Positions 1 through 64,000 of a DNA stretch of 64,000 nt are shown here, in pieces; within the stretch, counting starts at the first letter, position 1, and each line of letters starts with the position of its first letter. The notes under the pieces were generated by a model. The model was given only the letters and a program-made list of their open reading frames with translations, was not told the DNA's origin and ran no database searches. The DNA is from Eubacteriales bacterium. GTDB taxonomy: Bacteria; Bacillota; Clostridia; Christensenellales; Aristaeellaceae. A program made the position numbers and the translations under genes. Location of the stretch: the NCBI GenBank assembly GCA_028693055.1, contig JAQUWD010000005.1, forward strand, positions 40,340 to 104,339, given 5' to 3'.

Positions 1-401
1 TCTGCCGCCCGCTCCCGGCGCTCCTTTGGGCGTACTCCCGCATAGATCAGCGGTAATTCGACGTTCTTCTGGGCGTCCAAAAGGGGCAGCATTTGAGAGT
101 TCTGGAAAATGAAGCCGATTTCCTTCGAGCGGATGTGGCTTAATTCCTTTTCATCCAGTTCATCCACCCACTGGTTGCGCAGAATATACTCTCCGGAGGT
201 AGGCTGGTCCAAGCATCCGATGATATTCATCAGCGTGGACTTGCCGCTGCCGGACGGGCCCAGCACCGACACATATTCGCCCTCGTTAATCGTCAGGTTC
301 ACGCCCTTCAGGATGGTGGCGACCTCCTCTCCCATTTGATATTCCTTCACGATGTTATGCATGATGAAAAAGTCGCCGCGATCTTCGATTGCCTGGCTCA
401 T
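1..401 (-). CDS. MacB/LolD-type ABC transporter ATPase, N-terminal part (runs off window)
   Basis: This is the start of a cytoplasmic ATP-binding subunit of an ABC exporter; only about 133 codons lie in the window. It is absent from the ORF track because it is open at the edge. Reading back from an ATG at 401 gives [21 protein letters not shown], then a Walker A motif GPSGSGKST and the Q-loop stretch [23 protein letters not shown], typical of the MacB/LolD subfamily (known family features). The start overlaps the stop of the upstream adaptor gene by four bases (ATGA), so the two are probably translationally coupled. The membrane permease (FtsX/MacB-like) would be expected further left, outside the window. 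Confidence 0.9.
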
Positions 402-1450
402 GGACGACCACCGCCCATGTTACCGCCGCCCATACCGCCGCCAAAATTGCCACCGCTACCGCCGCCAAAATTACCGCCGCCAAAATTACCGCCGCCAAAG
501 TCGCCGCTGGGCGCGGAGGGCATCTCACCGCTGGGCATACCGCCGCCAGTTAGGGAGCTGAACAGGCTAGCCAAGCCGCTGCTTGAGGAGCTGGAGGTTT
601 CCGCCACGGCATAGACCGTGTCGCCCTCTTTCAGCCCGGAGGTAATCTCCACATAGTTATCGTTGTCCACGCCGATTTCCACAGCCACCTGCTCCATCTC
701 GCCGCCATCATTCTTCATGAGCACATAGGCGCTGTTGTTCGCACCGAAGCTCAAGGCGCTACGGTTCAGAATGACGGCGTTCTCCGCCTCTTCCTCGGGG
801 ATGACCACCGTTACCTGCATGCCCGGCAGCACGTTTTCCGTTACGGCGAATTCAGCCGTGACGGTATAGTAAGCCGTGGAGCCGCTGTTGGAGGGAATGC
901 GGTTAATATGGGTGATGGAGGAATCGAAGGTTACGCCGAGGGCGGTAACCGTCACTTGGCAGGCCTGCCCCACGGAAAGCTTAGCGATGTCGTATTCATC
1001 CACCCGAATGGAAACGGACATATTGTCAAAGTCCACAATCTGCACCACACCGGTGCTGGCATTGACGCTGTCTCCCACCTCCACGTCGATGGAATTGACC
1101 TGCCCGTCAAAATTAGCCTTCAGCGTTTCGCCCGTGGAGAGGCGAACCAGCTTATCTCCCTCCTTTACGTTCTGCTCCTCGCTGACGTAAATCTGCCGCA
1201 CGGTGCTTTCGCCGCTTGGGCTGAGGGTTTCATAATTGGTCACGCTGATGGTGCCCGAAAAGCTCATCGAGTTGGAGATGCTGCCAATGGTGGTGGTGTA
1301 GCTGTTATAGGTTGTGGTGGCGCTGTCCGCCAGGCCCGGCAGCACAAAGAACCACAGACATGCGCCCACCAGCGCCAGCAGCAGAATAACGATGATTACC
1401 TTACGGACGCGGTGCTTCTTCTTGGTTGATTTTTTCCTTTGCTCACTCAC
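398..1450 (-). CDS. HlyD/MacA-like efflux adaptor with glycine-rich tail
   Basis: A 350-residue membrane-anchored adaptor of an ABC exporter. A lysine/arginine-rich N-terminus is followed by one membrane segment ([20 protein letters not shown]), then a short barrel-sandwich/lipoyl-like half motif ([19 protein letters not shown] ... [25 protein letters not shown]) and a beta-barrel region with [12 protein letters not shown]. There is almost no coiled-coil hairpin, as in adaptors from Gram-positive bacteria. The last 50 residues are Gly/Asn/Phe repeats (GGGNFGGG). It overlaps both neighbours by four bases. It is very similar in layout to the adaptor at 3280-4470, suggesting duplication within the operon (inference). 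Confidence 0.85.
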
Positions 1451-2196
1451 GGTTCTTCACTCCCGATGGTTGATTGGGCGGCAGATGCGTTAAGCAGCTC
1501 GGAGCCGCCAAACGATACCGCGCCGCTAAAGGTCAATAGAGGATCCTCGCCCACCCGTACGGTTTCGCCTGCTACCGTTACGGTTAGGCTCTGCGTTGCG
1601 AGATCGGCGGAATAGAGAAAATCCTTGCTGGGGATTCCACTCGCTTTCCATTGCTGATACTTGTATCCCGAAAGAAACTCCGCCGTGGGAATCACCGCCG
1701 TCTGCTCCCCGGAAACGAGAATCAGCCAGTCAATCCCACTGTCCCAAAGCTTTTTCAGCGTCTGTCCGGTAAACGACCATTGCTGCGCTGCATCGGCGCT
1801 TACCCACAGTGCGTTTGCACCGCTATCTACTGTCTCATAGCCATTTTCTCCAAATAGGCCAAGGGACGCTGTATACGCCGTATCCGCTTCTCCCTCGACG
1901 GCGATTCCCAGCGGCTGGCCTCCCAGCAGCATCGTCCCATCCTCCGCCGTTTCCAGCACAAGCGCTAGGGCGTTGTAGGGAGTGGTATCCGTCACATCGG
2001 AACGGGAATGGGATATGCTCCGTCCGTCCCCGCCGCCGCTGCGGCCGGTGCTGTAATCAATCACGGATACGCTATTATCCCCGCCCATGGTACCGCCGAC
2101 GCCTGAGGGCATTTCCTGGCATAGTCCCGTCGTACAAACGGCGCTCGTCAGGCAGGCGGCTATCAGCGCCGCCGTGAACGACCATTTCCTTGTCAT
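1447..2196 (-). CDS. Secreted hypothetical protein within the exporter operon
   Basis: I do not recognise a family. The predicted product is about 249 residues. The start was placed at MTRKWSFTAAL rather than the ORF-track start because GGGGGAGGA lies six or seven bases before this ATG. A signal peptide (TAALIAACLTSAVCTTGLCQ) is followed by a Ser/Gly/Arg-rich low-complexity stretch (GRSGGGDGRSISHSRSD) and a beta-rich domain with Trp-containing segments (QQWSFTGQTLKKLWDSGIDWLILVSGE). It lies between two adaptor genes with four-base or near-zero spacing, so it probably works outside the membrane with the exporter. Its role could be substrate, chaperone or adaptor partner; the sequence does not decide. 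Confidence 0.7.
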   Translation of the reverse strand: MTRKWSFTAALIAACLTSAVCTTGLCQEMPSGVGGTMGGDNSVSVIDYSTGRSGGGDGRSISHSRSDVTDTTPYNALALVLETAEDGTMLLGGQPLGIAVEGEADTAYTASLGLFGENGYETVDSGANALWVSADAAQQWSFTGQTLKKLWDSGIDWLILVSGEQTAVIPTAEFLSGYKYQQWKASGIPSKDFLYSADLATQSLTVTVAGETVRVGEDPLLTFSGAVSFGGSELLNASAAQSTIGSEEP

Positions 2197-2212
2197 GGCT
2201 CCTCCCCCTCTG

Positions 2213-3277
2213 CTACACATCCAGCTCCACGACGGCGGTCATGCCCAGCCGTACGCTTTCGTCCGCATCAAAATCCATATATACGGTGAAGGTAGTGGTA
2301 TTGCCGTCCGTTACCGTGCTGACATACGAAATCTCGGCTACCGTCCCCTCATACCAAGTCGGTTCCTCTTCGTTCCAGTCCAAAAAGAAACGCAGGATGT
2401 CTCCCTGTTTGATTTGGGAAATCATATCCTCCGGCACCACCACAGCCACCTGAAAGCCGTCTCTGGGATAGATCGTACATACCGAAGCGCCCTTCGTAGC
2501 CTTCTGCCCCACCGCCAGCGAAAGGCTGGCGATAACGCCGTCCGTGGTCGTGGCAATGCGACTTCCGTCGGCCATATAGTTATCCAAGGAGCCTTCCACC
2601 GTCTCAAAAAGAAGCTGCCCACGCTCCACGGTATCGCCCTCGCTGACCCACAGCCGCACCACGCTGCCGCTACCCTGCACCTCCTGCGCCGCCGTACGGC
2701 TTACGTCTCCCGCGCCAATCCACGTATCAAAGGCGTAGGTATCGCTACGGAAAACGTTGACCGTTTCCTCTAAATACAGCTCGCCGCCGGTGGTTTCCAC
2801 CGTATACTCCGTGCCGCTTACAGATACGATCTGCCCAACGGCGATATGGGAGCGATCCTTCGCGCAGCGCAGATAAACGGTCTCTCCAGCAGACACAAAG
2901 GTCTGCGACGGATCCGTTGTGCCATACACCTCGCTGACACTAGCGGTGACCGTATACTTATGAACGGGCGCAATGCTCATTGCCGCCCCGTCCACGCCGT
3001 CGCCGACCTTGACGGTAACGCCGCCCACGGTTCCCTCCACGGGGGCGTAGACGCGGGTCGTACATAGTTCCGTTAGCGTATCGCCCGCGCTGACCCACTG
3101 TCCCTGCCGAACGTTCACCGAATCGACCGTTCCCCCAAAGGGTGCGATCACGCTGGTTTCATAGCCCGCTACCACCGTGCCGGATAGCTGCTCCGTCTCT
3201 GCCAACGCACCTGTGATCTGCGGGAGCATCGCCATCAAAGCGCCTAGGCTAAGGCTCAGCCATCGTTTGGGTTGCAT
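2213..3277 (-). CDS. HlyD-like secretion/efflux adaptor with cleavable-type signal sequence
   Basis: About 354 residues. The ATG at 3277 is preferred over the GTG at 3283 because GGAGGA lies six bases upstream. The N-terminus is a signal or anchor sequence (WLSLSLGALMAMLPQITGALA). Two biotinyl/lipoyl-like halves can be seen (GGTVDSVNVRQGQWVSAGDTLTEL and GSVVRLWVSEGDTVERGQLLFE), as in HlyD-family adaptors, and a C-terminal beta-barrel segment ending VRLGMTAVVELDV. It differs from its two operon neighbours in having two such repeats and no low-complexity tail. Its stop is 16 bases before the next gene's ATG. Role in export by the same ABC system is inferred from the operon. Confidence 0.8.
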   Translation of the reverse strand: MQPKRWLSLSLGALMAMLPQITGALAETEQLSGTVVAGYETSVIAPFGGTVDSVNVRQGQWVSAGDTLTELCTTRVYAPVEGTVGGVTVKVGDGVDGAAMSIAPVHKYTVTASVSEVYGTTDPSQTFVSAGETVYLRCAKDRSHIAVGQIVSVSGTEYTVETTGGELYLEETVNVFRSDTYAFDTWIGAGDVSRTAAQEVQGSGSVVRLWVSEGDTVERGQLLFETVEGSLDNYMADGSRIATTTDGVIASLSLAVGQKATKGASVCTIYPRDGFQVAVVVPEDMISQIKQGDILRFFLDWNEEEPTWYEGTVAEISYVSTVTDGNTTTFTVYMDFDADESVRLGMTAVVELDV

Positions 3278-3279
3278 GG

Positions 3280-4470
3280 TCACTCCTCCTTCTCCGCGCT
3301 TTTTGCGCCTTGCGCCGCTCCGTCTGCGGCGTTTTGTTCATCAGTACCCTGTGTCTTGGTGGGGCGAGATGCAGGTGCTTCGTCGGTTCCAGCGCTGTCA
3401 GAGGCGCTGCTCCCCGTATCAGAGCCGGTCCTCTCTCCCATAGGCGCTCCTTGCCCGGTAGGTAGCTCCATTCCTTCGGGCAACTCCATTCCCTCCGGCA
3501 ATGTCATTTCTTCGGTTGCCTGTCCGTTTCCTGAACGGTTCCCTCCGCGGCCCCGTTCCCCGGCGTTAATCACAACCGTCTCTCCAAATATCTGTTTATA
3601 CAGACCAGCCAGTGTGAAGCCCTCCTGCTTGAGCTCAACCGTCTGCGCTACATAAACCGTATCGCCCAAGGTCGCACCCTCGGTCAGCTGCACATACATA
3701 CCGTCGTTAAGCCCAACCGTAACGGAACGTTTTTCATACTGGTCAACGCCGCTTTGCACATATACATAAGGGCTGCCGTCCTCATCGAAGCTGAGAGCCT
3801 CCATGGGCAGACAAGGAACGTTCTGCTCTGCCTGTCCGGGAATGGTTACGCTGGCCTGCATTCCGGGCAGCAAGCTTTCCGGCGCTTCCAATTCAATACT
3901 AGCGGTATAATAGGCCACCGAGCCGCTGCCGTTAGAAACCCGATTGATATGGGCAATTTCCGTTTCAAAGGTCATGTCCAGCGGCAGAACATAAACGCTG
4001 CAAGGCTCCCCCAAGGATAGGCTGCTAATATCATATTCATCCACGCTCATGGTAATCTGCAAATGGCTCAGATCGCAAATCTGCACCAGCGTCATCCCCT
4101 GCATGGCATAGCCGCCGGCTCTGGCGCGAATCTGGTTTACAACGCCGTCGATGGATGAGGTCAACACCTGCCCATCCTCCAGCATCAACAGCTTATCGCC
4201 TTCCGCCACCGTCTGGGAGGACTCCACATAAACCTCCTTGACCGTCGTGCTTTCACTAACCGAGACAGACTGGGAGCGCAGAATCTCCACCGTACCGCTC
4301 AGGCTCATGGAAGTGGAAAGATCCCGCGCCTCCACTGTATAGGGCGTATATTGGGTGACCGTTTGTGCGGTCAAGGTAGGGGCCAGATTGCTCCAAGTGA
4401 TGGCGGCCGCCACGACGATCACCACAAGCACGATCATATGTCTTCCCCATCGCCGTTTGGTTGTTCTCAT
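3280..4470 (-). CDS. HlyD/MacA-like efflux adaptor with acidic repetitive tail
   Basis: The first gene of the minus-strand exporter operon encodes a 396-residue adaptor: a basic N-terminus, one membrane segment (HMIVLVVIVVAAAITWSNLAP), lipoyl-like halves (VYVESSQTVAEGDKLLMLEDGQ, SSIDGVVNQIRARAGG), a barrel with PGMQASVTIPGQAEQ, then a tail of about 100 residues. The tail carries PEGMELPEGMELP repeats followed by Ser/Asp/Thr/Ala-rich sequence ending KSAEKEE. The core aligns by eye with the 398-1450 adaptor (INRVSNGSGSVAYYTA versus [16 protein letters not shown]), so the two are paralogues. The divergent 235-bp region upstream should hold its promoter, but no convincing -35/-10 pair stood out. 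Confidence 0.85.
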   Translation of the reverse strand: MRTTKRRWGRHMIVLVVIVVAAAITWSNLAPTLTAQTVTQYTPYTVEARDLSTSMSLSGTVEILRSQSVSVSESTTVKEVYVESSQTVAEGDKLLMLEDGQVLTSSIDGVVNQIRARAGGYAMQGMTLVQICDLSHLQITMSVDEYDISSLSLGEPCSVYVLPLDMTFETEIAHINRVSNGSGSVAYYTASIELEAPESLLPGMQASVTIPGQAEQNVPCLPMEALSFDEDGSPYVYVQSGVDQYEKRSVTVGLNDGMYVQLTEGATLGDTVYVAQTVELKQEGFTLAGLYKQIFGETVVINAGERGRGGNRSGNGQATEEMTLPEGMELPEGMELPTGQGAPMGERTGSDTGSSASDSAGTDEAPASRPTKTQGTDEQNAADGAAQGAKSAEKEE

Positions 4471-4705
4471 TGGCTATTCACCTGCATTATTTCCCCGCAT
4501 CAGCGGCGAAAGGATAAGGGGGATGCGCCGATTCAAACGGCCCATCAAGAACTGTATTCATCCCGCAACAGGCATGATTTTACAGTTGCAACATGAACAT
4601 TGCATGAAGATCGGCTGAATTTAGGGTGTCAATGTACGCAAGATTAGTATAGTACTTTTTCGCCGCCGCTGCCGCATATCCTGCCAGCAAAAGGGAGGAC
4701 GGACT

Positions 4706-5761
4706 ATGACAGATACGTCTCATCGATTGATTATGCTAAAGCCCATGCAGACCGGTGTCAGCGGATATGCACGGCTGCAAAGCGAGCGGGATAAGACATG
4801 GGTGCAGGTGAACGCGCGCGGCCTTGCCTGCTCAAAGCTTCGGGTGTTCTGGTATTGCAGCGGCGGCGAGGTGAAGGAGCTAGGCAGCGCAATGGTAAAC
4901 CCTCGCGGCGAAGCGGCGCTCAGCGTGAGCGCGCCCCAGAACCGTGTCGCGCCGGAGCGGCTGCAAGCCCTGCTGATTGTGGACGGCGATCCATCGCCCC
5001 GTCCGCTTCTGATCGGCCTGTGCGCGTCTCAAAGCGCAGGCAGTATTCTGGACGCAAAAAACGCGTCTCTTTCGTTATGTGAAAAGCTAGCGCGAATGAA
5101 GCGGGCAAGCGAAACAGAGAAGGCTGAAAAAAACGCAGACGCTTCTAAAAAGTCGGCGCTTTCCCCTGCCGAAAAGCCGCCAGCTAGCAAGCCTCCCGCG
5201 CCTATCCCTCCTCCGCCGCCTGTAGCTCCTCCAAAGGAAAGCGTCCCCACCGTGATAGCGCCTCCCCTAGCGACGTTTGTGCCGGAGCTTCCCCGTGAAA
5301 TTTTTTTACCAGCGGTAGATCCTTCGCCCTATATCACCGCCCAGCTCCCCCCGGCACCAGCCGAAGCGCTTCCCGTAGTCCCGCCCGCCGTAAAAGCGGA
5401 GACCGCAAAAAATCCGCGTCCTCCCCAAAGGGAAAACGCGGTCAAAAGGATTCCTGTAGACGCGCTGGAGCGTTTGCGCTGGCCCCGGCTCTTTACGCCG
5501 CTCCGGGAGCATTTCGAGTGTCTCAAGCCTTGCGCTGTATTTGATTTGCCGGGCTGGCGCTTTGTTTGCGTATCCAGAGAGGGGGACGGCTTGTGGATTG
5601 GCTATTGGCAGCGTGACGGCGTTATTCGTCGGGTTGCCTACGCCATGGGCGGCCAGCCCGCGCCGGGGGACGTTAGACCGTATCAGCGTCGCGTCGGGCT
5701 GGATGGTAGAGAATACAGGGTGTTAATTCAGCGCGCCGAGGATTCGCCGTCCGCCTCATAG
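4706..5761 (+). CDS. Hypothetical protein with proline-rich linker between two domains
   Basis: I do not recognise this 351-residue protein. GGGAGGA lies seven bases before the ATG, so the start is good. Three parts are visible: an N-terminal region of about 115 residues (LMLKPMQTGVSGYARLQSE ... ALLIVDGDPSPRPLLIGLC), a long Pro/Ala/Lys linker (roughly 125-265, with PPAPIPPPPPVAPP), and a C-terminal domain with many aromatics (LPGWRFVCVSREGDGLWIGYWQRDGVIRRVAYAMGG). There is no signal peptide or membrane segment, so it is probably cytoplasmic. It is transcribed alone, divergent from the exporter operon, and its 3' end overlaps the end of lplA by six bases on the opposite strand. Confidence 0.7.
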   Translation: MTDTSHRLIMLKPMQTGVSGYARLQSERDKTWVQVNARGLACSKLRVFWYCSGGEVKELGSAMVNPRGEAALSVSAPQNRVAPERLQALLIVDGDPSPRPLLIGLCASQSAGSILDAKNASLSLCEKLARMKRASETEKAEKNADASKKSALSPAEKPPASKPPAPIPPPPPVAPPKESVPTVIAPPLATFVPELPREIFLPAVDPSPYITAQLPPAPAEALPVVPPAVKAETAKNPRPPQRENAVKRIPVDALERLRWPRLFTPLREHFECLKPCAVFDLPGWRFVCVSREGDGLWIGYWQRDGVIRRVAYAMGGQPAPGDVRPYQRRVGLDGREYRVLIQRAEDSPSAS

Positions 5762-6745
5762 CCCCTTCAGCAGCTCTCGAAGGTCCAGCAATTCGCGTTC
5801 GATTGCCGGGTTTTGCTTCGCCGCCGCCGAAAGAGCACGCGAGAGCGGCTCTTCTCGGCATGTAACGCCGATCGTTGCTTTCTGAACGTATGTCGCCAGC
5901 TCCGGCTCCATCGCGTCGGTATAAAGCGCTGCATCCTTGACTTTTCCATGGTCTACGGCTAGGCAGAGCTGCGCACCGCCCCATGGAAAACGAAGGGTTT
6001 CCGTTTGCAGGGTAAAATCCCGCTCCTGCCCGTACAGCCATTCATAAGAGGCAAAGCGTTCTTTCCCCTCCCGAAGCGCTTCCTCTTCCGGCTCCAAAAG
6101 CTTCTCCGGCACGCTGCCGTACACCTGTCCAAAGGCTTGGGACATGGCTGCTCGCAGCCTATCGATGGTCATAGCGGGGCAAAGGGTTTTGAGGTTGACC
6201 ACCCGCGCCCGTACGGAGTCCACCCCCTTCGCTTGCAGCTTGGATACGTCGGGGCTTAGATACTTCATCATCTGCTCCGTATTGACGTCCACAAGCAGCG
6301 TCCCATGATGATAGCGACGGTCGCCGCTGCGGTGAAACGCATTGCCGGAGAATTTGCGTCCTTCGGTCAGCACATCATTGCGGCCGCTGACTTCCGCTTG
6401 TATACCAAAACGCTTTACAGCGGCGCAAATCACCGATAGCTGACGGCGAACGTCGTAATCCTTATCCCTTACCAAAAAAGTGAAGTTGAGATTTCCCAGA
6501 TCATGAAATACTGCCCCGCCGCCGGAGAGACGACGAGCCAAATGGCCGCCGTCCTTTTCCAGCGCATCCACGCGGCACTGAGCCCGTGCGTTCTGGTTGC
6601 GACCGATTACCACAGTGCGTTGATTCTGCCATAGGTAGAGAATGCATTCCCCCGGTTTGACCGTATTGAAAAAGCGCTCCTCCAGCGCCAGATTCCGATA
6701 GGGATCATAGGACGTGGAGGAGCAAAGGCGCAGCTTTGTAATCAT
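5756..6745 (-). CDS. lplA: Lipoate--protein ligase
   Basis: A 329-residue cytoplasmic enzyme that activates lipoate with ATP and attaches it to a lysine of a carrier protein, here most likely GcvH. Family motifs seen are SYDPYRNLALEERFF at the N-terminus, WQNQRTVVIGRNQN, the RRLSGGGAVFHDLGNLNF motif that holds the lipoyl-AMP pocket, and GRKFSGNAF with a likely catalytic lysine. The C-terminal accessory domain is present, so this is the full-length LplA type rather than LipB. Its ATG overlaps the stop of gcvPB (ATGA), placing it last in the riboswitch-controlled glycine cleavage operon. This suggests salvage lipoylation of GcvH made together with its target. Confidence 0.95.
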   Translation of the reverse strand: MITKLRLCSSTSYDPYRNLALEERFFNTVKPGECILYLWQNQRTVVIGRNQNARAQCRVDALEKDGGHLARRLSGGGAVFHDLGNLNFTFLVRDKDYDVRRQLSVICAAVKRFGIQAEVSGRNDVLTEGRKFSGNAFHRSGDRRYHHGTLLVDVNTEQMMKYLSPDVSKLQAKGVDSVRARVVNLKTLCPAMTIDRLRAAMSQAFGQVYGSVPEKLLEPEEEALREGKERFASYEWLYGQERDFTLQTETLRFPWGGAQLCLAVDHGKVKDAALYTDAMEPELATYVQKATIGVTCREEPLSRALSAAAKQNPAIERELLDLRELLKGL

Positions 6746-8181
6746 TGGTTTTCAAAGGAATAGCGCAGTACAGGCTTCCGCGCCGCCTGCACGTCGTCCG
6801 GTCTGCCGATGGGGGTGCGGCTGGGAGCGTTATGCAGCCGCTCCGGGTCGGTAAAAGCTGCCTGCAGCAAAGCGTTCACCGTTTGGGCGGCTTCATCCAG
6901 CGTCTGCTTGCTCTCCGTTTCGGTTGGCTCGAACATCAGCGCCTCATGAACAATCAGCGGGAAGTACATGGTGGGGGCATGCATGCCCTCGTCCAGCATG
7001 GCCTTTGCCACGTCCATGGCGGATACGCCTGTTTCCTTCTTGATCTCGCCAAGGTCCAGTACGAACTCATGCATGCACAGGCCGTCGGTAGCTACCTTAC
7101 AGTTAGGCGCTAGCAGCATGCGCAGATAGTTGGCGTTGAGCACTGCGTTTTCAGAGGCCTCCTGCATACCGTCTCCGCCCAGCATCAGCATATAGCACAG
7201 CGCCCGCACCACCACGAGGAAGTTGCCGTAGAAGGCCTTTACCTGCCCCAAGGACTGGGCTGCGCGTTCAAAGGTGAAGCCCTTCTCCGTTTTCATCACG
7301 TGGGGAGCAGGTAGGTACGGAGCAAGCTGCTTCTTCACGCCTACCGCGCCGGAGCCGGGGCCGCCGCCGCCGTGAGGCGTAGAAAAGGTTTTGTGCAGAT
7401 TCAGATGAATCACGTCAAAGCCCATATCGCCGGGGCGAGCGTTGCCCATGATCGCGTTCAGGTTTGCGCCGTCGTAGTAGCACAAGCCACCCGCTTCATG
7501 GACGATTTTGGTAATTTCCAGAATGTTGGGGTCAAAAATACCCAGCGTATTCGGATTGGTGAGCATCAAGCCCGCCGTATCCTCCCCCACCGCCGCCCGA
7601 AGTGCGTCGATGTCCACGCCACCTTGAGCATTGGAGGGAATGTTGACCACGGTAAAGCCGCACATGGCAGCGGAAGCCGGATTGGTGCCGTGGGCGGAAT
7701 CGGGCACGATAATCTTGCGCCGCGCTGAATCCTTTCGAGCCTCATGGTACGCCTTGATGAGCAACAGTCCCGTAAACTCTCCATGAGCACCGGCGGCGGG
7801 CTGGAAGGTCATTTCGTCCATAGCCGTCACCTGACAGAGAATCTGCTCGGCGCGGTACAGCACCTCCATGGCCCCTTGAACGGTGCTTTCGGGCTGTAAA
7901 GGATGGAGGGCGGCAAAGCCCTTTAGCCGAGCGGCTTCCTCGTTCACAGCCGGATTGTATTTCATGGTGCAGGAGCCCAGCGGATAGAAGCCGTCGTTCA
8001 CGCCGTAAGCCTGCTTGGATAGCTCCGTATAATGACGGGAAAGCTCCGTCTCCGACAGCTCCGGCAGGCGAAGGGTCGACCTACGCATCTGCTTTTCCGG
8101 CAAAGAAGCGGCGGGTACATCGGAGCGGGGAACCAAGCTGCATTGATGTCCTTCCATACTGCGTTCAAAAATCAGCTTCAT
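6742..8181 (-). CDS. gcvPB: Glycine dehydrogenase (decarboxylating) subunit 2
   Basis: The PLP-binding half of the two-subunit P-protein of the glycine cleavage system, which decarboxylates glycine and passes the aminomethyl group to lipoyl-GcvH. The product is about 479 residues, normal for this subunit. Motifs: SCTMKYNP, AAGAHGEFTG, DSAHGTNPASA, and HLNLHKTFSTPHGGGGPG with the PLP lysine at about residue 264. The ATG at 8181 (MKLIFERS) is preferred over the ORF-track start because AGGGAGG lies seven bases upstream and it overlaps the gcvPA stop by ATGA. It is fourth in the gcvT-H-PA-PB-lplA operon. Confidence 0.97.
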   Translation of the reverse strand: MKLIFERSMEGHQCSLVPRSDVPAASLPEKQMRRSTLRLPELSETELSRHYTELSKQAYGVNDGFYPLGSCTMKYNPAVNEEAARLKGFAALHPLQPESTVQGAMEVLYRAEQILCQVTAMDEMTFQPAAGAHGEFTGLLLIKAYHEARKDSARRKIIVPDSAHGTNPASAAMCGFTVVNIPSNAQGGVDIDALRAAVGEDTAGLMLTNPNTLGIFDPNILEITKIVHEAGGLCYYDGANLNAIMGNARPGDMGFDVIHLNLHKTFSTPHGGGGPGSGAVGVKKQLAPYLPAPHVMKTEKGFTFERAAQSLGQVKAFYGNFLVVVRALCYMLMLGGDGMQEASENAVLNANYLRMLLAPNCKVATDGLCMHEFVLDLGEIKKETGVSAMDVAKAMLDEGMHAPTMYFPLIVHEALMFEPTETESKQTLDEAAQTVNALLQAAFTDPERLHNAPSRTPIGRPDDVQAARKPVLRYSFENQ

Positions 8182-9497
8182 GCCATCGCCTCCCTGCAAA
8201 TTGCCACAACCTCATCCATAACAGAACGGTCGCATTGCTCGGTGCAGCACCACAGGACGCCGTTTTCCACCGGCAGACCGCCCAGAATGCCCTTTGCCTC
8301 TAGCGCTACAAGCAGCTTTTCGGCACAGTCGGTTTCCGTAACAAACTCATGGAAGAAATCCGCTTCATCCCGACGCTTTAAACCGATTTTTTCAAGCTCT
8401 GCCGCCAGATAATGCGCCTTGTCATAGCAGAGCCGGGCGGTTTTCGTTATTCCCTCCGCGCCCATGGCTGCCAGATACACGGCGGCGGTCATGGCGCACA
8501 GCGCCTGATTAGAGCAGATGTTGGAAGCCGCCTTTTCCCGGCGAATATGCTGCTCTCTCGCCTGCAAGGTCAGCACATAGCAGCGCTTACCCTGTGCATC
8601 CGTCGTCTCGCCCACGATGCGTCCGGGCAGATGGCGGAACAGCTCCTGACTGGCGCACATAAAGCCCAGATACGGGCCGCCAAAGCCCATGGGCATACCG
8701 AGGGGCTGACCCTCGCCCACGGCGATATCCGCGCCCAGCTCGCCGGGGGTCTGCAAAAGGCCCATAGCGATGGGGTTCACGCTCATAACCGCCTTAGCCC
8801 CCGCCTGATGGGTGAGCTCAATCAGTCCGGCGCAGTCCTCCAAATTTCCAAAGTAATTAGGCTGGGCAAAGATAACACCGGCAGCAGCCGAATCCTCCGC
8901 CAGCATGCCTTTTAGGGCCTCCAAATCCGTCAAGCCGTCCTTTACTGGGATCAGCCGAACCTGACGGTTCGCCCCCCAGCAATAGGTTTGCACCGTCCTA
9001 ATCACGTCCGGGGCGAGGGCTTTAGAGAGATAAACCGTGCTGCGCTTGCGATCCACGCACATAGCGGCAGCCTCGGCGGCGGCGGTAGCGCCATCGTATA
9101 CCGAAGCGTTCGACACCGCCATGCCCGTCAGCTCGCACATCATGGTCTGGTATTCAAAGATGGATTGAAGCACGCCTTGACTGATTTCCGCCTGATAGGG
9201 GGTATAGGCGGTCAAGAACTGCTCCTTGGAGGTAACCCGCCCAACAATAGCGGGGATGTAATGCCAATAAGCGCCCGCCCCGCGAAGCACGGCGCGGAAA
9301 ACACGGTTTTTCTCCGCCATGGTTTCCATGGCGCGCATCGCCTCCGGCTCGGATACGCCATCGGGCACGTTCAGCTTTTCACGAGGGAGGAGCAGCGCTT
9401 CGGGCACAGCCCGATATAAATCGCGGAACGACTCAACGCCCACGGTTTTCAGCATTTCCTCCCGCTCCTTGGGATTGGATGGCACAAAGCTACCCAT
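8178..9497 (-). CDS. gcvPA: Glycine dehydrogenase (decarboxylating) subunit 1
   Basis: A 439-residue subunit of the split P-protein; it pairs with GcvPB to form the active decarboxylase in the cytoplasm. Recognisable features include the N-terminal MGSFVPSNPKEREEMLKTVG, HYIPAIVGRV, TAYTPYQAEISQGVLQSIFEYQTMMCELTGMAVSNAS and the GGPYLGFM motif. The PLP lysine lies in the other subunit, so its absence here is expected. AAAGGGAG precedes the ATG. It starts 21 bases after gcvH and overlaps gcvPB by four bases. The split form is usual in Firmicutes, in contrast to the fused GcvP of proteobacteria. Confidence 0.97.
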   Translation of the reverse strand: MGSFVPSNPKEREEMLKTVGVESFRDLYRAVPEALLLPREKLNVPDGVSEPEAMRAMETMAEKNRVFRAVLRGAGAYWHYIPAIVGRVTSKEQFLTAYTPYQAEISQGVLQSIFEYQTMMCELTGMAVSNASVYDGATAAAEAAAMCVDRKRSTVYLSKALAPDVIRTVQTYCWGANRQVRLIPVKDGLTDLEALKGMLAEDSAAAGVIFAQPNYFGNLEDCAGLIELTHQAGAKAVMSVNPIAMGLLQTPGELGADIAVGEGQPLGMPMGFGGPYLGFMCASQELFRHLPGRIVGETTDAQGKRCYVLTLQAREQHIRREKAASNICSNQALCAMTAAVYLAAMGAEGITKTARLCYDKAHYLAAELEKIGLKRRDEADFFHEFVTETDCAEKLLVALEAKGILGGLPVENGVLWCCTEQCDRSVMDEVVAICREAMA

Positions 9498-9518
9498 AAG
9501 GACACTCCCTTTCGGCGC

Positions 9519-9899
9519 TTATTTCTCAGATTCGCAGAAGGCGGCGTAGGCAGCCGCGTCCATGAGGCCGTCCTCCAGCTCAGGGCTTTCCACTTCGATC
9601 ATCCACGCCTCGTAAGCGTTCTCGTTGATCTTCTGAGGCGCGTCCAAAAGCTCCTCGTTAATAGCGCAGACCGTACCGGTGACCGGTGAAAGCACATCGG
9701 CCACCGCCTTGACGGATTCCATATCGCCAAAGGCTTCGCCTGCCGTTACCTCGTCGCCTGCCTGCGGCAGGTTTACAAACACCAAATCGCCCAGCTCGTT
9801 TTGAGCGTAATCGGTGATTCCAATGCGCACGTTACCGTTTTCAAGTGTCTCCACAAACTCATGGGATTTGGTGTACTTCAAATTCTCAGGACAATTCAT
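9519..9899 (-). CDS. gcvH: Glycine cleavage system H protein
   Basis: The lipoylated carrier of the glycine cleavage system, about 126 residues. The conserved SHEFVETLENGNVRIGITDYAQNELGDLVFVNLP opening is followed by GDMESVKAVADVLSPVTG; the lysine of ESVKA (about residue 64) is the lipoylation site known for the family. The ATG at 9899 (MNCPENLKY) is chosen over the upstream GTG because GTGGAGG lies eight bases before it. It follows gcvT by 15 bases. Its lipoyl group is probably attached by the LplA encoded at the end of the same operon. Confidence 0.97.
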   Translation of the reverse strand: MNCPENLKYTKSHEFVETLENGNVRIGITDYAQNELGDLVFVNLPQAGDEVTAGEAFGDMESVKAVADVLSPVTGTVCAINEELLDAPQKINENAYEAWMIEVESPELEDGLMDAAAYAAFCESEK

Positions 9900-9914
9900 T
9901 TTGATGACCTCCAC

Positions 9915-10991
9915 TTATTTTTTTGTCTTGCTATAGAAGGGCAGCGCCACGACCTCGCAGGGTACCCGACGACCGCGCACATCCGCCTCAACTTTGGTTC
10001 CAATTTCCGATAGCTCCTTGGGAAGATACGCCATGGCGCAGCAACAGTTGACGAAGGGGCACATCGTGCCGGAGGTGGTAAAGCCGACCTCCCGCTCGCC
10101 GCTAAAGAGGGTCATGTGTTCCCGAACAATTCCCCGTCCCACCACGTGAAGGCCCACCCGAGCCATGGCGGGTTCGCCCTTTTCCACCAGCGCGTCCCTG
10201 CCGATAAAGGGCTTATCCAGCTTCACAGCGAAGGACAAGCCCGCCGTCAGCGGATCGATGGTTTCGCTGATTTCGTGACCATACAAGGGCATAGCCGCTT
10301 CCAACCGCAGGGTATCCCGCGCGCCCAAGCCGCAGGGGACGGCTCCCCCCTCGATCAGCGCTTTATAGACCGTTCCAGCCTGTTCGGGCTTCATGTACAG
10401 CTCATAGCCAAATTCGCCCGTATAGCCGGTGCGGGAGCAGAGGCAGTCTACCCCGGCAACGGTCAAATGCTCCACAAAGCTATAGTACTTGGTGGGAAAG
10501 GCGCTTTCATCGGCATACCGGGACAGGATTTCTTTTGCGTCAGGGCCTTGAAGGGCAATCTGCGCGGTTTGGGAGGACAAATTGGTAAAGGCTACGTCGC
10601 CGGAAAGATGCTCCTTCAGCCACGCCACGTCCTTTTCCGTATTGGAGGCGTTGAGCACCAAGAAAAACTTTTGCTCGCCCATGCGGTATACGATCAGATC
10701 GTCCACGCATCCACCGTCGGGATAGAGCATAATGGCATAGCGGCAGCCGCCCACGGCGAGGCTGTCAAAACGGTTGGTCAGGATTCGGTTGAGGTTGTCA
10801 AGAGCATCCGGGCCTTCCAGCAGCGCCTCGCCCATGTGGGACACGTCGAACAGCCCTGCATGCTGACGTACCGCCATATGCTCGGCGATAATGCCCGTAG
10901 GATATTGCACCGGCAACAGAAACCCTCCAAAAGGGACGATTTTACCCCCCAGCGCCTCATGGCAGTCATACAGCGGTGTTTTCTGATCCAT
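9915..10991 (-). CDS. gcvT: Glycine cleavage system T protein (aminomethyltransferase)
   Basis: Transfers the methylene group from aminomethyl-lipoyl GcvH to tetrahydrofolate, releasing ammonia. The product from the ATG at 10991 (MDQKTPLYDCHEALGGKIVPFGGF) is 358 residues, the usual length. Motifs: LPVQYPTGIIAEHMAVRQHAGLFDVSHMGE with the catalytic-region aspartate, SRTGYTGEFGYELY, and GLGARDTLRLEAAMPLYGHEI. The 60-residue extension in the ORF track reads through the riboswitch and is not real. A GGGAG site lies before the ATG. It is the first gene after the glycine riboswitch and its terminator. Confidence 0.97.
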   Translation of the reverse strand: MDQKTPLYDCHEALGGKIVPFGGFLLPVQYPTGIIAEHMAVRQHAGLFDVSHMGEALLEGPDALDNLNRILTNRFDSLAVGGCRYAIMLYPDGGCVDDLIVYRMGEQKFFLVLNASNTEKDVAWLKEHLSGDVAFTNLSSQTAQIALQGPDAKEILSRYADESAFPTKYYSFVEHLTVAGVDCLCSRTGYTGEFGYELYMKPEQAGTVYKALIEGGAVPCGLGARDTLRLEAAMPLYGHEISETIDPLTAGLSFAVKLDKPFIGRDALVEKGEPAMARVGLHVVGRGIVREHMTLFSGEREVGFTTSGTMCPFVNCCCAMAYLPKELSEIGTKVEADVRGRRVPCEVVALPFYSKTKK

Positions 10992-11025
10992 ATTTTTTAA
11001 CTCCCTTCGGATTTGATCCCCTTGG

Positions 11026-11080
11026 TAAAGAAAAGCCGGGGAGCGGCAGGCGCGCGCGAAAAAACGCCTGCCGCTCCCCG
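11026..11080 (-). terminator. Riboswitch expression-platform terminator
   Basis: On the minus strand GGGGAGCGGCAGGCG and CGCCTGCCGCTCCCC form a stem of 15 or more pairs, followed by GGCTTTTCTTT. It lies between the second glycine aptamer and gcvT. The 5' arm (GGGGAGC) can also close aptamer 2 by pairing with GCUCC upstream, so ligand binding could prevent termination. Confidence 0.8.
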
Positions 11081-11240
11081 TTACTAGCCTGAAAGATTCT
11101 CGCCGTTGCGCGCATAACAGCGATTGCCTCTTCGGCGCTGTATTCGACAGCTCTACGGAGCTTCGTCCCATCCCGGTCCTTTTGCCTGAGAGTTTTTCCC
11201 CTTCGGCGCCTAGCGGTCTCTCCCGGGATTTTCATCCGAA
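11073..11240 (-). ncRNA. Tandem glycine riboswitch
   Basis: Two aptamers are read on the minus strand. Aptamer 1 (about 11230-11172) is closed by AUCCCGG/CCGGGAU and contains GGGAGAGACCGC, GCGCCGAAGGGG and CUCUCAGGCAAAAGGACCG, which match the known glycine riboswitch core. Aptamer 2 (about 11165-11073) contains GCGCCGAAGAGGCAA and GAAUCUUUCAGGCUAGUAACGGGG. They sit about 80 bases before gcvT. The layout with a competing terminator suggests an ON switch that raises gcv and lplA expression when glycine is abundant (known for the class; direction here inferred). Confidence 0.92.
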
Positions 11241-11268
11241 ACGCGGCTTCCCAATCAATTTCGTGTTC

Positions 11269-11297
11269 TTTATACCATTTTGAGGAAGAGGTGTCAA
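11269..11297 (-). promoter_or_regulatory. Promoter of the glycine cleavage operon
   Basis: On the minus strand TTGACA (11297-11292), a 17-base spacer and TATAAA (11274-11269) form a near-consensus housekeeping promoter. The expected start site lies about 20-25 bases before the first glycine aptamer. Confidence 0.8.
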
Positions 11298-11411
11298 GAG
11301 CGTTGATGATCTGTCCATAGCGAACGTTAGGGAATTCTCTGCCCGCGCATAAGAAGCAAGTTCTCTGCCTTTCCAAAAGCCTTCGTCATTTCCATTTGCT
11401 CTCAAGTTTGG

Positions 11412-11417
11412 TATAAT
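11412..11417 (+). promoter_or_regulatory. Extended -10 promoter of the amidohydrolase gene
   Basis: TGGTATAAT forms an extended -10 element about 58 bases before the ATG at 11475. Only a weak -35 match (TTTCCA) is present, consistent with extended -10 use. Confidence 0.55.
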
Positions 11418-11474
11418 ACGATGTCTATATTTGTCATCATTCGATTCATTTCATTGGAAAGGGAGGATTCATTC

Positions 11475-13064
11475 ATGAGGACTTATTTTAAAAACGCGAT
11501 TCTTTACGACGGCACGGGGGCCGCGCCCATAACGGGCGATCTGCTGGTGGAGGATGACCGCATTCTGGAGGTAGGCGCTATCGACTGCCCACAAGCGGAT
11601 GAAACCATCGATTGCACGGGATTGGCTTTAGCCCCGGGGTTTATCGACGCGCATTCCCATAACGACTGGTTCACCGCCCGAAAGAATGCCGGCAGCTTCT
11701 TCCACTCCTTTTTAGAACAGGGTATTACCACGCAGGTAACGGGTAATTGCGGCTTTTCTCCTTTCGGCTACGACAAGGATACCTCGCATAAGGCGCTCAT
11801 CGGCAGCGGACTTTTCGCCCAGGGCGACGCGGAGGGCGAGCTAAGCACTTTAGGCGGCTGGATGGATGCGTCAGGCACGCCATACGTAAACATCATTCCC
11901 ATGCTGGGGCATATGAGCAGCCGCATCAGTTTAGCCGGGTATGAAAATCGACCGCTCAGCGAGGACGAGCTGAAAAAGCAGGACGCACTGCTTCGCAGGG
12001 AGCTAGACGCGGGAGCGGCGGGGATTTCCTTCGGGCTGATGTACGAGCCGGATCGCTACGCGCCTTACGAGGAATTAAAGCGTGCGGCGAAAATTGCCAA
12101 GGAGTACGGCCGAATCGTAACAGTGCACGAGCGCGCCTGCTCCGCAGCCAGCACCAGCTACAACCCGCCCGTGGGCGGACGAGCCCATAACCTGCGGGCA
12201 TTGGATGAAATGCTGAAGCTAACCCGGGAGACGGGGGTGGATGTGCAGTACAGCCACCTGATCTTTGTGGGCGAAAGCAGTTGGAAAACAGCGGACGAGG
12301 CGCTTCGATTGATCCGCGAAATCAATGACGAGGGCTATTCCTTCTTCTACGATAGCTACGCCATGCTTTACGGCGCATCGGTGATCACGGTGGTGCTGCC
12401 GGAATGGTATTTGTCCTTGCCAAAGGAGAAGCGCTCCTCGCCCCTCACCTTTGCGCGGCTTACGGTAGAAATCGGCGTGACAAAGAAGCTGCTGGGCTTC
12501 AACTTTAACGATATTCAAATTACATGGGCGGGAGAAGCGCATAGAGACATAATCGGAAAGACGGTAAGCCAAATTGCGAAGGAATGGAAGGTTTCCGATC
12601 TGCGGGCTTATTTGAAGCTTGTGGACGACACCAACGGGCAGGGACGCGTGTTGATGTATAAATACCTGACTGACGATCTATTGAAACGTCTGATGGCGGA
12701 CGAACACTGTTTGTATATGACGGATGCATGGATTGACGAGAGCGGAATGAATAACCCGGCGGCGTTTTGCTGTTTCCCGGAGTTTTTGCGGATTGGGCGG
12801 GAGAGAAATAACATGGCGCGGGTCATTCGGCAGATGACGGGAGCAACGGCAGATCGGTTTAAGGTTAAGGAGCGTGGATATTTGAAAGAGAATGGATATG
12901 CTGATCTGGTGTTGTTTGATCCTAAGAATGTGGCGGCTGGAGAGGATTTGAATGGGCAGCCGGTGGGAATAAAGAGGGTGTATGTGAATGGAAAATTGGC
13001 GGTAGAGAATGGCGTGGGGATGGATGTGAGAGGTGGGAGATTTTTGTTGGTGGAAAGTAAGTAA
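11475..13064 (+). CDS. N-acyl-D-amino-acid deacylase-type amidohydrolase
   Basis: A 529-residue metal-dependent hydrolase of the D-aminoacylase/dihydroorotase branch, expected to remove acyl groups from D-amino acids or a related substrate in the cytoplasm. The ATG at 11475 (MRTYFKNAILYDGTG) has GGGAGG eight bases upstream. Motifs: PGFIDAHSHND (metal-binding HxH), TQVTGNCGFSPFG (the Cys ligand typical of D-aminoacylases), TVHERAC, VQYSHL, and a C-terminal FPEFLRIGRER ... RQMTGATADRFKVKERGYLKENGYADLVLFDP closing the composite beta-sandwich. It is monocistronic, divergent from the gcv operon and followed by repeats. The substrate cannot be read from sequence; a role in D-amino acid or peptidoglycan-fragment salvage is possible. 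Confidence 0.85.
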   Translation: MRTYFKNAILYDGTGAAPITGDLLVEDDRILEVGAIDCPQADETIDCTGLALAPGFIDAHSHNDWFTARKNAGSFFHSFLEQGITTQVTGNCGFSPFGYDKDTSHKALIGSGLFAQGDAEGELSTLGGWMDASGTPYVNIIPMLGHMSSRISLAGYENRPLSEDELKKQDALLRRELDAGAAGISFGLMYEPDRYAPYEELKRAAKIAKEYGRIVTVHERACSAASTSYNPPVGGRAHNLRALDEMLKLTRETGVDVQYSHLIFVGESSWKTADEALRLIREINDEGYSFFYDSYAMLYGASVITVVLPEWYLSLPKEKRSSPLTFARLTVEIGVTKKLLGFNFNDIQITWAGEAHRDIIGKTVSQIAKEWKVSDLRAYLKLVDDTNGQGRVLMYKYLTDDLLKRLMADEHCLYMTDAWIDESGMNNPAAFCCFPEFLRIGRERNNMARVIRQMTGATADRFKVKERGYLKENGYADLVLFDPKNVAAGEDLNGQPVGIKRVYVNGKLAVENGVGMDVRGGRFLLVESK

Positions 13065-13080
13065 GGTAATAGGTAAAATA

Positions 13081-13575
13081 GTGGGGGTCAAGGGGCCTCA
13101 GGCCCCTTGCGGGGCTTGGGGCAGCGCCCCATTTCCCCCGTGCCGCAGCACAGTTCCCAAGAGCAATGCTGCCATAGGTAGCGAGCGACACCCACACCCA
13201 ACCATGTTTCATCACACAGAGTGGGGTCAAGGGGCCTCAGGCCCCTTGCGGGGTTTGGGGCAGCGCCCCATTTCCCCGTGCCGCAGCACAATTCCCAAAA
13301 GCAATGCTGCCATAGGTAGCGAGCGACACCCACACCCAACCATGTTTCATCACACAGAGTGGGGTCAAGGGGCCTGAGGCCCCTTGCGGGGCTTGGGGCA
13401 GCGCCCCATTTCCCCCGTGCCGCAGCACAATTCCCAAGAGCAATGCTGCCATAGGCAGCGAGCGACACCCACACCCAACTAGATTTCATCACATAGGGTG
13501 GGTTCAAGGGGCCTCAGGCCCCTTGCGGGGCTTGGGGCAGCGCCCCATTTCCCCGTGCCGCAGCACGCTCCCCCC
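13081..13575. repeat. Tandem array of a 138-139 bp unit, about 3.5 copies
   Basis: The anchor GTCAAGGGGCCT recurs at 13087, 13226 and 13364, with a variant (GTTCAAGGGGCCT) at 13502, so the period is 138-139 bp. Each unit holds the palindrome AAGGGGCCTCAGGCCCCTT (AGGCCTGAGG variant in copy 3), a second GGGGC...GCCCC palindrome, GTGCCGCAGCAC, and ATGTTTCATCACA. The fourth copy is cut off after GTGCCGCAGCAC. Copies differ by only a few bases, so the array is recent or homogenised. Long ORFs across it on both strands are artefacts of its GC-rich composition. Confidence 0.9.
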
Positions 13576-13630
13576 AGAGTAACGGGCGCACCTACCCACA
13601 AGCACATCCGCTCTGTTAAGCTAAGTGAAT

Positions 13631-13672
13631 AAAATAACCGGGGCGGGACTGATGTCCTGCTCCGGCTATTTT
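13631..13672. terminator. Long hairpin, possible bidirectional terminator
   Basis: AAAATAACCGGGGCGGGAC and GTCCTGCTCCGGCTATTTT pair over 19 positions (with G-U wobbles and one A-C mismatch) around a TGAT loop. The AT-rich outer stem gives T-runs on both strands, so it may terminate transcription from the amidohydrolase side. It could equally be the end of a small mobile palindrome. Confidence 0.5.
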
Positions 13673-13764
13673 ATCGTTTGTTCTTCTAAGCGGCTTGGAT
13701 GATGCCGTCGCGAGCGTCATAGCCCTTCGGGCTGTTCCTCTCGCTGGCGCTTGTGGGGGGGACG

Positions 13765-13830
13765 TTGGGCTTCGCCCAAACCTAGGTAAGGGTTTCACCC
13801 TTACCAATCCTGACAAGGGCTTCGCCCTTG
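13765..13830. repeat. Cluster of three short palindromes (REP-like)
   Basis: TTGGGCTTCGCCCAA, GGTAAGGGTTTCACCCTTACC and CAAGGGCTTCGCCCTTG follow one another within 66 bp. All have a GGGC/GCCC-type stem with a 3-5 base loop, two of them TTCG. They lie 28 bases beyond the pheT stop and might also act as its 3' RNA structure. Related palindromes occur at 16298-16455 and 62825-62845. Confidence 0.7.
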
Positions 13831-13858
13831 ACCCCTTTTTGAGTGTCCTTACATAGCG

Positions 13859-16249
13859 CTAGGCTCTTATCGCCGCTCCATGCTTATCATCGCAAACCTT
13901 CCTAACCTTATCCATGGCCTTCTGCACCTCTTCATCCGTCAATGTCCGATCATTAGCACGGAAAATCAATGAAAACGCCACGCTCTTCTTCCCTAACCCT
14001 ACCTGCAAGCCCCGATACACATCAAACATCTTGATGCTCTCCAACAAATTACCCGCCGCTTTGCGCATATCCGCCATCAACGGCCCTACGCATACGCTCT
14101 CGTCCATCACCAACGCCAAATCGCGGCTCATCGCCGGGAACCGGGGCAGCGGCTTTACCTCGCCCATGGGCTTTGCATACTCCAATAACTGCGCCAAATT
14201 GATCTCCGCCACAACAGCCCGTCTGGTCATGCCAAACCGTTCCATCACCGCCGGATGAATCTCGCCAATCGTTGCAAATACAACCCCGCCCCGGGTAAGC
14301 CGCGCACAACGTCCGGGATGATAGTAGCAGTCTCCGCCCGCCTCTGCTTGGCAAGCAATCCCCTGCCCATTCAACACCGCTTCCGCCGCTCCGCGAACCG
14401 TGAAGAAATCCACCTGATCGCCATAAGCGCCCAAGCATAAGGTCTGCGTCTCGGTGGGAAGCCCCTCCTCCGTAGGATGATGGGGATCAAATACCGCCGC
14501 CATCTCGTAAAGCGAAGCCTGCTCCGTCATGTGATTCATGTTGAAGGATAAGGTTTTTAGCATGTCGCACACCAGCGTAGGCCGCATAACCGCCGTATCC
14601 TCTCCCAAGGGATTGCGAATAGCCATGGGCTTCATGCGCAAATCGTCCTCCGGCAAGCCAAGCTTGGCGATTTCCTTCAAGCCGGTGAAGCTGTAGTTCA
14701 TAATCTCTAAATAACCGAAGCCGTTTAGCATCCGCCCAACTTTATTCTTCAGATGCTTCATGGGGCTGACCCCGCCCTGCGTAGTGCTGCCCCGAAGCGG
14801 CGTTGCGCCGATATGATCATAGCCGTACATCCGCAAGCATTCCTCGCAAATGTCCGCTTCGCCGTCCAAATCCTCCCGGAAGGCAGGAACCTTTACGCTA
14901 AGCACGTCTCCCTCTAAGCTCGCTTCAAAGAATAGCTTGTTTAAAATACGCACCATCGCGTCGGCAGGAATCTCTACACCGGCTCGGCTCTGAATCCGCT
15001 TTACGCTGGCGGTGATCTGCTGCTGCGCCTTGGGCGCGGGGTAATGATCGATCACGCCCGTCACCACATCGCCGGCGTCTAGCTCGTTCACCAAATGGCA
15101 AGCCCGGTCAAGCGCTTCCATAACGGTTGCCGCGCATACGCCCCGCTCGAAGCGGCCGCTGCTCTCGGTACGTAGGCCCAGCGCACGGCTGGTTAAACGA
15201 ATGGCGGTACGGTCGAAGGCCGCGCACTCGAACATCACCTCTTGCGTGCCCTCCGTAATCTCGCTTTCCTCGCCGCCCATAATGCCCGCAAGTCCCGTGG
15301 CGGCGCTTTCGTCACAAATGACCAAATCCTCTGTGCGAAGCTTCCGCTCCACGCCGTCTAAGGTTGTCAGCATTTCGCCTGCGTGGGCGCGGCGCACCAC
15401 AATCTGCCGCCCCTTCACCTTGCCCAAATCAAAGGCGTGCATGGGATGGCCGTATTCCAGCATGATATAGTTGGTAATATCCACGATATTGTTAATCGCC
15501 CGAAGCCCGGCAGCGTGTAGATACTTGCGCATCCACAGCGGTGATTGCCCAATGCGCACATTCTTGATCACCCGGGCAGTATAGCGAGGGCAGAACATAT
15601 CGTCCTCCACCCGCACCTTCACCTCGGCATGGACGTCTCCGCCCACTTCCCGAACGGAGGTATCCGGCCCGTGATATTCCGTCCCCATGGCGGCGGCGGT
15701 TTCCCGGGCAATGCCGACGGCGCAAAGGCAATCAGGCCGGTTCGCCAAAATCTCAAAATCTACGGCGGTGTCGTCAATGCCCAAAATGGGCTTCACGTCG
15801 CTGCCTAAGGGATATTCTTCGTTAAAGATCAGCAATCCCTCGTCGCCAACGCTGGGGTACAGCTCCTGCGGCACCTTTAATTCCGTGGCGGAACAAAGCA
15901 TTCCTTCGCTGATCATGCCCCGCAGCTTGCCCTTCTTGATCTTCACACCATCGGGCAGACGCGCGCCGTCTAACGCCACAGGCACTAGCTTGCCAACGCC
16001 CACGTTGGGTGCGCCGCACACGATATGCAGCGGCTCCTCGCCGCCCACATCCACCGTGCATTGGTGCAAATGAGTGCCCTCCACATCCTCACAGGTGAGC
16101 ACCTTTCCCACGACCACCTTTTCCATACCGCCGCTAACGTCTTCCGTGCCCTCTACTCCGGTGCCGGACATAATCATCCGTTCCTCGTACTCCTTGGGAC
16201 TAACGGGAATCTCCGCATACTCGCGGATCATATTCATACCTAATTTCAA
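13859..16249 (-). CDS. pheT: Phenylalanine--tRNA ligase beta subunit
   Basis: The 796-residue beta chain of the alpha2-beta2 synthetase that charges tRNA-Phe. The start is TTG at 16249 (MKLGMNMIREYAEIPVS), supported by AAGGAGG nine bases upstream and by the family's usual MKxxxNWLxEY opening. Domains: EMAP-like tRNA-binding region (VVGKVLTCEDVEGTHLHQCTVDVG ... GMLCSATEL), B3/B4 editing region with NNIVDITNYIMLEYGHPMHAFD, B5 (AEICEECLRMYGYDHIG neighbourhood) and the C-terminal anticodon-binding fold (PLPRFPAMSRDLALVMDESV). Unusually, 220 bp of palindromic sequence separates it from pheS; in most genomes the two are nearly adjacent. It is last in the T-box operon. Confidence 0.97.
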   Translation of the reverse strand: MKLGMNMIREYAEIPVSPKEYEERMIMSGTGVEGTEDVSGGMEKVVVGKVLTCEDVEGTHLHQCTVDVGGEEPLHIVCGAPNVGVGKLVPVALDGARLPDGVKIKKGKLRGMISEGMLCSATELKVPQELYPSVGDEGLLIFNEEYPLGSDVKPILGIDDTAVDFEILANRPDCLCAVGIARETAAAMGTEYHGPDTSVREVGGDVHAEVKVRVEDDMFCPRYTARVIKNVRIGQSPLWMRKYLHAAGLRAINNIVDITNYIMLEYGHPMHAFDLGKVKGRQIVVRRAHAGEMLTTLDGVERKLRTEDLVICDESAATGLAGIMGGEESEITEGTQEVMFECAAFDRTAIRLTSRALGLRTESSGRFERGVCAATVMEALDRACHLVNELDAGDVVTGVIDHYPAPKAQQQITASVKRIQSRAGVEIPADAMVRILNKLFFEASLEGDVLSVKVPAFREDLDGEADICEECLRMYGYDHIGATPLRGSTTQGGVSPMKHLKNKVGRMLNGFGYLEIMNYSFTGLKEIAKLGLPEDDLRMKPMAIRNPLGEDTAVMRPTLVCDMLKTLSFNMNHMTEQASLYEMAAVFDPHHPTEEGLPTETQTLCLGAYGDQVDFFTVRGAAEAVLNGQGIACQAEAGGDCYYHPGRCARLTRGGVVFATIGEIHPAVMERFGMTRRAVVAEINLAQLLEYAKPMGEVKPLPRFPAMSRDLALVMDESVCVGPLMADMRKAAGNLLESIKMFDVYRGLQVGLGKKSVAFSLIFRANDRTLTDEEVQKAMDKVRKVCDDKHGAAIRA

Positions 16250-16297
16250 GGATTACAGCCTCCTTCTATGCTTATCTCCGGGTAAGCGGGGGGGACG

Positions 16298-16455
16298 GTG
16301 GGAGGCTCTGCCTCCCACACCCACCGTTTAAGGGCTATGCCCTTAAAAATCCCGATATTGACCGTGCATGCGCGGTCAAGGGTTCATCTGCTCAATAGCT
16401 CATGAGGGGTTTCCAAAGGGCATAGCCCTTTGGCGGGGTATGGGGCGGTGCCCCA
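16298..16455. repeat. REP-like palindromes between pheS and pheT
   Basis: Four palindromes fill most of the 220-bp gap: GTGGGAGGCTCTGCCTCCCAC (16298-16318), TTTAAGGGCTATGCCCTTAAA (16327-16347), CCAAAGGGCATAGCCCTTTGG (16413-16433) and TGGGGCGGTGCCCCA (16441-16455). The cores of the second and third (AAGGGCTATGCCCTT and AAGGGCATAGCCCTT) are reverse complements of each other, so the two form an inverted pair. In the pheS-pheT transcript they would fold into hairpins that could lower pheT read-through or protect pheS mRNA (inference). Confidence 0.75.
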
Positions 16456-16469
16456 TCGTCCCCTCCCCG

Positions 16470-17498
16470 TTACCTCAGCTGCCCCAGCAGCCTTGCGTCG
16501 CCTTCGTATAAAAGACGCATGTCGGTCAAACCGTAGCGCTTCATGGCGATACGCTCCAAACCGATACCGAAGGCGAAGCCGCTGTATTTGTGGCTGTCAA
16601 TGCCGCACATCTCAAGCACCTTGGGGTTGACCATGCCGCAGCCCAAAACTTCCACCCAGCCGGTGTCCTTGCAGATACGGCAGCCTTTGCCGTGGCAAGC
16701 AGAGCAGGTCAAATCCACCTCGGCGCTGGGCTCTGTGAAGGGGAAGAAGCTGGGACGGAAGCGAGTGGATACGTCCGCGCCGTAAAGCTTTTTGGCAAAC
16801 GCCTCCAAGGTTCCGCGAAGATCGGACATGCTTACGTTTTCGTCTACAACCAAGCCCTCCATCTGGTGGAAAACGGGGCTGTGGGTCGCATCCACCTCGT
16901 CGGCCCGATAAACCCGACCGGGGCAAATAATACGAATCGGCGGCTTGCGCGTCAGCATGGCGCGAGCCTGCATGGGGCTGGTGTGAGTGCGAAGAACGAT
17001 GTTGTCGTCCATATAAAAGGTGTCCTGAGCGTCCCGAGCAGGATGATTCTTCGGGAGGTTCATCAGCTCAAAATTATAATGATCCAGCTCCACCTCAGGG
17101 CCTTCCATTACCTCAAAGCCTAAGCCGGAGAAGCAATCGATCAGCTCATCCATCACCAGCGTGATCGGATGGGCGCTGCCCGTCACAGGCAGATCGTGGG
17201 GCTCGGTCACGTCGATGATTTCGGACTGGATGGCGGCCTCCCGCTCGGCGGCTTGAATGGCGTTAAGACGCTGATTCATGCGCTCTGTCAGCCATTCCCG
17301 AACCTCGTTAATCTGTGCGCCTACCTTGGGGCGCTCCTCGGGCGCTAGCTGCCCCATTCCCTTTAGTAGGGCCGTCAGCTCCCCTTTCTTGCCCAACACC
17401 TTTACCCGCAGGGCTTCCAGCCCGGCAGAGCCGTTTAGATCGTTAAGCTCCTTGTCCACCTGCTCTTTTAATTCCCGCAGGGTATCCACTACTGACAT
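16470..17498 (-). CDS. pheS: Phenylalanine--tRNA ligase alpha subunit
   Basis: The 342-residue catalytic subunit of phenylalanyl-tRNA synthetase. It has an N-terminal coiled region (ALRVKVLGKKGELTALLKGMGQLAPEERPKVG), the class II motif region HPITLVMDELIDCFSGLGFEVMEGPEVE, motif 2 (SPVFHQMEGLVVDENVSMSDLRG), a Cys-rich loop common in the family (TCSACHGKGCRICKDTGW), and motif 3 (SGFAFGIGLERIAMKRYG). AGGAGG precedes the ATG. It begins directly after the stop of the DUF523 gene, under control of the T-box upstream of that gene. Confidence 0.97.
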   Translation of the reverse strand: MSVVDTLRELKEQVDKELNDLNGSAGLEALRVKVLGKKGELTALLKGMGQLAPEERPKVGAQINEVREWLTERMNQRLNAIQAAEREAAIQSEIIDVTEPHDLPVTGSAHPITLVMDELIDCFSGLGFEVMEGPEVELDHYNFELMNLPKNHPARDAQDTFYMDDNIVLRTHTSPMQARAMLTRKPPIRIICPGRVYRADEVDATHSPVFHQMEGLVVDENVSMSDLRGTLEAFAKKLYGADVSTRFRPSFFPFTEPSAEVDLTCSACHGKGCRICKDTGWVEVLGCGMVNPKVLEMCGIDSHKYSGFAFGIGLERIAMKRYGLTDMRLLYEGDARLLGQLR

Positions 17499-17957
17499 TT
17501 ACCGTTCCTCCTCTTCTTGTGCCATCGTGATCAAGCGTTCCAGCTGAGATTCTCCAAAAACCTGTATACCGTTCTGTTGAAGGCTTTGGGCGCACACGCC
17601 GTCGCCGGACGCGAGCGCCCCGGAAAAGCTGCCGTCGTAAATCTGCCCCGCGCCGCAGGACGGGCTGCGTTCCTTTAAAAGCGCCCGCCTACAGTTAAAA
17701 AATTGCGCCAAGCGCAAGGCCTCCGCCGCGCCCCGCTCATAAGCGGCGGTCACGTCAACGCCCGCCTGAGTAGTAATTTGCTCCCCAACCCGTTCGGCGG
17801 GGGGCCGGGGCGTGGGCAATCCGCCCATGATTTCTGGGCAAACAGGAATCAAATGCCAGCGCTCCTTCAAGCGTTCCATTCCCTCCACAGGCTTGCAGCC
17901 GCCGTCGTAGCGACAGCGCACCCCTAGCAAGCATGCGCTCACCAGCAAATTCTCCAA
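17499..17957 (-). CDS. DUF523 (TudS/YbbK-like) protein, first gene of the T-box operon
   Basis: About 152 residues from a TTG at 17957 (ENLLVSACLLGVRCRYDGG), chosen because AAAGGAGG lies seven bases upstream and the length fits the family; the ORF-track start reads into the T-box. Hallmarks are SACLLGVRCRYDGG, VCPEIMGGLPTPRPPAE and LLKERSPSCGAGQIYDG. DUF523 members include TudS thiouracil desulfidases, which hold an iron-sulfur cluster on three cysteines; candidate ligands here are in CLLG, VCPE and SPSCG. The substrate of this member is unknown. Placement between the Phe T-box and pheS, with zero spacing to pheS, suggests co-regulation with phenylalanine charging. Confidence 0.85.
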   Translation of the reverse strand: MENLLVSACLLGVRCRYDGGCKPVEGMERLKERWHLIPVCPEIMGGLPTPRPPAERVGEQITTQAGVDVTAAYERGAAEALRLAQFFNCRRALLKERSPSCGAGQIYDGSFSGALASGDGVCAQSLQQNGIQVFGESQLERLITMAQEEEER

Positions 17958-17988
17958 GGACGCTCCTCCTTTGCGGACGGAAATCACA

Positions 17989-18265
17989 GAAAAAGCCCGC
18001 ATCCCCAATGGGACGCAGGCCGCGTGATACCACCCAAATTTCGTACGGGCGAACAAAACGCCGATACGCTCTCAGCCGCTAACGGGGCTCAACCGTTTCC
18101 TCTTACAGCTTTCGTTTCGGAGGAAAGGCTCGGAAGCGAATTTCCCGCAAGCGGCGCAGGCGGCTTTCAGCGTGGGAATTGCTTCCCCTGCCGCCCTCTC
18201 TTTTCGGCGCTTGGTTGCCGGGCGTTGGTCTTCGTCATCGCCAAGCCGCTACAAATGCGGCTTGG
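17989..18265 (-). ncRNA. T-box leader (probable Phe specifier)
   Basis: The minus strand carries AAUUUGGGUGGUAUCACGCG (T-box core GGGUGGUAUCACGCG at 18035-18021), which pairs with the NCCA end of uncharged tRNA. It is followed by the terminator GCCUGCGUCCC-AUUG-GGGAUGCGGGCUUUUU (18020-17989). In Stem I, GGAAGC/GCUUCC form a helix, and UUC, a Phe codon, sits just 5' of GCUUCC at 18140-18138; this is my candidate specifier. The downstream genes (DUF523, pheS, pheT) fit control by tRNA-Phe. The full Stem I fold was not computed. Confidence 0.88.
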
Positions 18266-18266
18266 C
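18240..18266. repeat. 10-bp perfect inverted repeat at the T-box transcription start
   Basis: GCCAAGCCGC and GCGGCTTGGC flank a 7-base loop. The repeat begins four bases downstream of the -10 box of the T-box promoter, so it overlaps the expected start site. It may be a repressor operator, a 5' hairpin of the leader or the terminator of the sulfatase gene upstream on the same strand. Confidence 0.5.
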
Positions 18267-18269
18267 AGT

Positions 18270-18298
18270 ATTATAGCAAAAGGGCGCAGGGTTTGCAA
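18270..18298 (-). promoter_or_regulatory. Promoter of the T-box-DUF523-pheST operon
   Basis: On the minus strand TTGCAA (18298-18293), 17 bases, then TATAAT (18275-18270), with a TGC extended -10 dinucleotide. It lies 17 bases after the sulfatase stop codon. Confidence 0.8.
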
Positions 18299-18315
18299 GA
18301 GGGTAAAATCGTCGG

Positions 18316-19833
18316 TTACAGACCGTTGCGCTCGTAGCCGGCGCCATTGCCGCCATTGAACCAGTAGGGTCGATCCGTACGATGATAGAATACCGTGCGC
18401 AATAAATTCGGCTCGCTTTCCAACCGTGCCATCAATAGATCACGCCGAGCAGCATAAGCCGGGTCGTCATACAAATTGGTGTATTCCTCGGGATCCTTCT
18501 CCAAATCATATAGCTCGCGATAAATCTTCGTATCATCCGTAACGTCGAAGCCTACTGCATTTAGGCAAAGCTTCATCCCATCCTGTACGATCGCGACACG
18601 TCCCTCGCAAGAGGATAAAATGGTTTTTCTTCCGCCTTCCTCCACGATTTGCTCCAGCGGTTTCCCGTCGATATGCTCTGGAATTTCTCCGCCGCCCAGC
18701 TGGAGAAGCGTTGGGAATACCTCCGTGCTGCATACAGTTTCGTCGATATCCCGGCGTTCCTTCTGACCGCCGTGGTGCACCATTAGCGGCACGCGAAGCA
18801 CATCGTTATACAACACGCTGTTCTTTCCCCACAAGCTGTGATTGCCCATCATATCGCCATGATCCGCCGAAAAAACAATATCCAGCTCGTCTCCCCAAAT
18901 CGCCTTCGCCTTGGACACAATCTGTTCCACATAGTCGTCGATCTGCACAATATTGGCATAATACCGTTTGCGCCAAGCCCGCCAATAGGCTTCGGAGAAG
19001 TTCTTCTGCGCGCCGTCGGGGGCGTTGCCGCAGCCTTCCGCACCGGGGCCGGTTCCGTAATACGCCATGCGGTTATGCTTGGTTTCGTCCTCCCATTCGT
19101 CCGGACGGAAGCGGCGGGGAATATCGCGGTCCATGTCAATCCGGTCTTCATAGCACACAGGCGCGTCCATCGGGTAATGGGGGCCCGAGAAGCTGACCCA
19201 CATAAAATGGGGTTGATCCGCGCTGCAGCTGTCCAGATATTCTAGCGCCTTGCGTCCTGTCCACGAGTCGGGATGGGTAGACGGTTCGTTGGGATATACG
19301 CCCAGCTCCCCCACCTTCTTATGGGTCATGAAGCGGCTGCGATATTCGGCAAGCAAATTCTGCTTCTCCATCTCAATGGAGTAATCATCGTAATACCACA
19401 GGGAGATGTTCTTATCATCCTGTAAGTCCAGATGATCCATGCCTAACGAGCGGTAGTATTGACGAAAATGCTCATATTCCTGCGTTAAAAAGGGACGTAC
19501 CGCTGGATAGGGGCAAGGGACGAAATGACATTTGCCATGAAGCGACGTTGTATATCCCGCCGCCTTAAGGCAGGTAAACAGGTTGGGAAGCTCTCTTGGG
19601 AGAGTCGCTCCGTAATTATTGCTGATGCAGCCGTTGCGATGAGGCGTTAGACCGGTCATCCATGTGCAGCGCGCCGGTAAGCATACCGGGCTTGCAGAAT
19701 ATGCCTGCGTATACACATCAGAGCACTCCATCAGCCCGTGCAGCCCCGGCAGCTCATAAGGCATATCTTTTCGATAAACCGTATCCAAATGCTGCTCGTC
19801 GGTAGTGATGAACAGAATGGCATGTTTTTTCAT
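18316..19833 (-). CDS. Sulfatase of the alkaline-phosphatase superfamily
   Basis: About 505 residues from ATG 19833 (MKKHAILFITTDEQ), with AAGGAG six bases upstream. The hallmark CLPAR (Cys about residue 51, in SASPVCLPARCTWMTGLTPHRNG) is the Cys-type sulfatase signature whose cysteine becomes formylglycine; FITTDEQ and FSADHGDMMGNHSLWGK supply metal ligands. The C-terminal part (WGKNSVLYNDVLRVPLMVHHGG, YDLEKDPEEYTNLYDDP) is typical of glycan and choline-type sulfatases. No signal peptide is visible, so it should act in the cytoplasm on an imported sulfated compound. It closes an operon with a CUT1 importer. No anaerobic sulfatase-maturing enzyme gene is in the window. Confidence 0.9.
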   Translation of the reverse strand: MKKHAILFITTDEQHLDTVYRKDMPYELPGLHGLMECSDVYTQAYSASPVCLPARCTWMTGLTPHRNGCISNNYGATLPRELPNLFTCLKAAGYTTSLHGKCHFVPCPYPAVRPFLTQEYEHFRQYYRSLGMDHLDLQDDKNISLWYYDDYSIEMEKQNLLAEYRSRFMTHKKVGELGVYPNEPSTHPDSWTGRKALEYLDSCSADQPHFMWVSFSGPHYPMDAPVCYEDRIDMDRDIPRRFRPDEWEDETKHNRMAYYGTGPGAEGCGNAPDGAQKNFSEAYWRAWRKRYYANIVQIDDYVEQIVSKAKAIWGDELDIVFSADHGDMMGNHSLWGKNSVLYNDVLRVPLMVHHGGQKERRDIDETVCSTEVFPTLLQLGGGEIPEHIDGKPLEQIVEEGGRKTILSSCEGRVAIVQDGMKLCLNAVGFDVTDDTKIYRELYDLEKDPEEYTNLYDDPAYAARRDLLMARLESEPNLLRTVFYHRTDRPYWFNGGNGAGYERNGL

Positions 19834-19943
19834 GGAAATCTCCTTCATTGAGTATCGGTAGGCTTGAAAAATAAGGGAGATGGCTCACAGTCCGCTGCGA
19901 AGCTTGATTCCGCACGTTATGAGTCATCCCCCTCTTGGTATGG

Positions 19944-21503
19944 CTATTCCTCTAGCCCGATGGTCATATAGCGCTCATACGCAGCCTGCGTCGCAGCAAT
20001 CGCATCCTCAAGGCCCATAGACTCTACCGTCTTCACATAGCTGTCCCAGTTGCTCAACGGCTCAGTTCCGATGATAAATTTCAGTACCATCTCATCCACA
20101 TAGATGTCTATGTCGGTCATAACGGAGGTGCGGGTTTCGGATTCCTCCTCCGTCAGGCTCACATCCGGCAGGTACAGCGCGCTGTCCAGCAGCGGATCAT
20201 CGTCGTACTCCATACGGATTGCGTTAGCCTCCGGGTTTTTCAGCAGATTGGCATGGCATACGGTGTCGGGCGGGGTTATGGTCGCCATGTTATGCATCTT
20301 AAAGTAGTAATTCAAGCCTTCTTGCGAGATTCCCTTATAGTCCCACATGACAGGTAAATACTGCTTTTGATTGTCAACAACCTGGTAATTCTGGCCCTCC
20401 ACGCCCCAGTTCGCAAGGGTGGAGCCGGCGTCGGTATACATGAAGTTGAGCCATTTGACCGCCAGTTCAACCTGCTTACAGCTGCCGCTGACCGCTATAT
20501 TGCCAAAGTCAAGCGATTTATTTACCAAGCTGTTTTTGTAAGAATCCCAATGCAGGAACTGATCCTTGGTCTGGCGGGGATACGGTGTGGACACCACAGT
20601 ATAGCCCTCAGCCTTGCCGAAATTGAACGCGGCTACAACGGGCTTATTATAGGTGCCGATATCGCCTACAGAGAATAGCGTATCGTTGTTGCTGGCGCTG
20701 ACAAAGTCGTTGGAAATATATCCCTTTTCATACCAACCATGCATCAGCTCCAAATACTGCCGGAAGCCTTCCTGTACTTGACCATATTTTACAACGCCGT
20801 CCTCCTGATAGAAGTCCTGACGAACGTTATACGCACCGATGAATTTCTCATCATAGCCGGTTGCTTCCAGCATGAAGGGGGTAATTCCAGCTGCCAGCAT
20901 CTTGCTAAACAGGCTGTCCCAATCGTCGATGGTAGCGGGCACTTCGGCTACGCCCAATTGGTCTAAGGTTTCTTTTTTCAGCACCAGTCGCATCCACGAC
21001 GGGTTTGGTGCGGTCATGATGCGATACACGCTGCTGATGATGCCGTTACTGTTCACAGCGTCACGCCATACAGCGTCACTCTGGGTAATCAGCTTCCAGT
21101 AATCGGGAGCATATTCCTCCAGATAGGGAGCAATGTCAATATAATAACCGTCCAGCACCGCCTGATAGGAGCCGCTGGGATAGTAGTTAGAGCACATGAT
21201 GACGTCGGGCATATCGCCGGATACCATCAGCATGTTCAGGGTTTCCTTCGCGGCGGACCATGCGGGCTGCACAAACTCCACATGTACGCCGGTCATTTGT
21301 TCTAGCGCTTGAAAGTAGGGCGTTTCATTCCAATCACTGATATAGTCCTGCAAATTAGGCTCAATCGGCAGGAAAACCGTTAGGGTAGCCGGTTCGTCGG
21401 TGATCTTCAGAGATGCTTCAGCGGTTTCTTCAGCCGAAGCCGTGAGCGCAAGCATATTGAAGCACAACGCAAGCGCCAGTACCAGAGTCAGAAAACGTTT
21501 CAT
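19944..21503 (-). CDS. Extracellular sugar-binding protein (LipO/YtcQ type)
   Basis: A large (about 519-residue) solute-binding protein of a CUT1 carbohydrate transporter. The start at 21503 (MKRFLTLVLALALCFNMLALTASAEE) is supported by AAGGAGG seven bases upstream; the signal peptide seems to end at ASA-EE. Typical features are ATLTVFLPIEPN, WNETPYFQALEQMTGVHVEFVQP, and WMRLVLKKETLDQLGVAEVPATIDDWDSLF. Large binding proteins of this kind normally work with LplB/YtcP-like permeases, which are the two genes upstream. The neighbouring sulfatase suggests a sulfated saccharide as ligand (inference). Confidence 0.9.
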   Translation of the reverse strand: MKRFLTLVLALALCFNMLALTASAEETAEASLKITDEPATLTVFLPIEPNLQDYISDWNETPYFQALEQMTGVHVEFVQPAWSAAKETLNMLMVSGDMPDVIMCSNYYPSGSYQAVLDGYYIDIAPYLEEYAPDYWKLITQSDAVWRDAVNSNGIISSVYRIMTAPNPSWMRLVLKKETLDQLGVAEVPATIDDWDSLFSKMLAAGITPFMLEATGYDEKFIGAYNVRQDFYQEDGVVKYGQVQEGFRQYLELMHGWYEKGYISNDFVSASNNDTLFSVGDIGTYNKPVVAAFNFGKAEGYTVVSTPYPRQTKDQFLHWDSYKNSLVNKSLDFGNIAVSGSCKQVELAVKWLNFMYTDAGSTLANWGVEGQNYQVVDNQKQYLPVMWDYKGISQEGLNYYFKMHNMATITPPDTVCHANLLKNPEANAIRMEYDDDPLLDSALYLPDVSLTEEESETRTSVMTDIDIYVDEMVLKFIIGTEPLSNWDSYVKTVESMGLEDAIAATQAAYERYMTIGLEE

Positions 21504-21553
21504 AGGGATACCTCCTTTTTTTATCAGCACCGGCGCTAACGCCGGAAAGCTTC

Positions 21554-22426
21554 TTACCCCTTCACAGAACCCAGCATGATTCCCTTGACGAAAAATTTTT
21601 GCACAAAGGGATATACGCACAGGATGGGCACGACTGCAACGATAATAACGGCATACTTGGTCAATTCCTTCAAATAGATGGCGTTTGCGTCCTCTGTGGT
21701 GCCGCCCGCCGCATCATAAAGCAGAATATCCCGCACAAACATCTGTAGCGGATATTTGCTTGTATCCTGCAAATAGATCATGGAAGTAAACCACGCATTC
21801 CAATGCTCCACCGCGTAAAACAGCAGTATCACCGCCATAGTGGCCTTACACACAGGAATATAAATCTGGCAGAGAATACGAAAATCGCTTGCGCCATCAA
21901 GATAAGCGGATTCCTGCAGCTCCTGCGGCACCCCTGCGAATGCGGTTCGCATGACAATGAGGTTCCAAGTGTTCACGGCTGTCGGCAGCAAAATCGCCCA
22001 GCGGCTGTCAAGCAGCCCAAGCGCCTTTACCTGCATAAACACAGGGATGATGCCCACGCTAAAATACATGGTAAAAACAAACAGAAAGACAAACAGCTTG
22101 CGAAACGGCCAGCCGGTACGCGCCAGCGCATAAGCCCCCAGAGACGTAAGCACGATGTTGAGCGCCGTACCCACAAATACATAGAATAGCGTGTTCAGAT
22201 ACCCAATGCCGATATTGGGGTTGTTAAACACGGTAGCATAGCCCTTAATGGAATATCCATCCGGCCAAAATAACAGTCCGCGATGACGGATCAGCTGAAT
22301 GGGATCGCTAAACGACGCAGCCAGCACGTGAATCATCGGATAAGCGCATATCAAAGCAAAGCACGTAATTAGGAAATAATTCAGCCAAGTAAGGCAGCGT
22401 CTGCCAAAATCGCGTTGTTCAATCAT
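21554..22426 (-). CDS. CUT1 sugar ABC transporter permease (LplC/YtcP-like)
   Basis: A 290-residue inner membrane permease with six expected membrane segments (for example YFLITCFALICAYPMIHVLAASFSD and LFVFLFVFTMYFSVGIIPVFMQ). The EAA loop, which contacts the ATPase, appears as ELQESAYLDGASDFRILCQIYIPVCKAT. The C-terminus YPFVQKFFVKGIMLGSVKG is typical of the second permease of this subfamily. A GGAGGAG lies before the ATG. It follows the other permease by 15 bases. No ATPase gene is nearby, so it presumably shares a multitask MsmX-like ATPase. Confidence 0.93.
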   Translation of the reverse strand: MIEQRDFGRRCLTWLNYFLITCFALICAYPMIHVLAASFSDPIQLIRHRGLLFWPDGYSIKGYATVFNNPNIGIGYLNTLFYVFVGTALNIVLTSLGAYALARTGWPFRKLFVFLFVFTMYFSVGIIPVFMQVKALGLLDSRWAILLPTAVNTWNLIVMRTAFAGVPQELQESAYLDGASDFRILCQIYIPVCKATMAVILLFYAVEHWNAWFTSMIYLQDTSKYPLQMFVRDILLYDAAGGTTEDANAIYLKELTKYAVIIVAVVPILCVYPFVQKFFVKGIMLGSVKG

Positions 22427-22441
22427 AACGTTTTCTCCTCC

Positions 22442-23380
22442 TTACCACAGGCTGGTTTCGGTCACTCGACGGCTAAAGGCATTCGCGCCGATTAGTATGG
22501 TCAGGTTAATAATGGAATTAAACAATCCCACCGCAGCGCCATAGCTGTAATCCCGTTCCATAAGGCCGCGCCTATACACATAGCTGGAAATAACATCCGA
22601 CGTTTCATAAATAGCGGGCGAGTACAGCAGAATGATCTTTTCATAACCCATGACCATCATATTTCCTACCCGCATAATAAGCTGAATCACAATGACCGGT
22701 AAAATAGCCGGAATATTTACGTGAATAATCCGCTGAATGCGCCCCGCGCCATCGATGGTAGCCGCCTCATGCAAGGAGGGATCCACACCCGACAGCGTAG
22801 CTAAATAGATGATGGTTCCCCAGCCCATATGCTGCCACATGTCGGAAGCCACAAAGATGGTTCGAAAATTGTTTGGAGACGCTAGCAGGTTGCTGCGTTC
22901 CACTCCGAACAAGGCCAGAATATCTCCAAAAATCGAGGTAGACTCGCAAAATTCCGTAAGCAAACCGCAAACCACAACCACTGATATGAAATGAGGCATA
23001 TAGGTGACCGTTTGAATGAGGTTTTTGTATTTGTTTTCCATCATTTGGTTAATCATTAACGCAAAAATAATGGAGCCTGTAAAGGAAAACAAAATCTGGT
23101 ACAAATTCAACAGCAACGTGTTGCGAATGACCCGCCATGCGTATACGCCGGTTAAAAAATCGGTAAAATGCTTGAACCCGACAAATTTGCTGCCCTCTAT
23201 TCCCTTCATCGGTTTATAGTCCATAAAAGCAATCACTGAATAGTACATCGTGGCGTAATGAAAAATCAGGTAGTACGCCACAACCGGGATTAGCATAAAA
23301 TAAATGTACCGATGCTTGACCATGGATTTCCACAAGGTCCCGGCTCGAGTAGCGGGTTTAGCTGTCGTAAGGCTCGTCAT
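22442..23380 (-). CDS. CUT1 sugar ABC transporter permease (LplB-like)
   Basis: About 312 residues from ATG 23380 (MTSLTTAKPATRAG); GGAGG lies eight bases upstream of it, better than for the GTG at 23389. Membrane segments include YIYFMLIPVVAYYLIFHY, and the EAA loop is DPSLHEAATIDGAGRIQRIIHVNIPAILP. It ends RRVTETSLW. It is the first gene of the operon encoding permease, permease, binding protein and sulfatase, and is preceded by a good promoter and by a direct repeat that may bind the AraC-type regulator upstream. Confidence 0.93.
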   Translation of the reverse strand: MTSLTTAKPATRAGTLWKSMVKHRYIYFMLIPVVAYYLIFHYATMYYSVIAFMDYKPMKGIEGSKFVGFKHFTDFLTGVYAWRVIRNTLLLNLYQILFSFTGSIIFALMINQMMENKYKNLIQTVTYMPHFISVVVVCGLLTEFCESTSIFGDILALFGVERSNLLASPNNFRTIFVASDMWQHMGWGTIIYLATLSGVDPSLHEAATIDGAGRIQRIIHVNIPAILPVIVIQLIMRVGNMMVMGYEKIILLYSPAIYETSDVISSYVYRRGLMERDYSYGAAVGLFNSIINLTILIGANAFSRRVTETSLW

Positions 23381-23407
23381 GGAGCTCACCTCCGTTTGTT
23401 TGGTTCT

Positions 23408-23436
23408 AGCATAAATGTTGATGTCTTATCTGGCAA
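23408..23436 (-). promoter_or_regulatory. Promoter of the sulfatase/transporter operon
   Basis: On the minus strand TTGCCA (23436-23431), 17 bases, TATGCT (23413-23408), about 28 bases before the first permease ATG. The imperfect -10 and -35 fit a promoter that needs an activator. Confidence 0.6.
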
Positions 23437-23453
23437 TATGTCATTAAGTTTTG

Positions 23454-23494
23454 ACTATGCCAAAAAGCAATCGTCACAGATACTATGCCAAAAA
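23454..23494 (-). promoter_or_regulatory. Direct repeat, candidate operator for the AraC-type regulator
   Basis: On the minus strand TTTTTGGCATAGT occurs twice (23494-23482 and 23466-23454), 28 bases apart start to start. The nearer copy ends 17 bases before the -35 box. AraC-family activators usually bind tandem direct repeats in this position. The distal copy overlaps the T-tract of the araC terminator. Confidence 0.55.
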
Positions 23495-23521
23495 AATCGC
23501 TATGCGAAAAACGCACAGCGA
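23489..23521 (-). terminator. Intrinsic terminator of the AraC-type regulator gene
   Basis: On the minus strand TCGCTGTGC and GCATAGCGA form a nine-pair stem (one G-U) followed by seven T residues, 31 bases after the regulator stop codon. Confidence 0.8.
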
Positions 23522-23551
23522 CGTGAAAATCCAAATAATATAAGCCTTTGC

Positions 23552-25795
23552 TTAGGGCTCTAGGCCATGCGGACGGTTGAGGGAGCGGTACTCGCTGGGA
23601 GTCATTCCCTCCGCCTCGCGAAATTTTCGCGTAAAGCTGGCAATGTCCATATAACCTGCCCGCGTGACCACGTCTTTAATTTTTTCGTCCGTATGGGCAA
23701 GCTCCTGCTTCACATACGCCAGTCTGTAGGAAGAGACCAGCTGCATAAAGCCATAGCCCGTTTCCATCCGTAGGCAGCGATTGATATAGGTACCCGAGTA
23801 CTCCACCAGCTCAGACAAGCGGGCCAAGGAAAAATCAGGCTCAAAGCAATGCTCCCGCAATGTGTTTAGGATAAGCTGCTGCTGACTGGAACGGCCTGTG
23901 TCGCGGCGCTTCTCCACCGCTTGACAGTTGGAAACGGTAAGCCGCTTCATCATCTCCTCAAAGGCTTGCTCGCCGGCAAAAAGGGTGATGGATTTATACT
24001 CCTCGCGAAAAGCGTGCACTACCTCCGGCTCGCATACCGCCATTGTGCGCGAAAACAATTCAAAGCGCATATAGCTGGCATTGAGCATGCTGACCAGCTC
24101 GTGGCGCAGCCGGGTGAGCAAGGTATCCAAAACCTCTAACGCCGTGCGCTGATCAACGCTATGCACAGCCTGTAGGTACAGCCCCGCCTCGTCCCCGCCC
24201 CGAAGCAGCCAGTTTTCGTTTCGTCCACAGGCTGGCTTCTCCGGCTCGTAAAGGCAAACGCCCGGCCGATTTTGAGAGCCGCTGTGATTCTTTAACGCAA
24301 TGTAGGCTTCCAAATAGGAACGCGGCACGCTTTTTAACTCGTTCACAATGCTTCCCGCGCCAATCCCCGACATCGTTATGTTCATTTGACACAGTAGACG
24401 CATCAGATGCTCGCCATGCTCCAAGCGCGCATCGCGATTGGTATGGCAGACGATAAGCATCGCAAAAAAGCGTTCGTCCTCCACATAAACGCCGTGAGCG
24501 TCCGCCCCTTCCAACACTAGCTCTTCCAACGCATGCGCATTCTTCAACGAATCCACATCGGCCGTTATCAGCAACGCATACATGGGCTGCCCAGCGAGAG
24601 GGATTTCGGGCAGCGCGTAGTTCAGCTGAGCCAAATCATGGTCGCTCAAGCTTCCGCGGATTACCCGCAGCAATAGCTGATCCCGTACAAACGGACGCTG
24701 CATAGCCAGCTGCTCCTGAAGCTCGTCTCTTTCCTGATGGATGTTGTTCAGGTATCTGCCAATGCGGTCATACTCAGAAAAAGACCCGTCTGCGTCAGCC
24801 TCATTTTCCGCGATGGTATGCAGCAGCTTCCCCACAGGCCGATAAAAGTTACGCGCCATGAACAGCGCCACAATGAGAACCACCAGCACCAGCATTCCGA
24901 CAATCAGCATGGTACGCATTTGCAGCTGTTCCATACCGCCATAAAGGGAGGTCAGCCGAAGCGCCGCTATCAGATTGATGCCGAACAAGTCCGTTTTGTA
25001 GCGCAGCGCTTGATACTCTTCACCAGCCAGCATCACCGTTGTCAGGTTATTGATGCCGCATTGCTGCACCGCTACGTTTTCCTTCTCATTCATTTTCAAG
25101 CTCTGCCGCTGTCCCAAAAGATCATAGGAGGGCGAGTAAATCTGTAGACAAACAGGCTCCGTACCCAAGTACTCCGTTATGGTGTCCAATAATTGTTCCG
25201 TATCAATCAGGCAGACAAACGTACCCTGACGGCCAGTGCTTGCCTGAAATACCGGCAAAGCCAGCGACATCATGCCAGAGCCTGCCGTACCGTCATGCAC
25301 CAATGGCCAAAAGGTCAAGGATATGGTTTTATTCAAATGAGAAAAAAACGCCGAGCGATCCAAATCCACCGCTTTGCCCAATTCCGACTGAAAGGCTGCG
25401 TATTCCATTAAACCGTCCGCAGAATAAATCATCGTATCGCCCATGCGGTAAAAAATCATCCGTGTTTTGATTCGGCTGTTTTCCTGAGCGTTGGTCAGAT
25501 AGCTGCTCATCACAGAGGTGAGCGTGTCAGAATCCTTCCCGGCACGGTCCAGCAGGGCTGTCATTTGCTGATTGGCGGTAAAAATACCCACCGTGGATTG
25601 CATCTCCTGCACCAGCGTATCGACATGCGCAGCCGATTGCGCCATCGCTCTCCGGAAGGATTCCTGCGCTTTGTTTTGGTACTCGTTCATGGTTACGAGG
25701 TACACCATTACCGCCAACAGGGTGAGCGGAACAACAGCAATACAGATGCAAGATATTAAAAAGTGTCGGTATAAACGCTTGCTTTTGGAACGCAT
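23552..25795 (-). CDS. Membrane-bound AraC-family transcriptional regulator
   Basis: A 747-residue one-component regulator of the YesN/YtdP-like type. The N-terminus has a membrane segment (FLISCICIAVVPLTLLAVMVYLV), an extracellular sensor domain of about 250 residues, a second segment (TMLIVGMLVLVVLIVALFMARNFY) with a HAMP-like stretch, a cytoplasmic linker, and a C-terminal AraC HTH pair (FSLARLSELVEYSGTYINRCLRMETGYGFMQLVSSYRLAYVKQELAHTDEKIKDVVTRAGYMDIASFTRKFREAEGMTPSEYR). It lies just upstream of the transporter-sulfatase operon on the same strand and is separated from it by a terminator, so it probably senses the extracellular sugar and activates that operon. Confidence 0.92.
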   Translation of the reverse strand: MRSKSKRLYRHFLISCICIAVVPLTLLAVMVYLVTMNEYQNKAQESFRRAMAQSAAHVDTLVQEMQSTVGIFTANQQMTALLDRAGKDSDTLTSVMSSYLTNAQENSRIKTRMIFYRMGDTMIYSADGLMEYAAFQSELGKAVDLDRSAFFSHLNKTISLTFWPLVHDGTAGSGMMSLALPVFQASTGRQGTFVCLIDTEQLLDTITEYLGTEPVCLQIYSPSYDLLGQRQSLKMNEKENVAVQQCGINNLTTVMLAGEEYQALRYKTDLFGINLIAALRLTSLYGGMEQLQMRTMLIVGMLVLVVLIVALFMARNFYRPVGKLLHTIAENEADADGSFSEYDRIGRYLNNIHQERDELQEQLAMQRPFVRDQLLLRVIRGSLSDHDLAQLNYALPEIPLAGQPMYALLITADVDSLKNAHALEELVLEGADAHGVYVEDERFFAMLIVCHTNRDARLEHGEHLMRLLCQMNITMSGIGAGSIVNELKSVPRSYLEAYIALKNHSGSQNRPGVCLYEPEKPACGRNENWLLRGGDEAGLYLQAVHSVDQRTALEVLDTLLTRLRHELVSMLNASYMRFELFSRTMAVCEPEVVHAFREEYKSITLFAGEQAFEEMMKRLTVSNCQAVEKRRDTGRSSQQQLILNTLREHCFEPDFSLARLSELVEYSGTYINRCLRMETGYGFMQLVSSYRLAYVKQELAHTDEKIKDVVTRAGYMDIASFTRKFREAEGMTPSEYRSLNRPHGLEP

Positions 25796-25999
25796 GACAT
25801 CCTCGCCTTCTCGTTACATTTGACGGAAACGGATCACCGCCTTTACCCATAGAGTGAAGACCCTTCCATAAAGAAGCAAGGGAAGAAAGATAATTACAAA
25901 GCTTCTAAGCAGCTTCATTGATGATTTGTTCGAGGGAAGATTTTCACCGTATCCCTTTTGGCTGTTCGCGTTATCGCAAACGCATACGCCCCCTGCCTG

Positions 26000-27592
26000 T
26001 CAGCGTGCGCTAGTCCTGCCGTGTTTTCGCGCGATCAACCAACACGCGCCCGCAAGCGTAGCCGCGCCCAGCGCTAGCCACGCCCACCCCAGCGGAAATT
26101 CGTCGCCCGTCTTGGGCGGCACCGCCAGCGTCGCGCCCACACGGATCGTCATGCGCGCACGGAAAGGGGTGGGAGAGGCGTTATCCTGCACATACACATA
26201 AGCGGTGGTGTCATCATGCGGTTTGCCCGACCGCGTGCCAGTAATCACGCCCGCCGTAGTGATGTTCAGCCACGCGGGCGCATCCGCCCCCAGAGAATAA
26301 ACGTAGCCCGGCGTGCCGCCGCTGGCGCCGCCGCTTACGTCAATGGCCTTTACGGAGTCACCCAGCTGCCCCGCTGGCAAATCATATGCATCGTTGTGCG
26401 CAAATGTCAGCGTCGAGCCGCCTGGAAAAACCTCCAAATAGGTTTCCGACGTGCTAAGCTCATAGGGTATGGAAACGCCGTTGTTGTACGCCGCGCTGGT
26501 CGACGAACGCCAGCGGTAGCCGTTCGTATAGGTGAACGCCCTAGGCTCAAATTGCAGCGAGCCGCGCGTCCCCGTAGTGGCTAGCGTTCGGGCGATTAAG
26601 CTGCAGTCGGTAAGCGTCAGCCCCATCGTGCGCATCCCGTAGCTTACGCCCTTTGTGCCACCGATGGCGGTCACGGTCGCGTTTGTAATCACAATGGGAT
26701 CCGCCATGGAGTTAAAGCCAAAGCTACCGCCGTTAGAGACCCCCACTGTCCCGCCGGTGGCGGTTACGGTCGCGCCGCCGTTGATTTCAATCCCGCCGCC
26801 GACGATGCCATGGCTAGAATCCGAAGTAGTATCTCCGCTTGTTACGTCCAGCGTGCCGGGACCGATAATGGTAAGATTTTTACTGCAGGAGATGCCATAG
26901 CGATTCAGGGCAGAGACGCCCACGCTGGTCACCGTGTTCTTGCCCGATAGCCGGATGATTAGCGGAGGGATGCTACTGATCCCATGCGTCGCGTCATAGG
27001 GGTTCGCAACACTAGAAATGATATGAGTGTTCGTGAGCGTTAGCGCACTGTCCACACCTTGGTAACCCAAAGTCACACCGTTTTGCGCCTGCACGGTCAC
27101 ACCGTTTAGCGTCACTTTGCCGCCCTGAAGCATCTCGACGCCGATGTACCGCGCCTCTAGACGCACGCTGCTATCCGCACCAATCAAGCCGCTGCCAATT
27201 TGCACGTCCGTAACCTCACCCGAGCTCATACCAGTGCGACTCACTTGGATGCAGCTTTGACTCACGTTAGGATCCTTTATGGATACCACGCTGGGCGTTG
27301 CGCTGCTATTAATGAGCTGGAACGACGTCACCTTCGCATCCTGCCCAACACGCAGCTGTAGGTTGGTCAGCGAGTGCCCGTTCAGGTCGATGATGATGTT
27401 CTTCCTCACATAGACAATTGACCAGATATTGGCGCTATAATTTTCGCTGAGCTTGAGCGTCTCGCCCTCGTTCATCCCGTTGATAAGCTTACGCAGAGCG
27501 TTCTCGTCCCCATCTGCCAGCGCCGCCGTAGGCAGCAAGCACATAAGTAGCGCACAGCATGCCAGAATTGATAATAAACGTTGCATTTTCAT
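26000..27592 (-). CDS. Sortase-anchored surface protein with beta-helix-like region
   Basis: About 530 residues from ATG 27592 (MKMQRLLSILACCALLMCLLPTAALA, signal peptide). The middle is rich in VTLNGVTVQ, LTNTHIIS, ITNATVTAIGGT-type turns, resembling right-handed parallel beta-helix or Pec_lyase-like adhesin modules. A putative Ig-like (He_PIG) domain follows (SGGTPGYVYSLGADAPAWLNITTAGVITGT). The C-terminus has PPKTGDE, a hydrophobic segment (GWAWLALGAATLAGACWLIA) and a basic tail, the layout of a sortase signal though with P instead of L in LPxTG. It has its own promoter at 27735-27707. Its ligand is unknown. Confidence 0.85.
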   Translation of the reverse strand: MKMQRLLSILACCALLMCLLPTAALADGDENALRKLINGMNEGETLKLSENYSANIWSIVYVRKNIIIDLNGHSLTNLQLRVGQDAKVTSFQLINSSATPSVVSIKDPNVSQSCIQVSRTGMSSGEVTDVQIGSGLIGADSSVRLEARYIGVEMLQGGKVTLNGVTVQAQNGVTLGYQGVDSALTLTNTHIISSVANPYDATHGISSIPPLIIRLSGKNTVTSVGVSALNRYGISCSKNLTIIGPGTLDVTSGDTTSDSSHGIVGGGIEINGGATVTATGGTVGVSNGGSFGFNSMADPIVITNATVTAIGGTKGVSYGMRTMGLTLTDCSLIARTLATTGTRGSLQFEPRAFTYTNGYRWRSSTSAAYNNGVSIPYELSTSETYLEVFPGGSTLTFAHNDAYDLPAGQLGDSVKAIDVSGGASGGTPGYVYSLGADAPAWLNITTAGVITGTRSGKPHDDTTAYVYVQDNASPTPFRARMTIRVGATLAVPPKTGDEFPLGWAWLALGAATLAGACWLIARKHGRTSAR

Positions 27593-27706
27593 TTCCAGAT
27601 TCTCCCTTTCCACCGCGTCTCGCTCGGCATGCCTCGCGCTTGCCGGACGGCGCGTTCCGTTCGCCCAGTGGAGTTGCATACAGGAAGCCTACGTTATCTC
27701 TTACTA

Positions 27707-27735
27707 ATCATATCGATCGCACGATGGAAAGTCAA
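27707..27735 (-). promoter_or_regulatory. Promoter of the 530-residue surface protein gene
   Basis: On the minus strand TTGACT (27735-27730), 17 bases, TATGAT (27712-27707). The leader to the ATG is about 110 bases and shows no recognised regulatory RNA. Confidence 0.7.
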
Positions 27736-27812
27736 GTATCGTTTAGATAGATTTACCATAGAGAAGGCAGGCACTTACGAGATTTCTATTCAGCGCTTTC
27801 TCCTTTTTTAGC

Positions 27813-27857
27813 AACAACACGACGCGGACCCGTCATGATCCGCGTCGTGCTGTTGTT
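27813..27857. terminator. Strong hairpin after the large surface protein gene
   Basis: AACAACACGACGCGGA and TCCGCGTCGTGCTGTTGTT pair with a three-base bulge. The hairpin overlaps the stop codon of the 1,915-residue protein. Neither strand shows a clean T-tract after it, so termination is likely but not certain. Confidence 0.5.
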
Positions 27858-30800
27858 ATTTGGTTCGCCGTTGTTTACGGCCTATCAGCATAAGGCTGAG
27901 CATTTCCATTACACATAGGCTAAGCCAAAGCAATGGCTGGCTGCTATCTCCGGTCTTGGGCGGGATGCTCGGTTCAGAGACCCGCAAAGCGACCGCTTCC
28001 GTTTCCAACCAACCGCCCAGTGAATCGTTGATGCGGCATTTGTACCGGAAGCCATCGTTGCTAAGGTTCACAGCCGAGGTCGTGTAGCTTGCGAGGGTCG
28101 CGTCATTCAAGGCTTCCCATGCGCCGTTCTTTCGGTCGATATACCATTGGTACTTTAGTCCATCACCTGTAGCCACCACGCTGAAGGTTGCCTGTTCACC
28201 AACCAGCACGGCTTGCTCCGCTGGTTGTGTAATAATCCGAAAGCTGGCTTCATAGGTTGCGGTTGCAATCACAGCATAGGCGGGCATCGTGAACTTTACT
28301 GTTGCGGTCGCTATACCACCCTCGGTAAAGCCCACGCTTGGGCTGATTTCCCATTGCTTAAATTGCATGCCTGTAACCGGTGAATCGGCTGTGAGCGTGA
28401 CGGTAGTACCTTCGTCGTAGCTGCCGCCGCCTGTGCCAAAAGAAACCGTAACAAGATGATTTGCAACTGGCGTGGTACGAACCGTAACCGTTGCCACGCT
28501 GGAATGGACTGTCGCTGCGCCTGTATAGGACGCTTGGCAGAGGTAATGATACGTCCCAATTGGCAAATAGGTGGGAAGGCTGAGCGTGCTGCCCGTGGCT
28601 AGCGAATTGCCGGAGGGCGTACCGTTTACGTCACAAGCATACCAATTCAGCGCTGCTGTACCGCCGTTCGATACCGTGGCTGCAGCCGTCAAGCTGCCTG
28701 TGATGCTTCCCGCCACGACTGCTGTATTGGCAACGGGCTGGATTGTGAAGTTGATCTTCAGCACGCCAGGCGTGCGGTAGTACATCTCAACCTTTGTTGC
28801 CGGCTTCGACGCGGACTCCATCAAGACAAATGCTCTGCTATTATCATCATATTCAAAGAAGTAGCCGTCGGGCAGGTAAGGTAGCAGCCCGCTGTAGTCA
28901 CCCGTAGGCGCCGACTCGATGCTCAGGCCATCCTCCAGATTGATGTGCGAAATTTTATCCAGATCCAGCGATCCGCCTGCCGCTATGGTCATTGAGCCGT
29001 TAATATTCAGGGTGGCTCCATCCTTGACCGTGTAATGCTGCCTGTAAATCGAATCGTTCAGCGTAAAGGTTGAATCGGCGCCTGTAGTTGAAACCGTGCC
29101 TATAACGGAAAGGTAGCTGTCCGCTCCGCCGCTGGCTCCCCAATAAGCCGTCTGGGCATTCACTTTCGCGCCATTCGTCACGGTAACAGAATCGTTATTG
29201 TTGCCGCTGCCATTGATCTCCCGAACCGTCAAGGTCGCGCCCGTTGTGCTTGTAACAACGTACTTGATATTCGGTCCATGCTCGACGCAGCTTAAAACAC
29301 CTGTGATGGTGCTGTCGGACACGACGTTGATGGTCACGGGGTCACTGCCTGTCATGGAAACATTTTCAACCGTAGCGCCATTTAGGGTCAGTATGCGCGT
29401 AGTATGATCCCACTCCCAGCCCGTTCCGCTTAGATCTCTATCGGAATACAGAATGATACTGCCGTTGGACTTTGTGTAGCTGTACGCCGCGCTTTCCAAG
29501 CTTTCGGCGCTGTTTGCATATTCTTTGCCATTTCCCATGGCTGTTACCTTGAAGTTATAGCTGCCAGTATCCTTGATCGTATCCGTAAAGTCGCACTCCG
29601 TACCGTTCACAAACCTCGCGGAGCCGTAGAGCGCGCCGTCCTTGTAAAGTGCCACGGAGTAGCCGCTGGCGTTGTCCACCGCCGTCCATTTCGCCTTGGC
29701 GGAAATTGCCGATTCCCATACAAGCCCCGTGGGTGTGTCCAGCTTCACCGTGCTGGCTTTGCCAACGATCACCGTTGCCACGTTGGAAAGCACAGAAACC
29801 GCGCCGCTTGAGACGGCCTCACAGAGGTAGTAATACACACCCGCTTCTAAGTCGGTAGGCAGTGTGAAGGAAGTACCGGTGGCAAGAACGTTTCCATTGC
29901 TGATGCCGTTTTCGTCGCAGGAGTACCAGCTGAGCGTTACAGCCGCCGAGGGCAAAACCGCCGCTTCAGCGGTCAGCGAAGCAGTGATGTTACCAACGGC
30001 AGCCGTGGTGTACTGCGCGGGCTGCTTGGTAAAGGTGATTTTTGGCGCGCCCTTTGCGCCGATGTTCAGCGCAAGCATACGCATATCCGCACCTGATTGA
30101 TTGGACACAATGAACGTGACACTGGACGCGCCCGCCTGTGTGGGCGTGCCGCTGAGCGTGCCGTCAGTCGCAAGCGTTAATCCGTCGGGCATTGTGCCGC
30201 TGTATAGCCGCCAGGTAAGGGGTGCGTCGCCGTCGGCGGTCAATGTCTGGCTATAAGCTTCACCCACCGTGCCGCCGTTCAGCGTTTCTGTGGTGATGGT
30301 CGGCGCGACAGGCGCGGGGGCAATCGTTATGGTGAACGGCTTGCTCATCAAGGCAGTCTCACTGGCATTGTTTGGAGCAATGCCGTTATCGGCAGTGATG
30401 GTGAAGGTGCCGATTCCCGCAACGGTCGGTGTGCCGCTGATCACGCCGGTATTGGCATCCAAGGTCAACCCTTGCGGGAGCGCACCCTGTGTCACGCTCC
30501 ACGTGATCGGCGCGTCGCCTGTAGCCGTCAACGTTTCGCTGTAGGGTGCACCCACCGTGCCTCCTGCAAGGCTTTTTGTTGTAATGGCTGGCGAAACGGG
30601 CTTATGCTCAATGTGCAGCTGCAGATTCTGCGTAGCGTTGTTTGTTCCGTTATCGGCGGTTACGGTGAAATAGAAATCGCCGCTGACCGTGGGCGTGCCG
30701 CTCAAAAGCCCAGTTTGGCTGAGCGCTATGCCGGTGGGCAGATTTGTCGTACTCCAAATGATGGCGCCGCTGCCGGTGGTGGCGGAAAGCTGTTGGCTGT

Positions 30801-33603
30801 AGGGCGCACCTTCGTTTCCATCGGGCAGCGTTTTTGTGGAGATGGTCACCCAAGCTGGGTCGGGGGCAACCTGCAGCGTCAGCTGCTGCTCGGTTGTGCC
30901 TGCGGTGTTGGTCGCGGTCACGGTAATGGGAAAGTCTCCGCTTTCCGTGGGCGTACCGGAGAGAATACCGCTTGCGCTCAGCGTCATGCCCACGGGCAGC
31001 CTGCCCTCCGTGAGAGCGTAGGCGACATTGCCGCCGCTTGCAAAGAGCTGCTCGGTATAGGCAGTGCCGCCGACGGCACTGGGCAAGGTGATGGTGGTAA
31101 AGGCGGGCTTTTCCGTCGCCGCCCTGACCGTCAAGGTAAACTGCTTGGTATTGGAATCAGAATACTCGTCGCTGTTTTTCAGGTGATACGCCGTCCACTT
31201 GATGTTATACGTACCCGGCGCTGCCGTTACGGGAGCGTTGAGCGAGGCGCTGATTGTGGAAACAGAATAGCCGTCTGCCCTGAGCGTTGGACTATCGCTC
31301 ATCATGCCCGCCGGAAGCCGCTTCGTTTCCCCGTTGCATTCATAGGTTACGTTGATGACTCCGTATGCAGCACTCTCATTTGTGCCTGCGTACAGAATTT
31401 CCGCATTGTATGCCTCATTCTGCACAGCATCCGGTAGCGCCTCGGTCAGAATCTTGACAGGCTCGGCTGCTTCCAGCACAACGATGGTGATCTCCTGCTC
31501 GCAGGAGCCGTAGGCGTTGCTGACCTTCAAGCGAACGGGGTATTCGCCAGCCTGTGTGGGTACGCCGCTCAAAGTGGCAATCCGAGTATTGTCATCTTTT
31601 GTGGTATCATAGGTTAATGTCAGCCCATCAGGCATAGTGCTTGCATCAAGCACCTCCCACCAACACGGCGCTTCAGGATAGCGGTAGCTCGTTCCACTGT
31701 CAGCCCTTGCTGTAAAAGAGCATGTCGTTTTGGCGCCGACGCGGAACGGATTTTGTTCTGACGTTTCAATGTAAACGGGCGGACGATTTTCCATCGGCGC
31801 TGTCACCCGAATGATGACTTGCTCTGTGGTCAGCGTCCCTGCGTTGTTGGTGATGGCGAACTTGACGGTGTACTCGCCCTTCTGCGTAGGCGTGCCTGTG
31901 AAGTAGACGTCGGTGCCGTCCGCATTGGTGGCCAGCGTCATGCCATCGGGGAGGTGGCCCTCCGCAAGGCTCCACGTCATGGGCGTCGTGCCCTCCACCA
32001 GCATGTGGTAGATGCTGTTGCTGCTGTTATAGCTCACGTCCTGAATGAAGCTGGGGGTGCCAACAAAGAAGTTCTTGGGAGCCATCAGCCAGTTGGCGTA
32101 GAAGGTGGTCAATACACTGCTGATTTTTGTGTCAACCGTGACCTTGTTGCCCGTGCCGTCCTTGCCCGTGTACCAGCCGCCAAAAACATAGCCCTTGCGG
32201 GTCGGGTTGGCGGGGATATTGGTTCCAACGGTGCTGCCCGTGGTGTTGTAGGAAGTGAACAACGAATTGTCATCACAAAAATCATAGGTAATGACACGAT
32301 AGCTGGTAGCTCCCGCACCGGCCGCGCCGCCGTTGCCGCCGCTCTTGCTGCGGAAATCATCGCCATCGGACGACAGTCCGGCTTGACCGCCTGTGCCGTT
32401 GGCCTTGCCGCCCTCGCCGGAGTAAGCATAGTGAGTTTTTGCGCCATTGAGTACAATTCTGTAATCAGAATCAGCATTACTCTTGGCGTTTCCATCCTGG
32501 CCCGGCTTTCCGGGAACGAGTTGAATCATATATTCTTGGTCGATGCCCAGAGCACGTAATTCCGCAGGACAATCGACTGGGCTGCCAGTAGGGTTGTTTC
32601 GACTAAGGTCGCCTTTATAGGTATGTGCGGAGATAGTGCCATCTATCAGTTGAATCATCATATCGCCGCCGCCACCGCCACCGCCGCTCTGCGTAACGCC
32701 CTGCCCTGCTCCGCCGCCACCTGCGCCGGACATGCTTGCCCAAAAGCCCTTGTTAGTCAGGGCCATACCGCCCATACCGCCGCCGCCGCCACCGCCGCCG
32801 CCTGTGCCAACATCCGCACCCTGCGAACCATTCCCGCCGCCGCCGCCGCCGCCGCTGCCGCTTGCCACCACCTTCTTCATTACAGATTGGGCAGCATTTC
32901 CCACGCCACCGTAGCCGCCCTTTGCCGCTGCACCACCGCTGCCGCCTTTGACGGTTAGTCTGGAACTGCTGTTTTTGTAAAAAATAGACACATAGCCCAT
33001 CGCTGCCGCCGTCGTGCCGTTGCCGCCGGAGGCTCTAAGCACTTTGCCTGAACGACCGCCACCGCGTCCGCCTGTTCCGCCAAAGGTGCCGATAGCCGCG
33101 CCTCCGCCGCTGGCTCCCCAGCCGCCAACACCGCCATCATAGGTTTCGCCATCTACTGTTATCATATCATCATGGAACTCTGTGGGCCGCATATAGAGGC
33201 CCGTCGTGCCCGGTTTAGCGTCTGCCCCCTTGCCGCCGTACACACGCAGGTCGGCCTTTGTACCGGAAATATCCCAGAGCCTCAGTGCCGTTCCCTCCGG
33301 CACATAAATACCGGGTGCGCCGCCATAGGTGCCCGCCGTGCTGTTGCCGCCATTGATCGTGACCGTGCCTTTGATATACAGATCCACGATGCTGCCCGCG
33401 GTCAGCGTGATACCTGCGGTGTTGTCCCCGCCGTTGATCGTGCAGTTTTCCAGCAGGTAAGAGCCGCTGGAAAGCGTGAGCGCGCTATAGGTTTTTCCGC
33501 TGTATACCGCCGTGTAGTTTATGGCGGCGCTTGCTGTTTGGGGCACAAGCGGCAGCAGCATGCACAGACAGATGAGCAGGGAAAGCAGCCTTTTCTTCAT
33601 CAT
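27856..33603 (-). CDS. Giant sortase-anchored surface protein with Ig-like repeats
   Basis: A 1,915-residue exported protein. The ATG at 33600 has slightly better spacing to AGAGGA than the one at 33603. Parts in order: signal peptide (LLSLLICLCMLLPLVPQTASA); a Gly-rich region (about 100-430) with many GGxGG runs; one InlB/Listeria-Bacteroides repeat (NPTRKGYVFGGWYTGKDGTG); then six or more putative Ig modules of He_PIG type with LPxGMTLsxxGxLSGTPTxxG signatures; FN3-like and further repeats; and a C-terminal IPPKTGD, hydrophobic segment and RKQRRTK tail for sortase. It should be a wall-anchored adhesin or glycan-binding scaffold. It shares the PPKTGD signal with the next gene, and both are likely substrates of the same sortase, not encoded here. 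Confidence 0.9.
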   Translation of the reverse strand: MMKKRLLSLLICLCMLLPLVPQTASAAINYTAVYSGKTYSALTLSSGSYLLENCTINGGDNTAGITLTAGSIVDLYIKGTVTINGGNSTAGTYGGAPGIYVPEGTALRLWDISGTKADLRVYGGKGADAKPGTTGLYMRPTEFHDDMITVDGETYDGGVGGWGASGGGAAIGTFGGTGGRGGGRSGKVLRASGGNGTTAAAMGYVSIFYKNSSSRLTVKGGSGGAAAKGGYGGVGNAAQSVMKKVVASGSGGGGGGGNGSQGADVGTGGGGGGGGGMGGMALTNKGFWASMSGAGGGGAGQGVTQSGGGGGGGDMMIQLIDGTISAHTYKGDLSRNNPTGSPVDCPAELRALGIDQEYMIQLVPGKPGQDGNAKSNADSDYRIVLNGAKTHYAYSGEGGKANGTGGQAGLSSDGDDFRSKSGGNGGAAGAGATSYRVITYDFCDDNSLFTSYNTTGSTVGTNIPANPTRKGYVFGGWYTGKDGTGNKVTVDTKISSVLTTFYANWLMAPKNFFVGTPSFIQDVSYNSSNSIYHMLVEGTTPMTWSLAEGHLPDGMTLATNADGTDVYFTGTPTQKGEYTVKFAITNNAGTLTTEQVIIRVTAPMENRPPVYIETSEQNPFRVGAKTTCSFTARADSGTSYRYPEAPCWWEVLDASTMPDGLTLTYDTTKDDNTRIATLSGVPTQAGEYPVRLKVSNAYGSCEQEITIVVLEAAEPVKILTEALPDAVQNEAYNAEILYAGTNESAAYGVINVTYECNGETKRLPAGMMSDSPTLRADGYSVSTISASLNAPVTAAPGTYNIKWTAYHLKNSDEYSDSNTKQFTLTVRAATEKPAFTTITLPSAVGGTAYTEQLFASGGNVAYALTEGRLPVGMTLSASGILSGTPTESGDFPITVTATNTAGTTEQQLTLQVAPDPAWVTISTKTLPDGNEGAPYSQQLSATTGSGAIIWSTTNLPTGIALSQTGLLSGTPTVSGDFYFTVTADNGTNNATQNLQLHIEHKPVSPAITTKSLAGGTVGAPYSETLTATGDAPITWSVTQGALPQGLTLDANTGVISGTPTVAGIGTFTITADNGIAPNNASETALMSKPFTITIAPAPVAPTITTETLNGGTVGEAYSQTLTADGDAPLTWRLYSGTMPDGLTLATDGTLSGTPTQAGASSVTFIVSNQSGADMRMLALNIGAKGAPKITFTKQPAQYTTAAVGNITASLTAEAAVLPSAAVTLSWYSCDENGISNGNVLATGTSFTLPTDLEAGVYYYLCEAVSSGAVSVLSNVATVIVGKASTVKLDTPTGLVWESAISAKAKWTAVDNASGYSVALYKDGALYGSARFVNGTECDFTDTIKDTGSYNFKVTAMGNGKEYANSAESLESAAYSYTKSNGSIILYSDRDLSGTGWEWDHTTRILTLNGATVENVSMTGSDPVTINVVSDSTITGVLSCVEHGPNIKYVVTSTTGATLTVREINGSGNNNDSVTVTNGAKVNAQTAYWGASGGADSYLSVIGTVSTTGADSTFTLNDSIYRQHYTVKDGATLNINGSMTIAAGGSLDLDKISHINLEDGLSIESAPTGDYSGLLPYLPDGYFFEYDDNSRAFVLMESASKPATKVEMYYRTPGVLKINFTIQPVANTAVVAGSITGSLTAAATVSNGGTAALNWYACDVNGTPSGNSLATGSTLSLPTYLPIGTYHYLCQASYTGAATVHSSVATVTVRTTPVANHLVTVSFGTGGGSYDEGTTVTLTADSPVTGMQFKQWEISPSVGFTEGGIATATVKFTMPAYAVIATATYEASFRIITQPAEQAVLVGEQATFSVVATGDGLKYQWYIDRKNGAWEALNDATLASYTTSAVNLSNDGFRYKCRINDSLGGWLETEAVALRVSEPSIPPKTGDSSQPLLWLSLCVMEMLSLMLIGRKQRRTK

Positions 33604-33971
33604 CGGTTCCTCTTTCTCTTCGAATTCGTGGTGCGCTATCTTTTGAAGGCGATATTTTCAAAATCATAGCGGTGCGTTCGCAAGCGCCTATCTATCATGA
33701 ATTCGTATCAATATCAATCAATAGTATATCACAACAAAAAAAGCTGCGTAACTGTGCAAGTGGATAGGTTTGAACCTTTATTTGTTCTTTTTGTTTTTAA
33801 AAACGAAATCGCGAGAATCGATGCGGCTTCATTTACTAAAAATACTTCCACCCCAAGAAACCCATCTGCCTATTGATGAATCCCACCCTTCCAGCGTATA
33901 ATAAGCTATACGCATAGATTGCTTCCTTTTGCATTTGCGTATGAACCCTTATCAAAGGAGAACTGCAAACC
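33604..33971. other. Divergent intergenic region between surface protein and murC
   Basis: This 368-bp AT-rich stretch holds the murC promoter on the plus strand. On the minus strand only a weak pair (TTACGC, 17 bases, TATACT near 33728-33723) was found for the surface protein. No gene or RNA was recognised. Confidence 0.5.
33873..33902 (+). promoter_or_regulatory. Promoter of murC
   Basis: TTGATG (33873-33878), 18-base spacer, TATAAT (33897-33902), about 70 bases before the murC ATG. Confidence 0.6.
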
Positions 33972-35366
33972 ATGACTACACCCCATATCCGCGACTATCA
34001 GGGCAAGCATATCCACATGATCGGCATTGGCGGCTCCAGCATGAGCGGTTTAGCGCAAATGCTCTTGGAGAAGGGCTATCAGCTTACCGGCTCGGACAAT
34101 CTGGAAACCTACTCCACTAAGCGCCTCCGGGATGAACTCCATGTACCCGTTACCATCGGCCATCGGGCGGAGAATGTCCACGGGGCGGATTTGGTGGTGT
34201 ATACCGTCGCGATTCTGCCCGATAACCCGGAGCGGCAGGAGGTGGAGCGGCTACATCTTCCCAATATCGAGCGCGCCACCTTGCTGGGCCAATTGATGGA
34301 GGGCTATGCCACCGCCATCGGCGTGTGCGGCGCTCACGGCAAAACCTCCACTACCGCCATGCTTTCTCAGGTGCTGATGGAAACGGGCATGGACCCCACC
34401 ATTCATATCGGGGGCACGTTGGATTTTATCGGCGGCAGCACCCGCATCGGCAAAAGCGGTACATTTTTAGCCGAAGCCTGCGAGTTTAACGCCAGCTTCC
34501 TGCACCTGCGCCCTACCATTGCAGTGGTGCTGAACATCGACGCGGATCATCTGGATTTTTATAAAGATATCGATGACATTCAGCAAACCTTCGGAAAATT
34601 TTTAGCGCTACTGCCGGAAAACGGCGCGGCGATTGGCAACGGCGACGACAAACGGATACTGGAATTGTTTGCAGACCTCCGCTGCCAGAAGCGTACCTAC
34701 GGCTTTGAAGAAAGCAACGACTATCTTCCCGGCAATCTCGTATACGACGACGTGGGCTGCGGAAGCTACGATTTGATGTTCCATGGTCAAAAGCTGGGGC
34801 ATGTCAAGCTGCGGGTGGCAGGCTTCTTTCAAGTTTCCAATTCGCTTGCCGCTTTGGCCTGCGCGCACCTCAAGGGCGCGGATATGGAAAAGGCCTGCGA
34901 AGCTATTTCCGGCTTTGCAGGCGCTCATCGTCGGTTTGAGCTGACCTCGGTGATTGACGGTGTAAAGCTGTACCACGATTACGGCCACAATCCTACGGAA
35001 ATGCGCAACGCTCTGTCCGTGGCCAAAATGCAGCCTCATCATCGTCTGTGGGCGGTAATGCAGCCCCACACCTACAGCCGGGTCAAGCGGCTGTTCCCCG
35101 ATTATTTAACCTGCACCGCCGAAGCGGACTTTACCTTGGTCACCGATATTTATGCCGCCCGTGAAAAGGATCCCGGCGACATCAAAGCCAGCCAGATTGT
35201 GGAGGGCATGAAAGAGCATGGCGTCAACGCCGTGCTGACCCCCTCCTTTAACGATACGGAGGCTTACCTGCGCGCCCATTGGCAGCCCGGCGATCTGGTA
35301 CTGACCATGGGCTGTGGCAACATCAATCAGCTTAACGACCAAATTGCAACAAACGAAAAGAAATAA
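33972..35366 (+). CDS. murC: UDP-N-acetylmuramate--L-alanine ligase
   Basis: A 464-residue cytoplasmic Mur ligase that adds L-alanine to UDP-MurNAc in peptidoglycan synthesis. AAAGGAG precedes the ATG. The N-terminal nucleotide-sugar domain has HMIGIGGSSMSGLAQML; the ATP loop GVCGAHGKTSTTAML is at about residues 117-130; the central domain has AEACEFNASFLHLRPTIAVVLNIDADHLDFY; the C-terminal domain has HDYGHNPTEMRNAL, where most MurC proteins read DDYGHHPTE. Length and order are normal. It is separate from other mur genes and is followed after 45 bases by a LarA-like gene on the same strand. Confidence 0.93.
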   Translation: MTTPHIRDYQGKHIHMIGIGGSSMSGLAQMLLEKGYQLTGSDNLETYSTKRLRDELHVPVTIGHRAENVHGADLVVYTVAILPDNPERQEVERLHLPNIERATLLGQLMEGYATAIGVCGAHGKTSTTAMLSQVLMETGMDPTIHIGGTLDFIGGSTRIGKSGTFLAEACEFNASFLHLRPTIAVVLNIDADHLDFYKDIDDIQQTFGKFLALLPENGAAIGNGDDKRILELFADLRCQKRTYGFEESNDYLPGNLVYDDVGCGSYDLMFHGQKLGHVKLRVAGFFQVSNSLAALACAHLKGADMEKACEAISGFAGAHRRFELTSVIDGVKLYHDYGHNPTEMRNALSVAKMQPHHRLWAVMQPHTYSRVKRLFPDYLTCTAEADFTLVTDIYAAREKDPGDIKASQIVEGMKEHGVNAVLTPSFNDTEAYLRAHWQPGDLVLTMGCGNINQLNDQIATNEKK

Positions 35367-35411
35367 TCCCAGCTTTTCCATCATCCAACTCACGAAAGGC
35401 GGCGTTTTACA

Positions 35412-36683
35412 ATGCCACAAAAGCTGATATTGAATTACGGAGACGGAACCGTTCCCCTGACCCTTCAGGGCGCGGCTTCCGTGACCCTCCTACAGGAGAA
35501 CCCCTCCACGCCCATCGAAAATCTGCCGGAGGCCTTCCGCGCCGCGGTGGAAGAAAACGCAATTGACTCCAAGCCTCTTGCTCAGCTGCTATCCCCCACA
35601 GACGACGTGACCATTGTAATCAGCGATGTAACCCGCATGTGGATGCATCAAGATCAAATCACGGAGCTGCTAATTCGCTATCTTCACGATAACGTTGGCA
35701 TGGCCTTTGAGCGCATCGTTGTACTGGTGGCGCTAGGAACCCATCGGCCCCAAACCGAGGAGGAAATGCGCCGCACCGCCTCCGACTATGCTGTATCTCA
35801 CGTTCGTTGCGTCAACCACAACGGCGATGGTCTGGTTTTGGTAGGTACCACCAGCCGAGGCACGCCTGTTAAGGTAAACCCGCTGGCTATCGACCGCAAG
35901 CTCATTTTAATCGGCGGCACGGTGCATCATCTGCTAGCCGGGTACGGCGGTGGGCGCAAGAGCATCCTGCCGGGAATCAGCGGCGAGGAAACCATTCAAG
36001 CCAACCACCGGCTAGCCTTGCATCCCACAATGCCCTGTAGCAATCCCAGCGTGGGCATTGGCAAGCTAGACAGAAATCCCGTCCACGAGGATATGATGGA
36101 GGCCGCCGCCATGGTAAAGCCTCTATTTTCCATCAATTTGGTGGTCAACAGCGCAGGACGGCACGTAGGGCTTCTCTGCGGCGACTATCGTAACGCTTGG
36201 CTGGAAAGCTGCAAGCTGGTCAACCGCCTTTTTGGGGTGCGCATCGATCAGCAGTACGACGTGGTCATCGTCTCCGGCGGCGGCTATCCCAAGGATATCA
36301 ACCTTTACCAAGGCAGCAAAACCCTCATCAACGCCGTGGAGGCAGTCAAACCCGGCGGCGAAATCCTTTATATTTCCGAATGCCGAGAGGGCGGCGGGCC
36401 GGAGAGCTTCTTCGGCTGGATGAAGCCCCTGAACGAGGGGCGGCTGGACGAAGCGCTGCGGGAGGATTTCACTATCGCGGGATATATTTTCTACGTCATT
36501 CACGAGTTTTGCACAAAGTACGATATTCGCATGCTCACCGCTCTGAACCCCGACAACGCCCGAGCGATCGGTCTCCATCCCGTGTCCAGCCCGGAGAAGC
36601 TTTTGGAGGGCATATCCTTTCAGGGCAAAAGCGTCGCCGTCATGCCCTATGGCGGCAGCATTGTTCCGTTGTTTTCCCGTTGA
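35412..36683 (+). CDS. LarA-like (DUF2088) nickel-pincer racemase/epimerase family protein
   Basis: A 423-residue protein of the lactate racemase LarA family. These enzymes use a nickel-pincer nucleotide cofactor bound to a lysine and move a hydride at an alpha-hydroxy acid. Seen here are DDVTIVISDVTRMW, VALGTHRP, GGTVHHLLAGYGGGRKSILPGISGEETIQANHR (histidines and the likely cofactor-binding lysine in GGRKS) and VVIVSGGGYPKDINLYQGSKTL. The family includes racemases and epimerases for acids other than lactate, so the substrate is open. Cofactor genes larB, larC and larE are not in the window. It probably shares the murC transcript. Confidence 0.85.
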   Translation: MPQKLILNYGDGTVPLTLQGAASVTLLQENPSTPIENLPEAFRAAVEENAIDSKPLAQLLSPTDDVTIVISDVTRMWMHQDQITELLIRYLHDNVGMAFERIVVLVALGTHRPQTEEEMRRTASDYAVSHVRCVNHNGDGLVLVGTTSRGTPVKVNPLAIDRKLILIGGTVHHLLAGYGGGRKSILPGISGEETIQANHRLALHPTMPCSNPSVGIGKLDRNPVHEDMMEAAAMVKPLFSINLVVNSAGRHVGLLCGDYRNAWLESCKLVNRLFGVRIDQQYDVVIVSGGGYPKDINLYQGSKTLINAVEAVKPGGEILYISECREGGGPESFFGWMKPLNEGRLDEALREDFTIAGYIFYVIHEFCTKYDIRMLTALNPDNARAIGLHPVSSPEKLLEGISFQGKSVAVMPYGGSIVPLFSR

Positions 36684-36704
36684 GGAGATCGGCAGACCAG
36701 CCGG

Positions 36705-37802
36705 TTATTCCACCTTCTTACGGCGTTTTTCTTCATACAACGCCTTATCGGCAGCATCCGTTGCCTGATTGATCGTCATCGTTTTCGGATCGAAAACTGC
36801 ATAACCGATAGATACCGTTGGCAGGCGCTCTTCCACTTGGCGGACGCTTGCCATTTCCTTTTCAAAGGCTAGATTCAGCGGTTGGATCGACTGCGCGCCC
36901 ATTTCCATCATCACGCAGAATTCATCCCCGCCAATTCGATAGCAAAGCCCCGCTTTGCCATAGGCCGCCTTCAGCGCCTTTCCCGTGACTGCAAGGCATT
37001 GATCCCCATAGCGATGTCCATACTCGTCGTTGATTTGTTTAAAATAGTCAATATCAAAATAGAGTACCGCAGCACGTTTTTTCATCCCCGTGAGGTTGCT
37101 TTCATAGCTTCTGCGGTTTAGCAGCGTCGTTAGCACATCTACCTGCTGAATCATTTGGCTATAATAAATATAGAATAGCACATTGGCCGCCGCCACTGAC
37201 ATCCAAGCGATTCGCAAAGACGAATCCAGCATACGGCTCGCCACTCCCGCCAAGATCAACAGCATAATCATCAACAGGCAGCCCTTATTCTTGTTTTGAT
37301 ATAATCGGCTGAAGCGTATGCCTTGAACGAGGAAAAAAACCATCCCAACCAAATAGGTAGCGCTATAAATCCAGTAGCATGAGCCGTGATGATAATAGTT
37401 GGCTTCATCCACATAAAAAACAAAACCATAAAAAAGCGACAAAAGCTCCGCCGCCGCATGGAGCGACAGGAAAGCAATCAATGGGGCTTTACGCTTGACG
37501 GGTCTGATTGACATACCGCACAAAATGGGAATGATCGGCGCCAGTGAAAGCTCCATAAATTTTACCGCGCCATGAAGCCACCGGAGCCTTCCATCCATTC
37601 CGTTCAGCAAAACGCCTAGAAACTCCGAGCAAGCGGCGATCATAATCAAAACCGTGCAGGACAGAAAGCCGAGCTGAGCTCTTCCGGAAATCAGCCCGCC
37701 GCTTCTGACCAGCATCATTAAAATCGACAAGATACAGACAGTGAAAAGAATACTTGCCACGTAGTATGAATTCATCCAGTGCTTGCTCCTCGCCCACATC
37801 AT
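36705..37802 (-). CDS. Membrane diguanylate cyclase (GGDEF)
   Basis: Up to 365 residues. An ATG at 37775 (MNSYYVASILFTVC), with GAGGAG ten bases upstream, may be the true start because the first ATG lacks a ribosome-binding site. About seven membrane segments form the N-terminal half (VLIMIAACSEFLGVLL, GVASRMLDSSLRIAWMSVAAANVLFYIYY), followed by a GGDEF domain (VDVLTTLLNRRSYESNLTGMKKRAAVLYFDIDYFKQINDEYGHRYGDQCL ... YRIGGDEFCVMME). The active-site GGDEF is intact, so it should make cyclic di-GMP. The RxxD inhibitory site is not present before GGDEF. It is convergent with the LarA-like gene. Confidence 0.92.
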   Translation of the reverse strand: MMWARSKHWMNSYYVASILFTVCILSILMMLVRSGGLISGRAQLGFLSCTVLIMIAACSEFLGVLLNGMDGRLRWLHGAVKFMELSLAPIIPILCGMSIRPVKRKAPLIAFLSLHAAAELLSLFYGFVFYVDEANYYHHGSCYWIYSATYLVGMVFFLVQGIRFSRLYQNKNKGCLLMIMLLILAGVASRMLDSSLRIAWMSVAAANVLFYIYYSQMIQQVDVLTTLLNRRSYESNLTGMKKRAAVLYFDIDYFKQINDEYGHRYGDQCLAVTGKALKAAYGKAGLCYRIGGDEFCVMMEMGAQSIQPLNLAFEKEMASVRQVEERLPTVSIGYAVFDPKTMTINQATDAADKALYEEKRRKKVE

Positions 37803-37850
37803 TGCAAATCAACTGTCCGCAGAGCGTTTTTCTCCCAGACTTAGGGTAAC

Positions 37851-37879
37851 AACATAACACGTAAGCCTTTGCTTTGCAA
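37851..37879 (-). promoter_or_regulatory. Promoter of the diguanylate cyclase gene
   Basis: On the minus strand TTGCAA (37879-37874), 17 bases, TATGTT (37856-37851). It gives a start site about 45-70 bases before the two candidate ATGs. Confidence 0.55.
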
Positions 37880-37961
37880 GGGCTTGGCCTATTAATTCCC
37901 TATTTTTTTACAATGATCAATTACCCATTTTTCATTGGATTAACATATTTTTGTTTTCCTC

Positions 37962-37990
37962 TTGACAATCAACAGAGGGACATTTATAAT
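37962..37990 (+). promoter_or_regulatory. Promoter of the LacI-maltodextrin operon
   Basis: TTGACA (37962-37967), 17-base spacer, TATAAT (37985-37990): full consensus. The LacI-type operator begins 12 bases downstream of the -10 box. Confidence 0.88.
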
Positions 37991-38001
37991 GAGCTAAGAA
38001 A

Positions 38002-38017
38002 TTGTAACCGTTACCAA
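38002..38017. promoter_or_regulatory. LacI-type operator 1
   Basis: TTGTAACCGTTACCAA is a near-perfect palindrome (GTAAC-C-GTTAC core) just after the expected transcription start, so binding would block the promoter. An identical copy lies at 39037-39052. The core resembles known LacI-family maltose/sugar operators. Confidence 0.75.
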
Positions 38018-38031
38018 AGGAGGCGAATTCG

Positions 38032-39021
38032 ATGAGCGTGACCATTCGCGATGTGGCAAAACATGCCGGTGTGTCGGTTGCGACGGTGTCGCGCTATCTC
38101 AACAACAGTCCACTCATCGCGCAGGAATCTGTGGACAAAGTCAGGAATAGCATACAAGCGCTACACTATGAACCCAGCTTTTTGGCGCGCGGCATGGTCA
38201 TCCAACGTTCGCAAACAGTTGCTTTTTTAGTAGATGATGAAAACCCCGATACGTTTGGAAACGATAGTTTTCTCAAAATTCAATACGGCGCTGAGCGCGC
38301 TTTGGGCGAACATGGCTATTACCTGATGATCCTATCCGTTGGTAGCGCCGCTCGTGAAAAAGCTTTGCGAAAGATCGTAGTGGAAAAACGCATTGACGGC
38401 GTGATTCTGCCTGCACAGCTTGCCAAAAAGACCCTTTGCGCTATGCTGACAGAGCAAGACGTTCCCTTTGTTCTCATAGGCAAATCGAAGTTCTCTAACT
38501 GGATTGACCTTGATAACGTCATGGCAGGACGTATTGCAGCCGAGAAACTGATTGCCGCAGGAGCCGGCTCGTTATGTTTTGTAGGGAATGGTTCTGACAA
38601 AGTATTCGTCAACGAGCGCTATGAGGGCTTCTCTGCCGCTGTGCATGCGCAGGCCAATATTGTTGCCGAGCTGCCGCGTATAGATTGCAAAAGCGGCGCG
38701 GTCTGCGGCTATGATTTGATTACCTCGGCAAAGGAGCTGCCCGACGCGTTTGTCGTTTCGGATAATGAAACGGCCTTTGGTATGCTTCGTGCCTTGGATG
38801 AGCGCAGCGTTAAGGTGCCAGACCAGATTCAAATGATTTCCTTTGATGATGGGATTGTGGCGCGCCTATGTCATCCGATGCTGTCTGTTGTGGATATTGA
38901 TGTAAAGCAGTTAGGAATACAGGCAGCTAATATGCTATATCTACAGCTTCAGGCAGGTCGTGATGTATCGCAGCAATGTCTGATGCCTGTACGATTGATT
39001 TCGCGCGAAACCAGTCGATAA
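38032..39021 (+). CDS. LacI-family transcriptional regulator
   Basis: A 329-residue repressor. The N-terminal HTH and hinge (VTIRDVAKHAGVSVATVSRYLNNSPLIAQESVDKVRNSIQALHYEPSFLARGM) are followed by a periplasmic-binding-protein-like effector domain (VAFLVDDENPDTFGNDSFLKIQYGAERALGEHGYYLMI ... VDIDVKQLGIQAANMLYLQL). AAAGGAGG lies eight bases before the ATG. Identical palindromes before this gene and before the downstream binding-protein gene suggest that it represses itself and the maltodextrin uptake genes, with a malto-oligosaccharide or its product as inducer. Confidence 0.94.
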   Translation: MSVTIRDVAKHAGVSVATVSRYLNNSPLIAQESVDKVRNSIQALHYEPSFLARGMVIQRSQTVAFLVDDENPDTFGNDSFLKIQYGAERALGEHGYYLMILSVGSAAREKALRKIVVEKRIDGVILPAQLAKKTLCAMLTEQDVPFVLIGKSKFSNWIDLDNVMAGRIAAEKLIAAGAGSLCFVGNGSDKVFVNERYEGFSAAVHAQANIVAELPRIDCKSGAVCGYDLITSAKELPDAFVVSDNETAFGMLRALDERSVKVPDQIQMISFDDGIVARLCHPMLSVVDIDVKQLGIQAANMLYLQLQAGRDVSQQCLMPVRLISRETSR

Positions 39022-39036
39022 TTCATTTAGGCAAAA

Positions 39037-39052
39037 TTGTAACCGTTACCAA
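39037..39052. promoter_or_regulatory. LacI-type operator 2
   Basis: TTGTAACCGTTACCAA repeats operator 1 exactly, and the identity extends to flanking AA and AAGGA. It lies 16 bases after the lacI stop and 77 bases before the binding-protein ATG. No clear promoter precedes it, so it may act as a roadblock or in DNA looping with operator 1. Confidence 0.75.
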
Positions 39053-39128
39053 AGGAAGGAGGATGTGAAATCGCAAATCGAATTTCGCTACCAAACTCGT
39101 CACCAGAATTGAGAAGGAGGATATCAAA

Positions 39129-40343
39129 ATGAAAAAGGTACTCACCATCGTGTTGGCACTCGCCCTGTTGCTGTCCCTCGCTCCGCAAGCCTTAGCCGAA
39201 ACAGAGATCACCTTCTGGCATACATATAGTGAAGGTGAGGAAAAGGTGTTTTTAGAGGAAGTGCTTCCTGCGTTTGAAGCTGCCAATCCGGACATCAAGG
39301 TCAACGCAATCCGGATGCCTTATGAAGGACTTAACCAGCAAATCATTACAGCCGTTGCAGGCGACGTTGCGCCCGATCTGATTCGCATGGATATCACCTG
39401 GGTTGCGCAGATGGCAAAGCTCGGCGCGCTGGAGCCCTTGGACGAAAAAGAAGGCTTTTCCACATTGCTGACAGACGCTCTTCCCGGGCCTATGGCCACA
39501 ACACAATACAAGGGAATGCATTACGGTCTCCCTCTGAACACCAACACAACGGCTGCTGTCTTTAATATGGAGCGGCTTAAGGAACTTGGGTTGGAGGAAA
39601 TGCCTGCGACGATGGAAGAACTGCTTGCCGTAGCCGACAAAGCGGATGCTGCCAATGAAAAATGGCTGTTCGCGGTGCAGGGCTCCTATAACTGGGCCAT
39701 GCTGCCGTTCCTGTGGACACTTGGCGGCGAGCTGACCGATGACGATTTTTCGATCGCGACGGGATACCTCAACAGCGAAGCCACCGTCAAGGCGATGGAT
39801 ACAATCAAGGGTTGGTATGACGCGCAGATCATTGGTCCATGCATTTTGGGTGAGGAACCCGCCACTTGGGGCGGCATTGAAGCCGGTAACTATGCGATGG
39901 TAGTGGAGGGTCCTTGGTTTTACAGTGCGGATGAACCCAAGCCGAACAATCCGGCAACGACCATTCCCACTGTGGATGGACGCAGCATCTCCATCGTTGG
40001 CGGTGAGGATCTCGTTATGGTCAAAAATAGCAAAAATGCTGATGCTGCATGGACTTTCATGCAATTCATGATGACCGCGGACGCGCAGCTTCCCATGACG
40101 AAAGCTGGCATGATTCCCACGATGTCCTCCCTTTTGGAGAAAGTGGACGTGACGGCTTCTCCGTGGCTGCCTGCCTATCTGGAGCAGCTCAAAACCGCAA
40201 AGCCTCGCACACCTTCCGCTGAATGGCCAACGATTGAAGAAATCCTCAATTCTACCTTTGAAAGCATTCTGAGAGGCGCTGTTTCCACGCAGGATGGATT
40301 GGATGCAGCGGCGGCACAAATCGACGCATTGCTTACCGAGTAA
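39129..40343 (+). CDS. Maltose/maltodextrin-type sugar-binding protein
   Basis: A 404-residue extracellular solute-binding protein of a CUT1 transporter. A signal peptide (KKVLTIVLALALLLSLAPQALA) with no lipobox cysteine is followed by the family start EITFWHTYSEGEEKVFLEEVLPAFEAANPDIKV. Later segments (GLPLNTNTTAAVFNMERLKELGLEEMPATMEELLAVADKA and SIVGGEDLVMVKNSKNADAAWTFMQFMMTADAQ) are typical of MalE-like proteins. AAGGAGG lies eight bases before the ATG. It is followed by two permeases and a cyclomaltodextrinase-like enzyme, so malto-oligosaccharides are the likely ligand. Confidence 0.92.
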   Translation: MKKVLTIVLALALLLSLAPQALAETEITFWHTYSEGEEKVFLEEVLPAFEAANPDIKVNAIRMPYEGLNQQIITAVAGDVAPDLIRMDITWVAQMAKLGALEPLDEKEGFSTLLTDALPGPMATTQYKGMHYGLPLNTNTTAAVFNMERLKELGLEEMPATMEELLAVADKADAANEKWLFAVQGSYNWAMLPFLWTLGGELTDDDFSIATGYLNSEATVKAMDTIKGWYDAQIIGPCILGEEPATWGGIEAGNYAMVVEGPWFYSADEPKPNNPATTIPTVDGRSISIVGGEDLVMVKNSKNADAAWTFMQFMMTADAQLPMTKAGMIPTMSSLLEKVDVTASPWLPAYLEQLKTAKPRTPSAEWPTIEEILNSTFESILRGAVSTQDGLDAAAAQIDALLTE

Positions 40344-40402
40344 TAGTTTTCAATCGGAAGGGGCAGAGCGTCTGCTCCTCCCGATTGATGAGGAGGTCGC
40401 CT

Positions 40403-41476
40403 ATGAAAAACGGACTGCGCTTATGGAAGCAGGCGCTTCCCTTCGTTGGCCCAGCGCTGGCGTTGCTATGCCTGTTTGTGTTGTATCCGCTTGGGCGAAA
40501 CATTGTCATCAGCTTTACGAATTACGACATTTTGCAGGATCACATAACGGAGCTTGTTGGCTTCAAGCACTACACAGACATGTTCAATAATGGCAAATAT
40601 CTGATCGCGTTACGCAATACGCTGCTTTATACATTGATCACCGTACCCGGACAGATGCTTTTGGGACTGATTCTTGCTTGCCTATTGAAAACGGCTACGC
40701 GAGGGCAAACAATATTTAAGGTCATTTGCTATCTGCCAGTGCTGACTTCGTGGGTCATCGTTTCGCTGGTGTTTCGCTACCTTTTCACCTCCGGCAAAGG
40801 CGGCTTAATCAACTACGCATTGTTACAAATTGGAGTACTAACGAAACCTGTTGCATGGCTTCAAGGGGAATGGACAGCCAATATGGTTTTATGGGTTTTT
40901 GGTATCTGGAAAGGCGTCGGCTGGGTTATGATTATTTATCTTGCAGCCTTGCAAGGGGTATCAAAGGATATTTATGAAGCTGCGCAAATTGATTCCGCCA
41001 ATACGATTCAAACTTTTGTGCATATCACGGTGCCTTTGGTCAAGAATACGTCGCTCTATCTGCTAACTGTACTCACGATTGGCGGCTTCGGCGCGTATAT
41101 CCACGTTATGATGATTACCGAGGGCGCGCCTTTAGGCACCACTAATCAGCTGATGAATTTAATGTATACAACTGCATTCAGCAAATACGATTTCGGGTAT
41201 GCAGCCGCACAGGCGGTTGTGATGGGGTTGATGATCTTCTCCTTGACGTTGATTCAACGTAGGCTCTCGTCTGAAACCGTAAACTGGTGGAGGACGTGTG
41301 AAAATGAAAATCCTACGAAAGTCCCTTCGACGCATCCCGCTCTACTTTCTACTGCTGGTCTTTGCATGTTCGGCACTGGTTCCTTTTTTGTACATGGTTG
41401 CAACTGCGATGACGCCGCAAGCGTTCAGCTTGCCGTATCCGCCAATCCTGCTCCCGCAGCGTTTCTACCTGAATAA
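40403..41476 (+). CDS. MalF-like sugar ABC permease with out-of-frame C-terminal extension
   Basis: The ATG at 40403 (MKNGLRLWKQALPFVGPALALLCLFVLYPLG) has AGGAGG five bases upstream. The core of about 296 residues is a normal MalF-like permease with EAA loop (SKDIYEAAQIDSANTIQTFVHITVPL) and ends with the usual SLTLIQRRLSSETVNW. The frame then continues for about 60 residues into the next gene in the wrong frame (THPALLSTAGLCMFGTG), overlapping it by over 170 bases. One frame over, a TGA at 41299 would end the protein normally. A small indel at the 3' end, real or from sequencing, explains this. The protein may still work, since the membrane core is complete. Confidence 0.85.
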   Translation: MKNGLRLWKQALPFVGPALALLCLFVLYPLGRNIVISFTNYDILQDHITELVGFKHYTDMFNNGKYLIALRNTLLYTLITVPGQMLLGLILACLLKTATRGQTIFKVICYLPVLTSWVIVSLVFRYLFTSGKGGLINYALLQIGVLTKPVAWLQGEWTANMVLWVFGIWKGVGWVMIIYLAALQGVSKDIYEAAQIDSANTIQTFVHITVPLVKNTSLYLLTVLTIGGFGAYIHVMMITEGAPLGTTNQLMNLMYTTAFSKYDFGYAAAQAVVMGLMIFSLTLIQRRLSSETVNWWRTCENENPTKVPSTHPALLSTAGLCMFGTGSFFVHGCNCDDAASVQLAVSANPAPAAFLPE

Positions 41477-42143
41477 TTTTTCGGAGGCTTGGAATGCCAA
41501 CCATTTTTCGGATTATTTTGGAAACAGTTTGCTCGTTTGCTTCATTTCCACATTTATCATCATTTTGATCTCAACGCTGGCGGCATACGGATTTGCGAGA
41601 ATGAGTTTTCCCGGCAAAAACGCGCTGTTTATGCTGCTGATGTTTTCAATGATGGTACCTACATTAACAAACTTGATCTCTCAGTTTCTGCTGATCAAAG
41701 GCCTGCGGTTAATGGACACCTATACAGGACTGATACTCACCTATATCGGCACAGGTGTTGCGGCTAATACTTTCTTCCTTCGAAGCTGCTTTTTGTCCTT
41801 GCCGCATTCATTAGAGGAATCAGTGGTTATAGACGGTGGGGGCCATTGGACGATTTGGCTGCATATTGCGCTACCGCTTTCCGCACCTGCTATCGGCACG
41901 TTTACGATTATGGCGTTTTCAAATGTTTGGGATGAATTCCTTTATGCTCTGACGCTAATCAAAAGCCCTGAAAAGCGAACCCTTCCTATTGCGCTGAAGA
42001 TGTTTCAGGGGCAAAATCTCAACAATTGGAGCTTGATCTTTGCTGCGTCGCTCATTGCCCTTGCCCCGATTCTGCTGGTATATATCATCATGCAGAAACA
42101 GCTCATTCGCGGCGGTATATCCGATGGAATGCTAAAGGAATAG
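41304..42143 (+). CDS. MalG-like sugar ABC permease
   Basis: About 280 residues, the second permease of the maltodextrin-type importer. ATG 41304 and GTG 41298 are both possible; GGAGG lies before them. Membrane segments include IPLYFLLLVFACSALVPFLYMVATAM and NSLLVCFISTFIIILISTLAAYGFARM; the EAA loop reads PHSLEESVVIDGGGHWTIWLHIALPLS. It ends QKQLIRGGISDGMLKE, typical of MalG-like proteins. The start overlaps the extended reading frame of the previous permease. Confidence 0.93.
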   Translation: MKILRKSLRRIPLYFLLLVFACSALVPFLYMVATAMTPQAFSLPYPPILLPQRFYLNNFSEAWNANHFSDYFGNSLLVCFISTFIIILISTLAAYGFARMSFPGKNALFMLLMFSMMVPTLTNLISQFLLIKGLRLMDTYTGLILTYIGTGVAANTFFLRSCFLSLPHSLEESVVIDGGGHWTIWLHIALPLSAPAIGTFTIMAFSNVWDEFLYALTLIKSPEKRTLPIALKMFQGQNLNNWSLIFAASLIALAPILLVYIIMQKQLIRGGISDGMLKE

Positions 42144-42154
42144 AGGTTATACAC

Positions 42155-43840
42155 TTGATACATCAACCAACTGCACCTTGGGTGTTTTGGCTTGCGCCAA
42201 ACCTATGTCGCCTTATGTTGTGGACGGAGCATAGCGATGTTGAGCAGGCAACCGTATGCTATTGCGACCCATATGATTATCTTGCGGGTGCTGATAAGGC
42301 GCATCATTTGCTGCGCGCCCCCATGCAGCTACTCTATACCGGCGTTCAACGGGATACTTGGGCTTGTGAATTGCCTCTGGCGACAAAAAAACTCTACTAT
42401 TTCTTTGCATGCGAAACAGCAAATGGCACAATACAATATCTTGGTGAAAACGGCATTTCGAATGTCCCCTGTACGGAGGACGCATATCGTCTCCCGTATG
42501 CATTTTCCTCTAGGTTTTATCAACCGCCTACATGGACGGGGCGCTCTGTATGGTATCAGATATTTCCCGATCGCTTCGCTTCGGAGAACACAACCTCCGA
42601 CATGGTACACTACCAACCTGCTCGCGAGGGATTTTACGGAGGAACGCTTCGCGGAATCACAGCGCGAATTCCGTATTTACTTGAATTGGGTGTGACCGGT
42701 GTATATCTTAATCCCGTGTTTACCAGTCCATCCAACCATCGCTATGATACGGTGGATTATCAAACCGTCGATCCGCGTTTGGGAACCAACGCGGATTTAC
42801 TCATGCTTAGCGAAGAACTGCATCAAAACGGGATTCGCTTGATGCTTGACGGAGTGTTCAACCACGCAAGCCGCGACTGCCCACAGTTTCAGGATGTATT
42901 GCGCAACGGGCAAAGGTCGAAGTTTTGGGATTGGTTCATCGTTTACGATGAGAAACGCACATGCAATAGGACGATCGTCGAACTCACTAGTGATGTGATG
43001 AAATCAGCGCCGCCTTATGAATGCTTTGCATTCGCTGCCAATATGCCCAAATGGAACACGGAGAATCAAGAGGTAGCGGACTACTTGATCGGCTGTGCGG
43101 AAAAATGGACCAAGCTGTTGCAGCTTGACGCTTGGCGGCTTGATGTGCCCGACGAGATCAGCCCGCGCTTTCTGCATCAATTTCGAGAGCGGATCAAAAG
43201 CATATCCGCACAAATCTCCATCATCGGGGAAATATGGAATGCGCCGTATCCATGGATTGGTGGCAATTATTTTGATGGCACGATGAATTATCCTTTATAT
43301 TTCATCATGCGAGATTTTTTCTTGAAACGCATCCTATCAGTGCATGCGTTTTGCGAACGACTAAACCAGCTTTTGAATGACTTGCCCTTATCCATTCAGA
43401 AAAATCAATTGAACTTCATTGCCAATCATGATCTTCCACGGCCGCTTACCGTTGCGGATGGAAGCCTTGCAGCCGTACAAAAAGCACTTACACTGCTGAT
43501 GCTGATCGATGGGGAAGCCTGTATGTTCTATGGGGATGAAAGAGCAATGCAGGGCGGCGATGATCCTCTCAATCGGGGCGCCGTGGACTGGAGTTTCACG
43601 CATCCGATGACTGACTTTTTCAAAAAACTAACGAGCCTTCGTCAACAATTGCTGTCATCTCCCTTGCAGAGCGTGCAATGCTGCGCTGTCGGATCGGATT
43701 GTGCTATCATCACTTTTGTGCGAAGTGCAGCAACCTATCAAGTAATCCTTTATCCTGATGGTACTCCCTATGAGGATTTACGATGCGATACCGCTGTCCC
43801 GATTCTGTCCATTGAGGGACTGCTCTTGGTTAAATGTTGA
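42155..43840 (+). CDS. Cyclomaltodextrinase/neopullulanase-type alpha-glycosidase (GH13)
   Basis: About 561 residues from a TTG at 42155 (IHQPTAPWVFWLAPN), chosen because AGAGG lies seven or eight bases upstream and it follows the permease by 11 bases; the ORF-track start lies inside malG. An N-terminal CBM34-like domain (1-120) precedes the barrel. Conserved regions: DGVFNHASRD; WRLDVPDE (nucleophile Asp about 330); IIGEIWN (acid/base Glu about 359); FIANHD (about 421-426). No signal peptide, so it should hydrolyse imported cyclodextrins or malto-oligosaccharides in the cytoplasm. Confidence 0.92.
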   Translation: MIHQPTAPWVFWLAPNLCRLMLWTEHSDVEQATVCYCDPYDYLAGADKAHHLLRAPMQLLYTGVQRDTWACELPLATKKLYYFFACETANGTIQYLGENGISNVPCTEDAYRLPYAFSSRFYQPPTWTGRSVWYQIFPDRFASENTTSDMVHYQPAREGFYGGTLRGITARIPYLLELGVTGVYLNPVFTSPSNHRYDTVDYQTVDPRLGTNADLLMLSEELHQNGIRLMLDGVFNHASRDCPQFQDVLRNGQRSKFWDWFIVYDEKRTCNRTIVELTSDVMKSAPPYECFAFAANMPKWNTENQEVADYLIGCAEKWTKLLQLDAWRLDVPDEISPRFLHQFRERIKSISAQISIIGEIWNAPYPWIGGNYFDGTMNYPLYFIMRDFFLKRILSVHAFCERLNQLLNDLPLSIQKNQLNFIANHDLPRPLTVADGSLAAVQKALTLLMLIDGEACMFYGDERAMQGGDDPLNRGAVDWSFTHPMTDFFKKLTSLRQQLLSSPLQSVQCCAVGSDCAIITFVRSAATYQVILYPDGTPYEDLRCDTAVPILSIEGLLLVKC

Positions 43841-43850
43841 TTTTTGATGA

Positions 43851-43879
43851 TTGTGATTTTCAAAGCCATTTGATATAAT
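43851..43879 (+). promoter_or_regulatory. Promoter of the second LacI-family gene
   Basis: TTGTGA (43851-43856), 17-base spacer, TATAAT (43874-43879), about 25 bases before the ATG. Confidence 0.6.
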
Positions 43880-43904
43880 AAAATCGAATGGAGGCTTCCT
43901 ACTT

Positions 43905-44912
43905 ATGCCATCAACAATGAAAGATATTGCAAAGCGTACTGGTCTTGGACTAGCGACCATCTCAAAGTACCTTAACGGCGGAAGTGTGCGCGCTAAGAAT
44001 AAAAAGCTTATAGACGAAGCAGTGAAAGAACTTCACTTTGTTCCAAATGAATTTGCACGCAGCCTAAAGACTAGCCAAAGCCGCACCATTGGCGTTGTCA
44101 TTCCCGATTTCCGCAATGCCTTTAGTACCTCCGTTATCGCTACAATGGAGGATTATCTACGCAAAAAGGATTATGCCGTTATTGTTTGTGACTGCCGGTT
44201 TGATCCTCAGCGTGAAAAAGAAGCCGTTTCATTTTTGATCCATAAACGTGTTGATGGATTGATCAATATGCCAACTGATCCAACAGGAGCGCATCTGTCG
44301 TTAGCGCTTGAAAATAATACGCCTGTGGTTTTGCTGGATCGAATGATTCGGTCTTTATCCGGTCAGGTGAGTGCTGTGGTGATTGATAATGTTGCTGCCG
44401 CAGAAGAAGCAACCCTTCATATGCTGGATGCAGGGCATACGGATATTGGGCTTATTCTGGGAAATCAAGGCATCTATACCACCGAGAATCGTTTTTGGGG
44501 GTATCAGAATGCCTATCAGCAGCGAGGCTTGACGCCGCGGGAGGAGCTGATTCAGTATAGTGATTATACCATGGAAGGTGGATACGCGGCTGTTAAGAAA
44601 CTCTTGTCGCTAAAAAAACCGCCTACCGCCATGTTGGTTACGAATTTCGATATGACTCTTGGAACAATGATTGCATTAAATGAAGCCAACATCCATGTAC
44701 CGGAGGATTTGAGCCTAATCACCTTTGATAAGCTCGACTTATTCGGATCAGTTTACTCGTATCTAACTTTGGTGAAACAACCGCAAGAGGTTATCGGAGA
44801 ATGCGTAGCGAAGCAAATGCTAAATCTATTGACAGAGGAAAACATTCCTCATCAAGTAACGATGCTGTCATCGGAATTTAAGGAAGGTTCTAGCGTTCGT
44901 AAAATCAAGTAA
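43905..44912 (+). CDS. LacI-family transcriptional regulator (second)
   Basis: A 335-residue regulator. The HTH (STMKDIAKRTGLGLATISKYLNGGSVRAKNKKLIDEAVKELHFVPNEFARSLKTSQSRTIGVVIPDFRNAF) is followed by a sugar-binding-like domain (AAAEEATLHMLDAGHTDIGLILGN, LSLITFDKLDLFGSVYSYLTLVKQP). It has its own promoter and a GGAGG site before the ATG. The recognition helix differs from the first LacI protein, and the TTGTAACCGTTACCAA operator is absent from its own promoter, so it probably reads a different site. It is convergent with the beta-helix gene. Its target is not evident from the sequence. Confidence 0.92.
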   Translation: MPSTMKDIAKRTGLGLATISKYLNGGSVRAKNKKLIDEAVKELHFVPNEFARSLKTSQSRTIGVVIPDFRNAFSTSVIATMEDYLRKKDYAVIVCDCRFDPQREKEAVSFLIHKRVDGLINMPTDPTGAHLSLALENNTPVVLLDRMIRSLSGQVSAVVIDNVAAAEEATLHMLDAGHTDIGLILGNQGIYTTENRFWGYQNAYQQRGLTPREELIQYSDYTMEGGYAAVKKLLSLKKPPTAMLVTNFDMTLGTMIALNEANIHVPEDLSLITFDKLDLFGSVYSYLTLVKQPQEVIGECVAKQMLNLLTEENIPHQVTMLSSEFKEGSSVRKIK

Positions 44913-45090
44913 TCGTATGCCCATGTACCCATAGCTGAGCTCCACATGACTAGAAACGACAGTTTTGGCATGGCCTAGTCGCAAATCGTGTTAGGGTATC
45001 TGGATGGCATTTAAACGGTGAAGCCGATACAATAGTATAATCAACGTAACTGTTGATTAGAATCGCTGTCTCAAAACACCGCATAATCGT

Positions 45091-46563
45091 TTACTGCATC
45101 CAAATATTGTTCACAAATTTCGGCATGTTGTCCGACTTCAGACGGAGCATTGTCTCTTCAGTTCCGGACAGTGTGCAGCCCGATATGACCGTGTTCTCAA
45201 ACGATCCTTCAAACTCAAAATGCACCGTCGTGTCGCCCGCAAACGCACAGTAGGCGATCTCCGTATTGCGTGTGTCACCCAAATAGATGCCCGCAGACTG
45301 ATTACCCGTGAGGGTACAGTGGTGAATTGTCGCGCCGTCCGAATCGTAGATAATGACGCCCGTCCAGTTGCCGGTAAGCTCCGTGTCCTCACAAACGCCT
45401 GTCGATTTAAGCACGCGCAGCCCCACCACGGACGAAGCGGCAATACTGCAATCGGCGATCGTCGTATCCCGTTCGTTTTGCAGGTAGATGCCGTCACAAT
45501 TACCGGCGAAGCGGCAATTGTAGATTTGCATCCCGCTGCCGACGGCCGTGAAGCAGCCAAAGCCGCAGTCTATCACATCACACTCCCGCATGACGGTGTC
45601 CGTACACATGGAAAAGAAGATGCCTTGGTCGCAATTCTCCGCCAAGCAGTATTCGACCGTCACGTTGCGGCTGGCACGGGTGTCGATGCCGTGATTGGTG
45701 CCCCGTACTGTCACATAGCGGAAGCTTCCGCCCTCGGCAAACGCCACATAGGTACCGAAGATGCCGCAGCGGTCGGCAGTCACATGGTCGAGCACAACGT
45801 TGCTGCTGTGGACGATCTCCAACCCCATGCTGCTGTCGGATACATCGGCGTCCTTCACGGTGATGCCGTCGCAATACGCCGCAATAAGTCCGCCCGCATC
45901 CGATGGGACAACGACATCCTTGCCGCCGACAATATAATACAGCGGCTTTCCATTGACCGTGCAGTTTTCGAAGCGATGGGTAATGAAGTAGTCCTCATCC
46001 TCACCGACCTCGCAAAGTCCCGTGAGCACTGCCTTGCCCGGACTGCTCTCGCTCAGCGGGTCGCCTGCCACGCAGACGCCAACGCCGGTGAACGAACAGT
46101 TGACAATGCTGCAATCCTTCATGGCTTCCATCCATATGGCAGTGGACGAGGTTCGATAGGTTTCGTCCGCCAGTGTAAAGGTGCAGCCCTCAAGCGTCAA
46201 GCGGCTGGATTGCGCCGCCACGATGCCCCATTTGCGCACTTGAAAGTCGATGCCCGTCACAGTCACATCGTCCGAGGTGATCTTGAACAGCGTCGTGAAA
46301 GGCGGACTGTTCAGCAACACATCGCCTTCACCGCGAAGGGTCAACGGCTTATCGAGCAGCACGGGAAACGTTTCGGCGGGCGCGGTATACACGCTCTCCC
46401 GAAGTACAACGCAGTCGCCCGCCTGCGCAGCTGCAACGGCTTCCGTGATGGTCGCGTAATCAGCCTGACCATCGGGCGAAACGGTGATTTCCTTGGCCAA
46501 TGCGGTACCTGCACAGCCGAACACCAGCACCACCCAAAGCAGCAGCAAAACCTTCTTGTTCAT
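45091..46563 (-). CDS. Secreted right-handed beta-helix (NosD/pectate-lyase-like) protein
   Basis: About 490 residues from ATG 46563 (MNKKVLLLLWVVLVFGCAGTALA, signal peptide or lipoprotein-like), with GGGAGG six bases upstream. EITVSPDGQADYATITEAVAAAQAGDCVVLRESVYT is the typical start of a pectin-esterase/NosD-like beta-helix, and 20-25-residue coils repeat through the rest (VTGIDFQVRKWGI, SIVNCSFTGVG, TVEYCLAENCDQGIFFS, AEIAYCAF-like). No lyase or esterase active site was picked out by eye, so a sugar-binding or enzymatic role is not certain. It follows a CBM9-like secreted protein and is probably in the same operon. Confidence 0.85.
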   Translation of the reverse strand: MNKKVLLLLWVVLVFGCAGTALAKEITVSPDGQADYATITEAVAAAQAGDCVVLRESVYTAPAETFPVLLDKPLTLRGEGDVLLNSPPFTTLFKITSDDVTVTGIDFQVRKWGIVAAQSSRLTLEGCTFTLADETYRTSSTAIWMEAMKDCSIVNCSFTGVGVCVAGDPLSESSPGKAVLTGLCEVGEDEDYFITHRFENCTVNGKPLYYIVGGKDVVVPSDAGGLIAAYCDGITVKDADVSDSSMGLEIVHSSNVVLDHVTADRCGIFGTYVAFAEGGSFRYVTVRGTNHGIDTRASRNVTVEYCLAENCDQGIFFSMCTDTVMRECDVIDCGFGCFTAVGSGMQIYNCRFAGNCDGIYLQNERDTTIADCSIAASSVVGLRVLKSTGVCEDTELTGNWTGVIIYDSDGATIHHCTLTGNQSAGIYLGDTRNTEIAYCAFAGDTTVHFEFEGSFENTVISGCTLSGTEETMLRLKSDNMPKFVNNIWMQ

Positions 46564-46643
46564 GCTGAACCTCCCGTAGATTGAGAAAAAGCAGGACGCC
46601 GAAACGCCCTGCAAGGAGGAGTGGTTTCTTACTATCGTTTGTT

Positions 46644-47429
46644 TTACTCGAAGATCAGGTTGCCCCATAGGCTGGGGTTCGTGTTAATGTCGATGGTGCC
46701 GCACCATGCGATCTGCGGGATGTACTCCGTGCCGGGGCAGGGGTAGGAGATATCGGTGAAGGCAACATCAAACTTCACCGTGTCGCCGGGCTGGGGCGTA
46801 TACTGAGCGATTTTTTCGTTTGCGAAATTCGCCAAAGGGATCGCGCACTCCCAAACATAGCCGGTGGTTGATGCCGCCGCCTTGGCCTGATAGCCGGTCA
46901 GCACATCCTCGCCGCCGTCCATGCCCTGGCTGATGAAGCGCTGGCGATAGTCCTTGGCAAGCATGGAGCGGTCGAAGGCGGTGTCATAATACTCGCCGTC
47001 GGTGATGAGGTACAGCAGGAAGTCATTTGTGTGGAATTCTGTGCGGGCGGGGTCGTCGGTGGGATCGGTGGAAATGTACAGCTTCACATTGTTCTCACCG
47101 TCCAGAGCCAGCATTTCGATTGCGCCGAAGGGCGTGTCCTCAGTCACATCAAAGGCGAAGTACAGGTTTTCGGCGTCATAAGCAGCATACACCTTGGCAG
47201 AAAGGTCGTTCGCGCCCTGCCAGAACACCACGTCACGAATGACCTGTTCTGCATCGGACAGTTCCGCGCAGGAGGACAGATCCCAATCAGATAGATCGCC
47301 GTCGATGGTCGGTGCGGTCTCAAACTTGTGAGCCGTAATGGAAGGGGCCTGCACGCTCTCGGCACAAGCGAACGAGCACAGCATCATCGTTACTAGCACC
47401 AGCGTCAGAATCGTCAACAATTTTTTCAT
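46644..47429 (-). CDS. Secreted CBM9/DOMON-like carbohydrate-binding protein
   Basis: About 261 residues from ATG 47429, with AGGAG nine bases upstream. A signal peptide (KLLTILTLVLVTMMLCSFACA) is followed by a single domain with the CBM9-like pattern PTIDGDLSDWDLSS, VFWQGANDLSAKVYAAYDAENLYFAFDVTEDTPFG, DNVKLYISTDP-type metal or sugar contacts, and GYVWECAIPLANF. Such domains bind sugar ends on the outside of the cell. The start overlaps the end of the truncated gene upstream by four bases. Confidence 0.8.
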   Translation of the reverse strand: MKKLLTILTLVLVTMMLCSFACAESVQAPSITAHKFETAPTIDGDLSDWDLSSCAELSDAEQVIRDVVFWQGANDLSAKVYAAYDAENLYFAFDVTEDTPFGAIEMLALDGENNVKLYISTDPTDDPARTEFHTNDFLLYLITDGEYYDTAFDRSMLAKDYRQRFISQGMDGGEDVLTGYQAKAAASTTGYVWECAIPLANFANEKIAQYTPQPGDTVKFDVAFTDISYPCPGTEYIPQIAWCGTIDINTNPSLWGNLIFE

Positions 47430-47983
47430 ACAATCCAACTCCTATCTTCTTTGTCAAGTGGAGGGTTCATTTCCTTCATAGTCAGTATACGGTGCAAAAA
47501 CTCACAGCCCTGCCGAATCAGCGAAGCCGAGCTTCGCAGGCTATCGCGATCGCAGTTTGAGGCAAACATCGCAAAACCGATCTCCTGTTTTTCCGTCAGT
47601 GTGCAGGAGGGGATGCCCATCCGGTCGTAGGCAAAAACCCACGGCTCCCCGTTCCTCTCCAGCCCTTTAGGAGAATTGCGGCTGCCCCATTCATTACCAT
47701 TATACATGATACAGGGCATCATGTAGCTTTGAGGCGCAAACATGGTATGCGCCTGGGCGATTATCTGGATACGGCGGCGCTTCCCGCTCTGGTTAGCCAC
47801 CTTTCGGGATACGCGGAAAAGTCCGTCACCCAAGTCCTCAAAGGCATCCGAATAGGTAAAATCTGTTCCCGCTTCAATTTCAGCGCCGTTCTCTACAATC
47901 CTTGGAGGCATCAGCTCCGCTACCATTCCTAAGGCCGCTTGCTCCGACAATGAAAAACCGTTCTCGCTGCGCAAAATAAACAT
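47426..47983 (-). pseudogene. Truncated gene, N-terminal part of a larger carbohydrate-related protein
   Basis: A 185-residue reading frame with a proper start (AGAGGA eight bases before the ATG) and promoter. It opens with MFILRSENGFSLSEQAALGMVAELMPPRIVENG and reads like the N-terminal beta-domain of a much longer cytoplasmic glycan-related protein (IIAQAHTMFAPQSYMMPCIMYNGNEWGSRNSPKGLERNGEPWVFAYDRMGIPSCTLTE). After GCEFLHRIL the sequence turns into TMKEMNPPLDKEDRSWIV and stops inside the start of the next gene, so the rest was probably deleted. I cannot name the family. It could be a functional short protein, but an abrupt end mid-domain argues for a broken gene. Confidence 0.6.
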
Positions 47984-48012
47984 TTCACATTTCCTCTCTT
48001 ATTGGAATTACC

Positions 48013-48045
48013 CACATTATAATGTGTTACCAAAGCAGCATGCAA
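48013..48045 (-). promoter_or_regulatory. Promoter with palindromic operator before the truncated gene
   Basis: On the minus strand TTGCAT (48045-48040), 18 bases, TATAAT (48021-48016). The -10 box sits inside a perfect 14-bp palindrome CACATTATAATGTG (48013-48026), a good repressor-type site. It lies 30 bases before the ATG at 47983. Confidence 0.6.
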
Positions 48046-48437
48046 TTTGTATTGCGACTATCCCTTATGTATTTATTGCTCTCTCGATTAAGCTTTGGAC
48101 GAATGATGCGGTGTAAGACGTATATTTAGTATGATAGAAGGACAAAATTTTTTGAGGACGAAGCTGCAACTTTTCAAGATGAGAACGAACGTCGTATTCC
48201 AATTCATCGTCGTTATGGGAAGTAGCGCGTTGCCTGACGTTTTGGTTTAGATCGCTATTAAGCGGTTCATCTGGACTATGTTTACCTCGGGCTGGTAGAG
48301 GAAAGCGAGGAAGGCGAGTGATTAAATAGTTTCAGTACGGCTTAGATCGCTGGCTGCCAGGATTTATCAGCGCTAAGGTGGAAAACATATCTTTGCATTT
48401 GCATTGGTATCCAGTATTGAAGAGCAAACCGCATTCT
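48046..48437. other. Gene-free stretch
   Basis: About 390 bp without a credible ORF, RNA or repeat. Short open stretches are interrupted in all frames; it may be the decayed remains of a gene, but no family was recognised. Confidence 0.4.
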
Positions 48438-48466
48438 AAAAAAACACGCAGCGTTTGAATGCGTGC
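48438..48466 (-). terminator. Intrinsic terminator of the iclR gene
   Basis: On the minus strand CACGCA and TGCGTG form a six-pair stem around a nine-base loop, followed by seven T residues, about 35 bases after the iclR stop. Confidence 0.75.
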
Positions 48467-48500
48467 GCGTTTCTATTGGTGAAAAAATGAGAACTCGTTC

Positions 48501-49325
48501 TCAGACAGGAGAACCGTATGCTCTGCCTACATAGCCCAGTTTGTATGATATTGTCGCCGCAGATTGTACAACTGTACTACGTGCAGATAAGAGCGCTTGG
48601 TCGTAGCTCTGCTCGGCGGAGTCGCGGAACCAATTCACGCTGATGGCGGCACAAACCTCGCTGTTACGTCTGCGAATGGGGCATGCCAAGCAGGCGGTGT
48701 CAGGCAGAGCGCCACTGTATGTGTTGTAGACAATGATATATTGGTTCTCTCGGACGCCTGCTAGGTCTTGCTCCAGCTCAGCAAAATCCGGCAATGGGTA
48801 AAATTCTGGCTGCTGCTCGTGACTGGTTTCAATCATCTGGCGTACCCTGTCAAAGGGCTTGAATGCCAGCATCGCCCGTCCCATGGCAGTCATATAGGCA
48901 GGCGTTCTTCGCCCGATGGCGTCGATCCAAGGAACGTTGAAAAAACGTGTTGAGAAGCCCAAATGAAAAATATCGCAGCCATCCAGCACACTTAGGTTAG
49001 AGTTCATGTTTAGCCGGTTGGACATGATATTCAGCTCCGGTAGGGCTGCATAGCGGATATCGTACTGCATTAAGGAAACCCCAGCCATCTCAATGATGTA
49101 CATCCCTACGGAGTAGGTATTGGTGACCTCATCATGCGCAAGAAACTTGGCGTTTACCATCGCCTGTAAGTAGCGGTATAGAGATGACGTGGGCATATCT
49201 ACCCGCTTGGCGATCTGGTTGACGGTGAGTACGGGCTTATTAAAGGTGAAGCAATCGAGAATTTGCTTCAGCTTGGATATAGAGGTATAACCAATTTCTT
49301 TGCTCATGGCTTTTTTGGCTTGCAT
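48501..49325 (-). CDS. IclR-family transcriptional regulator
   Basis: A 274-residue regulator with an N-terminal winged HTH (SISKLKQILDCFTFNKPVLTVNQIAKRVDMPTSSLYRYLQAMVNAKFLAHDE) and an IclR effector domain (LNIMSNRLNMNSNLSVLDGCDIFHLGFSTRFFNVPWIDAIGRRTPAYMTAMGRAMLAF). GAGGAGG lies seven bases before the ATG. It is divergent from the 12-gene sugar-acid operon starting at 49650. Proteins of this family often control sugar-acid degradation (KdgR is an example), which fits. A shared element in both promoters suggests autoregulation and control of the operon. Confidence 0.93.
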   Translation of the reverse strand: MQAKKAMSKEIGYTSISKLKQILDCFTFNKPVLTVNQIAKRVDMPTSSLYRYLQAMVNAKFLAHDEVTNTYSVGMYIIEMAGVSLMQYDIRYAALPELNIMSNRLNMNSNLSVLDGCDIFHLGFSTRFFNVPWIDAIGRRTPAYMTAMGRAMLAFKPFDRVRQMIETSHEQQPEFYPLPDFAELEQDLAGVRENQYIIVYNTYSGALPDTACLACPIRRRNSEVCAAISVNWFRDSAEQSYDQALLSARSTVVQSAATISYKLGYVGRAYGSPV

Positions 49326-49356
49326 GCTCTAGCCTCCTCAAATAGTTGCTGACATA

Positions 49357-49385
49357 ATTATAATATATTGAGAATAAAAGGTCAA
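49357..49385 (-). promoter_or_regulatory. Promoter of iclR with overlapping candidate operator
   Basis: On the minus strand TTGACC (49385-49380), 17 bases, TATAAT (49362-49357). On the plus strand the spacer contains ATATATTGAGAATAA (49363-49377), which matches 13 of 15 bases with 49527-49541. Confidence 0.7.
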
Positions 49386-49526
49386 GAAGGAACGGTACTT
49401 TGCCTGCATGACGTAATGACAATGATTATTGCTATTATCACCAAAACAACAAGCGTTATAAGAAACTTGTGTGAATAAGCCAAGCTGTTTCGGATTGCTT
49501 ATCAAAAGAAATCGGTTAAAATTCTC

Positions 49527-49541
49527 ATATATTGATAATAT
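49527..49541 (+). promoter_or_regulatory. Candidate IclR-binding element upstream of the sugar-acid operon
   Basis: ATATATTGATAATAT repeats the element in the iclR promoter in the same orientation and lies 15 bases before the -35 box of the operon. Position suggests activation rather than blocking (inference). Both copies are AT-rich, so chance similarity is possible. Confidence 0.45.
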
Positions 49542-49556
49542 AAAATCAAAATATTG

Positions 49557-49584
49557 TTGACAATGGTAAATTTCTCGCTACAAT
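49557..49584 (+). promoter_or_regulatory. Promoter of the sugar-acid operon
   Basis: TTGACA (49557-49562), 16-base spacer, TACAAT (49579-49584), with the start site about 60 bases before the binding-protein ATG. Confidence 0.75.
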
Positions 49585-49649
49585 GTACATATAAGGTTTG
49601 GAACGGAACGTCCAACAGCTTAAATACATACCATTAAGGAGGCTACCAC

Positions 49650-50957
49650 ATGAAGATGCGCTCTCTCCAAAAAATCCTTGCCATTCTAGCGGTGCTTACA
49701 CTCACGATCGGCATGGTCGGCGTTGCGTCAGCCGAGGACAAGGTACCCCTGAAGATCATGGTCTGGGGCCAGACCGCTACCATGGAAAATGGCGTCAAAA
49801 CGATTCTGGAAAACAACCCCGATTTGGCGGCGAAGATTGAAGTAGAAGTCGTTGCTGGCGGTCAGGGCGACCCTGAAGTGGCAGAAAAGTACCGTCTGGC
49901 ATTGGCTAGCGGCGTACCTTGCGCGGACATCATCCAGTTAAACTACACGCAGCTGTCTGAATTCGCGATGGCGGATGCGGTGCTGGAGCTTGACGATGTG
50001 CTTGGCAATGTCTGGGATGACATGGTTGACGCGGCCAAGGTATTGTGTACCTTTGACGGTAAGATTATGGCCGTTCCCGGCGCCATTAACACGAAACTGT
50101 ATTATTATCGTGCGGATATCTTCGATGAGTGCGGTGTCGATCCCACTACGTGGGAAACGGTGGATGATATGATCGCCGCATCCCAGAAGATCCAAGAAAA
50201 ATATCCCAATTGTTATATTTATAATATGAGCAAAGCGTCCGGCGCACAAGATTACGGTTTGTATATGTTGTTTATGTCCTTTAACGCCCGTTTCACCGAT
50301 GATGAAGGAAATTACGTTCTGGACAGTGATCCCGGTGTGCGCAAGGCCTTCGAGACTTTGAAGAAGTTCTACGATTCCGGCATTTGCTACGACGCGACCG
50401 ACTTTTCCAGCGGCTGGGAATATGGCTTGGCGCACGGCGAGCTTATCGGACAGCTGACCTCCAACTGGTTCCGTTACTTTGTGGGTGTGTATGCACCCGA
50501 TGACAGCGGAAAGTGGACGGCTTGCGAGTGGCCGACCGAAATCAAACAAGGCTCCGAGGCCGGCGGTTCCATCTACGTTATTCCTACCTTTAGCGAGCAC
50601 CCCGAAGAAGCAAAAGAATTCCTGCGCTTGTTCCGCGGTGATAGCAAAATGGCTGAAGAGCAGTTCTGGAGCAATAACGCTGTCCCGACCCTGAAATCGG
50701 CATTTGATAAGATCACAGAGCGTGCTGAACACTCCTATCTCATCGGTAACCATGATAAGTCCTACTGGCAGATCGAGTATGATTGCTTCAACAATGGCTA
50801 CTACTCCATCTTCCCGTATACACCGAAGGCTGCCGCAGAGATGAGCATTGTAAACTCCTATTCAACCAAGTTCTTCTCGGGTGAGAAGGATCTGGACACT
50901 ATGCTGTCCGAGCTGAATATGGATTTGACCATGCAAATAGGCAATCCGTTTGAATAA
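49650..50957 (+). CDS. Extracellular sugar-binding protein of the sugar-acid locus
   Basis: A 435-residue CUT1-type solute-binding protein. AAGGAGG lies seven bases before the ATG. A signal peptide (LQKILAILAVLTLTIGMVGVASA) without lipobox is followed by VPLKIMVWGQTATMENGVKTILENNPDLAAKIEVEVVAGG, the usual first beta-alpha unit. The middle (GKIMAVPGAINTKLYYYRADIFDECGVDPTTWETVDDMIAASQKI) and end (GGSIYVIPTFSEHPEEAKEFLRLF) match the family. It is first of twelve co-directional genes, followed by two permeases, glycosidases and sugar-acid enzymes, so it likely captures an oligosaccharide or glycoside. Confidence 0.92.
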   Translation: MKMRSLQKILAILAVLTLTIGMVGVASAEDKVPLKIMVWGQTATMENGVKTILENNPDLAAKIEVEVVAGGQGDPEVAEKYRLALASGVPCADIIQLNYTQLSEFAMADAVLELDDVLGNVWDDMVDAAKVLCTFDGKIMAVPGAINTKLYYYRADIFDECGVDPTTWETVDDMIAASQKIQEKYPNCYIYNMSKASGAQDYGLYMLFMSFNARFTDDEGNYVLDSDPGVRKAFETLKKFYDSGICYDATDFSSGWEYGLAHGELIGQLTSNWFRYFVGVYAPDDSGKWTACEWPTEIKQGSEAGGSIYVIPTFSEHPEEAKEFLRLFRGDSKMAEEQFWSNNAVPTLKSAFDKITERAEHSYLIGNHDKSYWQIEYDCFNNGYYSIFPYTPKAAAEMSIVNSYSTKFFSGEKDLDTMLSELNMDLTMQIGNPFE

Positions 50958-51034
50958 ACTTCACCATTATAACTTGCGAAATACTGGCGGGCAGGCAGCA
51001 ACGTCTGCCCGCCAGTTTCACAGGGGGATGAAAT

Positions 51035-51907
51035 ATGAGACTATATAAGAGGCAATGGTATATTCCCTATCTTTTCATTGCTCCGTTTGTTCTATCGTTC
51101 CTGATTTTCTTCGTGGTGCCAACGGTATACTCCTTTGCGTTAAGTTTTGCAAAGTATCCGGGATATGGCGTGGTTAAATGGATTGGGACGAAGAATTACT
51201 ACAACATCCTGCATTATAGCCGTTTTTGGGACGCGTTGGGGCGTACCATGTTTTACTGGATCGCAAAGTTTATTCCTGTTACAGTCATCAGCTTTATGAT
51301 TGCCGTATGCCTCAAAAGCTCGCTTTTAGGCAGAATTTCCAAGGTCTATAAACCTATCTTATTTATGCCGCAGGTCTGCGCTGTTACAGCCAGCGCACTT
51401 ATCTTCGGCTTGATCTTCGCCAACCAAGGCGGTGTGATCAACAGTCTTACGGGCACGACGTTTGCATGGACGGAAAGCGCGACGTGGTCTAAATGGGTCG
51501 TGCTGTTGATGATGGGATGGCGAGGAGTAGGGTGGTTTATGGTAGTGTACCTCTCCGGCCTTACATCCATCAACCCTGAGATTTACGAGGCTGCCCGTAT
51601 TGACGGGGCAAACGCGGCACAATCGCTGTTCCATATCACTGTGCCGCTCATGAAGCAAACCTTCCTGTTTGCCTTCATCATGGACGCCATCAGCTCCCTG
51701 CGCATGTATACCGAAGCCGCCGTGCTCACTGGTAACGCAGGCGGCAATGCGAGCGCAGTGGCGGAGGGATTGCTGAACCTACTAATGACCAATCTTAATT
51801 CTGGTAATTTTGGCATGGCATGTGCTTATGGATGGATCATCTTTGTCATCGTTTGCGTAGTGTCTATGGCGATCTTCGTAAGCATGAAGGAAAAGGAGGA
51901 TGCGTAA
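51035..51907 (+). CDS. CUT1 sugar ABC permease 1
   Basis: A 290-residue permease of the MalF/UgpA type: LYKRQWYIPYLFIAPFVLSFLIFFVVPTVYSFALSFAKYPG at the N-terminus, further membrane segments, and an EAA loop NPEIYEAARIDGANAAQSLFHITVPL. GGGGGATG lies before the ATG. It ends one base into the start of the next permease (TAATG). No ATPase is encoded in this operon. Confidence 0.93.
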   Translation: MRLYKRQWYIPYLFIAPFVLSFLIFFVVPTVYSFALSFAKYPGYGVVKWIGTKNYYNILHYSRFWDALGRTMFYWIAKFIPVTVISFMIAVCLKSSLLGRISKVYKPILFMPQVCAVTASALIFGLIFANQGGVINSLTGTTFAWTESATWSKWVVLLMMGWRGVGWFMVVYLSGLTSINPEIYEAARIDGANAAQSLFHITVPLMKQTFLFAFIMDAISSLRMYTEAAVLTGNAGGNASAVAEGLLNLLMTNLNSGNFGMACAYGWIIFVIVCVVSMAIFVSMKEKEDA

Positions 51908-52743
51908 TGAAACAGAGCTCACTAAGCAAGCTCCTACTCCATTGCTTTATTCTCCTGATGTGTCTGCTTGCTATTTATCCCGTATATATCATGATTTCAG
52001 GAGTGTTCAAGACCGCTTCTGAAATTGCGCTAAATCCCGGTGGATTGCCGAGCAGTTTAAGCCTCAAGAACTTCGAACGGCTATGGAGCTACAATAGCGG
52101 CTCTATACTGCGCAGCTATGGGAACGCGCTGTTCGTAACGTTTCTGCACACGGCGCTCACGATTGGGCTGTCGTCCATGGCGGCTTTTGCGTTTGCAAAA
52201 TACCGCTTCCGCGGCAGCAAGTGGATGTTTTTGTTCCTCATGGCTACGATGATGATTCCCATGGAATTAGGCATTACGCCGCTGTACATTATGTTCAGTC
52301 GTATTGGATGGCTCAATACTTATGTTGTGCAGATCATTCCTTTTTCCGCAAATGTGTTCGCTATGTTTATGATTCGACAGTACATGAATTCCATTGATAA
52401 TGCGTTATTAGAGTCTGCCATTATCGACGGTGCTAGCCATCTGCGTACGTTCACCAGCATCATGTTCCCGTGCTGCAAGCCGGTCTTGGGAGCAACGGCT
52501 CTCTTGGTGGCTCTTTCAAAATTCAACGATTATCTGTGGCCAAAAATCATGGTAACTGACGCTGCTCATACGCCCATTATGGTTATCCTGCCCACTATGA
52601 GCGAAAAGACAGATATCTTCGTCATTCCTAAGGAGCTGGTCATGACGGGCTGCGCAATTGTCATCATACCGCTCATCATCCTGTTCATTTGTTTACAAAA
52701 TGTATTCATGTCATCCGTAACCATTGGTTCCGTAAAGGGCTGA
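51907..52743 (+). CDS. CUT1 sugar ABC permease 2
   Basis: About 278 residues from ATG 51907 (MKQSSLSKLLLHCFILLMCLLAIYPVYIMISGVFK); GGAGG lies six bases upstream and the ATG overlaps the previous stop. Segments such as ALFVTFLHTALTIGLSSMAAFAFAKYRFRGSK and the EAA loop IDNALLESAIIDGASHLRTFTSIMFPCCKP are typical of MalG-like permeases, and the end VFMSSVTIGSVKG fits the subfamily. The ORF-track start lies inside the preceding gene and has no ribosome-binding site. Confidence 0.93.
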   Translation: MKQSSLSKLLLHCFILLMCLLAIYPVYIMISGVFKTASEIALNPGGLPSSLSLKNFERLWSYNSGSILRSYGNALFVTFLHTALTIGLSSMAAFAFAKYRFRGSKWMFLFLMATMMIPMELGITPLYIMFSRIGWLNTYVVQIIPFSANVFAMFMIRQYMNSIDNALLESAIIDGASHLRTFTSIMFPCCKPVLGATALLVALSKFNDYLWPKIMVTDAAHTPIMVILPTMSEKTDIFVIPKELVMTGCAIVIIPLIILFICLQNVFMSSVTIGSVKG

Positions 52744-52770
52744 GTAACAATTATTTGGAGGTAGTAATAT

Positions 52771-53679
52771 ATGAAGAAGTTTCGCGGCATTTTTGGCATT
52801 CTGGTAGCACCGTTTGATGATAAACTGGCATTGGATGTGGAGGATGTTAAAAGCCAGGTGGAGTTCTGCGTTAAGGGTGGCGTTCATGGTATTGTTGTGC
52901 CAGTAAACGCTAGCGAGTATTGGACGCTTAGCGAAACTGAGCGCAAGCTGCTGGTGAAGACCGCCGTAGAGTGCAACGCAGGTCGTCTGCCAATCGTGGC
53001 AGGTGTGTCCAGCCAGAGTATGCCCATATCCGTCGAATTGGCCCGCCATGCCAAGGAAGTGGGTGCGGATGCCGTGATTGCTGCACCTCCCACCTTATTA
53101 GGCCCAACTGCGGATCAGTTGATGGAATATTATAAACAGATTGCTGGTGCGGCTGAACTGCCGGTGTTTATTCAGAACCACACCCCCCCGTTTGGTGTAC
53201 CCATCAGCGCACCTATGTGTATGGAGATCGTGCGCAAGGTGGATGGAGTACAGTTTGTGAAGGAGGAGACGCAGTTTTCCAGCCATATGATCACCTCGCT
53301 AAACGAACTTGGCAAGCAGCTGCCTGATCGCTACTTAGGTACCTTTGGCGGCAAGGCTTGCCGTTACCTCATTGACGAACACAGCCGCGGCGCGCTTGGC
53401 TGCATGCCAGCCTGCCAGATTGCGGACGTTATGGCGCTGATCTGGGATCTGCTTGATGAAGGAAAGAAAGCAGAAGCAGAAAAGATCTTCCTTGCCACAC
53501 AGCCGCAGATCACAATGGAGTTTGCATACGGGATGACGATGTATAAAAACGTACTCAAGTATCGCGGCATTATTAAAACAGCCAACTTCCGCGGTACCGG
53601 TATGGCAGCGCTGGATGAGCAGGATCAGATTGAACTTCGACGCGTGATCAAATATGTGGAGCCTTACTTTAGAGTGTAA
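52771..53679 (+). CDS. DHDPS/NAL-family lyase or dehydratase (sugar-acid type)
   Basis: A 302-residue class I aldolase-fold enzyme. The Schiff-base lysine is Lys164 in DGVQFVKEET. The family's catalytic Tyr motif (YNxP) is replaced by FIQNHTPP, with Gln135 at the Tyr position, and the GTTGE loop by PVNASEYWTLSETER. So it is not dihydrodipicolinate synthase; related proteins act as 2-keto-3-deoxy sugar-acid aldolases or dehydratases. It lies between the transporter and an enolase-superfamily dehydratase, which suggests that it processes a 2-keto-3-deoxy acid (inference). Spacing to its neighbours is 27 bases on each side. Confidence 0.85.
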   Translation: MKKFRGIFGILVAPFDDKLALDVEDVKSQVEFCVKGGVHGIVVPVNASEYWTLSETERKLLVKTAVECNAGRLPIVAGVSSQSMPISVELARHAKEVGADAVIAAPPTLLGPTADQLMEYYKQIAGAAELPVFIQNHTPPFGVPISAPMCMEIVRKVDGVQFVKEETQFSSHMITSLNELGKQLPDRYLGTFGGKACRYLIDEHSRGALGCMPACQIADVMALIWDLLDEGKKAEAEKIFLATQPQITMEFAYGMTMYKNVLKYRGIIKTANFRGTGMAALDEQDQIELRRVIKYVEPYFRV

Positions 53680-53706
53680 TACCTGCAGAGACAGGAGGAT
53701 ACTATC

Positions 53707-54849
53707 ATGAAAATCACGGATCTGAAAACGCTTGTGGTGGGCAACCCATGGAAGAATTGGATTTATGTAAAGTTGGAGACAGATGACGGACTGATTGGCT
53801 GGGGAGAAAGCACGGGCGGCCTCACCGCCGCTCCCGAAAAGGGACTCTTAGAGGAGCTGCGCAGTCGTGTTATTGGTCTTGATCCCACGAATGTAACAGG
53901 TGTGCTGGACTTCTTGCGCAAGACCCTCTTTCTGACCTCTGGTGGAAGCGCTGTATCTGGAATTGAAATGGCTTGCTGGGATATTATCGCTAAAAAGGCG
54001 AATATGCCCTTGTGGCAGTTGTTGGGCGGCAAGGTGCGTCCACATATTCGCTGCTACGCCAATGGCTGGTATCAAGGTCCGCGCGAGCCGGAGCGCTTTG
54101 CGGAGCGTGCCCAAGAAATTGTAGCCATGGGCTATACGGCGCTAAAGTTTGATCCATTCGGTAAAGCATATAAATTCATGAGCCGGGATGAGGAATTATA
54201 TGCCATGAAAATTGTACGTGCAGTGCGTGGAGCGGTGGGGGATGAAGTGGATCTTCTCATTGAGGCGCATGACCGTTTCAACCAAACGGAGGCTATTCGT
54301 ATTGGACAGATGCTAGAGGAGTTCCGTCCCTTCTGGTATGAGACGCCCGTTATTTCCGATAATTTTGACCGTCTAAATGAGGTGGCGCGCCGTGTACATG
54401 TGCCGGTCATCGCCGGTGAGCGAACGTCTAATCCGCGTAGTCTTGTAAAGTTGCTGGCTGGCGGTGCCATCGATATCGTGAATCCGGAAATTTTAGGCTG
54501 CGGTGGTATCATCGGGCTTTTGGATTGCTTTGCCATCGCCCGCTCCTTTGACGCATACGTCGCGCCGCATAACGCACAAAGTCCGTTCTGTACGGCTGTA
54601 AACGTGCACGTAGACATTACGCAGCCTAATTTGCTGATACAAGAATGCTTTGACGATTCTAGCGTTGGGTGGACGGACGATGTTTTGTCGGGATACCCCA
54701 AGGTTGTGAATGGCTTTATCGAGCCATCCGATGCGCCTGGTATTGGAGTGACCATCAACGAAAAGGAAGCGGCGAAGCATCCTTACGGCGACAAGAATTT
54801 TCTATGGATGTTTGAAGATGGCTGGGAAAAACGCGAGGGCAATAAGTAG
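53707..54849 (+). CDS. Enolase-superfamily sugar-acid dehydratase (mandelate racemase subgroup)
   Basis: A 380-residue enzyme of the mandelate racemase/muconate lactonizing branch, closest by eye to D-galactonate dehydratases. The N-terminal capping domain opens MKITDLKTLVVGNPWKNWIYVKLETDDGLIGWGEST. Metal ligands are probably Glu186 (IEAHDRFN), Glu212 (WYETPV) and Glu238 (AGER); His188 and His288 (YVAPHNAQSP) are candidate general acid/base residues. It would turn an aldonic acid into a 2-keto-3-deoxy acid, feeding the kinase and aldolase encoded downstream. The exact sugar acid is not readable. AGGAGG precedes the ATG. Confidence 0.9.
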   Translation: MKITDLKTLVVGNPWKNWIYVKLETDDGLIGWGESTGGLTAAPEKGLLEELRSRVIGLDPTNVTGVLDFLRKTLFLTSGGSAVSGIEMACWDIIAKKANMPLWQLLGGKVRPHIRCYANGWYQGPREPERFAERAQEIVAMGYTALKFDPFGKAYKFMSRDEELYAMKIVRAVRGAVGDEVDLLIEAHDRFNQTEAIRIGQMLEEFRPFWYETPVISDNFDRLNEVARRVHVPVIAGERTSNPRSLVKLLAGGAIDIVNPEILGCGGIIGLLDCFAIARSFDAYVAPHNAQSPFCTAVNVHVDITQPNLLIQECFDDSSVGWTDDVLSGYPKVVNGFIEPSDAPGIGVTINEKEAAKHPYGDKNFLWMFEDGWEKREGNK

Positions 54850-54988
54850 CACTCACAACGGTTCAGTCAACCTACTAATTGTCGGGATGTTTCTTGTAGG
54901 GCAATTTTCGACGGTGTAAATACGGCGCCCTGCCGTGTGGTCAGAAGCCGCGCACTGTAGGACGCCGTGCCATGAAGGAGGAATCAGC

Positions 54989-55792
54989 TTGAGGCTACAG
55001 GATAAGGTAATTGTCGTTACCGGCTCCACAAAGGGTATCGGCGCTGCTATTGCCAAGGTCTGCGCCGCTGAGGGAGCAAAGGTTGTGGTGTCGGGGCGCA
55101 GTAAGGCGGACGGAGAATGCGTCTTGGCACAGATTGTTCAAGCGGGTGGAGACGCTCGTTTCATCCAATGTGACGTTTCAAACGTGGATAGTGTTCGCAC
55201 ATTGATAGAAGGAACTGTACAAGCCTATGGCCGTATCGATGGATTGGTGAATAACGCGGGTGTTTTTCCGCGGGTGAGCCTGCTGGACGTCACTGAATCT
55301 GATTATGAGTCCGTAATGGAGATCAACGTGAAGGGCGCGTTCTTTTGTGCACAGAGCGCGTTGCGTTATATGATTGAACAGCACTGCGGTTCAATTGTCA
55401 ATATTGGCTCCACGCATTGGCGAATGGGCGGGCCCACGCAGCCGGTTTATTCAATGAGCAAGGGCGCGCTGCACACGCTTACGCAGCATATCGCTCAGCA
55501 CTTCTGCCGCAAGGGGATACGCTGCAACTGGGTTACGGTAGGCTGGGTGCTTTCGGACGGGGAGATGGATTTAACTCGCTCTGAGGGACATAATGAAGCG
55601 TACCTTCAGAAAATGCTGCCTATGGCCATGCCCTCTGGCCGGTTTCAGACAGGCGAAGACATTGCCATGGCATGCGTGTACCTGCTTAGTGATGAAGCAA
55701 CGCAGGTTACGGGCACGGATATTGAAGTAACGGGTGGTTTCAAGCCAGAAGCGATTCCTACCATTGATTTATCTTCTCTACAGGGCAAATAA
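54989..55792 (+). CDS. Short-chain dehydrogenase/reductase (sugar or sugar-acid dehydrogenase)
   Basis: About 267 residues from a TTG at 54989 (RLQDKVIVVTGSTKGIGAAIAK), chosen because AAGGAGG lies seven bases upstream. The TGSTKGIG dinucleotide loop, NNAG and the YSMSK active site (Tyr-x-x-x-Lys) with preceding Ser in IVNIGSTHW are all intact. It is a classical NAD(P)-dependent SDR. In this operon it may oxidise a free sugar to its lactone, whose hydrolysis is then done by the SMP-30 enzyme; a KduD-like role on a 2-keto-3-deoxy acid is an alternative. A 139-bp gap separates it from the dehydratase. Confidence 0.88.
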   Translation: MRLQDKVIVVTGSTKGIGAAIAKVCAAEGAKVVVSGRSKADGECVLAQIVQAGGDARFIQCDVSNVDSVRTLIEGTVQAYGRIDGLVNNAGVFPRVSLLDVTESDYESVMEINVKGAFFCAQSALRYMIEQHCGSIVNIGSTHWRMGGPTQPVYSMSKGALHTLTQHIAQHFCRKGIRCNWVTVGWVLSDGEMDLTRSEGHNEAYLQKMLPMAMPSGRFQTGEDIAMACVYLLSDEATQVTGTDIEVTGGFKPEAIPTIDLSSLQGK

Positions 55793-55806
55793 GGAGGCCG
55801 ATAGTC

Positions 55807-57150
55807 ATGAAACAACGCAAAATCGCTATCATCGGCGCAGGCAGCGCACAATTTTCAGGCGGCATCATTCGCGACCTGTGTGTGACGCCTAACCTGTATG
55901 GCACCAAGCTGACGCTGATGGACGTGGATGAACAGCGCTTGCACTTTATAACGGAAATGGGTAAGAAGCTTGCAAAAGAGCTGAACGGGGAACTGATATT
56001 TGAATCAACAACAGATCGCGCCGCTGCGCTGGACGGGGCGGATTATGTCATCAACACCGCACAGGACGGCGGGCACAGCTGGGCGAGCGCTATGATGGAG
56101 ATGGGGCGCGAAGCCGAACTGCCTAATGGCTGTATACCGATGGTGTACCAAATGCTGTTCCTGCTGGATGTGTCCCACGATATCGAAAAATATTGTCCAA
56201 ACGCATTGCAGATTCAGTCTGCCAACCCCGTGTTTGAGGGCGGCACGGCTATCCACCGTCTTACAAAGGCGCGCACAATCGGTCTATGCCATGGTCACTA
56301 TGGCTATCGTGAGATCGCAGACGTGCTGGGGCTTGACCGCAAGGACGTAACCGCGCGGATGTATGGCTTCAATCATTGGATTTGGATGACTGATTTCCGC
56401 TACAAGGGCCAAAACGCTTATCCTATGATTGACAAATGGATTGAGGAAAAGGCTGAGGAATACTGGAGCCATGATGATCGTAAATATTCCGATCAACAGA
56501 TGAGCCGCGCAGCTATCCATCAGTATCATATGTTTGGCCTGATGCCCATTGGGGACACGCCACGTATGATGGACTTTCCCAACATGATCGGTTGGCTATA
56601 CAATGAAAATTTAGATGTGAAAAAATACTGGTACAGCAAACAGGGCGGGTTTGACAGTGCAGAGGGCTGGACTCAATATCTGGAGGACTTGAACCAGAAC
56701 CTGCGCAACATTGAACGTGTAGCTACACACCCGGAGGCGCGTGTCAGCGAGGTATTCGAGCCAGTACAGTCTGACGAGCAAATCGTGCCTATTATCGAAT
56801 CGTTGGAGTGCGATATCAAACGCGTGTTTCAGGTGAACATCGCCAATGAGGGACAGCTGGTGGAAGGGTTCCCGGAGGATATCGTGGTGGAGTGCGAGGG
56901 CGTTATCTCGGGTGCAGGCATCAATGGTGTACATATGGGACGCCTGCCTGAACGCGTCATGGCAACGGCGATGAATCCTCGTTTCGCTCAATGCGAGCTT
57001 CTGAACCAAGCGGTCAAGGGCGATCGGGAGGCTTTGCGTGTATCGCTTTTGATGAATCACGGGGCAAAATCTCTAAAGCAGGTAGATACGCTGATTGATA
57101 AATGGCTGACGGATCCGCGTAACAAGTATGCCGACGTCTTTCAATCATAA
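55807..57150 (+). CDS. GH4-family glycosidase (alpha-galactosidase/galacturonidase type)
   Basis: A 447-residue NAD+- and metal-dependent glycosidase, which works by transient oxidation at C3 and elimination rather than simple hydrolysis (known for GH4). Seen here: the Rossmann start RKIAIIGAGSAQFSGGIIRDL, LTLMDVDEQRL, DYVINTAQDGG, QSANPVFEG and the metal-binding IGLCHGHYGY. GAGG precedes the ATG by eight bases. It is cytoplasmic. LplD, an alpha-galacturonidase, is in the same family, so a uronic-acid-containing glycoside is possible, but alpha-glucosidase or galactosidase cannot be excluded. Confidence 0.9.
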   Translation: MKQRKIAIIGAGSAQFSGGIIRDLCVTPNLYGTKLTLMDVDEQRLHFITEMGKKLAKELNGELIFESTTDRAAALDGADYVINTAQDGGHSWASAMMEMGREAELPNGCIPMVYQMLFLLDVSHDIEKYCPNALQIQSANPVFEGGTAIHRLTKARTIGLCHGHYGYREIADVLGLDRKDVTARMYGFNHWIWMTDFRYKGQNAYPMIDKWIEEKAEEYWSHDDRKYSDQQMSRAAIHQYHMFGLMPIGDTPRMMDFPNMIGWLYNENLDVKKYWYSKQGGFDSAEGWTQYLEDLNQNLRNIERVATHPEARVSEVFEPVQSDEQIVPIIESLECDIKRVFQVNIANEGQLVEGFPEDIVVECEGVISGAGINGVHMGRLPERVMATAMNPRFAQCELLNQAVKGDREALRVSLLMNHGAKSLKQVDTLIDKWLTDPRNKYADVFQS

Positions 57151-57178
57151 TGCACACTCCTAAGGAAAGGAACAGATA

Positions 57179-58036
57179 ATGAAAACAGGCAAAGCGGAAG
57201 TCTTTGTGCCTAATCGTTACCTATTGGGAGAGGGCCCCTGTTACGCGAGCGGCAGGCTCAGCTGGGTGGATATTAAGACGGGAACATTGAATGTATTGGA
57301 GGGGAGCGGTAAGATCCGCTCCCTCCAGACTGGCCAGTATCTGGGCGCAGCTATTCCCACCGAGTCTGGGCGATATATCGCCTGTATGACTACAGGCTTG
57401 TATTTACTGGAGGACGATGCCATCCTGCACAGACTGGATATCCCCTACGGGCTTGAAACCTATCAGCGCTTCAACGACGCCAAGTGTGATCCGCGGGGGC
57501 GGCTGTTTGCTGGCACCATGCCCCTGTTTATGAAGTATGCGCGGCAGGGAGGCAAGCTATATCGCTATGAAGGGGACGCGTCCCAGCCGCTTGACGCCTT
57601 TGTTGTCGTTCCCAACGGCATGGCGTGGACGGCGGATGAGCGCACACTCTATCTAGTAGACACGGCCTTTGCGAACATTGACGCATTTGACTACGATCCC
57701 GAAACGGGAATGATCGCGAATCGCCGCAATGTCATACACATTGAGGGCGGCGCTCCCGACGGTATGACGATTGATGCAGAGGACAAGCTGTGGGTGGCTA
57801 TCTGGGGCGGAGGCGAGGTGCGTCGTTACGATCCGGCTACCAGTGAAGTGTTAGAGACTGTGAAAGTGAATGTGCAGCAAGTGTCATCCTGCTGCTTCGG
57901 AGACAATGATCTGCGAACGCTTTACATCACCACATCGTCAGAGGGCGAGAACGAAAATCAACAGGCTGGTTGCGTCTTTGCCTACCGCACGGAAACGGTG
58001 GGCACGGCGACCCGCCTATTCAACGACAAGTACTGA
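57179..58036 (+). CDS. SMP-30/gluconolactonase-family lactonase
   Basis: A 285-residue six-bladed propeller of the SMP-30/regucalcin family. Motifs: LLGEGPCY with the metal-binding Glu, RFNDAKCDPRGRLFAGTM, FVVVPNGMAWTADERTLYLVDT and APDGMTIDAEDKLWVAIWGGGEVRRYDP, giving the Glu-Asn-Asn-Asp metal set expected for lactonases. It would open a sugar lactone formed by a dehydrogenase to give the aldonic acid used by the enolase-superfamily dehydratase. AAAGGAA lies before the ATG. Its 3' end is 17 bases before the aldolase. Confidence 0.9.
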   Translation: MKTGKAEVFVPNRYLLGEGPCYASGRLSWVDIKTGTLNVLEGSGKIRSLQTGQYLGAAIPTESGRYIACMTTGLYLLEDDAILHRLDIPYGLETYQRFNDAKCDPRGRLFAGTMPLFMKYARQGGKLYRYEGDASQPLDAFVVVPNGMAWTADERTLYLVDTAFANIDAFDYDPETGMIANRRNVIHIEGGAPDGMTIDAEDKLWVAIWGGGEVRRYDPATSEVLETVKVNVQQVSSCCFGDNDLRTLYITTSSEGENENQQAGCVFAYRTETVGTATRLFNDKY

Positions 58037-58053
58037 TAGCAAGGAGAATCACA

Positions 58054-58713
58054 ATGGATATCGTGAAGATCACCAAAGAAAAAAAACTTATCGCCATTGT
58101 GCGTGGTCTGGGCGCGGACAAGCTACTGAGACTCGCACAGGCTTTGCTGGATGGCGGTATCTGCATGATAGAGATCACGTTTGACCAGAAGCACCCTGAC
58201 ACATGGACGGACACGGCGCGTGCAATCCGGCTGCTTGCCGAACAATACGCTGGGAGAATCTATCCCGGGGCAGGCACCGTTATGACCGTGGAGCAGGTGA
58301 AAATTGCCCATGAGGCGGGAGCGTTGTACATTATCTCTCCGAATGTAAATGAGGAGGTAATCCGGGAAACAAAGAAACTAGGAATGGCCTCCTATCCCGG
58401 TGCACTGACACCCACCGAGGCTGCATTCGCGGGCGAATGCGGTGCGGATATCATCAAGGTATTCCCGGCCGGAGTATTGGAGCCCGCCTACATTAAGGCG
58501 ATCCGCGCACCGCTGTCGCATCTCGATTTTATGGCTGTTGGCGGCGTAAATGAGCAGAACGCTTCTGATTTCATGAATGCAGGGGCTGTGGGCTTGGGCG
58601 TAGGCGGCAACCTGGTGAACAAGCGGCTGATTGAGAACGGAGAATTCGATAAGATCACTGCGTTGGCGGCACAGCTTGTGGAAGCAGTTCGTGCGAAAGG
58701 GACAAACGCATGA
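58054..58713 (+). CDS. eda: KDPG-type 2-dehydro-3-deoxy-phosphogluconate aldolase
   Basis: About 219 residues from ATG 58054 (MDIVKITKEKKLIAIVRG), with AAGGAG seven bases upstream; the ORF-track start overlaps the lactonase gene. The Schiff-base lysine is Lys135 (GADIIKVFPAG), the catalytic Glu is Glu40 (CMIEITF), and GAGTVMT and SPNVNEEVI are conserved. It cleaves 2-keto-3-deoxy-6-phospho-sugar acids to pyruvate and glyceraldehyde 3-phosphate. It overlaps the kinase gene by four bases (ATGA), so kinase and aldolase form a coupled pair. Whether it prefers the gluconate or galactonate isomer is not visible. Confidence 0.93.
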   Translation: MDIVKITKEKKLIAIVRGLGADKLLRLAQALLDGGICMIEITFDQKHPDTWTDTARAIRLLAEQYAGRIYPGAGTVMTVEQVKIAHEAGALYIISPNVNEEVIRETKKLGMASYPGALTPTEAAFAGECGADIIKVFPAGVLEPAYIKAIRAPLSHLDFMAVGGVNEQNASDFMNAGAVGLGVGGNLVNKRLIENGEFDKITALAAQLVEAVRAKGTNA

Positions 58714-59735
58714 AGAAAGTGATTACCTTCGGCGAGATCATGATGCGGTTAAATCCAGAGGGCTACCTGCGCTTTGCACAGGCTACTCGCTTTGAAGCAA
58801 CCTATGCAGGCGGAGAGGCCAATGTAAGCGTTTCTTTGGCAAACTACGGTGAGGAGACAGCCTTCGTTACAAAATTACCGGAACATGATATTGGTACAAA
58901 CGCCTTAAACGCGCTGCGTCAGTATGGGGTGGATACGACGCGCATTCTACGCGGCGGTTCTCGTTTGGGCTTATACTATGTAGAAAAAGGTGCGTCTCAG
59001 CGCGGAAGCAAGGTTATTTATGACCGTGCTAACTCTGCTATAGCAATGTCAAAACGTGAGGAATACGACTGGCCAAGGCTTTTGGAAGGGGCAGATTGGT
59101 TTCATTTTACCGGTATCACGCCCGCGCTGGGCGGTGAGCTGCCAGATATCTGTCTGGATGCGCTACAAGAAGCCAAGCGCATGGGGCTGACTGTGTCGTG
59201 CGACCTCAATTACCGAGGCAAACTGTGGACACGGGAGAAAGCCGGAGAGATTATGACCAATCTAATGCCCTATGTGGACGTGTGTATCGCCAACGAGGAA
59301 GACGCGAAGGATGTGTTTGGCATTGCGGCGAAGGATACGGATGTATCCTCTGGAAAGCTGAACCGTGACGGCTACATCAGCGTTGCAAGCCAATTGATGG
59401 AGCGTTTCCATTTTAAGGCGGTTGCCATTACATTGCGTGGCTCCGTCTCAGCTAGTGATAATAACTGGTCTGGACTTCTGTATGACGGCAAGGCTGCCTT
59501 CTTCGCCACCAATTACCTCATCCATATCGTGGATCGTGTAGGGGGCGGAGATAGCTTTGGCGGTGGACTCATCCACGCTATGAGAAAATGGCCGGAGAAT
59601 CCGCAGAAAGCCATTGACTTTGCTGTGGCAGCCAGTTGCCTCAAGCAGACGATCGAGTTTGATTTCAATCATGCATCCGAGGCGGAAGTGCTGGCGCTGG
59701 CGGACGGTAATGCGTCAGGTCGTGTACAGCGGTAA
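58710..59735 (+). CDS. kdgK: 2-Keto-3-deoxygluconate-type sugar kinase (PfkB family)
   Basis: A 341-residue ribokinase-fold enzyme. It begins KKVITFGEIMMRLNPEGYLRFAQA, with the GGEANVSVSLA substrate-loop region, CDLNYRGKLW and ANEEDAKDVFG as in KDG kinases, and the catalytic motif DRVGGGDSFGGGL with Asp281. It would phosphorylate a 2-keto-3-deoxy sugar acid for the aldolase encoded immediately upstream. The start overlaps the aldolase stop by four bases. Confidence 0.92.
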   Translation: MKKVITFGEIMMRLNPEGYLRFAQATRFEATYAGGEANVSVSLANYGEETAFVTKLPEHDIGTNALNALRQYGVDTTRILRGGSRLGLYYVEKGASQRGSKVIYDRANSAIAMSKREEYDWPRLLEGADWFHFTGITPALGGELPDICLDALQEAKRMGLTVSCDLNYRGKLWTREKAGEIMTNLMPYVDVCIANEEDAKDVFGIAAKDTDVSSGKLNRDGYISVASQLMERFHFKAVAITLRGSVSASDNNWSGLLYDGKAAFFATNYLIHIVDRVGGGDSFGGGLIHAMRKWPENPQKAIDFAVAASCLKQTIEFDFNHASEAEVLALADGNASGRVQR

Positions 59736-59750
59736 AAATAAGGAGGAATA

Positions 59751-61292
59751 ATGATGACTTATATGCCGGAACTCCGGGAATTGAACGGCCAAAAGGTGCT
59801 ATATGTGGATAATCAGCCGTTTCTGATCCTCGGCTTTCAGCTGAATTGCGACTCCTGCTACGATCCGGACGTCATTGACAAGCTAATGCGCAATGCGCGA
59901 GCGATGGGCTGTAATACCGTGGCGCTTTTATTGTACTGGCGCCTTATCGAGCCTCAGGAGAGCGTGTTTGATTACTCTATTTTGGATAGCATGCTCCAAT
60001 CCGCCAACAAGCACGATCTGCGTATCGTTCTTGTATGGTTTGGCTCCTACAAGAACGCGACCATGCATTACGCCCCGGATTGGATTATCAACGATCACGA
60101 AACATACCGTCGCGTCCACGCGGCTAACGGCGACGAGATCCCGTATGTGGCATGTTATAACTGCGGCGAACTGATTGAGAAGGACAAGCGCGCTGTAACG
60201 AATGTATTTGCACATTTACGGGATAAAGACACGACGCAACGCGTCATCTTGTTTCAGGTGAATAATGAGACGGGGCTTCTGGGCGGAACCTCACGCTGTC
60301 ATTGTCCTGTTTGTGAGGAACGCTATCATGAGAAGGACTATCCGGCACTGTATGGACAGCGTGCGGATGAGGCGTTCTCCGCAGAATGCCTGTTGGCGTT
60401 CCAAGAGCAAATTGCCGAATCTGCGAAGGCGGTCTATCCGCTGCCCTGCTACATGAACGCGTGGTTGGCTTTTCCCACGCCCGACTCGATTGGCGGCTTT
60501 ACTTATCCGGCTGGCGGCCCCAATTACCGCGTGCTTGACGTTTATGTGGAGCAAAAGAAATATATCGACTTTGTGTCCCCTGATATCTATGTGCCGAGTT
60601 ATCGCGACTTCCATCGCGTGTGCCGGGATTACAAGCGGCTGGGTAATCCGTTATACGTGGCAGAGCATGCGCTTGGCAGCACTAGTCGCGCCTATAAAAA
60701 CGTTTATTATGCTTTTGGAGAGTTTGCGTCGTTGGGTTTTGATCCGTGGGCAATTGACTGCGCATACCCCGATGTGATGGAGAAACCGTTATGCGATGTG
60801 GTGCACGAGCGCTGGAATGACGAGGCCTATGAAATGCTCTCTTCATACCGTCCCATTCGCGAGGCGATGATTCCTGTGGCGAAGGCCATGGGAACAGATA
60901 GGCTGAAATATTGGGTGCAGGAAGAGTCGGAGACGGATTTGGCACTGGACTTCGGCGATGTATTCGTGAAAGTTAGCTACTGCAAGCCCAAGAACGGACA
61001 AAGTCGCGGCATGGCTATTCGATTGAGCACAAACCAGTTTGTGGTATTGGGCTGCAACAGCATGGTGGGATTCCTGCGGGAAGATGGTTCTGTAATCGAG
61101 ATGTCGCGCTCTGAACGTGGGCATTTCGATGGGGAAACCTTTATAAAGGAAGGCGAGAACACCATAATGGGGCAGGATCACGGCAAGCATCGTCTATTGA
61201 TCCGCGAGGGTAAGGTGCACTTCATTGAATTGAATGTAGAGGGCAAACTGCCGGATTCTCGCACGGATATCATGAAGATGGTAGAGATCTGA
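59751..61292 (+). CDS. Clan GH-A glycoside hydrolase (GH35/GH42-like)
   Basis: A 513-residue TIM-barrel glycosidase. MMTYM can start at 59751 or 59754; AAGGAGG lies upstream. NQPFLILGFQLNCDSCYDPDVIDKLMRNARAMGCNTVALLLYWRLIEPQES is the usual GH35/42-like entry strand. The acid/base Glu is probably Glu173 (FQVNNETG) and the nucleophile Glu305 (YVAEHALG). A C-terminal beta domain of about 120 residues follows (VKVSYCKPKNGQSRGMAIRLSTNQFVVLGCN). There is no signal peptide, so it acts in the cytoplasm, probably removing a beta-linked sugar from the imported glycoside. The precise GH family is uncertain. Confidence 0.85.
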   Translation: MMTYMPELRELNGQKVLYVDNQPFLILGFQLNCDSCYDPDVIDKLMRNARAMGCNTVALLLYWRLIEPQESVFDYSILDSMLQSANKHDLRIVLVWFGSYKNATMHYAPDWIINDHETYRRVHAANGDEIPYVACYNCGELIEKDKRAVTNVFAHLRDKDTTQRVILFQVNNETGLLGGTSRCHCPVCEERYHEKDYPALYGQRADEAFSAECLLAFQEQIAESAKAVYPLPCYMNAWLAFPTPDSIGGFTYPAGGPNYRVLDVYVEQKKYIDFVSPDIYVPSYRDFHRVCRDYKRLGNPLYVAEHALGSTSRAYKNVYYAFGEFASLGFDPWAIDCAYPDVMEKPLCDVVHERWNDEAYEMLSSYRPIREAMIPVAKAMGTDRLKYWVQEESETDLALDFGDVFVKVSYCKPKNGQSRGMAIRLSTNQFVVLGCNSMVGFLREDGSVIEMSRSERGHFDGETFIKEGENTIMGQDHGKHRLLIREGKVHFIELNVEGKLPDSRTDIMKMVEI

Positions 61293-61315
61293 CAGCCAGC
61301 ATACAAGGAGGGCGC

Positions 61316-62473
61316 ATGGAGAACTTTCGATTTTGCAATGGCACGGATGTACGCTTTGGCAAAGGAATGCTCAATTGTCTGCCGGAACTTTTAAAGCCTT
61401 ATGGCAACAGGGTTTTGATGACCTATGGCGGCGGCAGTATCAAGCGCACAGGGCTGTATAGCCAGATACGCATGCTGCTAACGGATTTTGAAGTGTTCGA
61501 GCTATCCGGCATTGAGCCAAATCCACGCATCCAAAGCGTCTATGCGGGACAGGCACTGTGTGCAGACAAAAAGATCGATATTATATTGGCTGTAGGTGGC
61601 GGTAGCACCATCGACTGTTCTAAGGCTATCGCGGCGGCGGCATGCTCCGAAGAGGATGCGTGGCAGCTGGTGTTGAATCCATCTAAGATCAAGCGCGCAT
61701 TGCCCATTGTGACTGTATTGACCCTTGCGGCTACGGGCAGCGAGACGAATTGCGGCGGTGTGATCAGCAACCCGGCTACCAGCGAGAAATTAGGCTTTCA
61801 GAACCCTAGTGTGCGCCCTAAAGCCGCGGTTTTAGATCCAGAACTCACTTATACAGTAAGCAGCAAACAAACGGCTGCTGGAGCGGCGGATATTTTCTCA
61901 CATGTAGTGGAGCAGTATTTCTCGCGAGAGCCTTGCTATGTGACGGATGCCATCTGTGAGGGAGTTATGAGGACGGTTGTGCGCTACGCACCTCTTGCGC
62001 TGCGCGAACCAAGGTGCTACGAGGCGCGCGCGCAGTTGATGTGGGCGAGCACGCTGGGCCTGAATATGATCTGTTCGCTTGGAAAGCGCACAGCGTGGAG
62101 CTGTCACCCTATTGAGCATGAAGTTAGCGCCTATTATGACGTTACACACGGCGTTGGCTTGGCCATCTTGACGCCCCGCTGGATGCGCTACGCATTGAAC
62201 GAGCAAACGCTGGACTGCTTTGTGCGCTATGCCCAAAATGTGTGGGGGATAAAGGATAACAACGACCGCTGGGCGACGGCGCGTGAGGGCATCGACCGCA
62301 CGACGGCATTCTTTGGAAGCCTCAATATTCCCGCAACACTAAGCGAGCTGGGTGTTGGTAATGAGCACTTCGAACAGATGGCACAGCACGCTATCGCGTA
62401 TAATGATTTGAAAAACGCCTTTGTCCCCATGGATGAAAAAACCGTATGGAACGTCCTGAATGCCAGCCTGTGA
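61316..62473 (+). CDS. Iron-containing alcohol dehydrogenase (butanol-dehydrogenase-like)
   Basis: A 385-residue group III alcohol dehydrogenase. MENFRFCNGTDVRFGKGMLNCLPELLKPYGNRVLMTYGGGSIKRTG is the typical N-terminus. AVGGGSTIDCSKAIA binds the dinucleotide; metal ligands come from AADIFSHVVEQYF (Asp and His), WSCHPIEHEVSAYYDVTHGVG (two His). It reduces aldehydes or ketones with NAD(P)H. In this operon it could reduce the glyceraldehyde or another aldehyde made by an aldolase, or reoxidise the NADH made by the SDR; the substrate is not known. It is the last gene of the operon. Confidence 0.92.
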   Translation: MENFRFCNGTDVRFGKGMLNCLPELLKPYGNRVLMTYGGGSIKRTGLYSQIRMLLTDFEVFELSGIEPNPRIQSVYAGQALCADKKIDIILAVGGGSTIDCSKAIAAAACSEEDAWQLVLNPSKIKRALPIVTVLTLAATGSETNCGGVISNPATSEKLGFQNPSVRPKAAVLDPELTYTVSSKQTAAGAADIFSHVVEQYFSREPCYVTDAICEGVMRTVVRYAPLALREPRCYEARAQLMWASTLGLNMICSLGKRTAWSCHPIEHEVSAYYDVTHGVGLAILTPRWMRYALNEQTLDCFVRYAQNVWGIKDNNDRWATAREGIDRTTAFFGSLNIPATLSELGVGNEHFEQMAQHAIAYNDLKNAFVPMDEKTVWNVLNASL

Positions 62474-62516
62474 CGCAAAACGGATGTCTAAACAACGTGA
62501 AAAACCAAACCAAAAC

Positions 62517-62830
62517 GGGGCTGTTGCACAAGCAAAATGTGCAGCGGCTCCTTTGGCTTAAGCGGAGCCTTAGCCCTTGCAGCAGACCGCACGGTGAGGA
62601 CAGCCGTAGCAATCCTCGCGCCTGTAACGAGTAACCTGGCGAACAGTACCGTCCATGGTGCGTTCCGCTGCCGTTCCCACAGAAACCAGCATCCGCCCCG
62701 CTTTGCACAGGTTGTAGTCGCTGGGGGCATAGTCGGGCATGCTTTTGGCACGACCGTTTTGCGCCTTGAACTTCTTAGTACGACTGCTGTTGTAATTGTT
62801 GAAAGAGCGAAAGAGAAAAACGGTCAAGGG
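62517..62830 (-). mobile_element. Remnant of an IS1182-like insertion sequence
   Basis: On the minus strand an 85-residue frame (62570-62827) reads KKFKAQNGRAKSMPDYAPSDYNLC and later YRREDCYGCPHRAVCCKG, which match the C-terminal DDE-transposase part of IS1182-type elements (gCPxRxxC motif). A shifted frame continues with PLKPKEPLHILLVQQP. The plus strand at 62517 begins GGGGCTGTTGCACAA, a typical terminal repeat for such elements. The 5' part and other end are missing, so it is a dead fragment. It separates the sugar-acid operon from the BMP gene. Confidence 0.65.
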
Positions 62831-62845
62831 GCGTTAGCGCCCTTG
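62825..62845. repeat. REP-like palindrome overlapping a -35 region
   Basis: CAAGGGGCGTTAGCGCCCTTG (one-base bulge) resembles the palindromes near 13814 and 16327. Its last three bases overlap the -35 box of the BMP gene promoter. Confidence 0.6.
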
Positions 62846-62871
62846 CGTTCCCTCCCCCCATGATGTATAAT
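62843..62871 (+). promoter_or_regulatory. Promoter of the BMP-family gene
   Basis: TTGCGT (62843-62848), 17-base spacer, TATAAT (62866-62871), about 50 bases before the ATG. Confidence 0.7.
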
Positions 62872-62920
62872 AGGGCCACGGAAAACCAACCATTGAACAC
62901 GGGAAAGGATGTAATATGAA

Positions 62921-63925
62921 ATGAAGAAGAGCCTGTCTTTGCTCCTTTGCATCGCCATGATCGTTACATTGGGTCTTGGCCTTGTCAATGCCAATGCCGA
63001 AAAGACGGAGGATACGGTCAAGGTAGCCTTGTGCGTAGCGGAAACCTTGGGAGATAAAGGATTTTATGATAGCGCCAACGAAGGGCTGAAGGAACTGGAA
63101 AACGACTATGGCGTTGAGGGCAGCGTGGTTGAGTGTAAGAGCGACGCCAGCGCCTATGAGCCCGCGCTAATCGAGGCTGCCGAGCAGAACGATATCGTTG
63201 TGGCGGTAGGTTGGCAGTTCTGGGACGGCCTGACGGCAGTGGTTCCCGAAATGCCGGATACGAAGTTCATTTTTATTGATAACGGTTTGGACGGCGTAGG
63301 GGATAACCTTTTGTCCATCACCTATAAGGAAAATCAGGGTAGCTTTTTGGCGGGCTATATCGCCATGAAGATGGCTGCCTCGAATACCGTCGGCGTTATC
63401 GGCGGCGAAGATAGCGACACGATCAATAACTTCATCGTAGGCTATAAACAAGGCGCACTGTACGCCAATCCTAATGGTACGGTGCTGGATCCCGTTTATA
63501 CCGACGATTACGAAGCGCCCGATAAGGGCAAGGAAGCAGCCCTGAGCCTGTATGCCAAAGGCGCGGACGTGGTGTTCGCTGTGGCGGGCAAGACGGGCCT
63601 CGGCGTATTTGAAGCCGGCGCGGAGCAGGGAAAATATGCCATCGGCGTGGATAGCGATCAAAAAGCGGAAAACCCAGATGTGGTGATTTGCTCCATGATG
63701 AAAAAGGTAGGCGATAGCATTTATCAGGCCATCGCTCAGTATTTGGACGAGGGAGATTTCGCCGGTGGAACCATCTGGGACGCGGACGTCACCTCCGGGC
63801 TGATCGAAATCGGCTATGGCGACGAAACCATGGCCCAGCAGGTCACCGATGAACTGAAAGCTGAGGTAGACGAGCTGAGAGACAAGATTGTTTCCGGCGA
63901 GATCGTAGTGGAAAGCACACGGTAG
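62921..63925 (+). CDS. BMP-family ABC transporter substrate-binding protein
   Basis: A 334-residue extracellular binding protein of the basic membrane protein/Med family, which usually carries nucleosides. A signal peptide (KKSLSLLLCIAMIVTLGLGLVNANA) is followed by VKVALCVAETLGDKGFYDSANEGLKEL, DIVVAVGWQFWDGLTAVVPEMPDTKFIFIDN, ENQGSFLAGYIAMKMAASNTVGVIGG and GVDSDQKAENPDVVICSMMKKVG, all typical. There is no lipobox cysteine at the cleavage site, unlike most members. An ATG six bases upstream starts a two-codon frame (ATG AAA TGA) that overlaps the real ATG. Permease and ATPase genes are expected to the right of the window. Confidence 0.9.
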   Translation: MKKSLSLLLCIAMIVTLGLGLVNANAEKTEDTVKVALCVAETLGDKGFYDSANEGLKELENDYGVEGSVVECKSDASAYEPALIEAAEQNDIVVAVGWQFWDGLTAVVPEMPDTKFIFIDNGLDGVGDNLLSITYKENQGSFLAGYIAMKMAASNTVGVIGGEDSDTINNFIVGYKQGALYANPNGTVLDPVYTDDYEAPDKGKEAALSLYAKGADVVFAVAGKTGLGVFEAGAEQGKYAIGVDSDQKAENPDVVICSMMKKVGDSIYQAIAQYLDEGDFAGGTIWDADVTSGLIEIGYGDETMAQQVTDELKAEVDELRDKIVSGEIVVESTR

Positions 63926-64000
63926 GGTCAAGCACTACATGCGAGGAGTTCCTGGTATGCAGTGCTTTGATGCCGCAAAGTTCAGGAAAAGGTGAATGAA

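Follow-up and report, generated by a model that had tools for sequence, protein, structure and literature searches.

A stand-alone tudS gene as first cistron of a predicted tRNA-Phe T-box pheST operon

Organization of the operon

The window, a stretch of 64,000 nt, contains what we take, with a probability of about 75%, to be an ordinary pheST operon controlled by a tRNA-Phe T-box, in which a housekeeping stand-alone tudS (DUF523) gene with a salvage role came to lie as the first cistron. Expression of tudS would then be Phe-responsive, and its function is probably not Phe-specific. Inspection of the sequence together with profile searches gave the order promoter, T-box leader, terminator, ribosome binding site (RBS), tudS, pheS and pheT on the minus strand (18298-13859).

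The tudS gene (17499..17957, minus strand, as all elements of the operon) codes for 152 aa, most likely from a TTG start codon at 17957 preceded by the RBS AAAGGAGG at 17972-17965. A longer frame from 18056 was rejected, as it would extend back through the terminator and the antiterminator. Downstream follow pheS (16470..17498; TIGR00468, 332 bits) and pheT (13859..16249; TIGR00472, 730 bits). The TAA stop of tudS (17501-17499) abuts the ATG of pheS (17498), leaving an intergenic gap of 0, just as a preliminary description of this DNA had stated for the DUF523 gene between T-box and pheS. The pheS RBS AGAGGAGGAA (17505..17514) is located within the last tudS codons (peptide tail EEEER) and is similar to the pheS RBS GAGGAGGAA of members of the genus without tudS. 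The source genome holds this one tudS gene and 11 T-box matches. Inside tudS, at 17717-17697 (minus), lies a terminator-like hairpin followed by six T (TTGCGC-TTG-GCGCAA-TTTTTT), which could reduce read-through into pheST.

The T-box leader and its specifier

Transcription presumably starts from a promoter TTGCAA-N17-TATAAT with extended TG (18270..18298, minus, first base 18298); similar hexamers are found upstream of the other pheST leaders in the genus. The leader from Stem I to the antiterminator (18006..18247, minus) matches RF00230 over its full length (model 1-219) with 70.1 bits and an E-value of 2.9e-15. Since this score lies below the Rfam gathering score of 93, a default Rfam scan missed the leader, and the match came from an e-value scan. 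The leaders before pheS at all 16 loci found in the genus score between 39.7 and 97.4 bits. The T-box motif GGGUGGUAUCACG (18023..18035, minus) is conserved in the genus, and the motif GGGTGGTATCACG occurs once in the 64 kb, with 0.04 instances expected. The discriminator base of tRNA-Phe is A73, and the variable antiterminator base is a matching U. A competing intrinsic terminator, as is characteristic for the T-box class, is present as a hairpin with T-run at 17990..18021 (minus; fold z = -4.3).

The specifier codon UUC (Phe) is located at 18138..18140 (minus). Unconstrained minimum free energy folding of the single sequence, be it the whole leader or Stem I alone, did not recover a canonical Stem I. 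For this reason we used comparative pairing counts, and the placement of the specifier rests on the Rfam model and on an alignment of 17 leaders, 16 from the genus and one from a sister genus. In 17 of 17 the helices 15-18/116-119 and 26-29/105-108, which flank the specifier loop, are both paired, and the 3' side of the loop reads AUUC. As AUUC stands in the loop between two paired helices in every leader, UUC is identified as the specifier. These flanking helices never vary and therefore give support by pairing but none by covariation; compensatory changes occur at two pairs of the apical helix. The T-box, the terminator and the UUC at the expected specifier position, as previously described, are thus confirmed, and the alignment places UUC and no other codon in the loop.

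With respect to Stem I, UUC specifier, antiterminator, terminator and downstream pheST, the locus is like other RF00230 elements upstream of pheST; for Clostridioides difficile, too, a T-box before pheS is listed (PMC11477304). It differs from the usual T-box pheST operon in that the first cistron is neither a synthetase nor an amino acid gene. Judged by the leader, control of tudS by a Phe-T-box is well supported. Uncharged tRNA-Phe would recognise the UUC of Stem I and stabilise the antiterminator through its NCCA end, and transcription would continue through tudS, pheS and pheT as one predicted transcript; charged tRNA-Phe would lead to termination before tudS. In the open-access literature we did not find DUF523 together with a T-box, and the listed titles and abstracts of papers mentioning both DUF523 and an operon do not describe this arrangement. 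As to novelty, the arrangement was thus not found described, but a link between the TudS family and tRNA turnover, of which the preliminary description knew no report, has already been published.

The TudS protein

PF04463 (147.8 bits, cut-off 34.7) was the sole domain found in the protein. The domain search gave no DUF1722 domain, and we therefore assign the protein to the stand-alone TudS form. The solved homologue (PDB 6Z92; phmmer E 7.9e-40) spans nearly the whole protein. In TudS, C10, C43 and C104 hold the cluster, and E45, S101 and S103 are catalytic (PMC10611767). They align with C9, C40 and C101 and with E42, S98 and S100 here, so that all six key residues are kept. Thus, family, [4Fe-4S] cysteines, catalytic Glu and Ser and the single domain are shared with the characterized enzyme; unlike there, the gene sits under a T-box, and the activity is predicted from sequence.

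In its characterized members, stand-alone TudS prefers free 4-thio-UMP and recycles 4-thio-UMP derived from tRNA (PMC10611767). The source genome also has ThiI (347 bits), which is needed for the synthesis of s4U. The product of tudS most likely desulfurates 4-thio-UMP set free when tRNAs with s4U8, of whatever kind, are degraded; this would return UMP and prevent misincorporation of 4-thio-UTP. We found no evidence of a specific relation between the enzyme and tRNA-Phe.

Distribution and history of the arrangement

The genus was sampled with 17 genomes, and pheS was found in 16 of them. The T-box-pheST unit is the constant part, with a T-box before pheST at 16 of the 16 loci, and tudS is the variable part: it lies between T-box and pheS in three of the 16 (G000, which is the present genome, G057 and G191), is located elsewhere in eight genus-mates and is absent from six. 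Hence, the linkage of DUF523 and pheS is not confined to one genome. ThiI is present in all 17 genomes, with or without tudS. In six of the eight unlinked cases (G126, G159, G144, G200, G203, G205) tudS lies behind pyruvate kinase, which was identified by Pfam in G126 and by resemblance in the other five; in G204 and G171 the surroundings are different ones.

Beyond the genus, no further T-box-tudS-pheS case appeared among the matches listed for 200 genomes of the family, the places being compared by eye and the pheS listing covering the stronger matches. Of 240 genomes from across the phylum, 138 gave a tudS match, and in 131 of those checked pheS was present as well; tudS directly before pheS was found in none of the 131. 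The arrangement is seen in few relatives only and therefore looks more like a passenger than like a new regulatory link. The frequent position behind pyruvate kinase in the unlinked genus-mates favours a passenger as well, so that control of TudS by Phe would be largely incidental.

In the pheST tree, G000 is the sister of a group of G057 and G191 together with five tudS-less genomes. This topology can be explained by two gains or by a single gain together with a loss. In the tudS tree the linked genes stand apart, but a tree holding them in one clade is not significantly worse (p-AU = 0.27). The tudS-pheS junction is not the same in the three genomes: in G000 the last codons of tudS contain the pheS RBS, whereas G057 and G191 have a spacer of about 35 nt between the tudS stop and the ATG of pheS, and this spacer carries its own RBS. 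Moreover, the tudS-less relatives have their spacer in common with an outgroup genus. Together, the differing junctions and the spacer shared with the outgroup mildly favour two gains.

Looser pheST-tudS runs and the possibility of adaptive coupling

A looser association exists in other families. In 8 of the 131 phylum genomes (families f42, f50 and f94) tudS follows pheS on the same strand at a distance of 5-9 kb; by our own estimate about 0.2-0.3 genomes would be expected to have it within 10 kb in this orientation, a comparison among related and thus not independent genomes. The linkage of pheST and tudS exceeds plain chance and leaves room for selection. Six of these loci, all clostridial (L097-L102), show a run pheS-pheT-[zapA]-[polX]-[U32]-mutS2-tudS, in which tudS abuts or overlaps mutS2; the genes were named by Pfam in L100, and for mutS2 also in L097, and otherwise by resemblance of the reading frames. 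Five loci were scanned with Rfam, and in three of these (L099, L100, L101) a T-box with UUC at the same place precedes pheS. The contig of L097 stops before the leader. The Rfam scan gave no T-box in L098, and the T-box motif is missing at the expected place in both L098 and L102. Upstream of pheS in these two (L098 10250-10600, minus; L102 1130-1440, plus) there is a small ORF, LLTADFFWNIFEATGSITAYLIY, which we presume to resemble YqzL-type peptides, and a terminator-like hairpin CTTTCGTC...GACGAAAG, perhaps of a decayed T-box.

As T-box pheST runs with UUC that end in tudS occur elsewhere, the genus is not alone in having tudS in an operon with a Phe T-box. As in the window, tudS and pheST lie in one single-strand run, in L099, L100 and L101 together with a Phe T-box; there, however, tudS comes last with genes in between and not first, and two of the loci are those in which no T-box was detected (L098) or found at the expected place (L102).

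The recurrence of tudS at the end of pheST runs in three other families weakens the case for a passenger and bears on an alternative which we consider unlikely, namely that tudS was recruited so that salvage rises when tRNA is uncharged, with the T-box as a sensor of tRNA stress. The premise is that amino acid starvation raises tRNA decay and the release of 4-thio-UMP. The proximal position in Phe T-box pheST operons of the genus would fit such a coupling, as would the known recycling of tRNA-derived 4-thio-UMP by the stand-alone enzyme (PMC10611767), trees that allow tudS to have been captured twice within the genus, and the terminal tudS in f42 and f94 with a UUC T-box at three loci. However, tudS accompanies unrelated housekeeping genes such as zapA, polX and mutS2 in the other families, and in the f42 loci L098 and L102 the same gene order exists with no T-box detected. 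Furthermore, the six genus members without tudS still have T-box-pheST and ThiI, and scans of unlinked loci from the genus and the family gave no T-box ahead of tudS. A repeated placing of tRNA-nucleotide salvage under tRNA-charging control, as first gene here (perhaps twice) and as last gene elsewhere, by which decay products would be cleared, appears rather improbable to us.

Action on tRNA and integrity of the locus

Very improbable is a direct action on tRNA, for instance the removal of s4U8 from uncharged tRNA-Phe with feedback on T-box sensing or on decay. A precedent exists in RudS, a fusion of TudS and DUF1722, which erases s4U from tRNA (PMC11417400), and tRNA-Phe is the predicted ligand of the leader of this operon. 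The protein shares the TudS domain with RudS but is devoid of DUF1722, and RudS genes are reported from light-responsive operons; for these two reasons we do not consider it a RudS. For stand-alone TudS no activity was seen on thiolated tRNA (PMC10611767, PMC11417400), and its overexpression left the s4U of tRNA unchanged (PMC11417400). Since it is the fusion with DUF1722 that gives activity at the tRNA level, its lack here favours a salvage enzyme encoded by a passenger gene. Of the suggestion that a gene under uncharged tRNA-Phe points to thiolated nucleosides or tRNA turnover, the predicted control by tRNA-Phe thus holds, but the functional link appears weak: most genus members keep tudS elsewhere or lack it with T-box-pheST unchanged, ThiI is there in either case, and the stand-alone form showed no activity on thiolated tRNA in the published work. 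A mis-assembly of the region or a spurious DUF523 frame is scarcely credible, for although the assembly is fragmented (116 contigs), the same order in two other, diverged genomes (tudS about 58%, pheS about 85% identical) contradicts this, and the frame is intact, with RBS and key residues.

Provided that expression follows the T-box, a gene for the recycling of tRNA breakdown products would be induced by one specific uncharged tRNA, and the operon would offer a natural system in which to look for a connection between tRNA charging stress and the salvage of tRNA nucleotides. In the likelier case that tudS is a passenger, the locus illustrates clearly how a T-box operon gained an unrelated cistron while the riboswitch stayed unchanged.

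Additional observations

Six loci (L042, L043, L044, L047, L048 and L058), from tudS-less genus members and a sister genus, have a common spacer element around CTCAAATTC between terminator and pheS, which is not accounted for by the T-box. L078 (1498-2367) has an in-frame fusion of tudS with a GNAT-like acetyltransferase, for which the related loci L004 and L077 have a separate gene after tudS. Within the window, frames on both strands of 13033-13507 contain repeated peptide stretches, e.g. ERHPHPTMFHHTEWGQGASGPLRG, which points to a short direct repeat of the DNA in the interval that separates pheT from an amidohydrolase-like gene (11421-13064). Finally, tandem glycine riboswitch aptamers (60.1 and 33.3 bits) are located at 11235-11073 on the minus strand.

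Follow-up and report, generated by a model that had tools for sequence, protein, structure and literature searches.

Which sugar does the gene cluster in this stretch of DNA serve, and by what route is that sugar broken down? The 64,000-nucleotide stretch analysed here, which we call the window, carries what the initial annotation described as a self-contained oxidative, semi-phosphorylative sugar-acid locus, with genes for import, deglycosylation, oxidation, lactone opening, dehydration, phosphorylation and cleavage. By open reading frame (ORF) listing, Pfam and NCBIfam models and PDB-sequence matches, every family that it named is present on the forward strand, in the order and at the positions that it gave (Table 1). 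Our best explanation is that the locus is an IclR-linked accessory catabolic operon that takes a galactoside-like glycoside through the De Ley-Doudoroff route, a reading that we hold, as a whole, with moderate confidence.

Table 1. Features of the locus, in window coordinates, with the evidence for each assignment
Feature	Coordinates	Strand	Evidence and remarks
IclR-family regulator	48501..49325	-	PF09339 and PF01614; divergent from operon
Promoter-like site of IclR gene	49357..49385	-	11/12 consensus match; consensus only
Promoter-like site of operon, TTGACA-16-TACAAT	49557..49584	+	11/12 consensus match, best on + strand; consensus only
ABC solute-binding protein (SBP)	49650..50957	+	PF13416/PF01547; 49-50% identical in Lachnospiraceae
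ABC permease A (PermA)	51035..51907	+	PF00528; 64-67% identical in Lachnospiraceae
ABC permease B (PermB)	51907..52743	+	PF00528; likely start 51907, ORF list start 51820
DHDPS-family protein, L-2-keto-3-deoxyarabonate (L-KDA) dehydratase-like	52771..53679	+	PF00701; best PDB sequence/fold matches 7c0c/7c0d/3fkk
Enolase-superfamily sugar-acid dehydratase	53707..54849	+	PF02746/PF13378
SDR, predicted aldose 1-dehydrogenase	54989..55792	+	PF13561; start most likely TTG 54989, after AAGGAGG
GH4 NAD-dependent glycosidase, AglA-like	55807..57150	+	PF02056/PF11975; best PDB match 1obb
SMP-30/gluconolactonase-family lactonase	57179..58036	+	PF08450, 228 bits; regucalcin match
KDPGal-type class I aldolase	58054..58713	+	PF01081; β1 LIAIV, β7 AVGGV
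PfkB kinase, predicted KDG/KDGal kinase	58710..59735	+	NF041633, 554 bits; NF041332, 224.7 bits
GH35 β-galactosidase-like protein with DUF5597 domain	59751..61292	+	PF02449/PF18120; no evident signal peptide
Iron alcohol dehydrogenase (Fe-ADH), YqhD-like	61316..62473	+	PF00465; PRK15138, 285 bits, below cut-off
Terminator-like hairpin closing operon	62517..62551	+	14-pair stem and short T-rich tail; consensus only

Judged by the sequence features at its ends, the locus would form one transcription unit, from the promoter-like site at 49557 to the strong terminator-like hairpin. Position 49557, where the initial annotation had begun the locus, is the -35 element of the promoter-like match. Gene spacing is mostly short, the widest gap being about 140 bases, 5′ of the SDR gene, and the start of the kinase gene overlaps the stop of the aldolase gene by 4 bases. 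Both the contig and the window stop shortly past the gene following the operon. The IclR gene, which adjoins the same genes in Treponema (L085), Paenibacillus (L073 and L075), Spirochaetia (L082) and Oscillospiraceae (L080), may encode the regulator of the operon. With Pfam and NCBIfam models we found no ABC ATPase among the operon genes, so the locus is not fully self-contained as had been claimed, though plausible genes for every other step are there.

A GTDB scan with an alignment of the GH4 protein returned 79 GH4 loci. Among the 21 closest GH4 relatives, 11 have the dehydratase gene within the fetched flank, against 1 among the 58 distant ones (Fisher p ~4e-7), and the DHDPS gene near GH4 gave the same counts (11/21 and 1/58), in a sample where related genomes are non-independent and contig ends cut some loci. 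Much of the module, whose gene order the initial annotation had proposed to seek in other genomes, recurs: SBP, PermA, PermB, DHDPS, dehydratase, SDR, GH4, GH35 and SMP-30 come in this sequence in Eisenbergiella tayi (L070) and in Lachnospiraceae L068 and L069. In the Treponema loci L085 and L086, which we take from the MAG isolate names to be termite-gut, SBP-PermA-PermB-GH4-GH35-DHDPS runs divergently from dehydratase-SDR-aldolase-PfkB, with SMP-30 also in L085. Paenibacillus cremeus, P. piri and P. contaminans carry the DHDPS and dehydratase genes with one or two GH4 genes. A Caldilineae bin has GH4-GH35-DHDPS-SDR-dehydratase, and much of the module is also found in Chloroflexota; an Oscillospiraceae bin has DHDPS-GH4-GH4-GH35, with a 69% identical dehydratase on a separate contig. 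The pairwise identity matrices of GH4, dehydratase, DHDPS, GH35, SDR and SMP-30 correlate (r 0.68-0.94). The genes of the locus form a conserved module rather than a chance association.

Close to home the module is rare. Relatives of the dehydratase occur in 27 of 391 genomes of the class, several of them next to SDR and aldolase genes, but matches above 50% identity were found in 2 of 390 other class genomes; none of 398 other genomes of the phylum sample gave a match past 1e-100, and no copy was found in 16 congeners. From this rarity we conclude that the module is an accessory one, acquired probably by horizontal transfer. The best GH4 matches from a sample of the window's own family reached 35-36%, and the G+C content of the module (0.46-0.54) is lower than that of most of the window's first 20 kb (0.55-0.58). 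A widespread group of Clostridia dehydratases, 39-40% identical, was set aside as belonging to a different context, its SDR neighbours being mostly 21-33% identical, with no GH4 or GH35 recognised in its short flanks. In the open-access literature we found no published account of such an operon. What appears to be new is the gene combination, apparently transferable and rare, and its recurrence across several bacterial phyla; the single steps are already known. Upstream of the Lachnospiraceae loci lies an ORF of 796-832 residues that has no Pfam or PDB-sequence match and whose predicted model (pLDDT 42.8) is too poor for use.

GH4 enzymes require NAD. The window protein shares the NAD motif, the CHGHYG motif and the Cys/His metal site with Thermotoga maritima AglA, the GH4 enzyme of entry 1obb, but unlike AglA it sits in an oxidative operon. 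The window protein is 46-68% identical to its GH4 relatives in module loci; the GAGS motif and residues C161, N189 and H190, which cover the Rossmann NAD site and the Cys/His metal site, are invariant (PF02056, 116.9 bits for the window protein). The second glycosidase, which had been placed in clan GH-A, can be sharpened to GH35 with a DUF5597 domain. It keeps the catalytic glutamates E173 and E305; its score against PF01301 (22.8) lies below the cut-off of 27, yet its best PDB relatives are GH35 β-galactosidases (8faa, 7kmn, 3u7v and 5jaw).

For the oxidative steps, the SDR exceeds the cut-off of PRK07231, 'glucose 1-dehydrogenase' (220.8 bits against 215), which assigns it to a broad subfamily only, and a PDB search of the SDR did not discriminate substrates. 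The lactonase keeps the SMP-30 metal-site motifs GEGP, RFND, PNGM and PDGM and, with its PF08450 match, would supply the aldonolactonase that the De Ley-Doudoroff route calls for, an enzyme dispensable in some variants of that route. The dehydratase is 68-70% identical to the Lachnospiraceae and Treponema copies and 30% identical to DgoD, with which its putative metal and acid/base residues align by eye. It scores below cut-off against both PRK14017 (229.5 bits, cut-off 311) and NF040790 (319.6 bits, cut-off 750), a bifunctional gluconate/galactonate dehydratase model. Broad subfamilies excepted, the dehydratase, kinase, aldolase, GH4 and Fe-ADH all stay below the curated family cut-offs for any specific activity.

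The preference of aldolases of this kind for KDPGal or KDPG is set by sites I12/V20 and V154/T161 (PMC4915726). At both, the window aldolase matches E. coli DgoA (A-I on β1, V154 on β7), not Eda, which has P-V and Thr. Among the module genomes other than P. cremeus and the Caldilineae bin, most hold a DgoA-type aldolase, and several of these also hold an Eda-type paralogue without that pattern. The motif is an imperfect guide, since the aldolase of a second oxidative locus in the same genome as the window (C53) carries Thr at the β7 site though that locus holds a closer DgoD homologue, a dehydratase 45% identical to it. The PfkB kinase lies below the cut-offs of both models listed for it in Table 1 (440 bits for NF041332). 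In E. tayi the locus includes a DgoK-family (PF05035) KDGal kinase, the sole one in that genome. Conservation within the module is highest for GH4, dehydratase and DHDPS and lowest for the kinase-aldolase pair. Two Lachnospiraceae genomes without the pair in the locus have an aldolase and a PfkB kinase elsewhere (kinase 69-70% identical), near a further GH4 gene in one of them; copies of the pair are also found next to an IlvD-type dehydratase.

Taken together, three independent hints, the KDPGal-type motif, the E. tayi DgoK and the β-galactosidase relatives of GH35, favour a sugar of galacto configuration at C4 and the De Ley-Doudoroff route; most likely the freed sugar is burned via a sugar acid, and it is probably galactose-like. 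The best-supported chain, as read from sequence, runs from glycoside through aldose, lactone and aldonate to a 2-keto-3-deoxy acid that would be phosphorylated and cleaved; each single step is known biochemistry of the family concerned. The binding-protein transporter would import a small galactoside-like glycoside, borrowing an ATPase whose gene lies elsewhere. GH4 and GH35 would split it inside the cell, a location suggested by the lack of an evident signal peptide and by the need of GH4 for NAD. The SDR would then oxidise the freed aldose to a lactone, the SMP-30 enzyme would open it, and the enolase-superfamily enzyme would dehydrate the aldonate to a 2-keto-3-deoxygalactonate-type acid. 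PfkB is predicted to phosphorylate this acid, and the aldolase to cleave the product to pyruvate and glyceraldehyde 3-phosphate. Lastly, the Fe-ADH may reduce an aldehyde end product and so re-balance NAD(P)H. Each substrate named along this chain is a prediction, as is a branch at the keto acid, discussed below. The initial annotation had proposed degradation through a free sugar and an aldonic acid and had called the sugar unknown. Its interpretation is partly supported: each step has a plausible gene in a set that recurs elsewhere, but the DHDPS protein is probably not a lyase and the locus is not fully self-contained. The candidates for the sugar narrow to those that would give a C4-galacto 2-keto-3-deoxy acid.

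Compared with the lower half of that route in the E. coli dgo operon (dgoR-K-A-D-T), the window operon has in common the enolase-superfamily dehydratase, a predicted KDGal kinase step and the KDPGal-type aldolase motif. It differs in starting from a glycoside (GH4 and GH35), in its SDR and SMP-30 genes, in ABC import, in its IclR regulator and in using PfkB instead of DgoK, which, within the module, occurs in E. tayi.

A galactokinase-family gene (PF10509, a model that alone cannot separate galactokinase from every relative) is present in all 11 module-bearing genomes, and an AraA-family gene in 7 of the 11; plain galactose or arabinose therefore already has a probable route in these hosts. 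It is possible, if unlikely, that the module serves a rarer sugar whose acid yields KDGal (talose, gulose or idose), or a substituted galactose or 6-deoxy sugar unusable by galactokinase, the oxidative route being taken because the Leloir pathway fails. The separate DgoD-like locus in the same genome fits this idea, and the same logic holds for sulfofucose (PMC12421959) and, as PMC12632266 describes, for L-glucose, which is degraded by way of D-idonate and KDGal. Against it, the kinase and phosphoaldolase of the operon imply a free 6-OH on at least one substrate, and the PF03328 aldolase of the sulfofucose cluster is absent here.

The DHDPS-family protein had been taken for a second lyase, but its motifs and predicted fold are closest to L-KDA dehydratase, itself a member of the DHDPS family (PMC7374468). 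Schiff-base Lys164 is kept. In place of the G-T/S-T/G-G-E and Y-N-x-P motifs of DapA, NanA and YagE, the orthologues in the loci have V-N-A-S-E, with the Caldilineae copy as an outlier, and I-Q-N; the corresponding positions of L-KDA dehydratase read A-N-F-S-E and V-Q-D. The predicted model (pLDDT 93.6) has L-KDA dehydratase as its top fold match (TM ~0.91, 26% identity), although fold alone is a weak discriminator, as the scores of other DHDPS-fold proteins are close behind. The window protein shares with the Azospirillum enzyme (7c0c/3fkk) the fold, the Schiff-base lysine, N-x-S-E and Q-N/D, at 26-27% identity and in a context of glycoside utilisation. These motif replacements and the fold match favour a dehydratase, and the protein is probably not a second aldolase. 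It probably acts as a 2-keto-3-deoxy-acid dehydratase, perhaps on a C5 (L-arabinose-like) or otherwise non-phosphorylatable homologue, which would open a branch at the keto acid; a C5 homologue is conceivable because L-arabinonate and D-galactonate share their configuration at C2-C4. No α-ketoglutaric semialdehyde dehydrogenase for such a branch was recognised in the operon.

We speculate, tentatively, that the locus is a transferable module with two branches. Promiscuous upper enzymes would take galacto-configured glycosides, of hexoses and of C5 or 6-deoxy sugars, to 2-keto-3-deoxy acids, which would then part by chain length or 6-OH: kinase and KDPGal aldolase for the hexoses and, for all others, a DHDPS-family dehydratase of a new kind, in fermenters that have a probable Leloir route beside it.

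α-L-Arabinopyranose is the C5 analogue of β-D-galactose, and β-L-arabinopyranose that of α-D-galactose. Were L-arabinopyranose the true sugar, GH4/GH35, SDR, SMP-30, dehydratase and a genuine L-KDA dehydratase would form the core and the kinase-aldolase pair would be a later add-on for galactose. The motif and fold evidence above agrees with this, as does the presence of DHDPS in 12 of the 79 loci against 2 of 79 for the pair. We consider it rather unlikely, given the missing semialdehyde dehydrogenase, the identity of only about 27% to L-KDA dehydratase, the AraA-family genes in the hosts and the E. tayi DgoK kinase, which points to C6 substrates.

That the DHDPS protein is instead a non-phosphorylative aldolase, parallel to the kinase route, is doubtful. 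In its favour, the DHDPS family includes KDG aldolases, E. coli YagE for one. Such an enzyme would release pyruvate together with glyceraldehyde, glycolaldehyde or lactaldehyde, an aldehyde for reduction by the Fe-ADH, whose YqhD-like sequence shows lactaldehyde-reductase similarity, and this would explain how a fermenter keeps its redox state balanced. But all orthologues, or nearly all, have other residues in place of the GTxGE-type motif and of the tyrosine of Y-N-x-P, and among the loci compared the Fe-ADH occurs in the window only, being absent from all others. Equally improbable is a gluco-type semi-phosphorylative Entner-Doudoroff operon leading from a glucoside through gluconate and KDG to KDPG: the GH4 match to the α-glucosidase AglA, the SDR score above the 'glucose 1-dehydrogenase' cut-off and the bifunctional dehydratase model all suit it, and the aldolase motif, the DgoK of E. 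tayi and the β-galactosidase relatives of GH35 oppose it. Paracoccus wurundjeri degrades sulfofucose (SfcH, SfcD, SfcF and SfcE; PMC12421959) with a PF03328 aldolase and no kinase step, and we rejected a sulfofucose or sulfo-Entner-Doudoroff assignment on the absence of that aldolase and the presence of a kinase here: the two clusters share an SDR (PF13561), a lactonase, a PF13378/PF02746 dehydratase and ABC import, and the window operon differs in its PF01081 aldolase, PfkB kinase and glycosidases.

If the galactoside reading is correct, gut and termite-gut fermenters, among them the cultured species E. tayi, would oxidise galactoside-like compounds despite an apparent galactokinase. It would then predict a substrate class outside current annotation and give a testable function to the GH4 and GH35 enzymes and to a DHDPS subgroup. 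The initial annotation had thought such a locus unusual in a fermenting Clostridia-type genome. The full set is indeed rare; oxidative loci as such are not so unusual, as the 27 class genomes with a dehydratase relative and two further loci in the same genome indicate. One of these (C53) holds two enolase-superfamily dehydratases, an aldolase, an SDR, a PF10282 lactonase and an aldose epimerase, and the other (C64) an IlvD-type dehydratase, an SDR, an aldolase and a PfkB kinase.

The genome from which the window derives carries a second oxidative sugar-acid locus and a third sugar-acid locus, on contigs C53 and C64, respectively. By sequence comparison, one of the two C53 dehydratases shares 45% identity with E. 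coli DgoD, and the C64 aldolase and PfkB are 56% and 72% identical to their operon counterparts.

Coordinates and content of further loci and genes in the window, its genome and other module-bearing genomes
Feature	Location	Strand	Content
Second locus	G000:C53 92660-102511 (= L064:9661-19512)		two enolase-superfamily dehydratases, aldolase, SDR, two permeases, PF10282 lactonase, aldose 1-epimerase
Third locus	G000:C64 32106-39107 (= L174:12107-19108)		IlvD/Edd-type dehydratase, SDR, aldolase-PfkB pair
NosD-like gene	window 45091-46668	-	525-aa right-handed β-helix protein
CBM9-domain gene	window 46644-47438
BMP/PnrA-type gene	window 62921-63925		binding protein
Upstream ORF	L068-L070, about 0.8-3.6 kb	-	796-832 aa (complete copies)
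Second-GH4 locus	L177:7463-12053		GH4 (44%), AKR
PhyH-family-like gene	L073:12727-13554		dioxygenase-like

Directly past the operon, at the contig end, the BMP/PnrA-type gene probably constitutes a separate unit. The adjoining NosD-like and CBM9-domain genes lie upstream of the IclR gene.

Where much of the operon's gene set recurs as a module in Lachnospiraceae (L068-L070, the last from Eisenbergiella tayi), a conserved ORF occurs upstream. Pfam and PDB-sequence searches with this ORF returned no match; a low-confidence predicted model hints at β and α/α-barrel parts, and the product is possibly an undescribed glycosidase. In a module-bearing Lachnospiraceae bin (G539), the second GH4 is accompanied by a glyceraldehyde-3-phosphate-reductase-like AKR, with an aldolase-PfkB pair close by.

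Downstream of the Paenibacillus cremeus module (L073), the PhyH-family-like gene is followed by a Gfo/Idh/MocA gene, and an ORF of similar appearance to the former follows the Paenibacillus piri module (L075).
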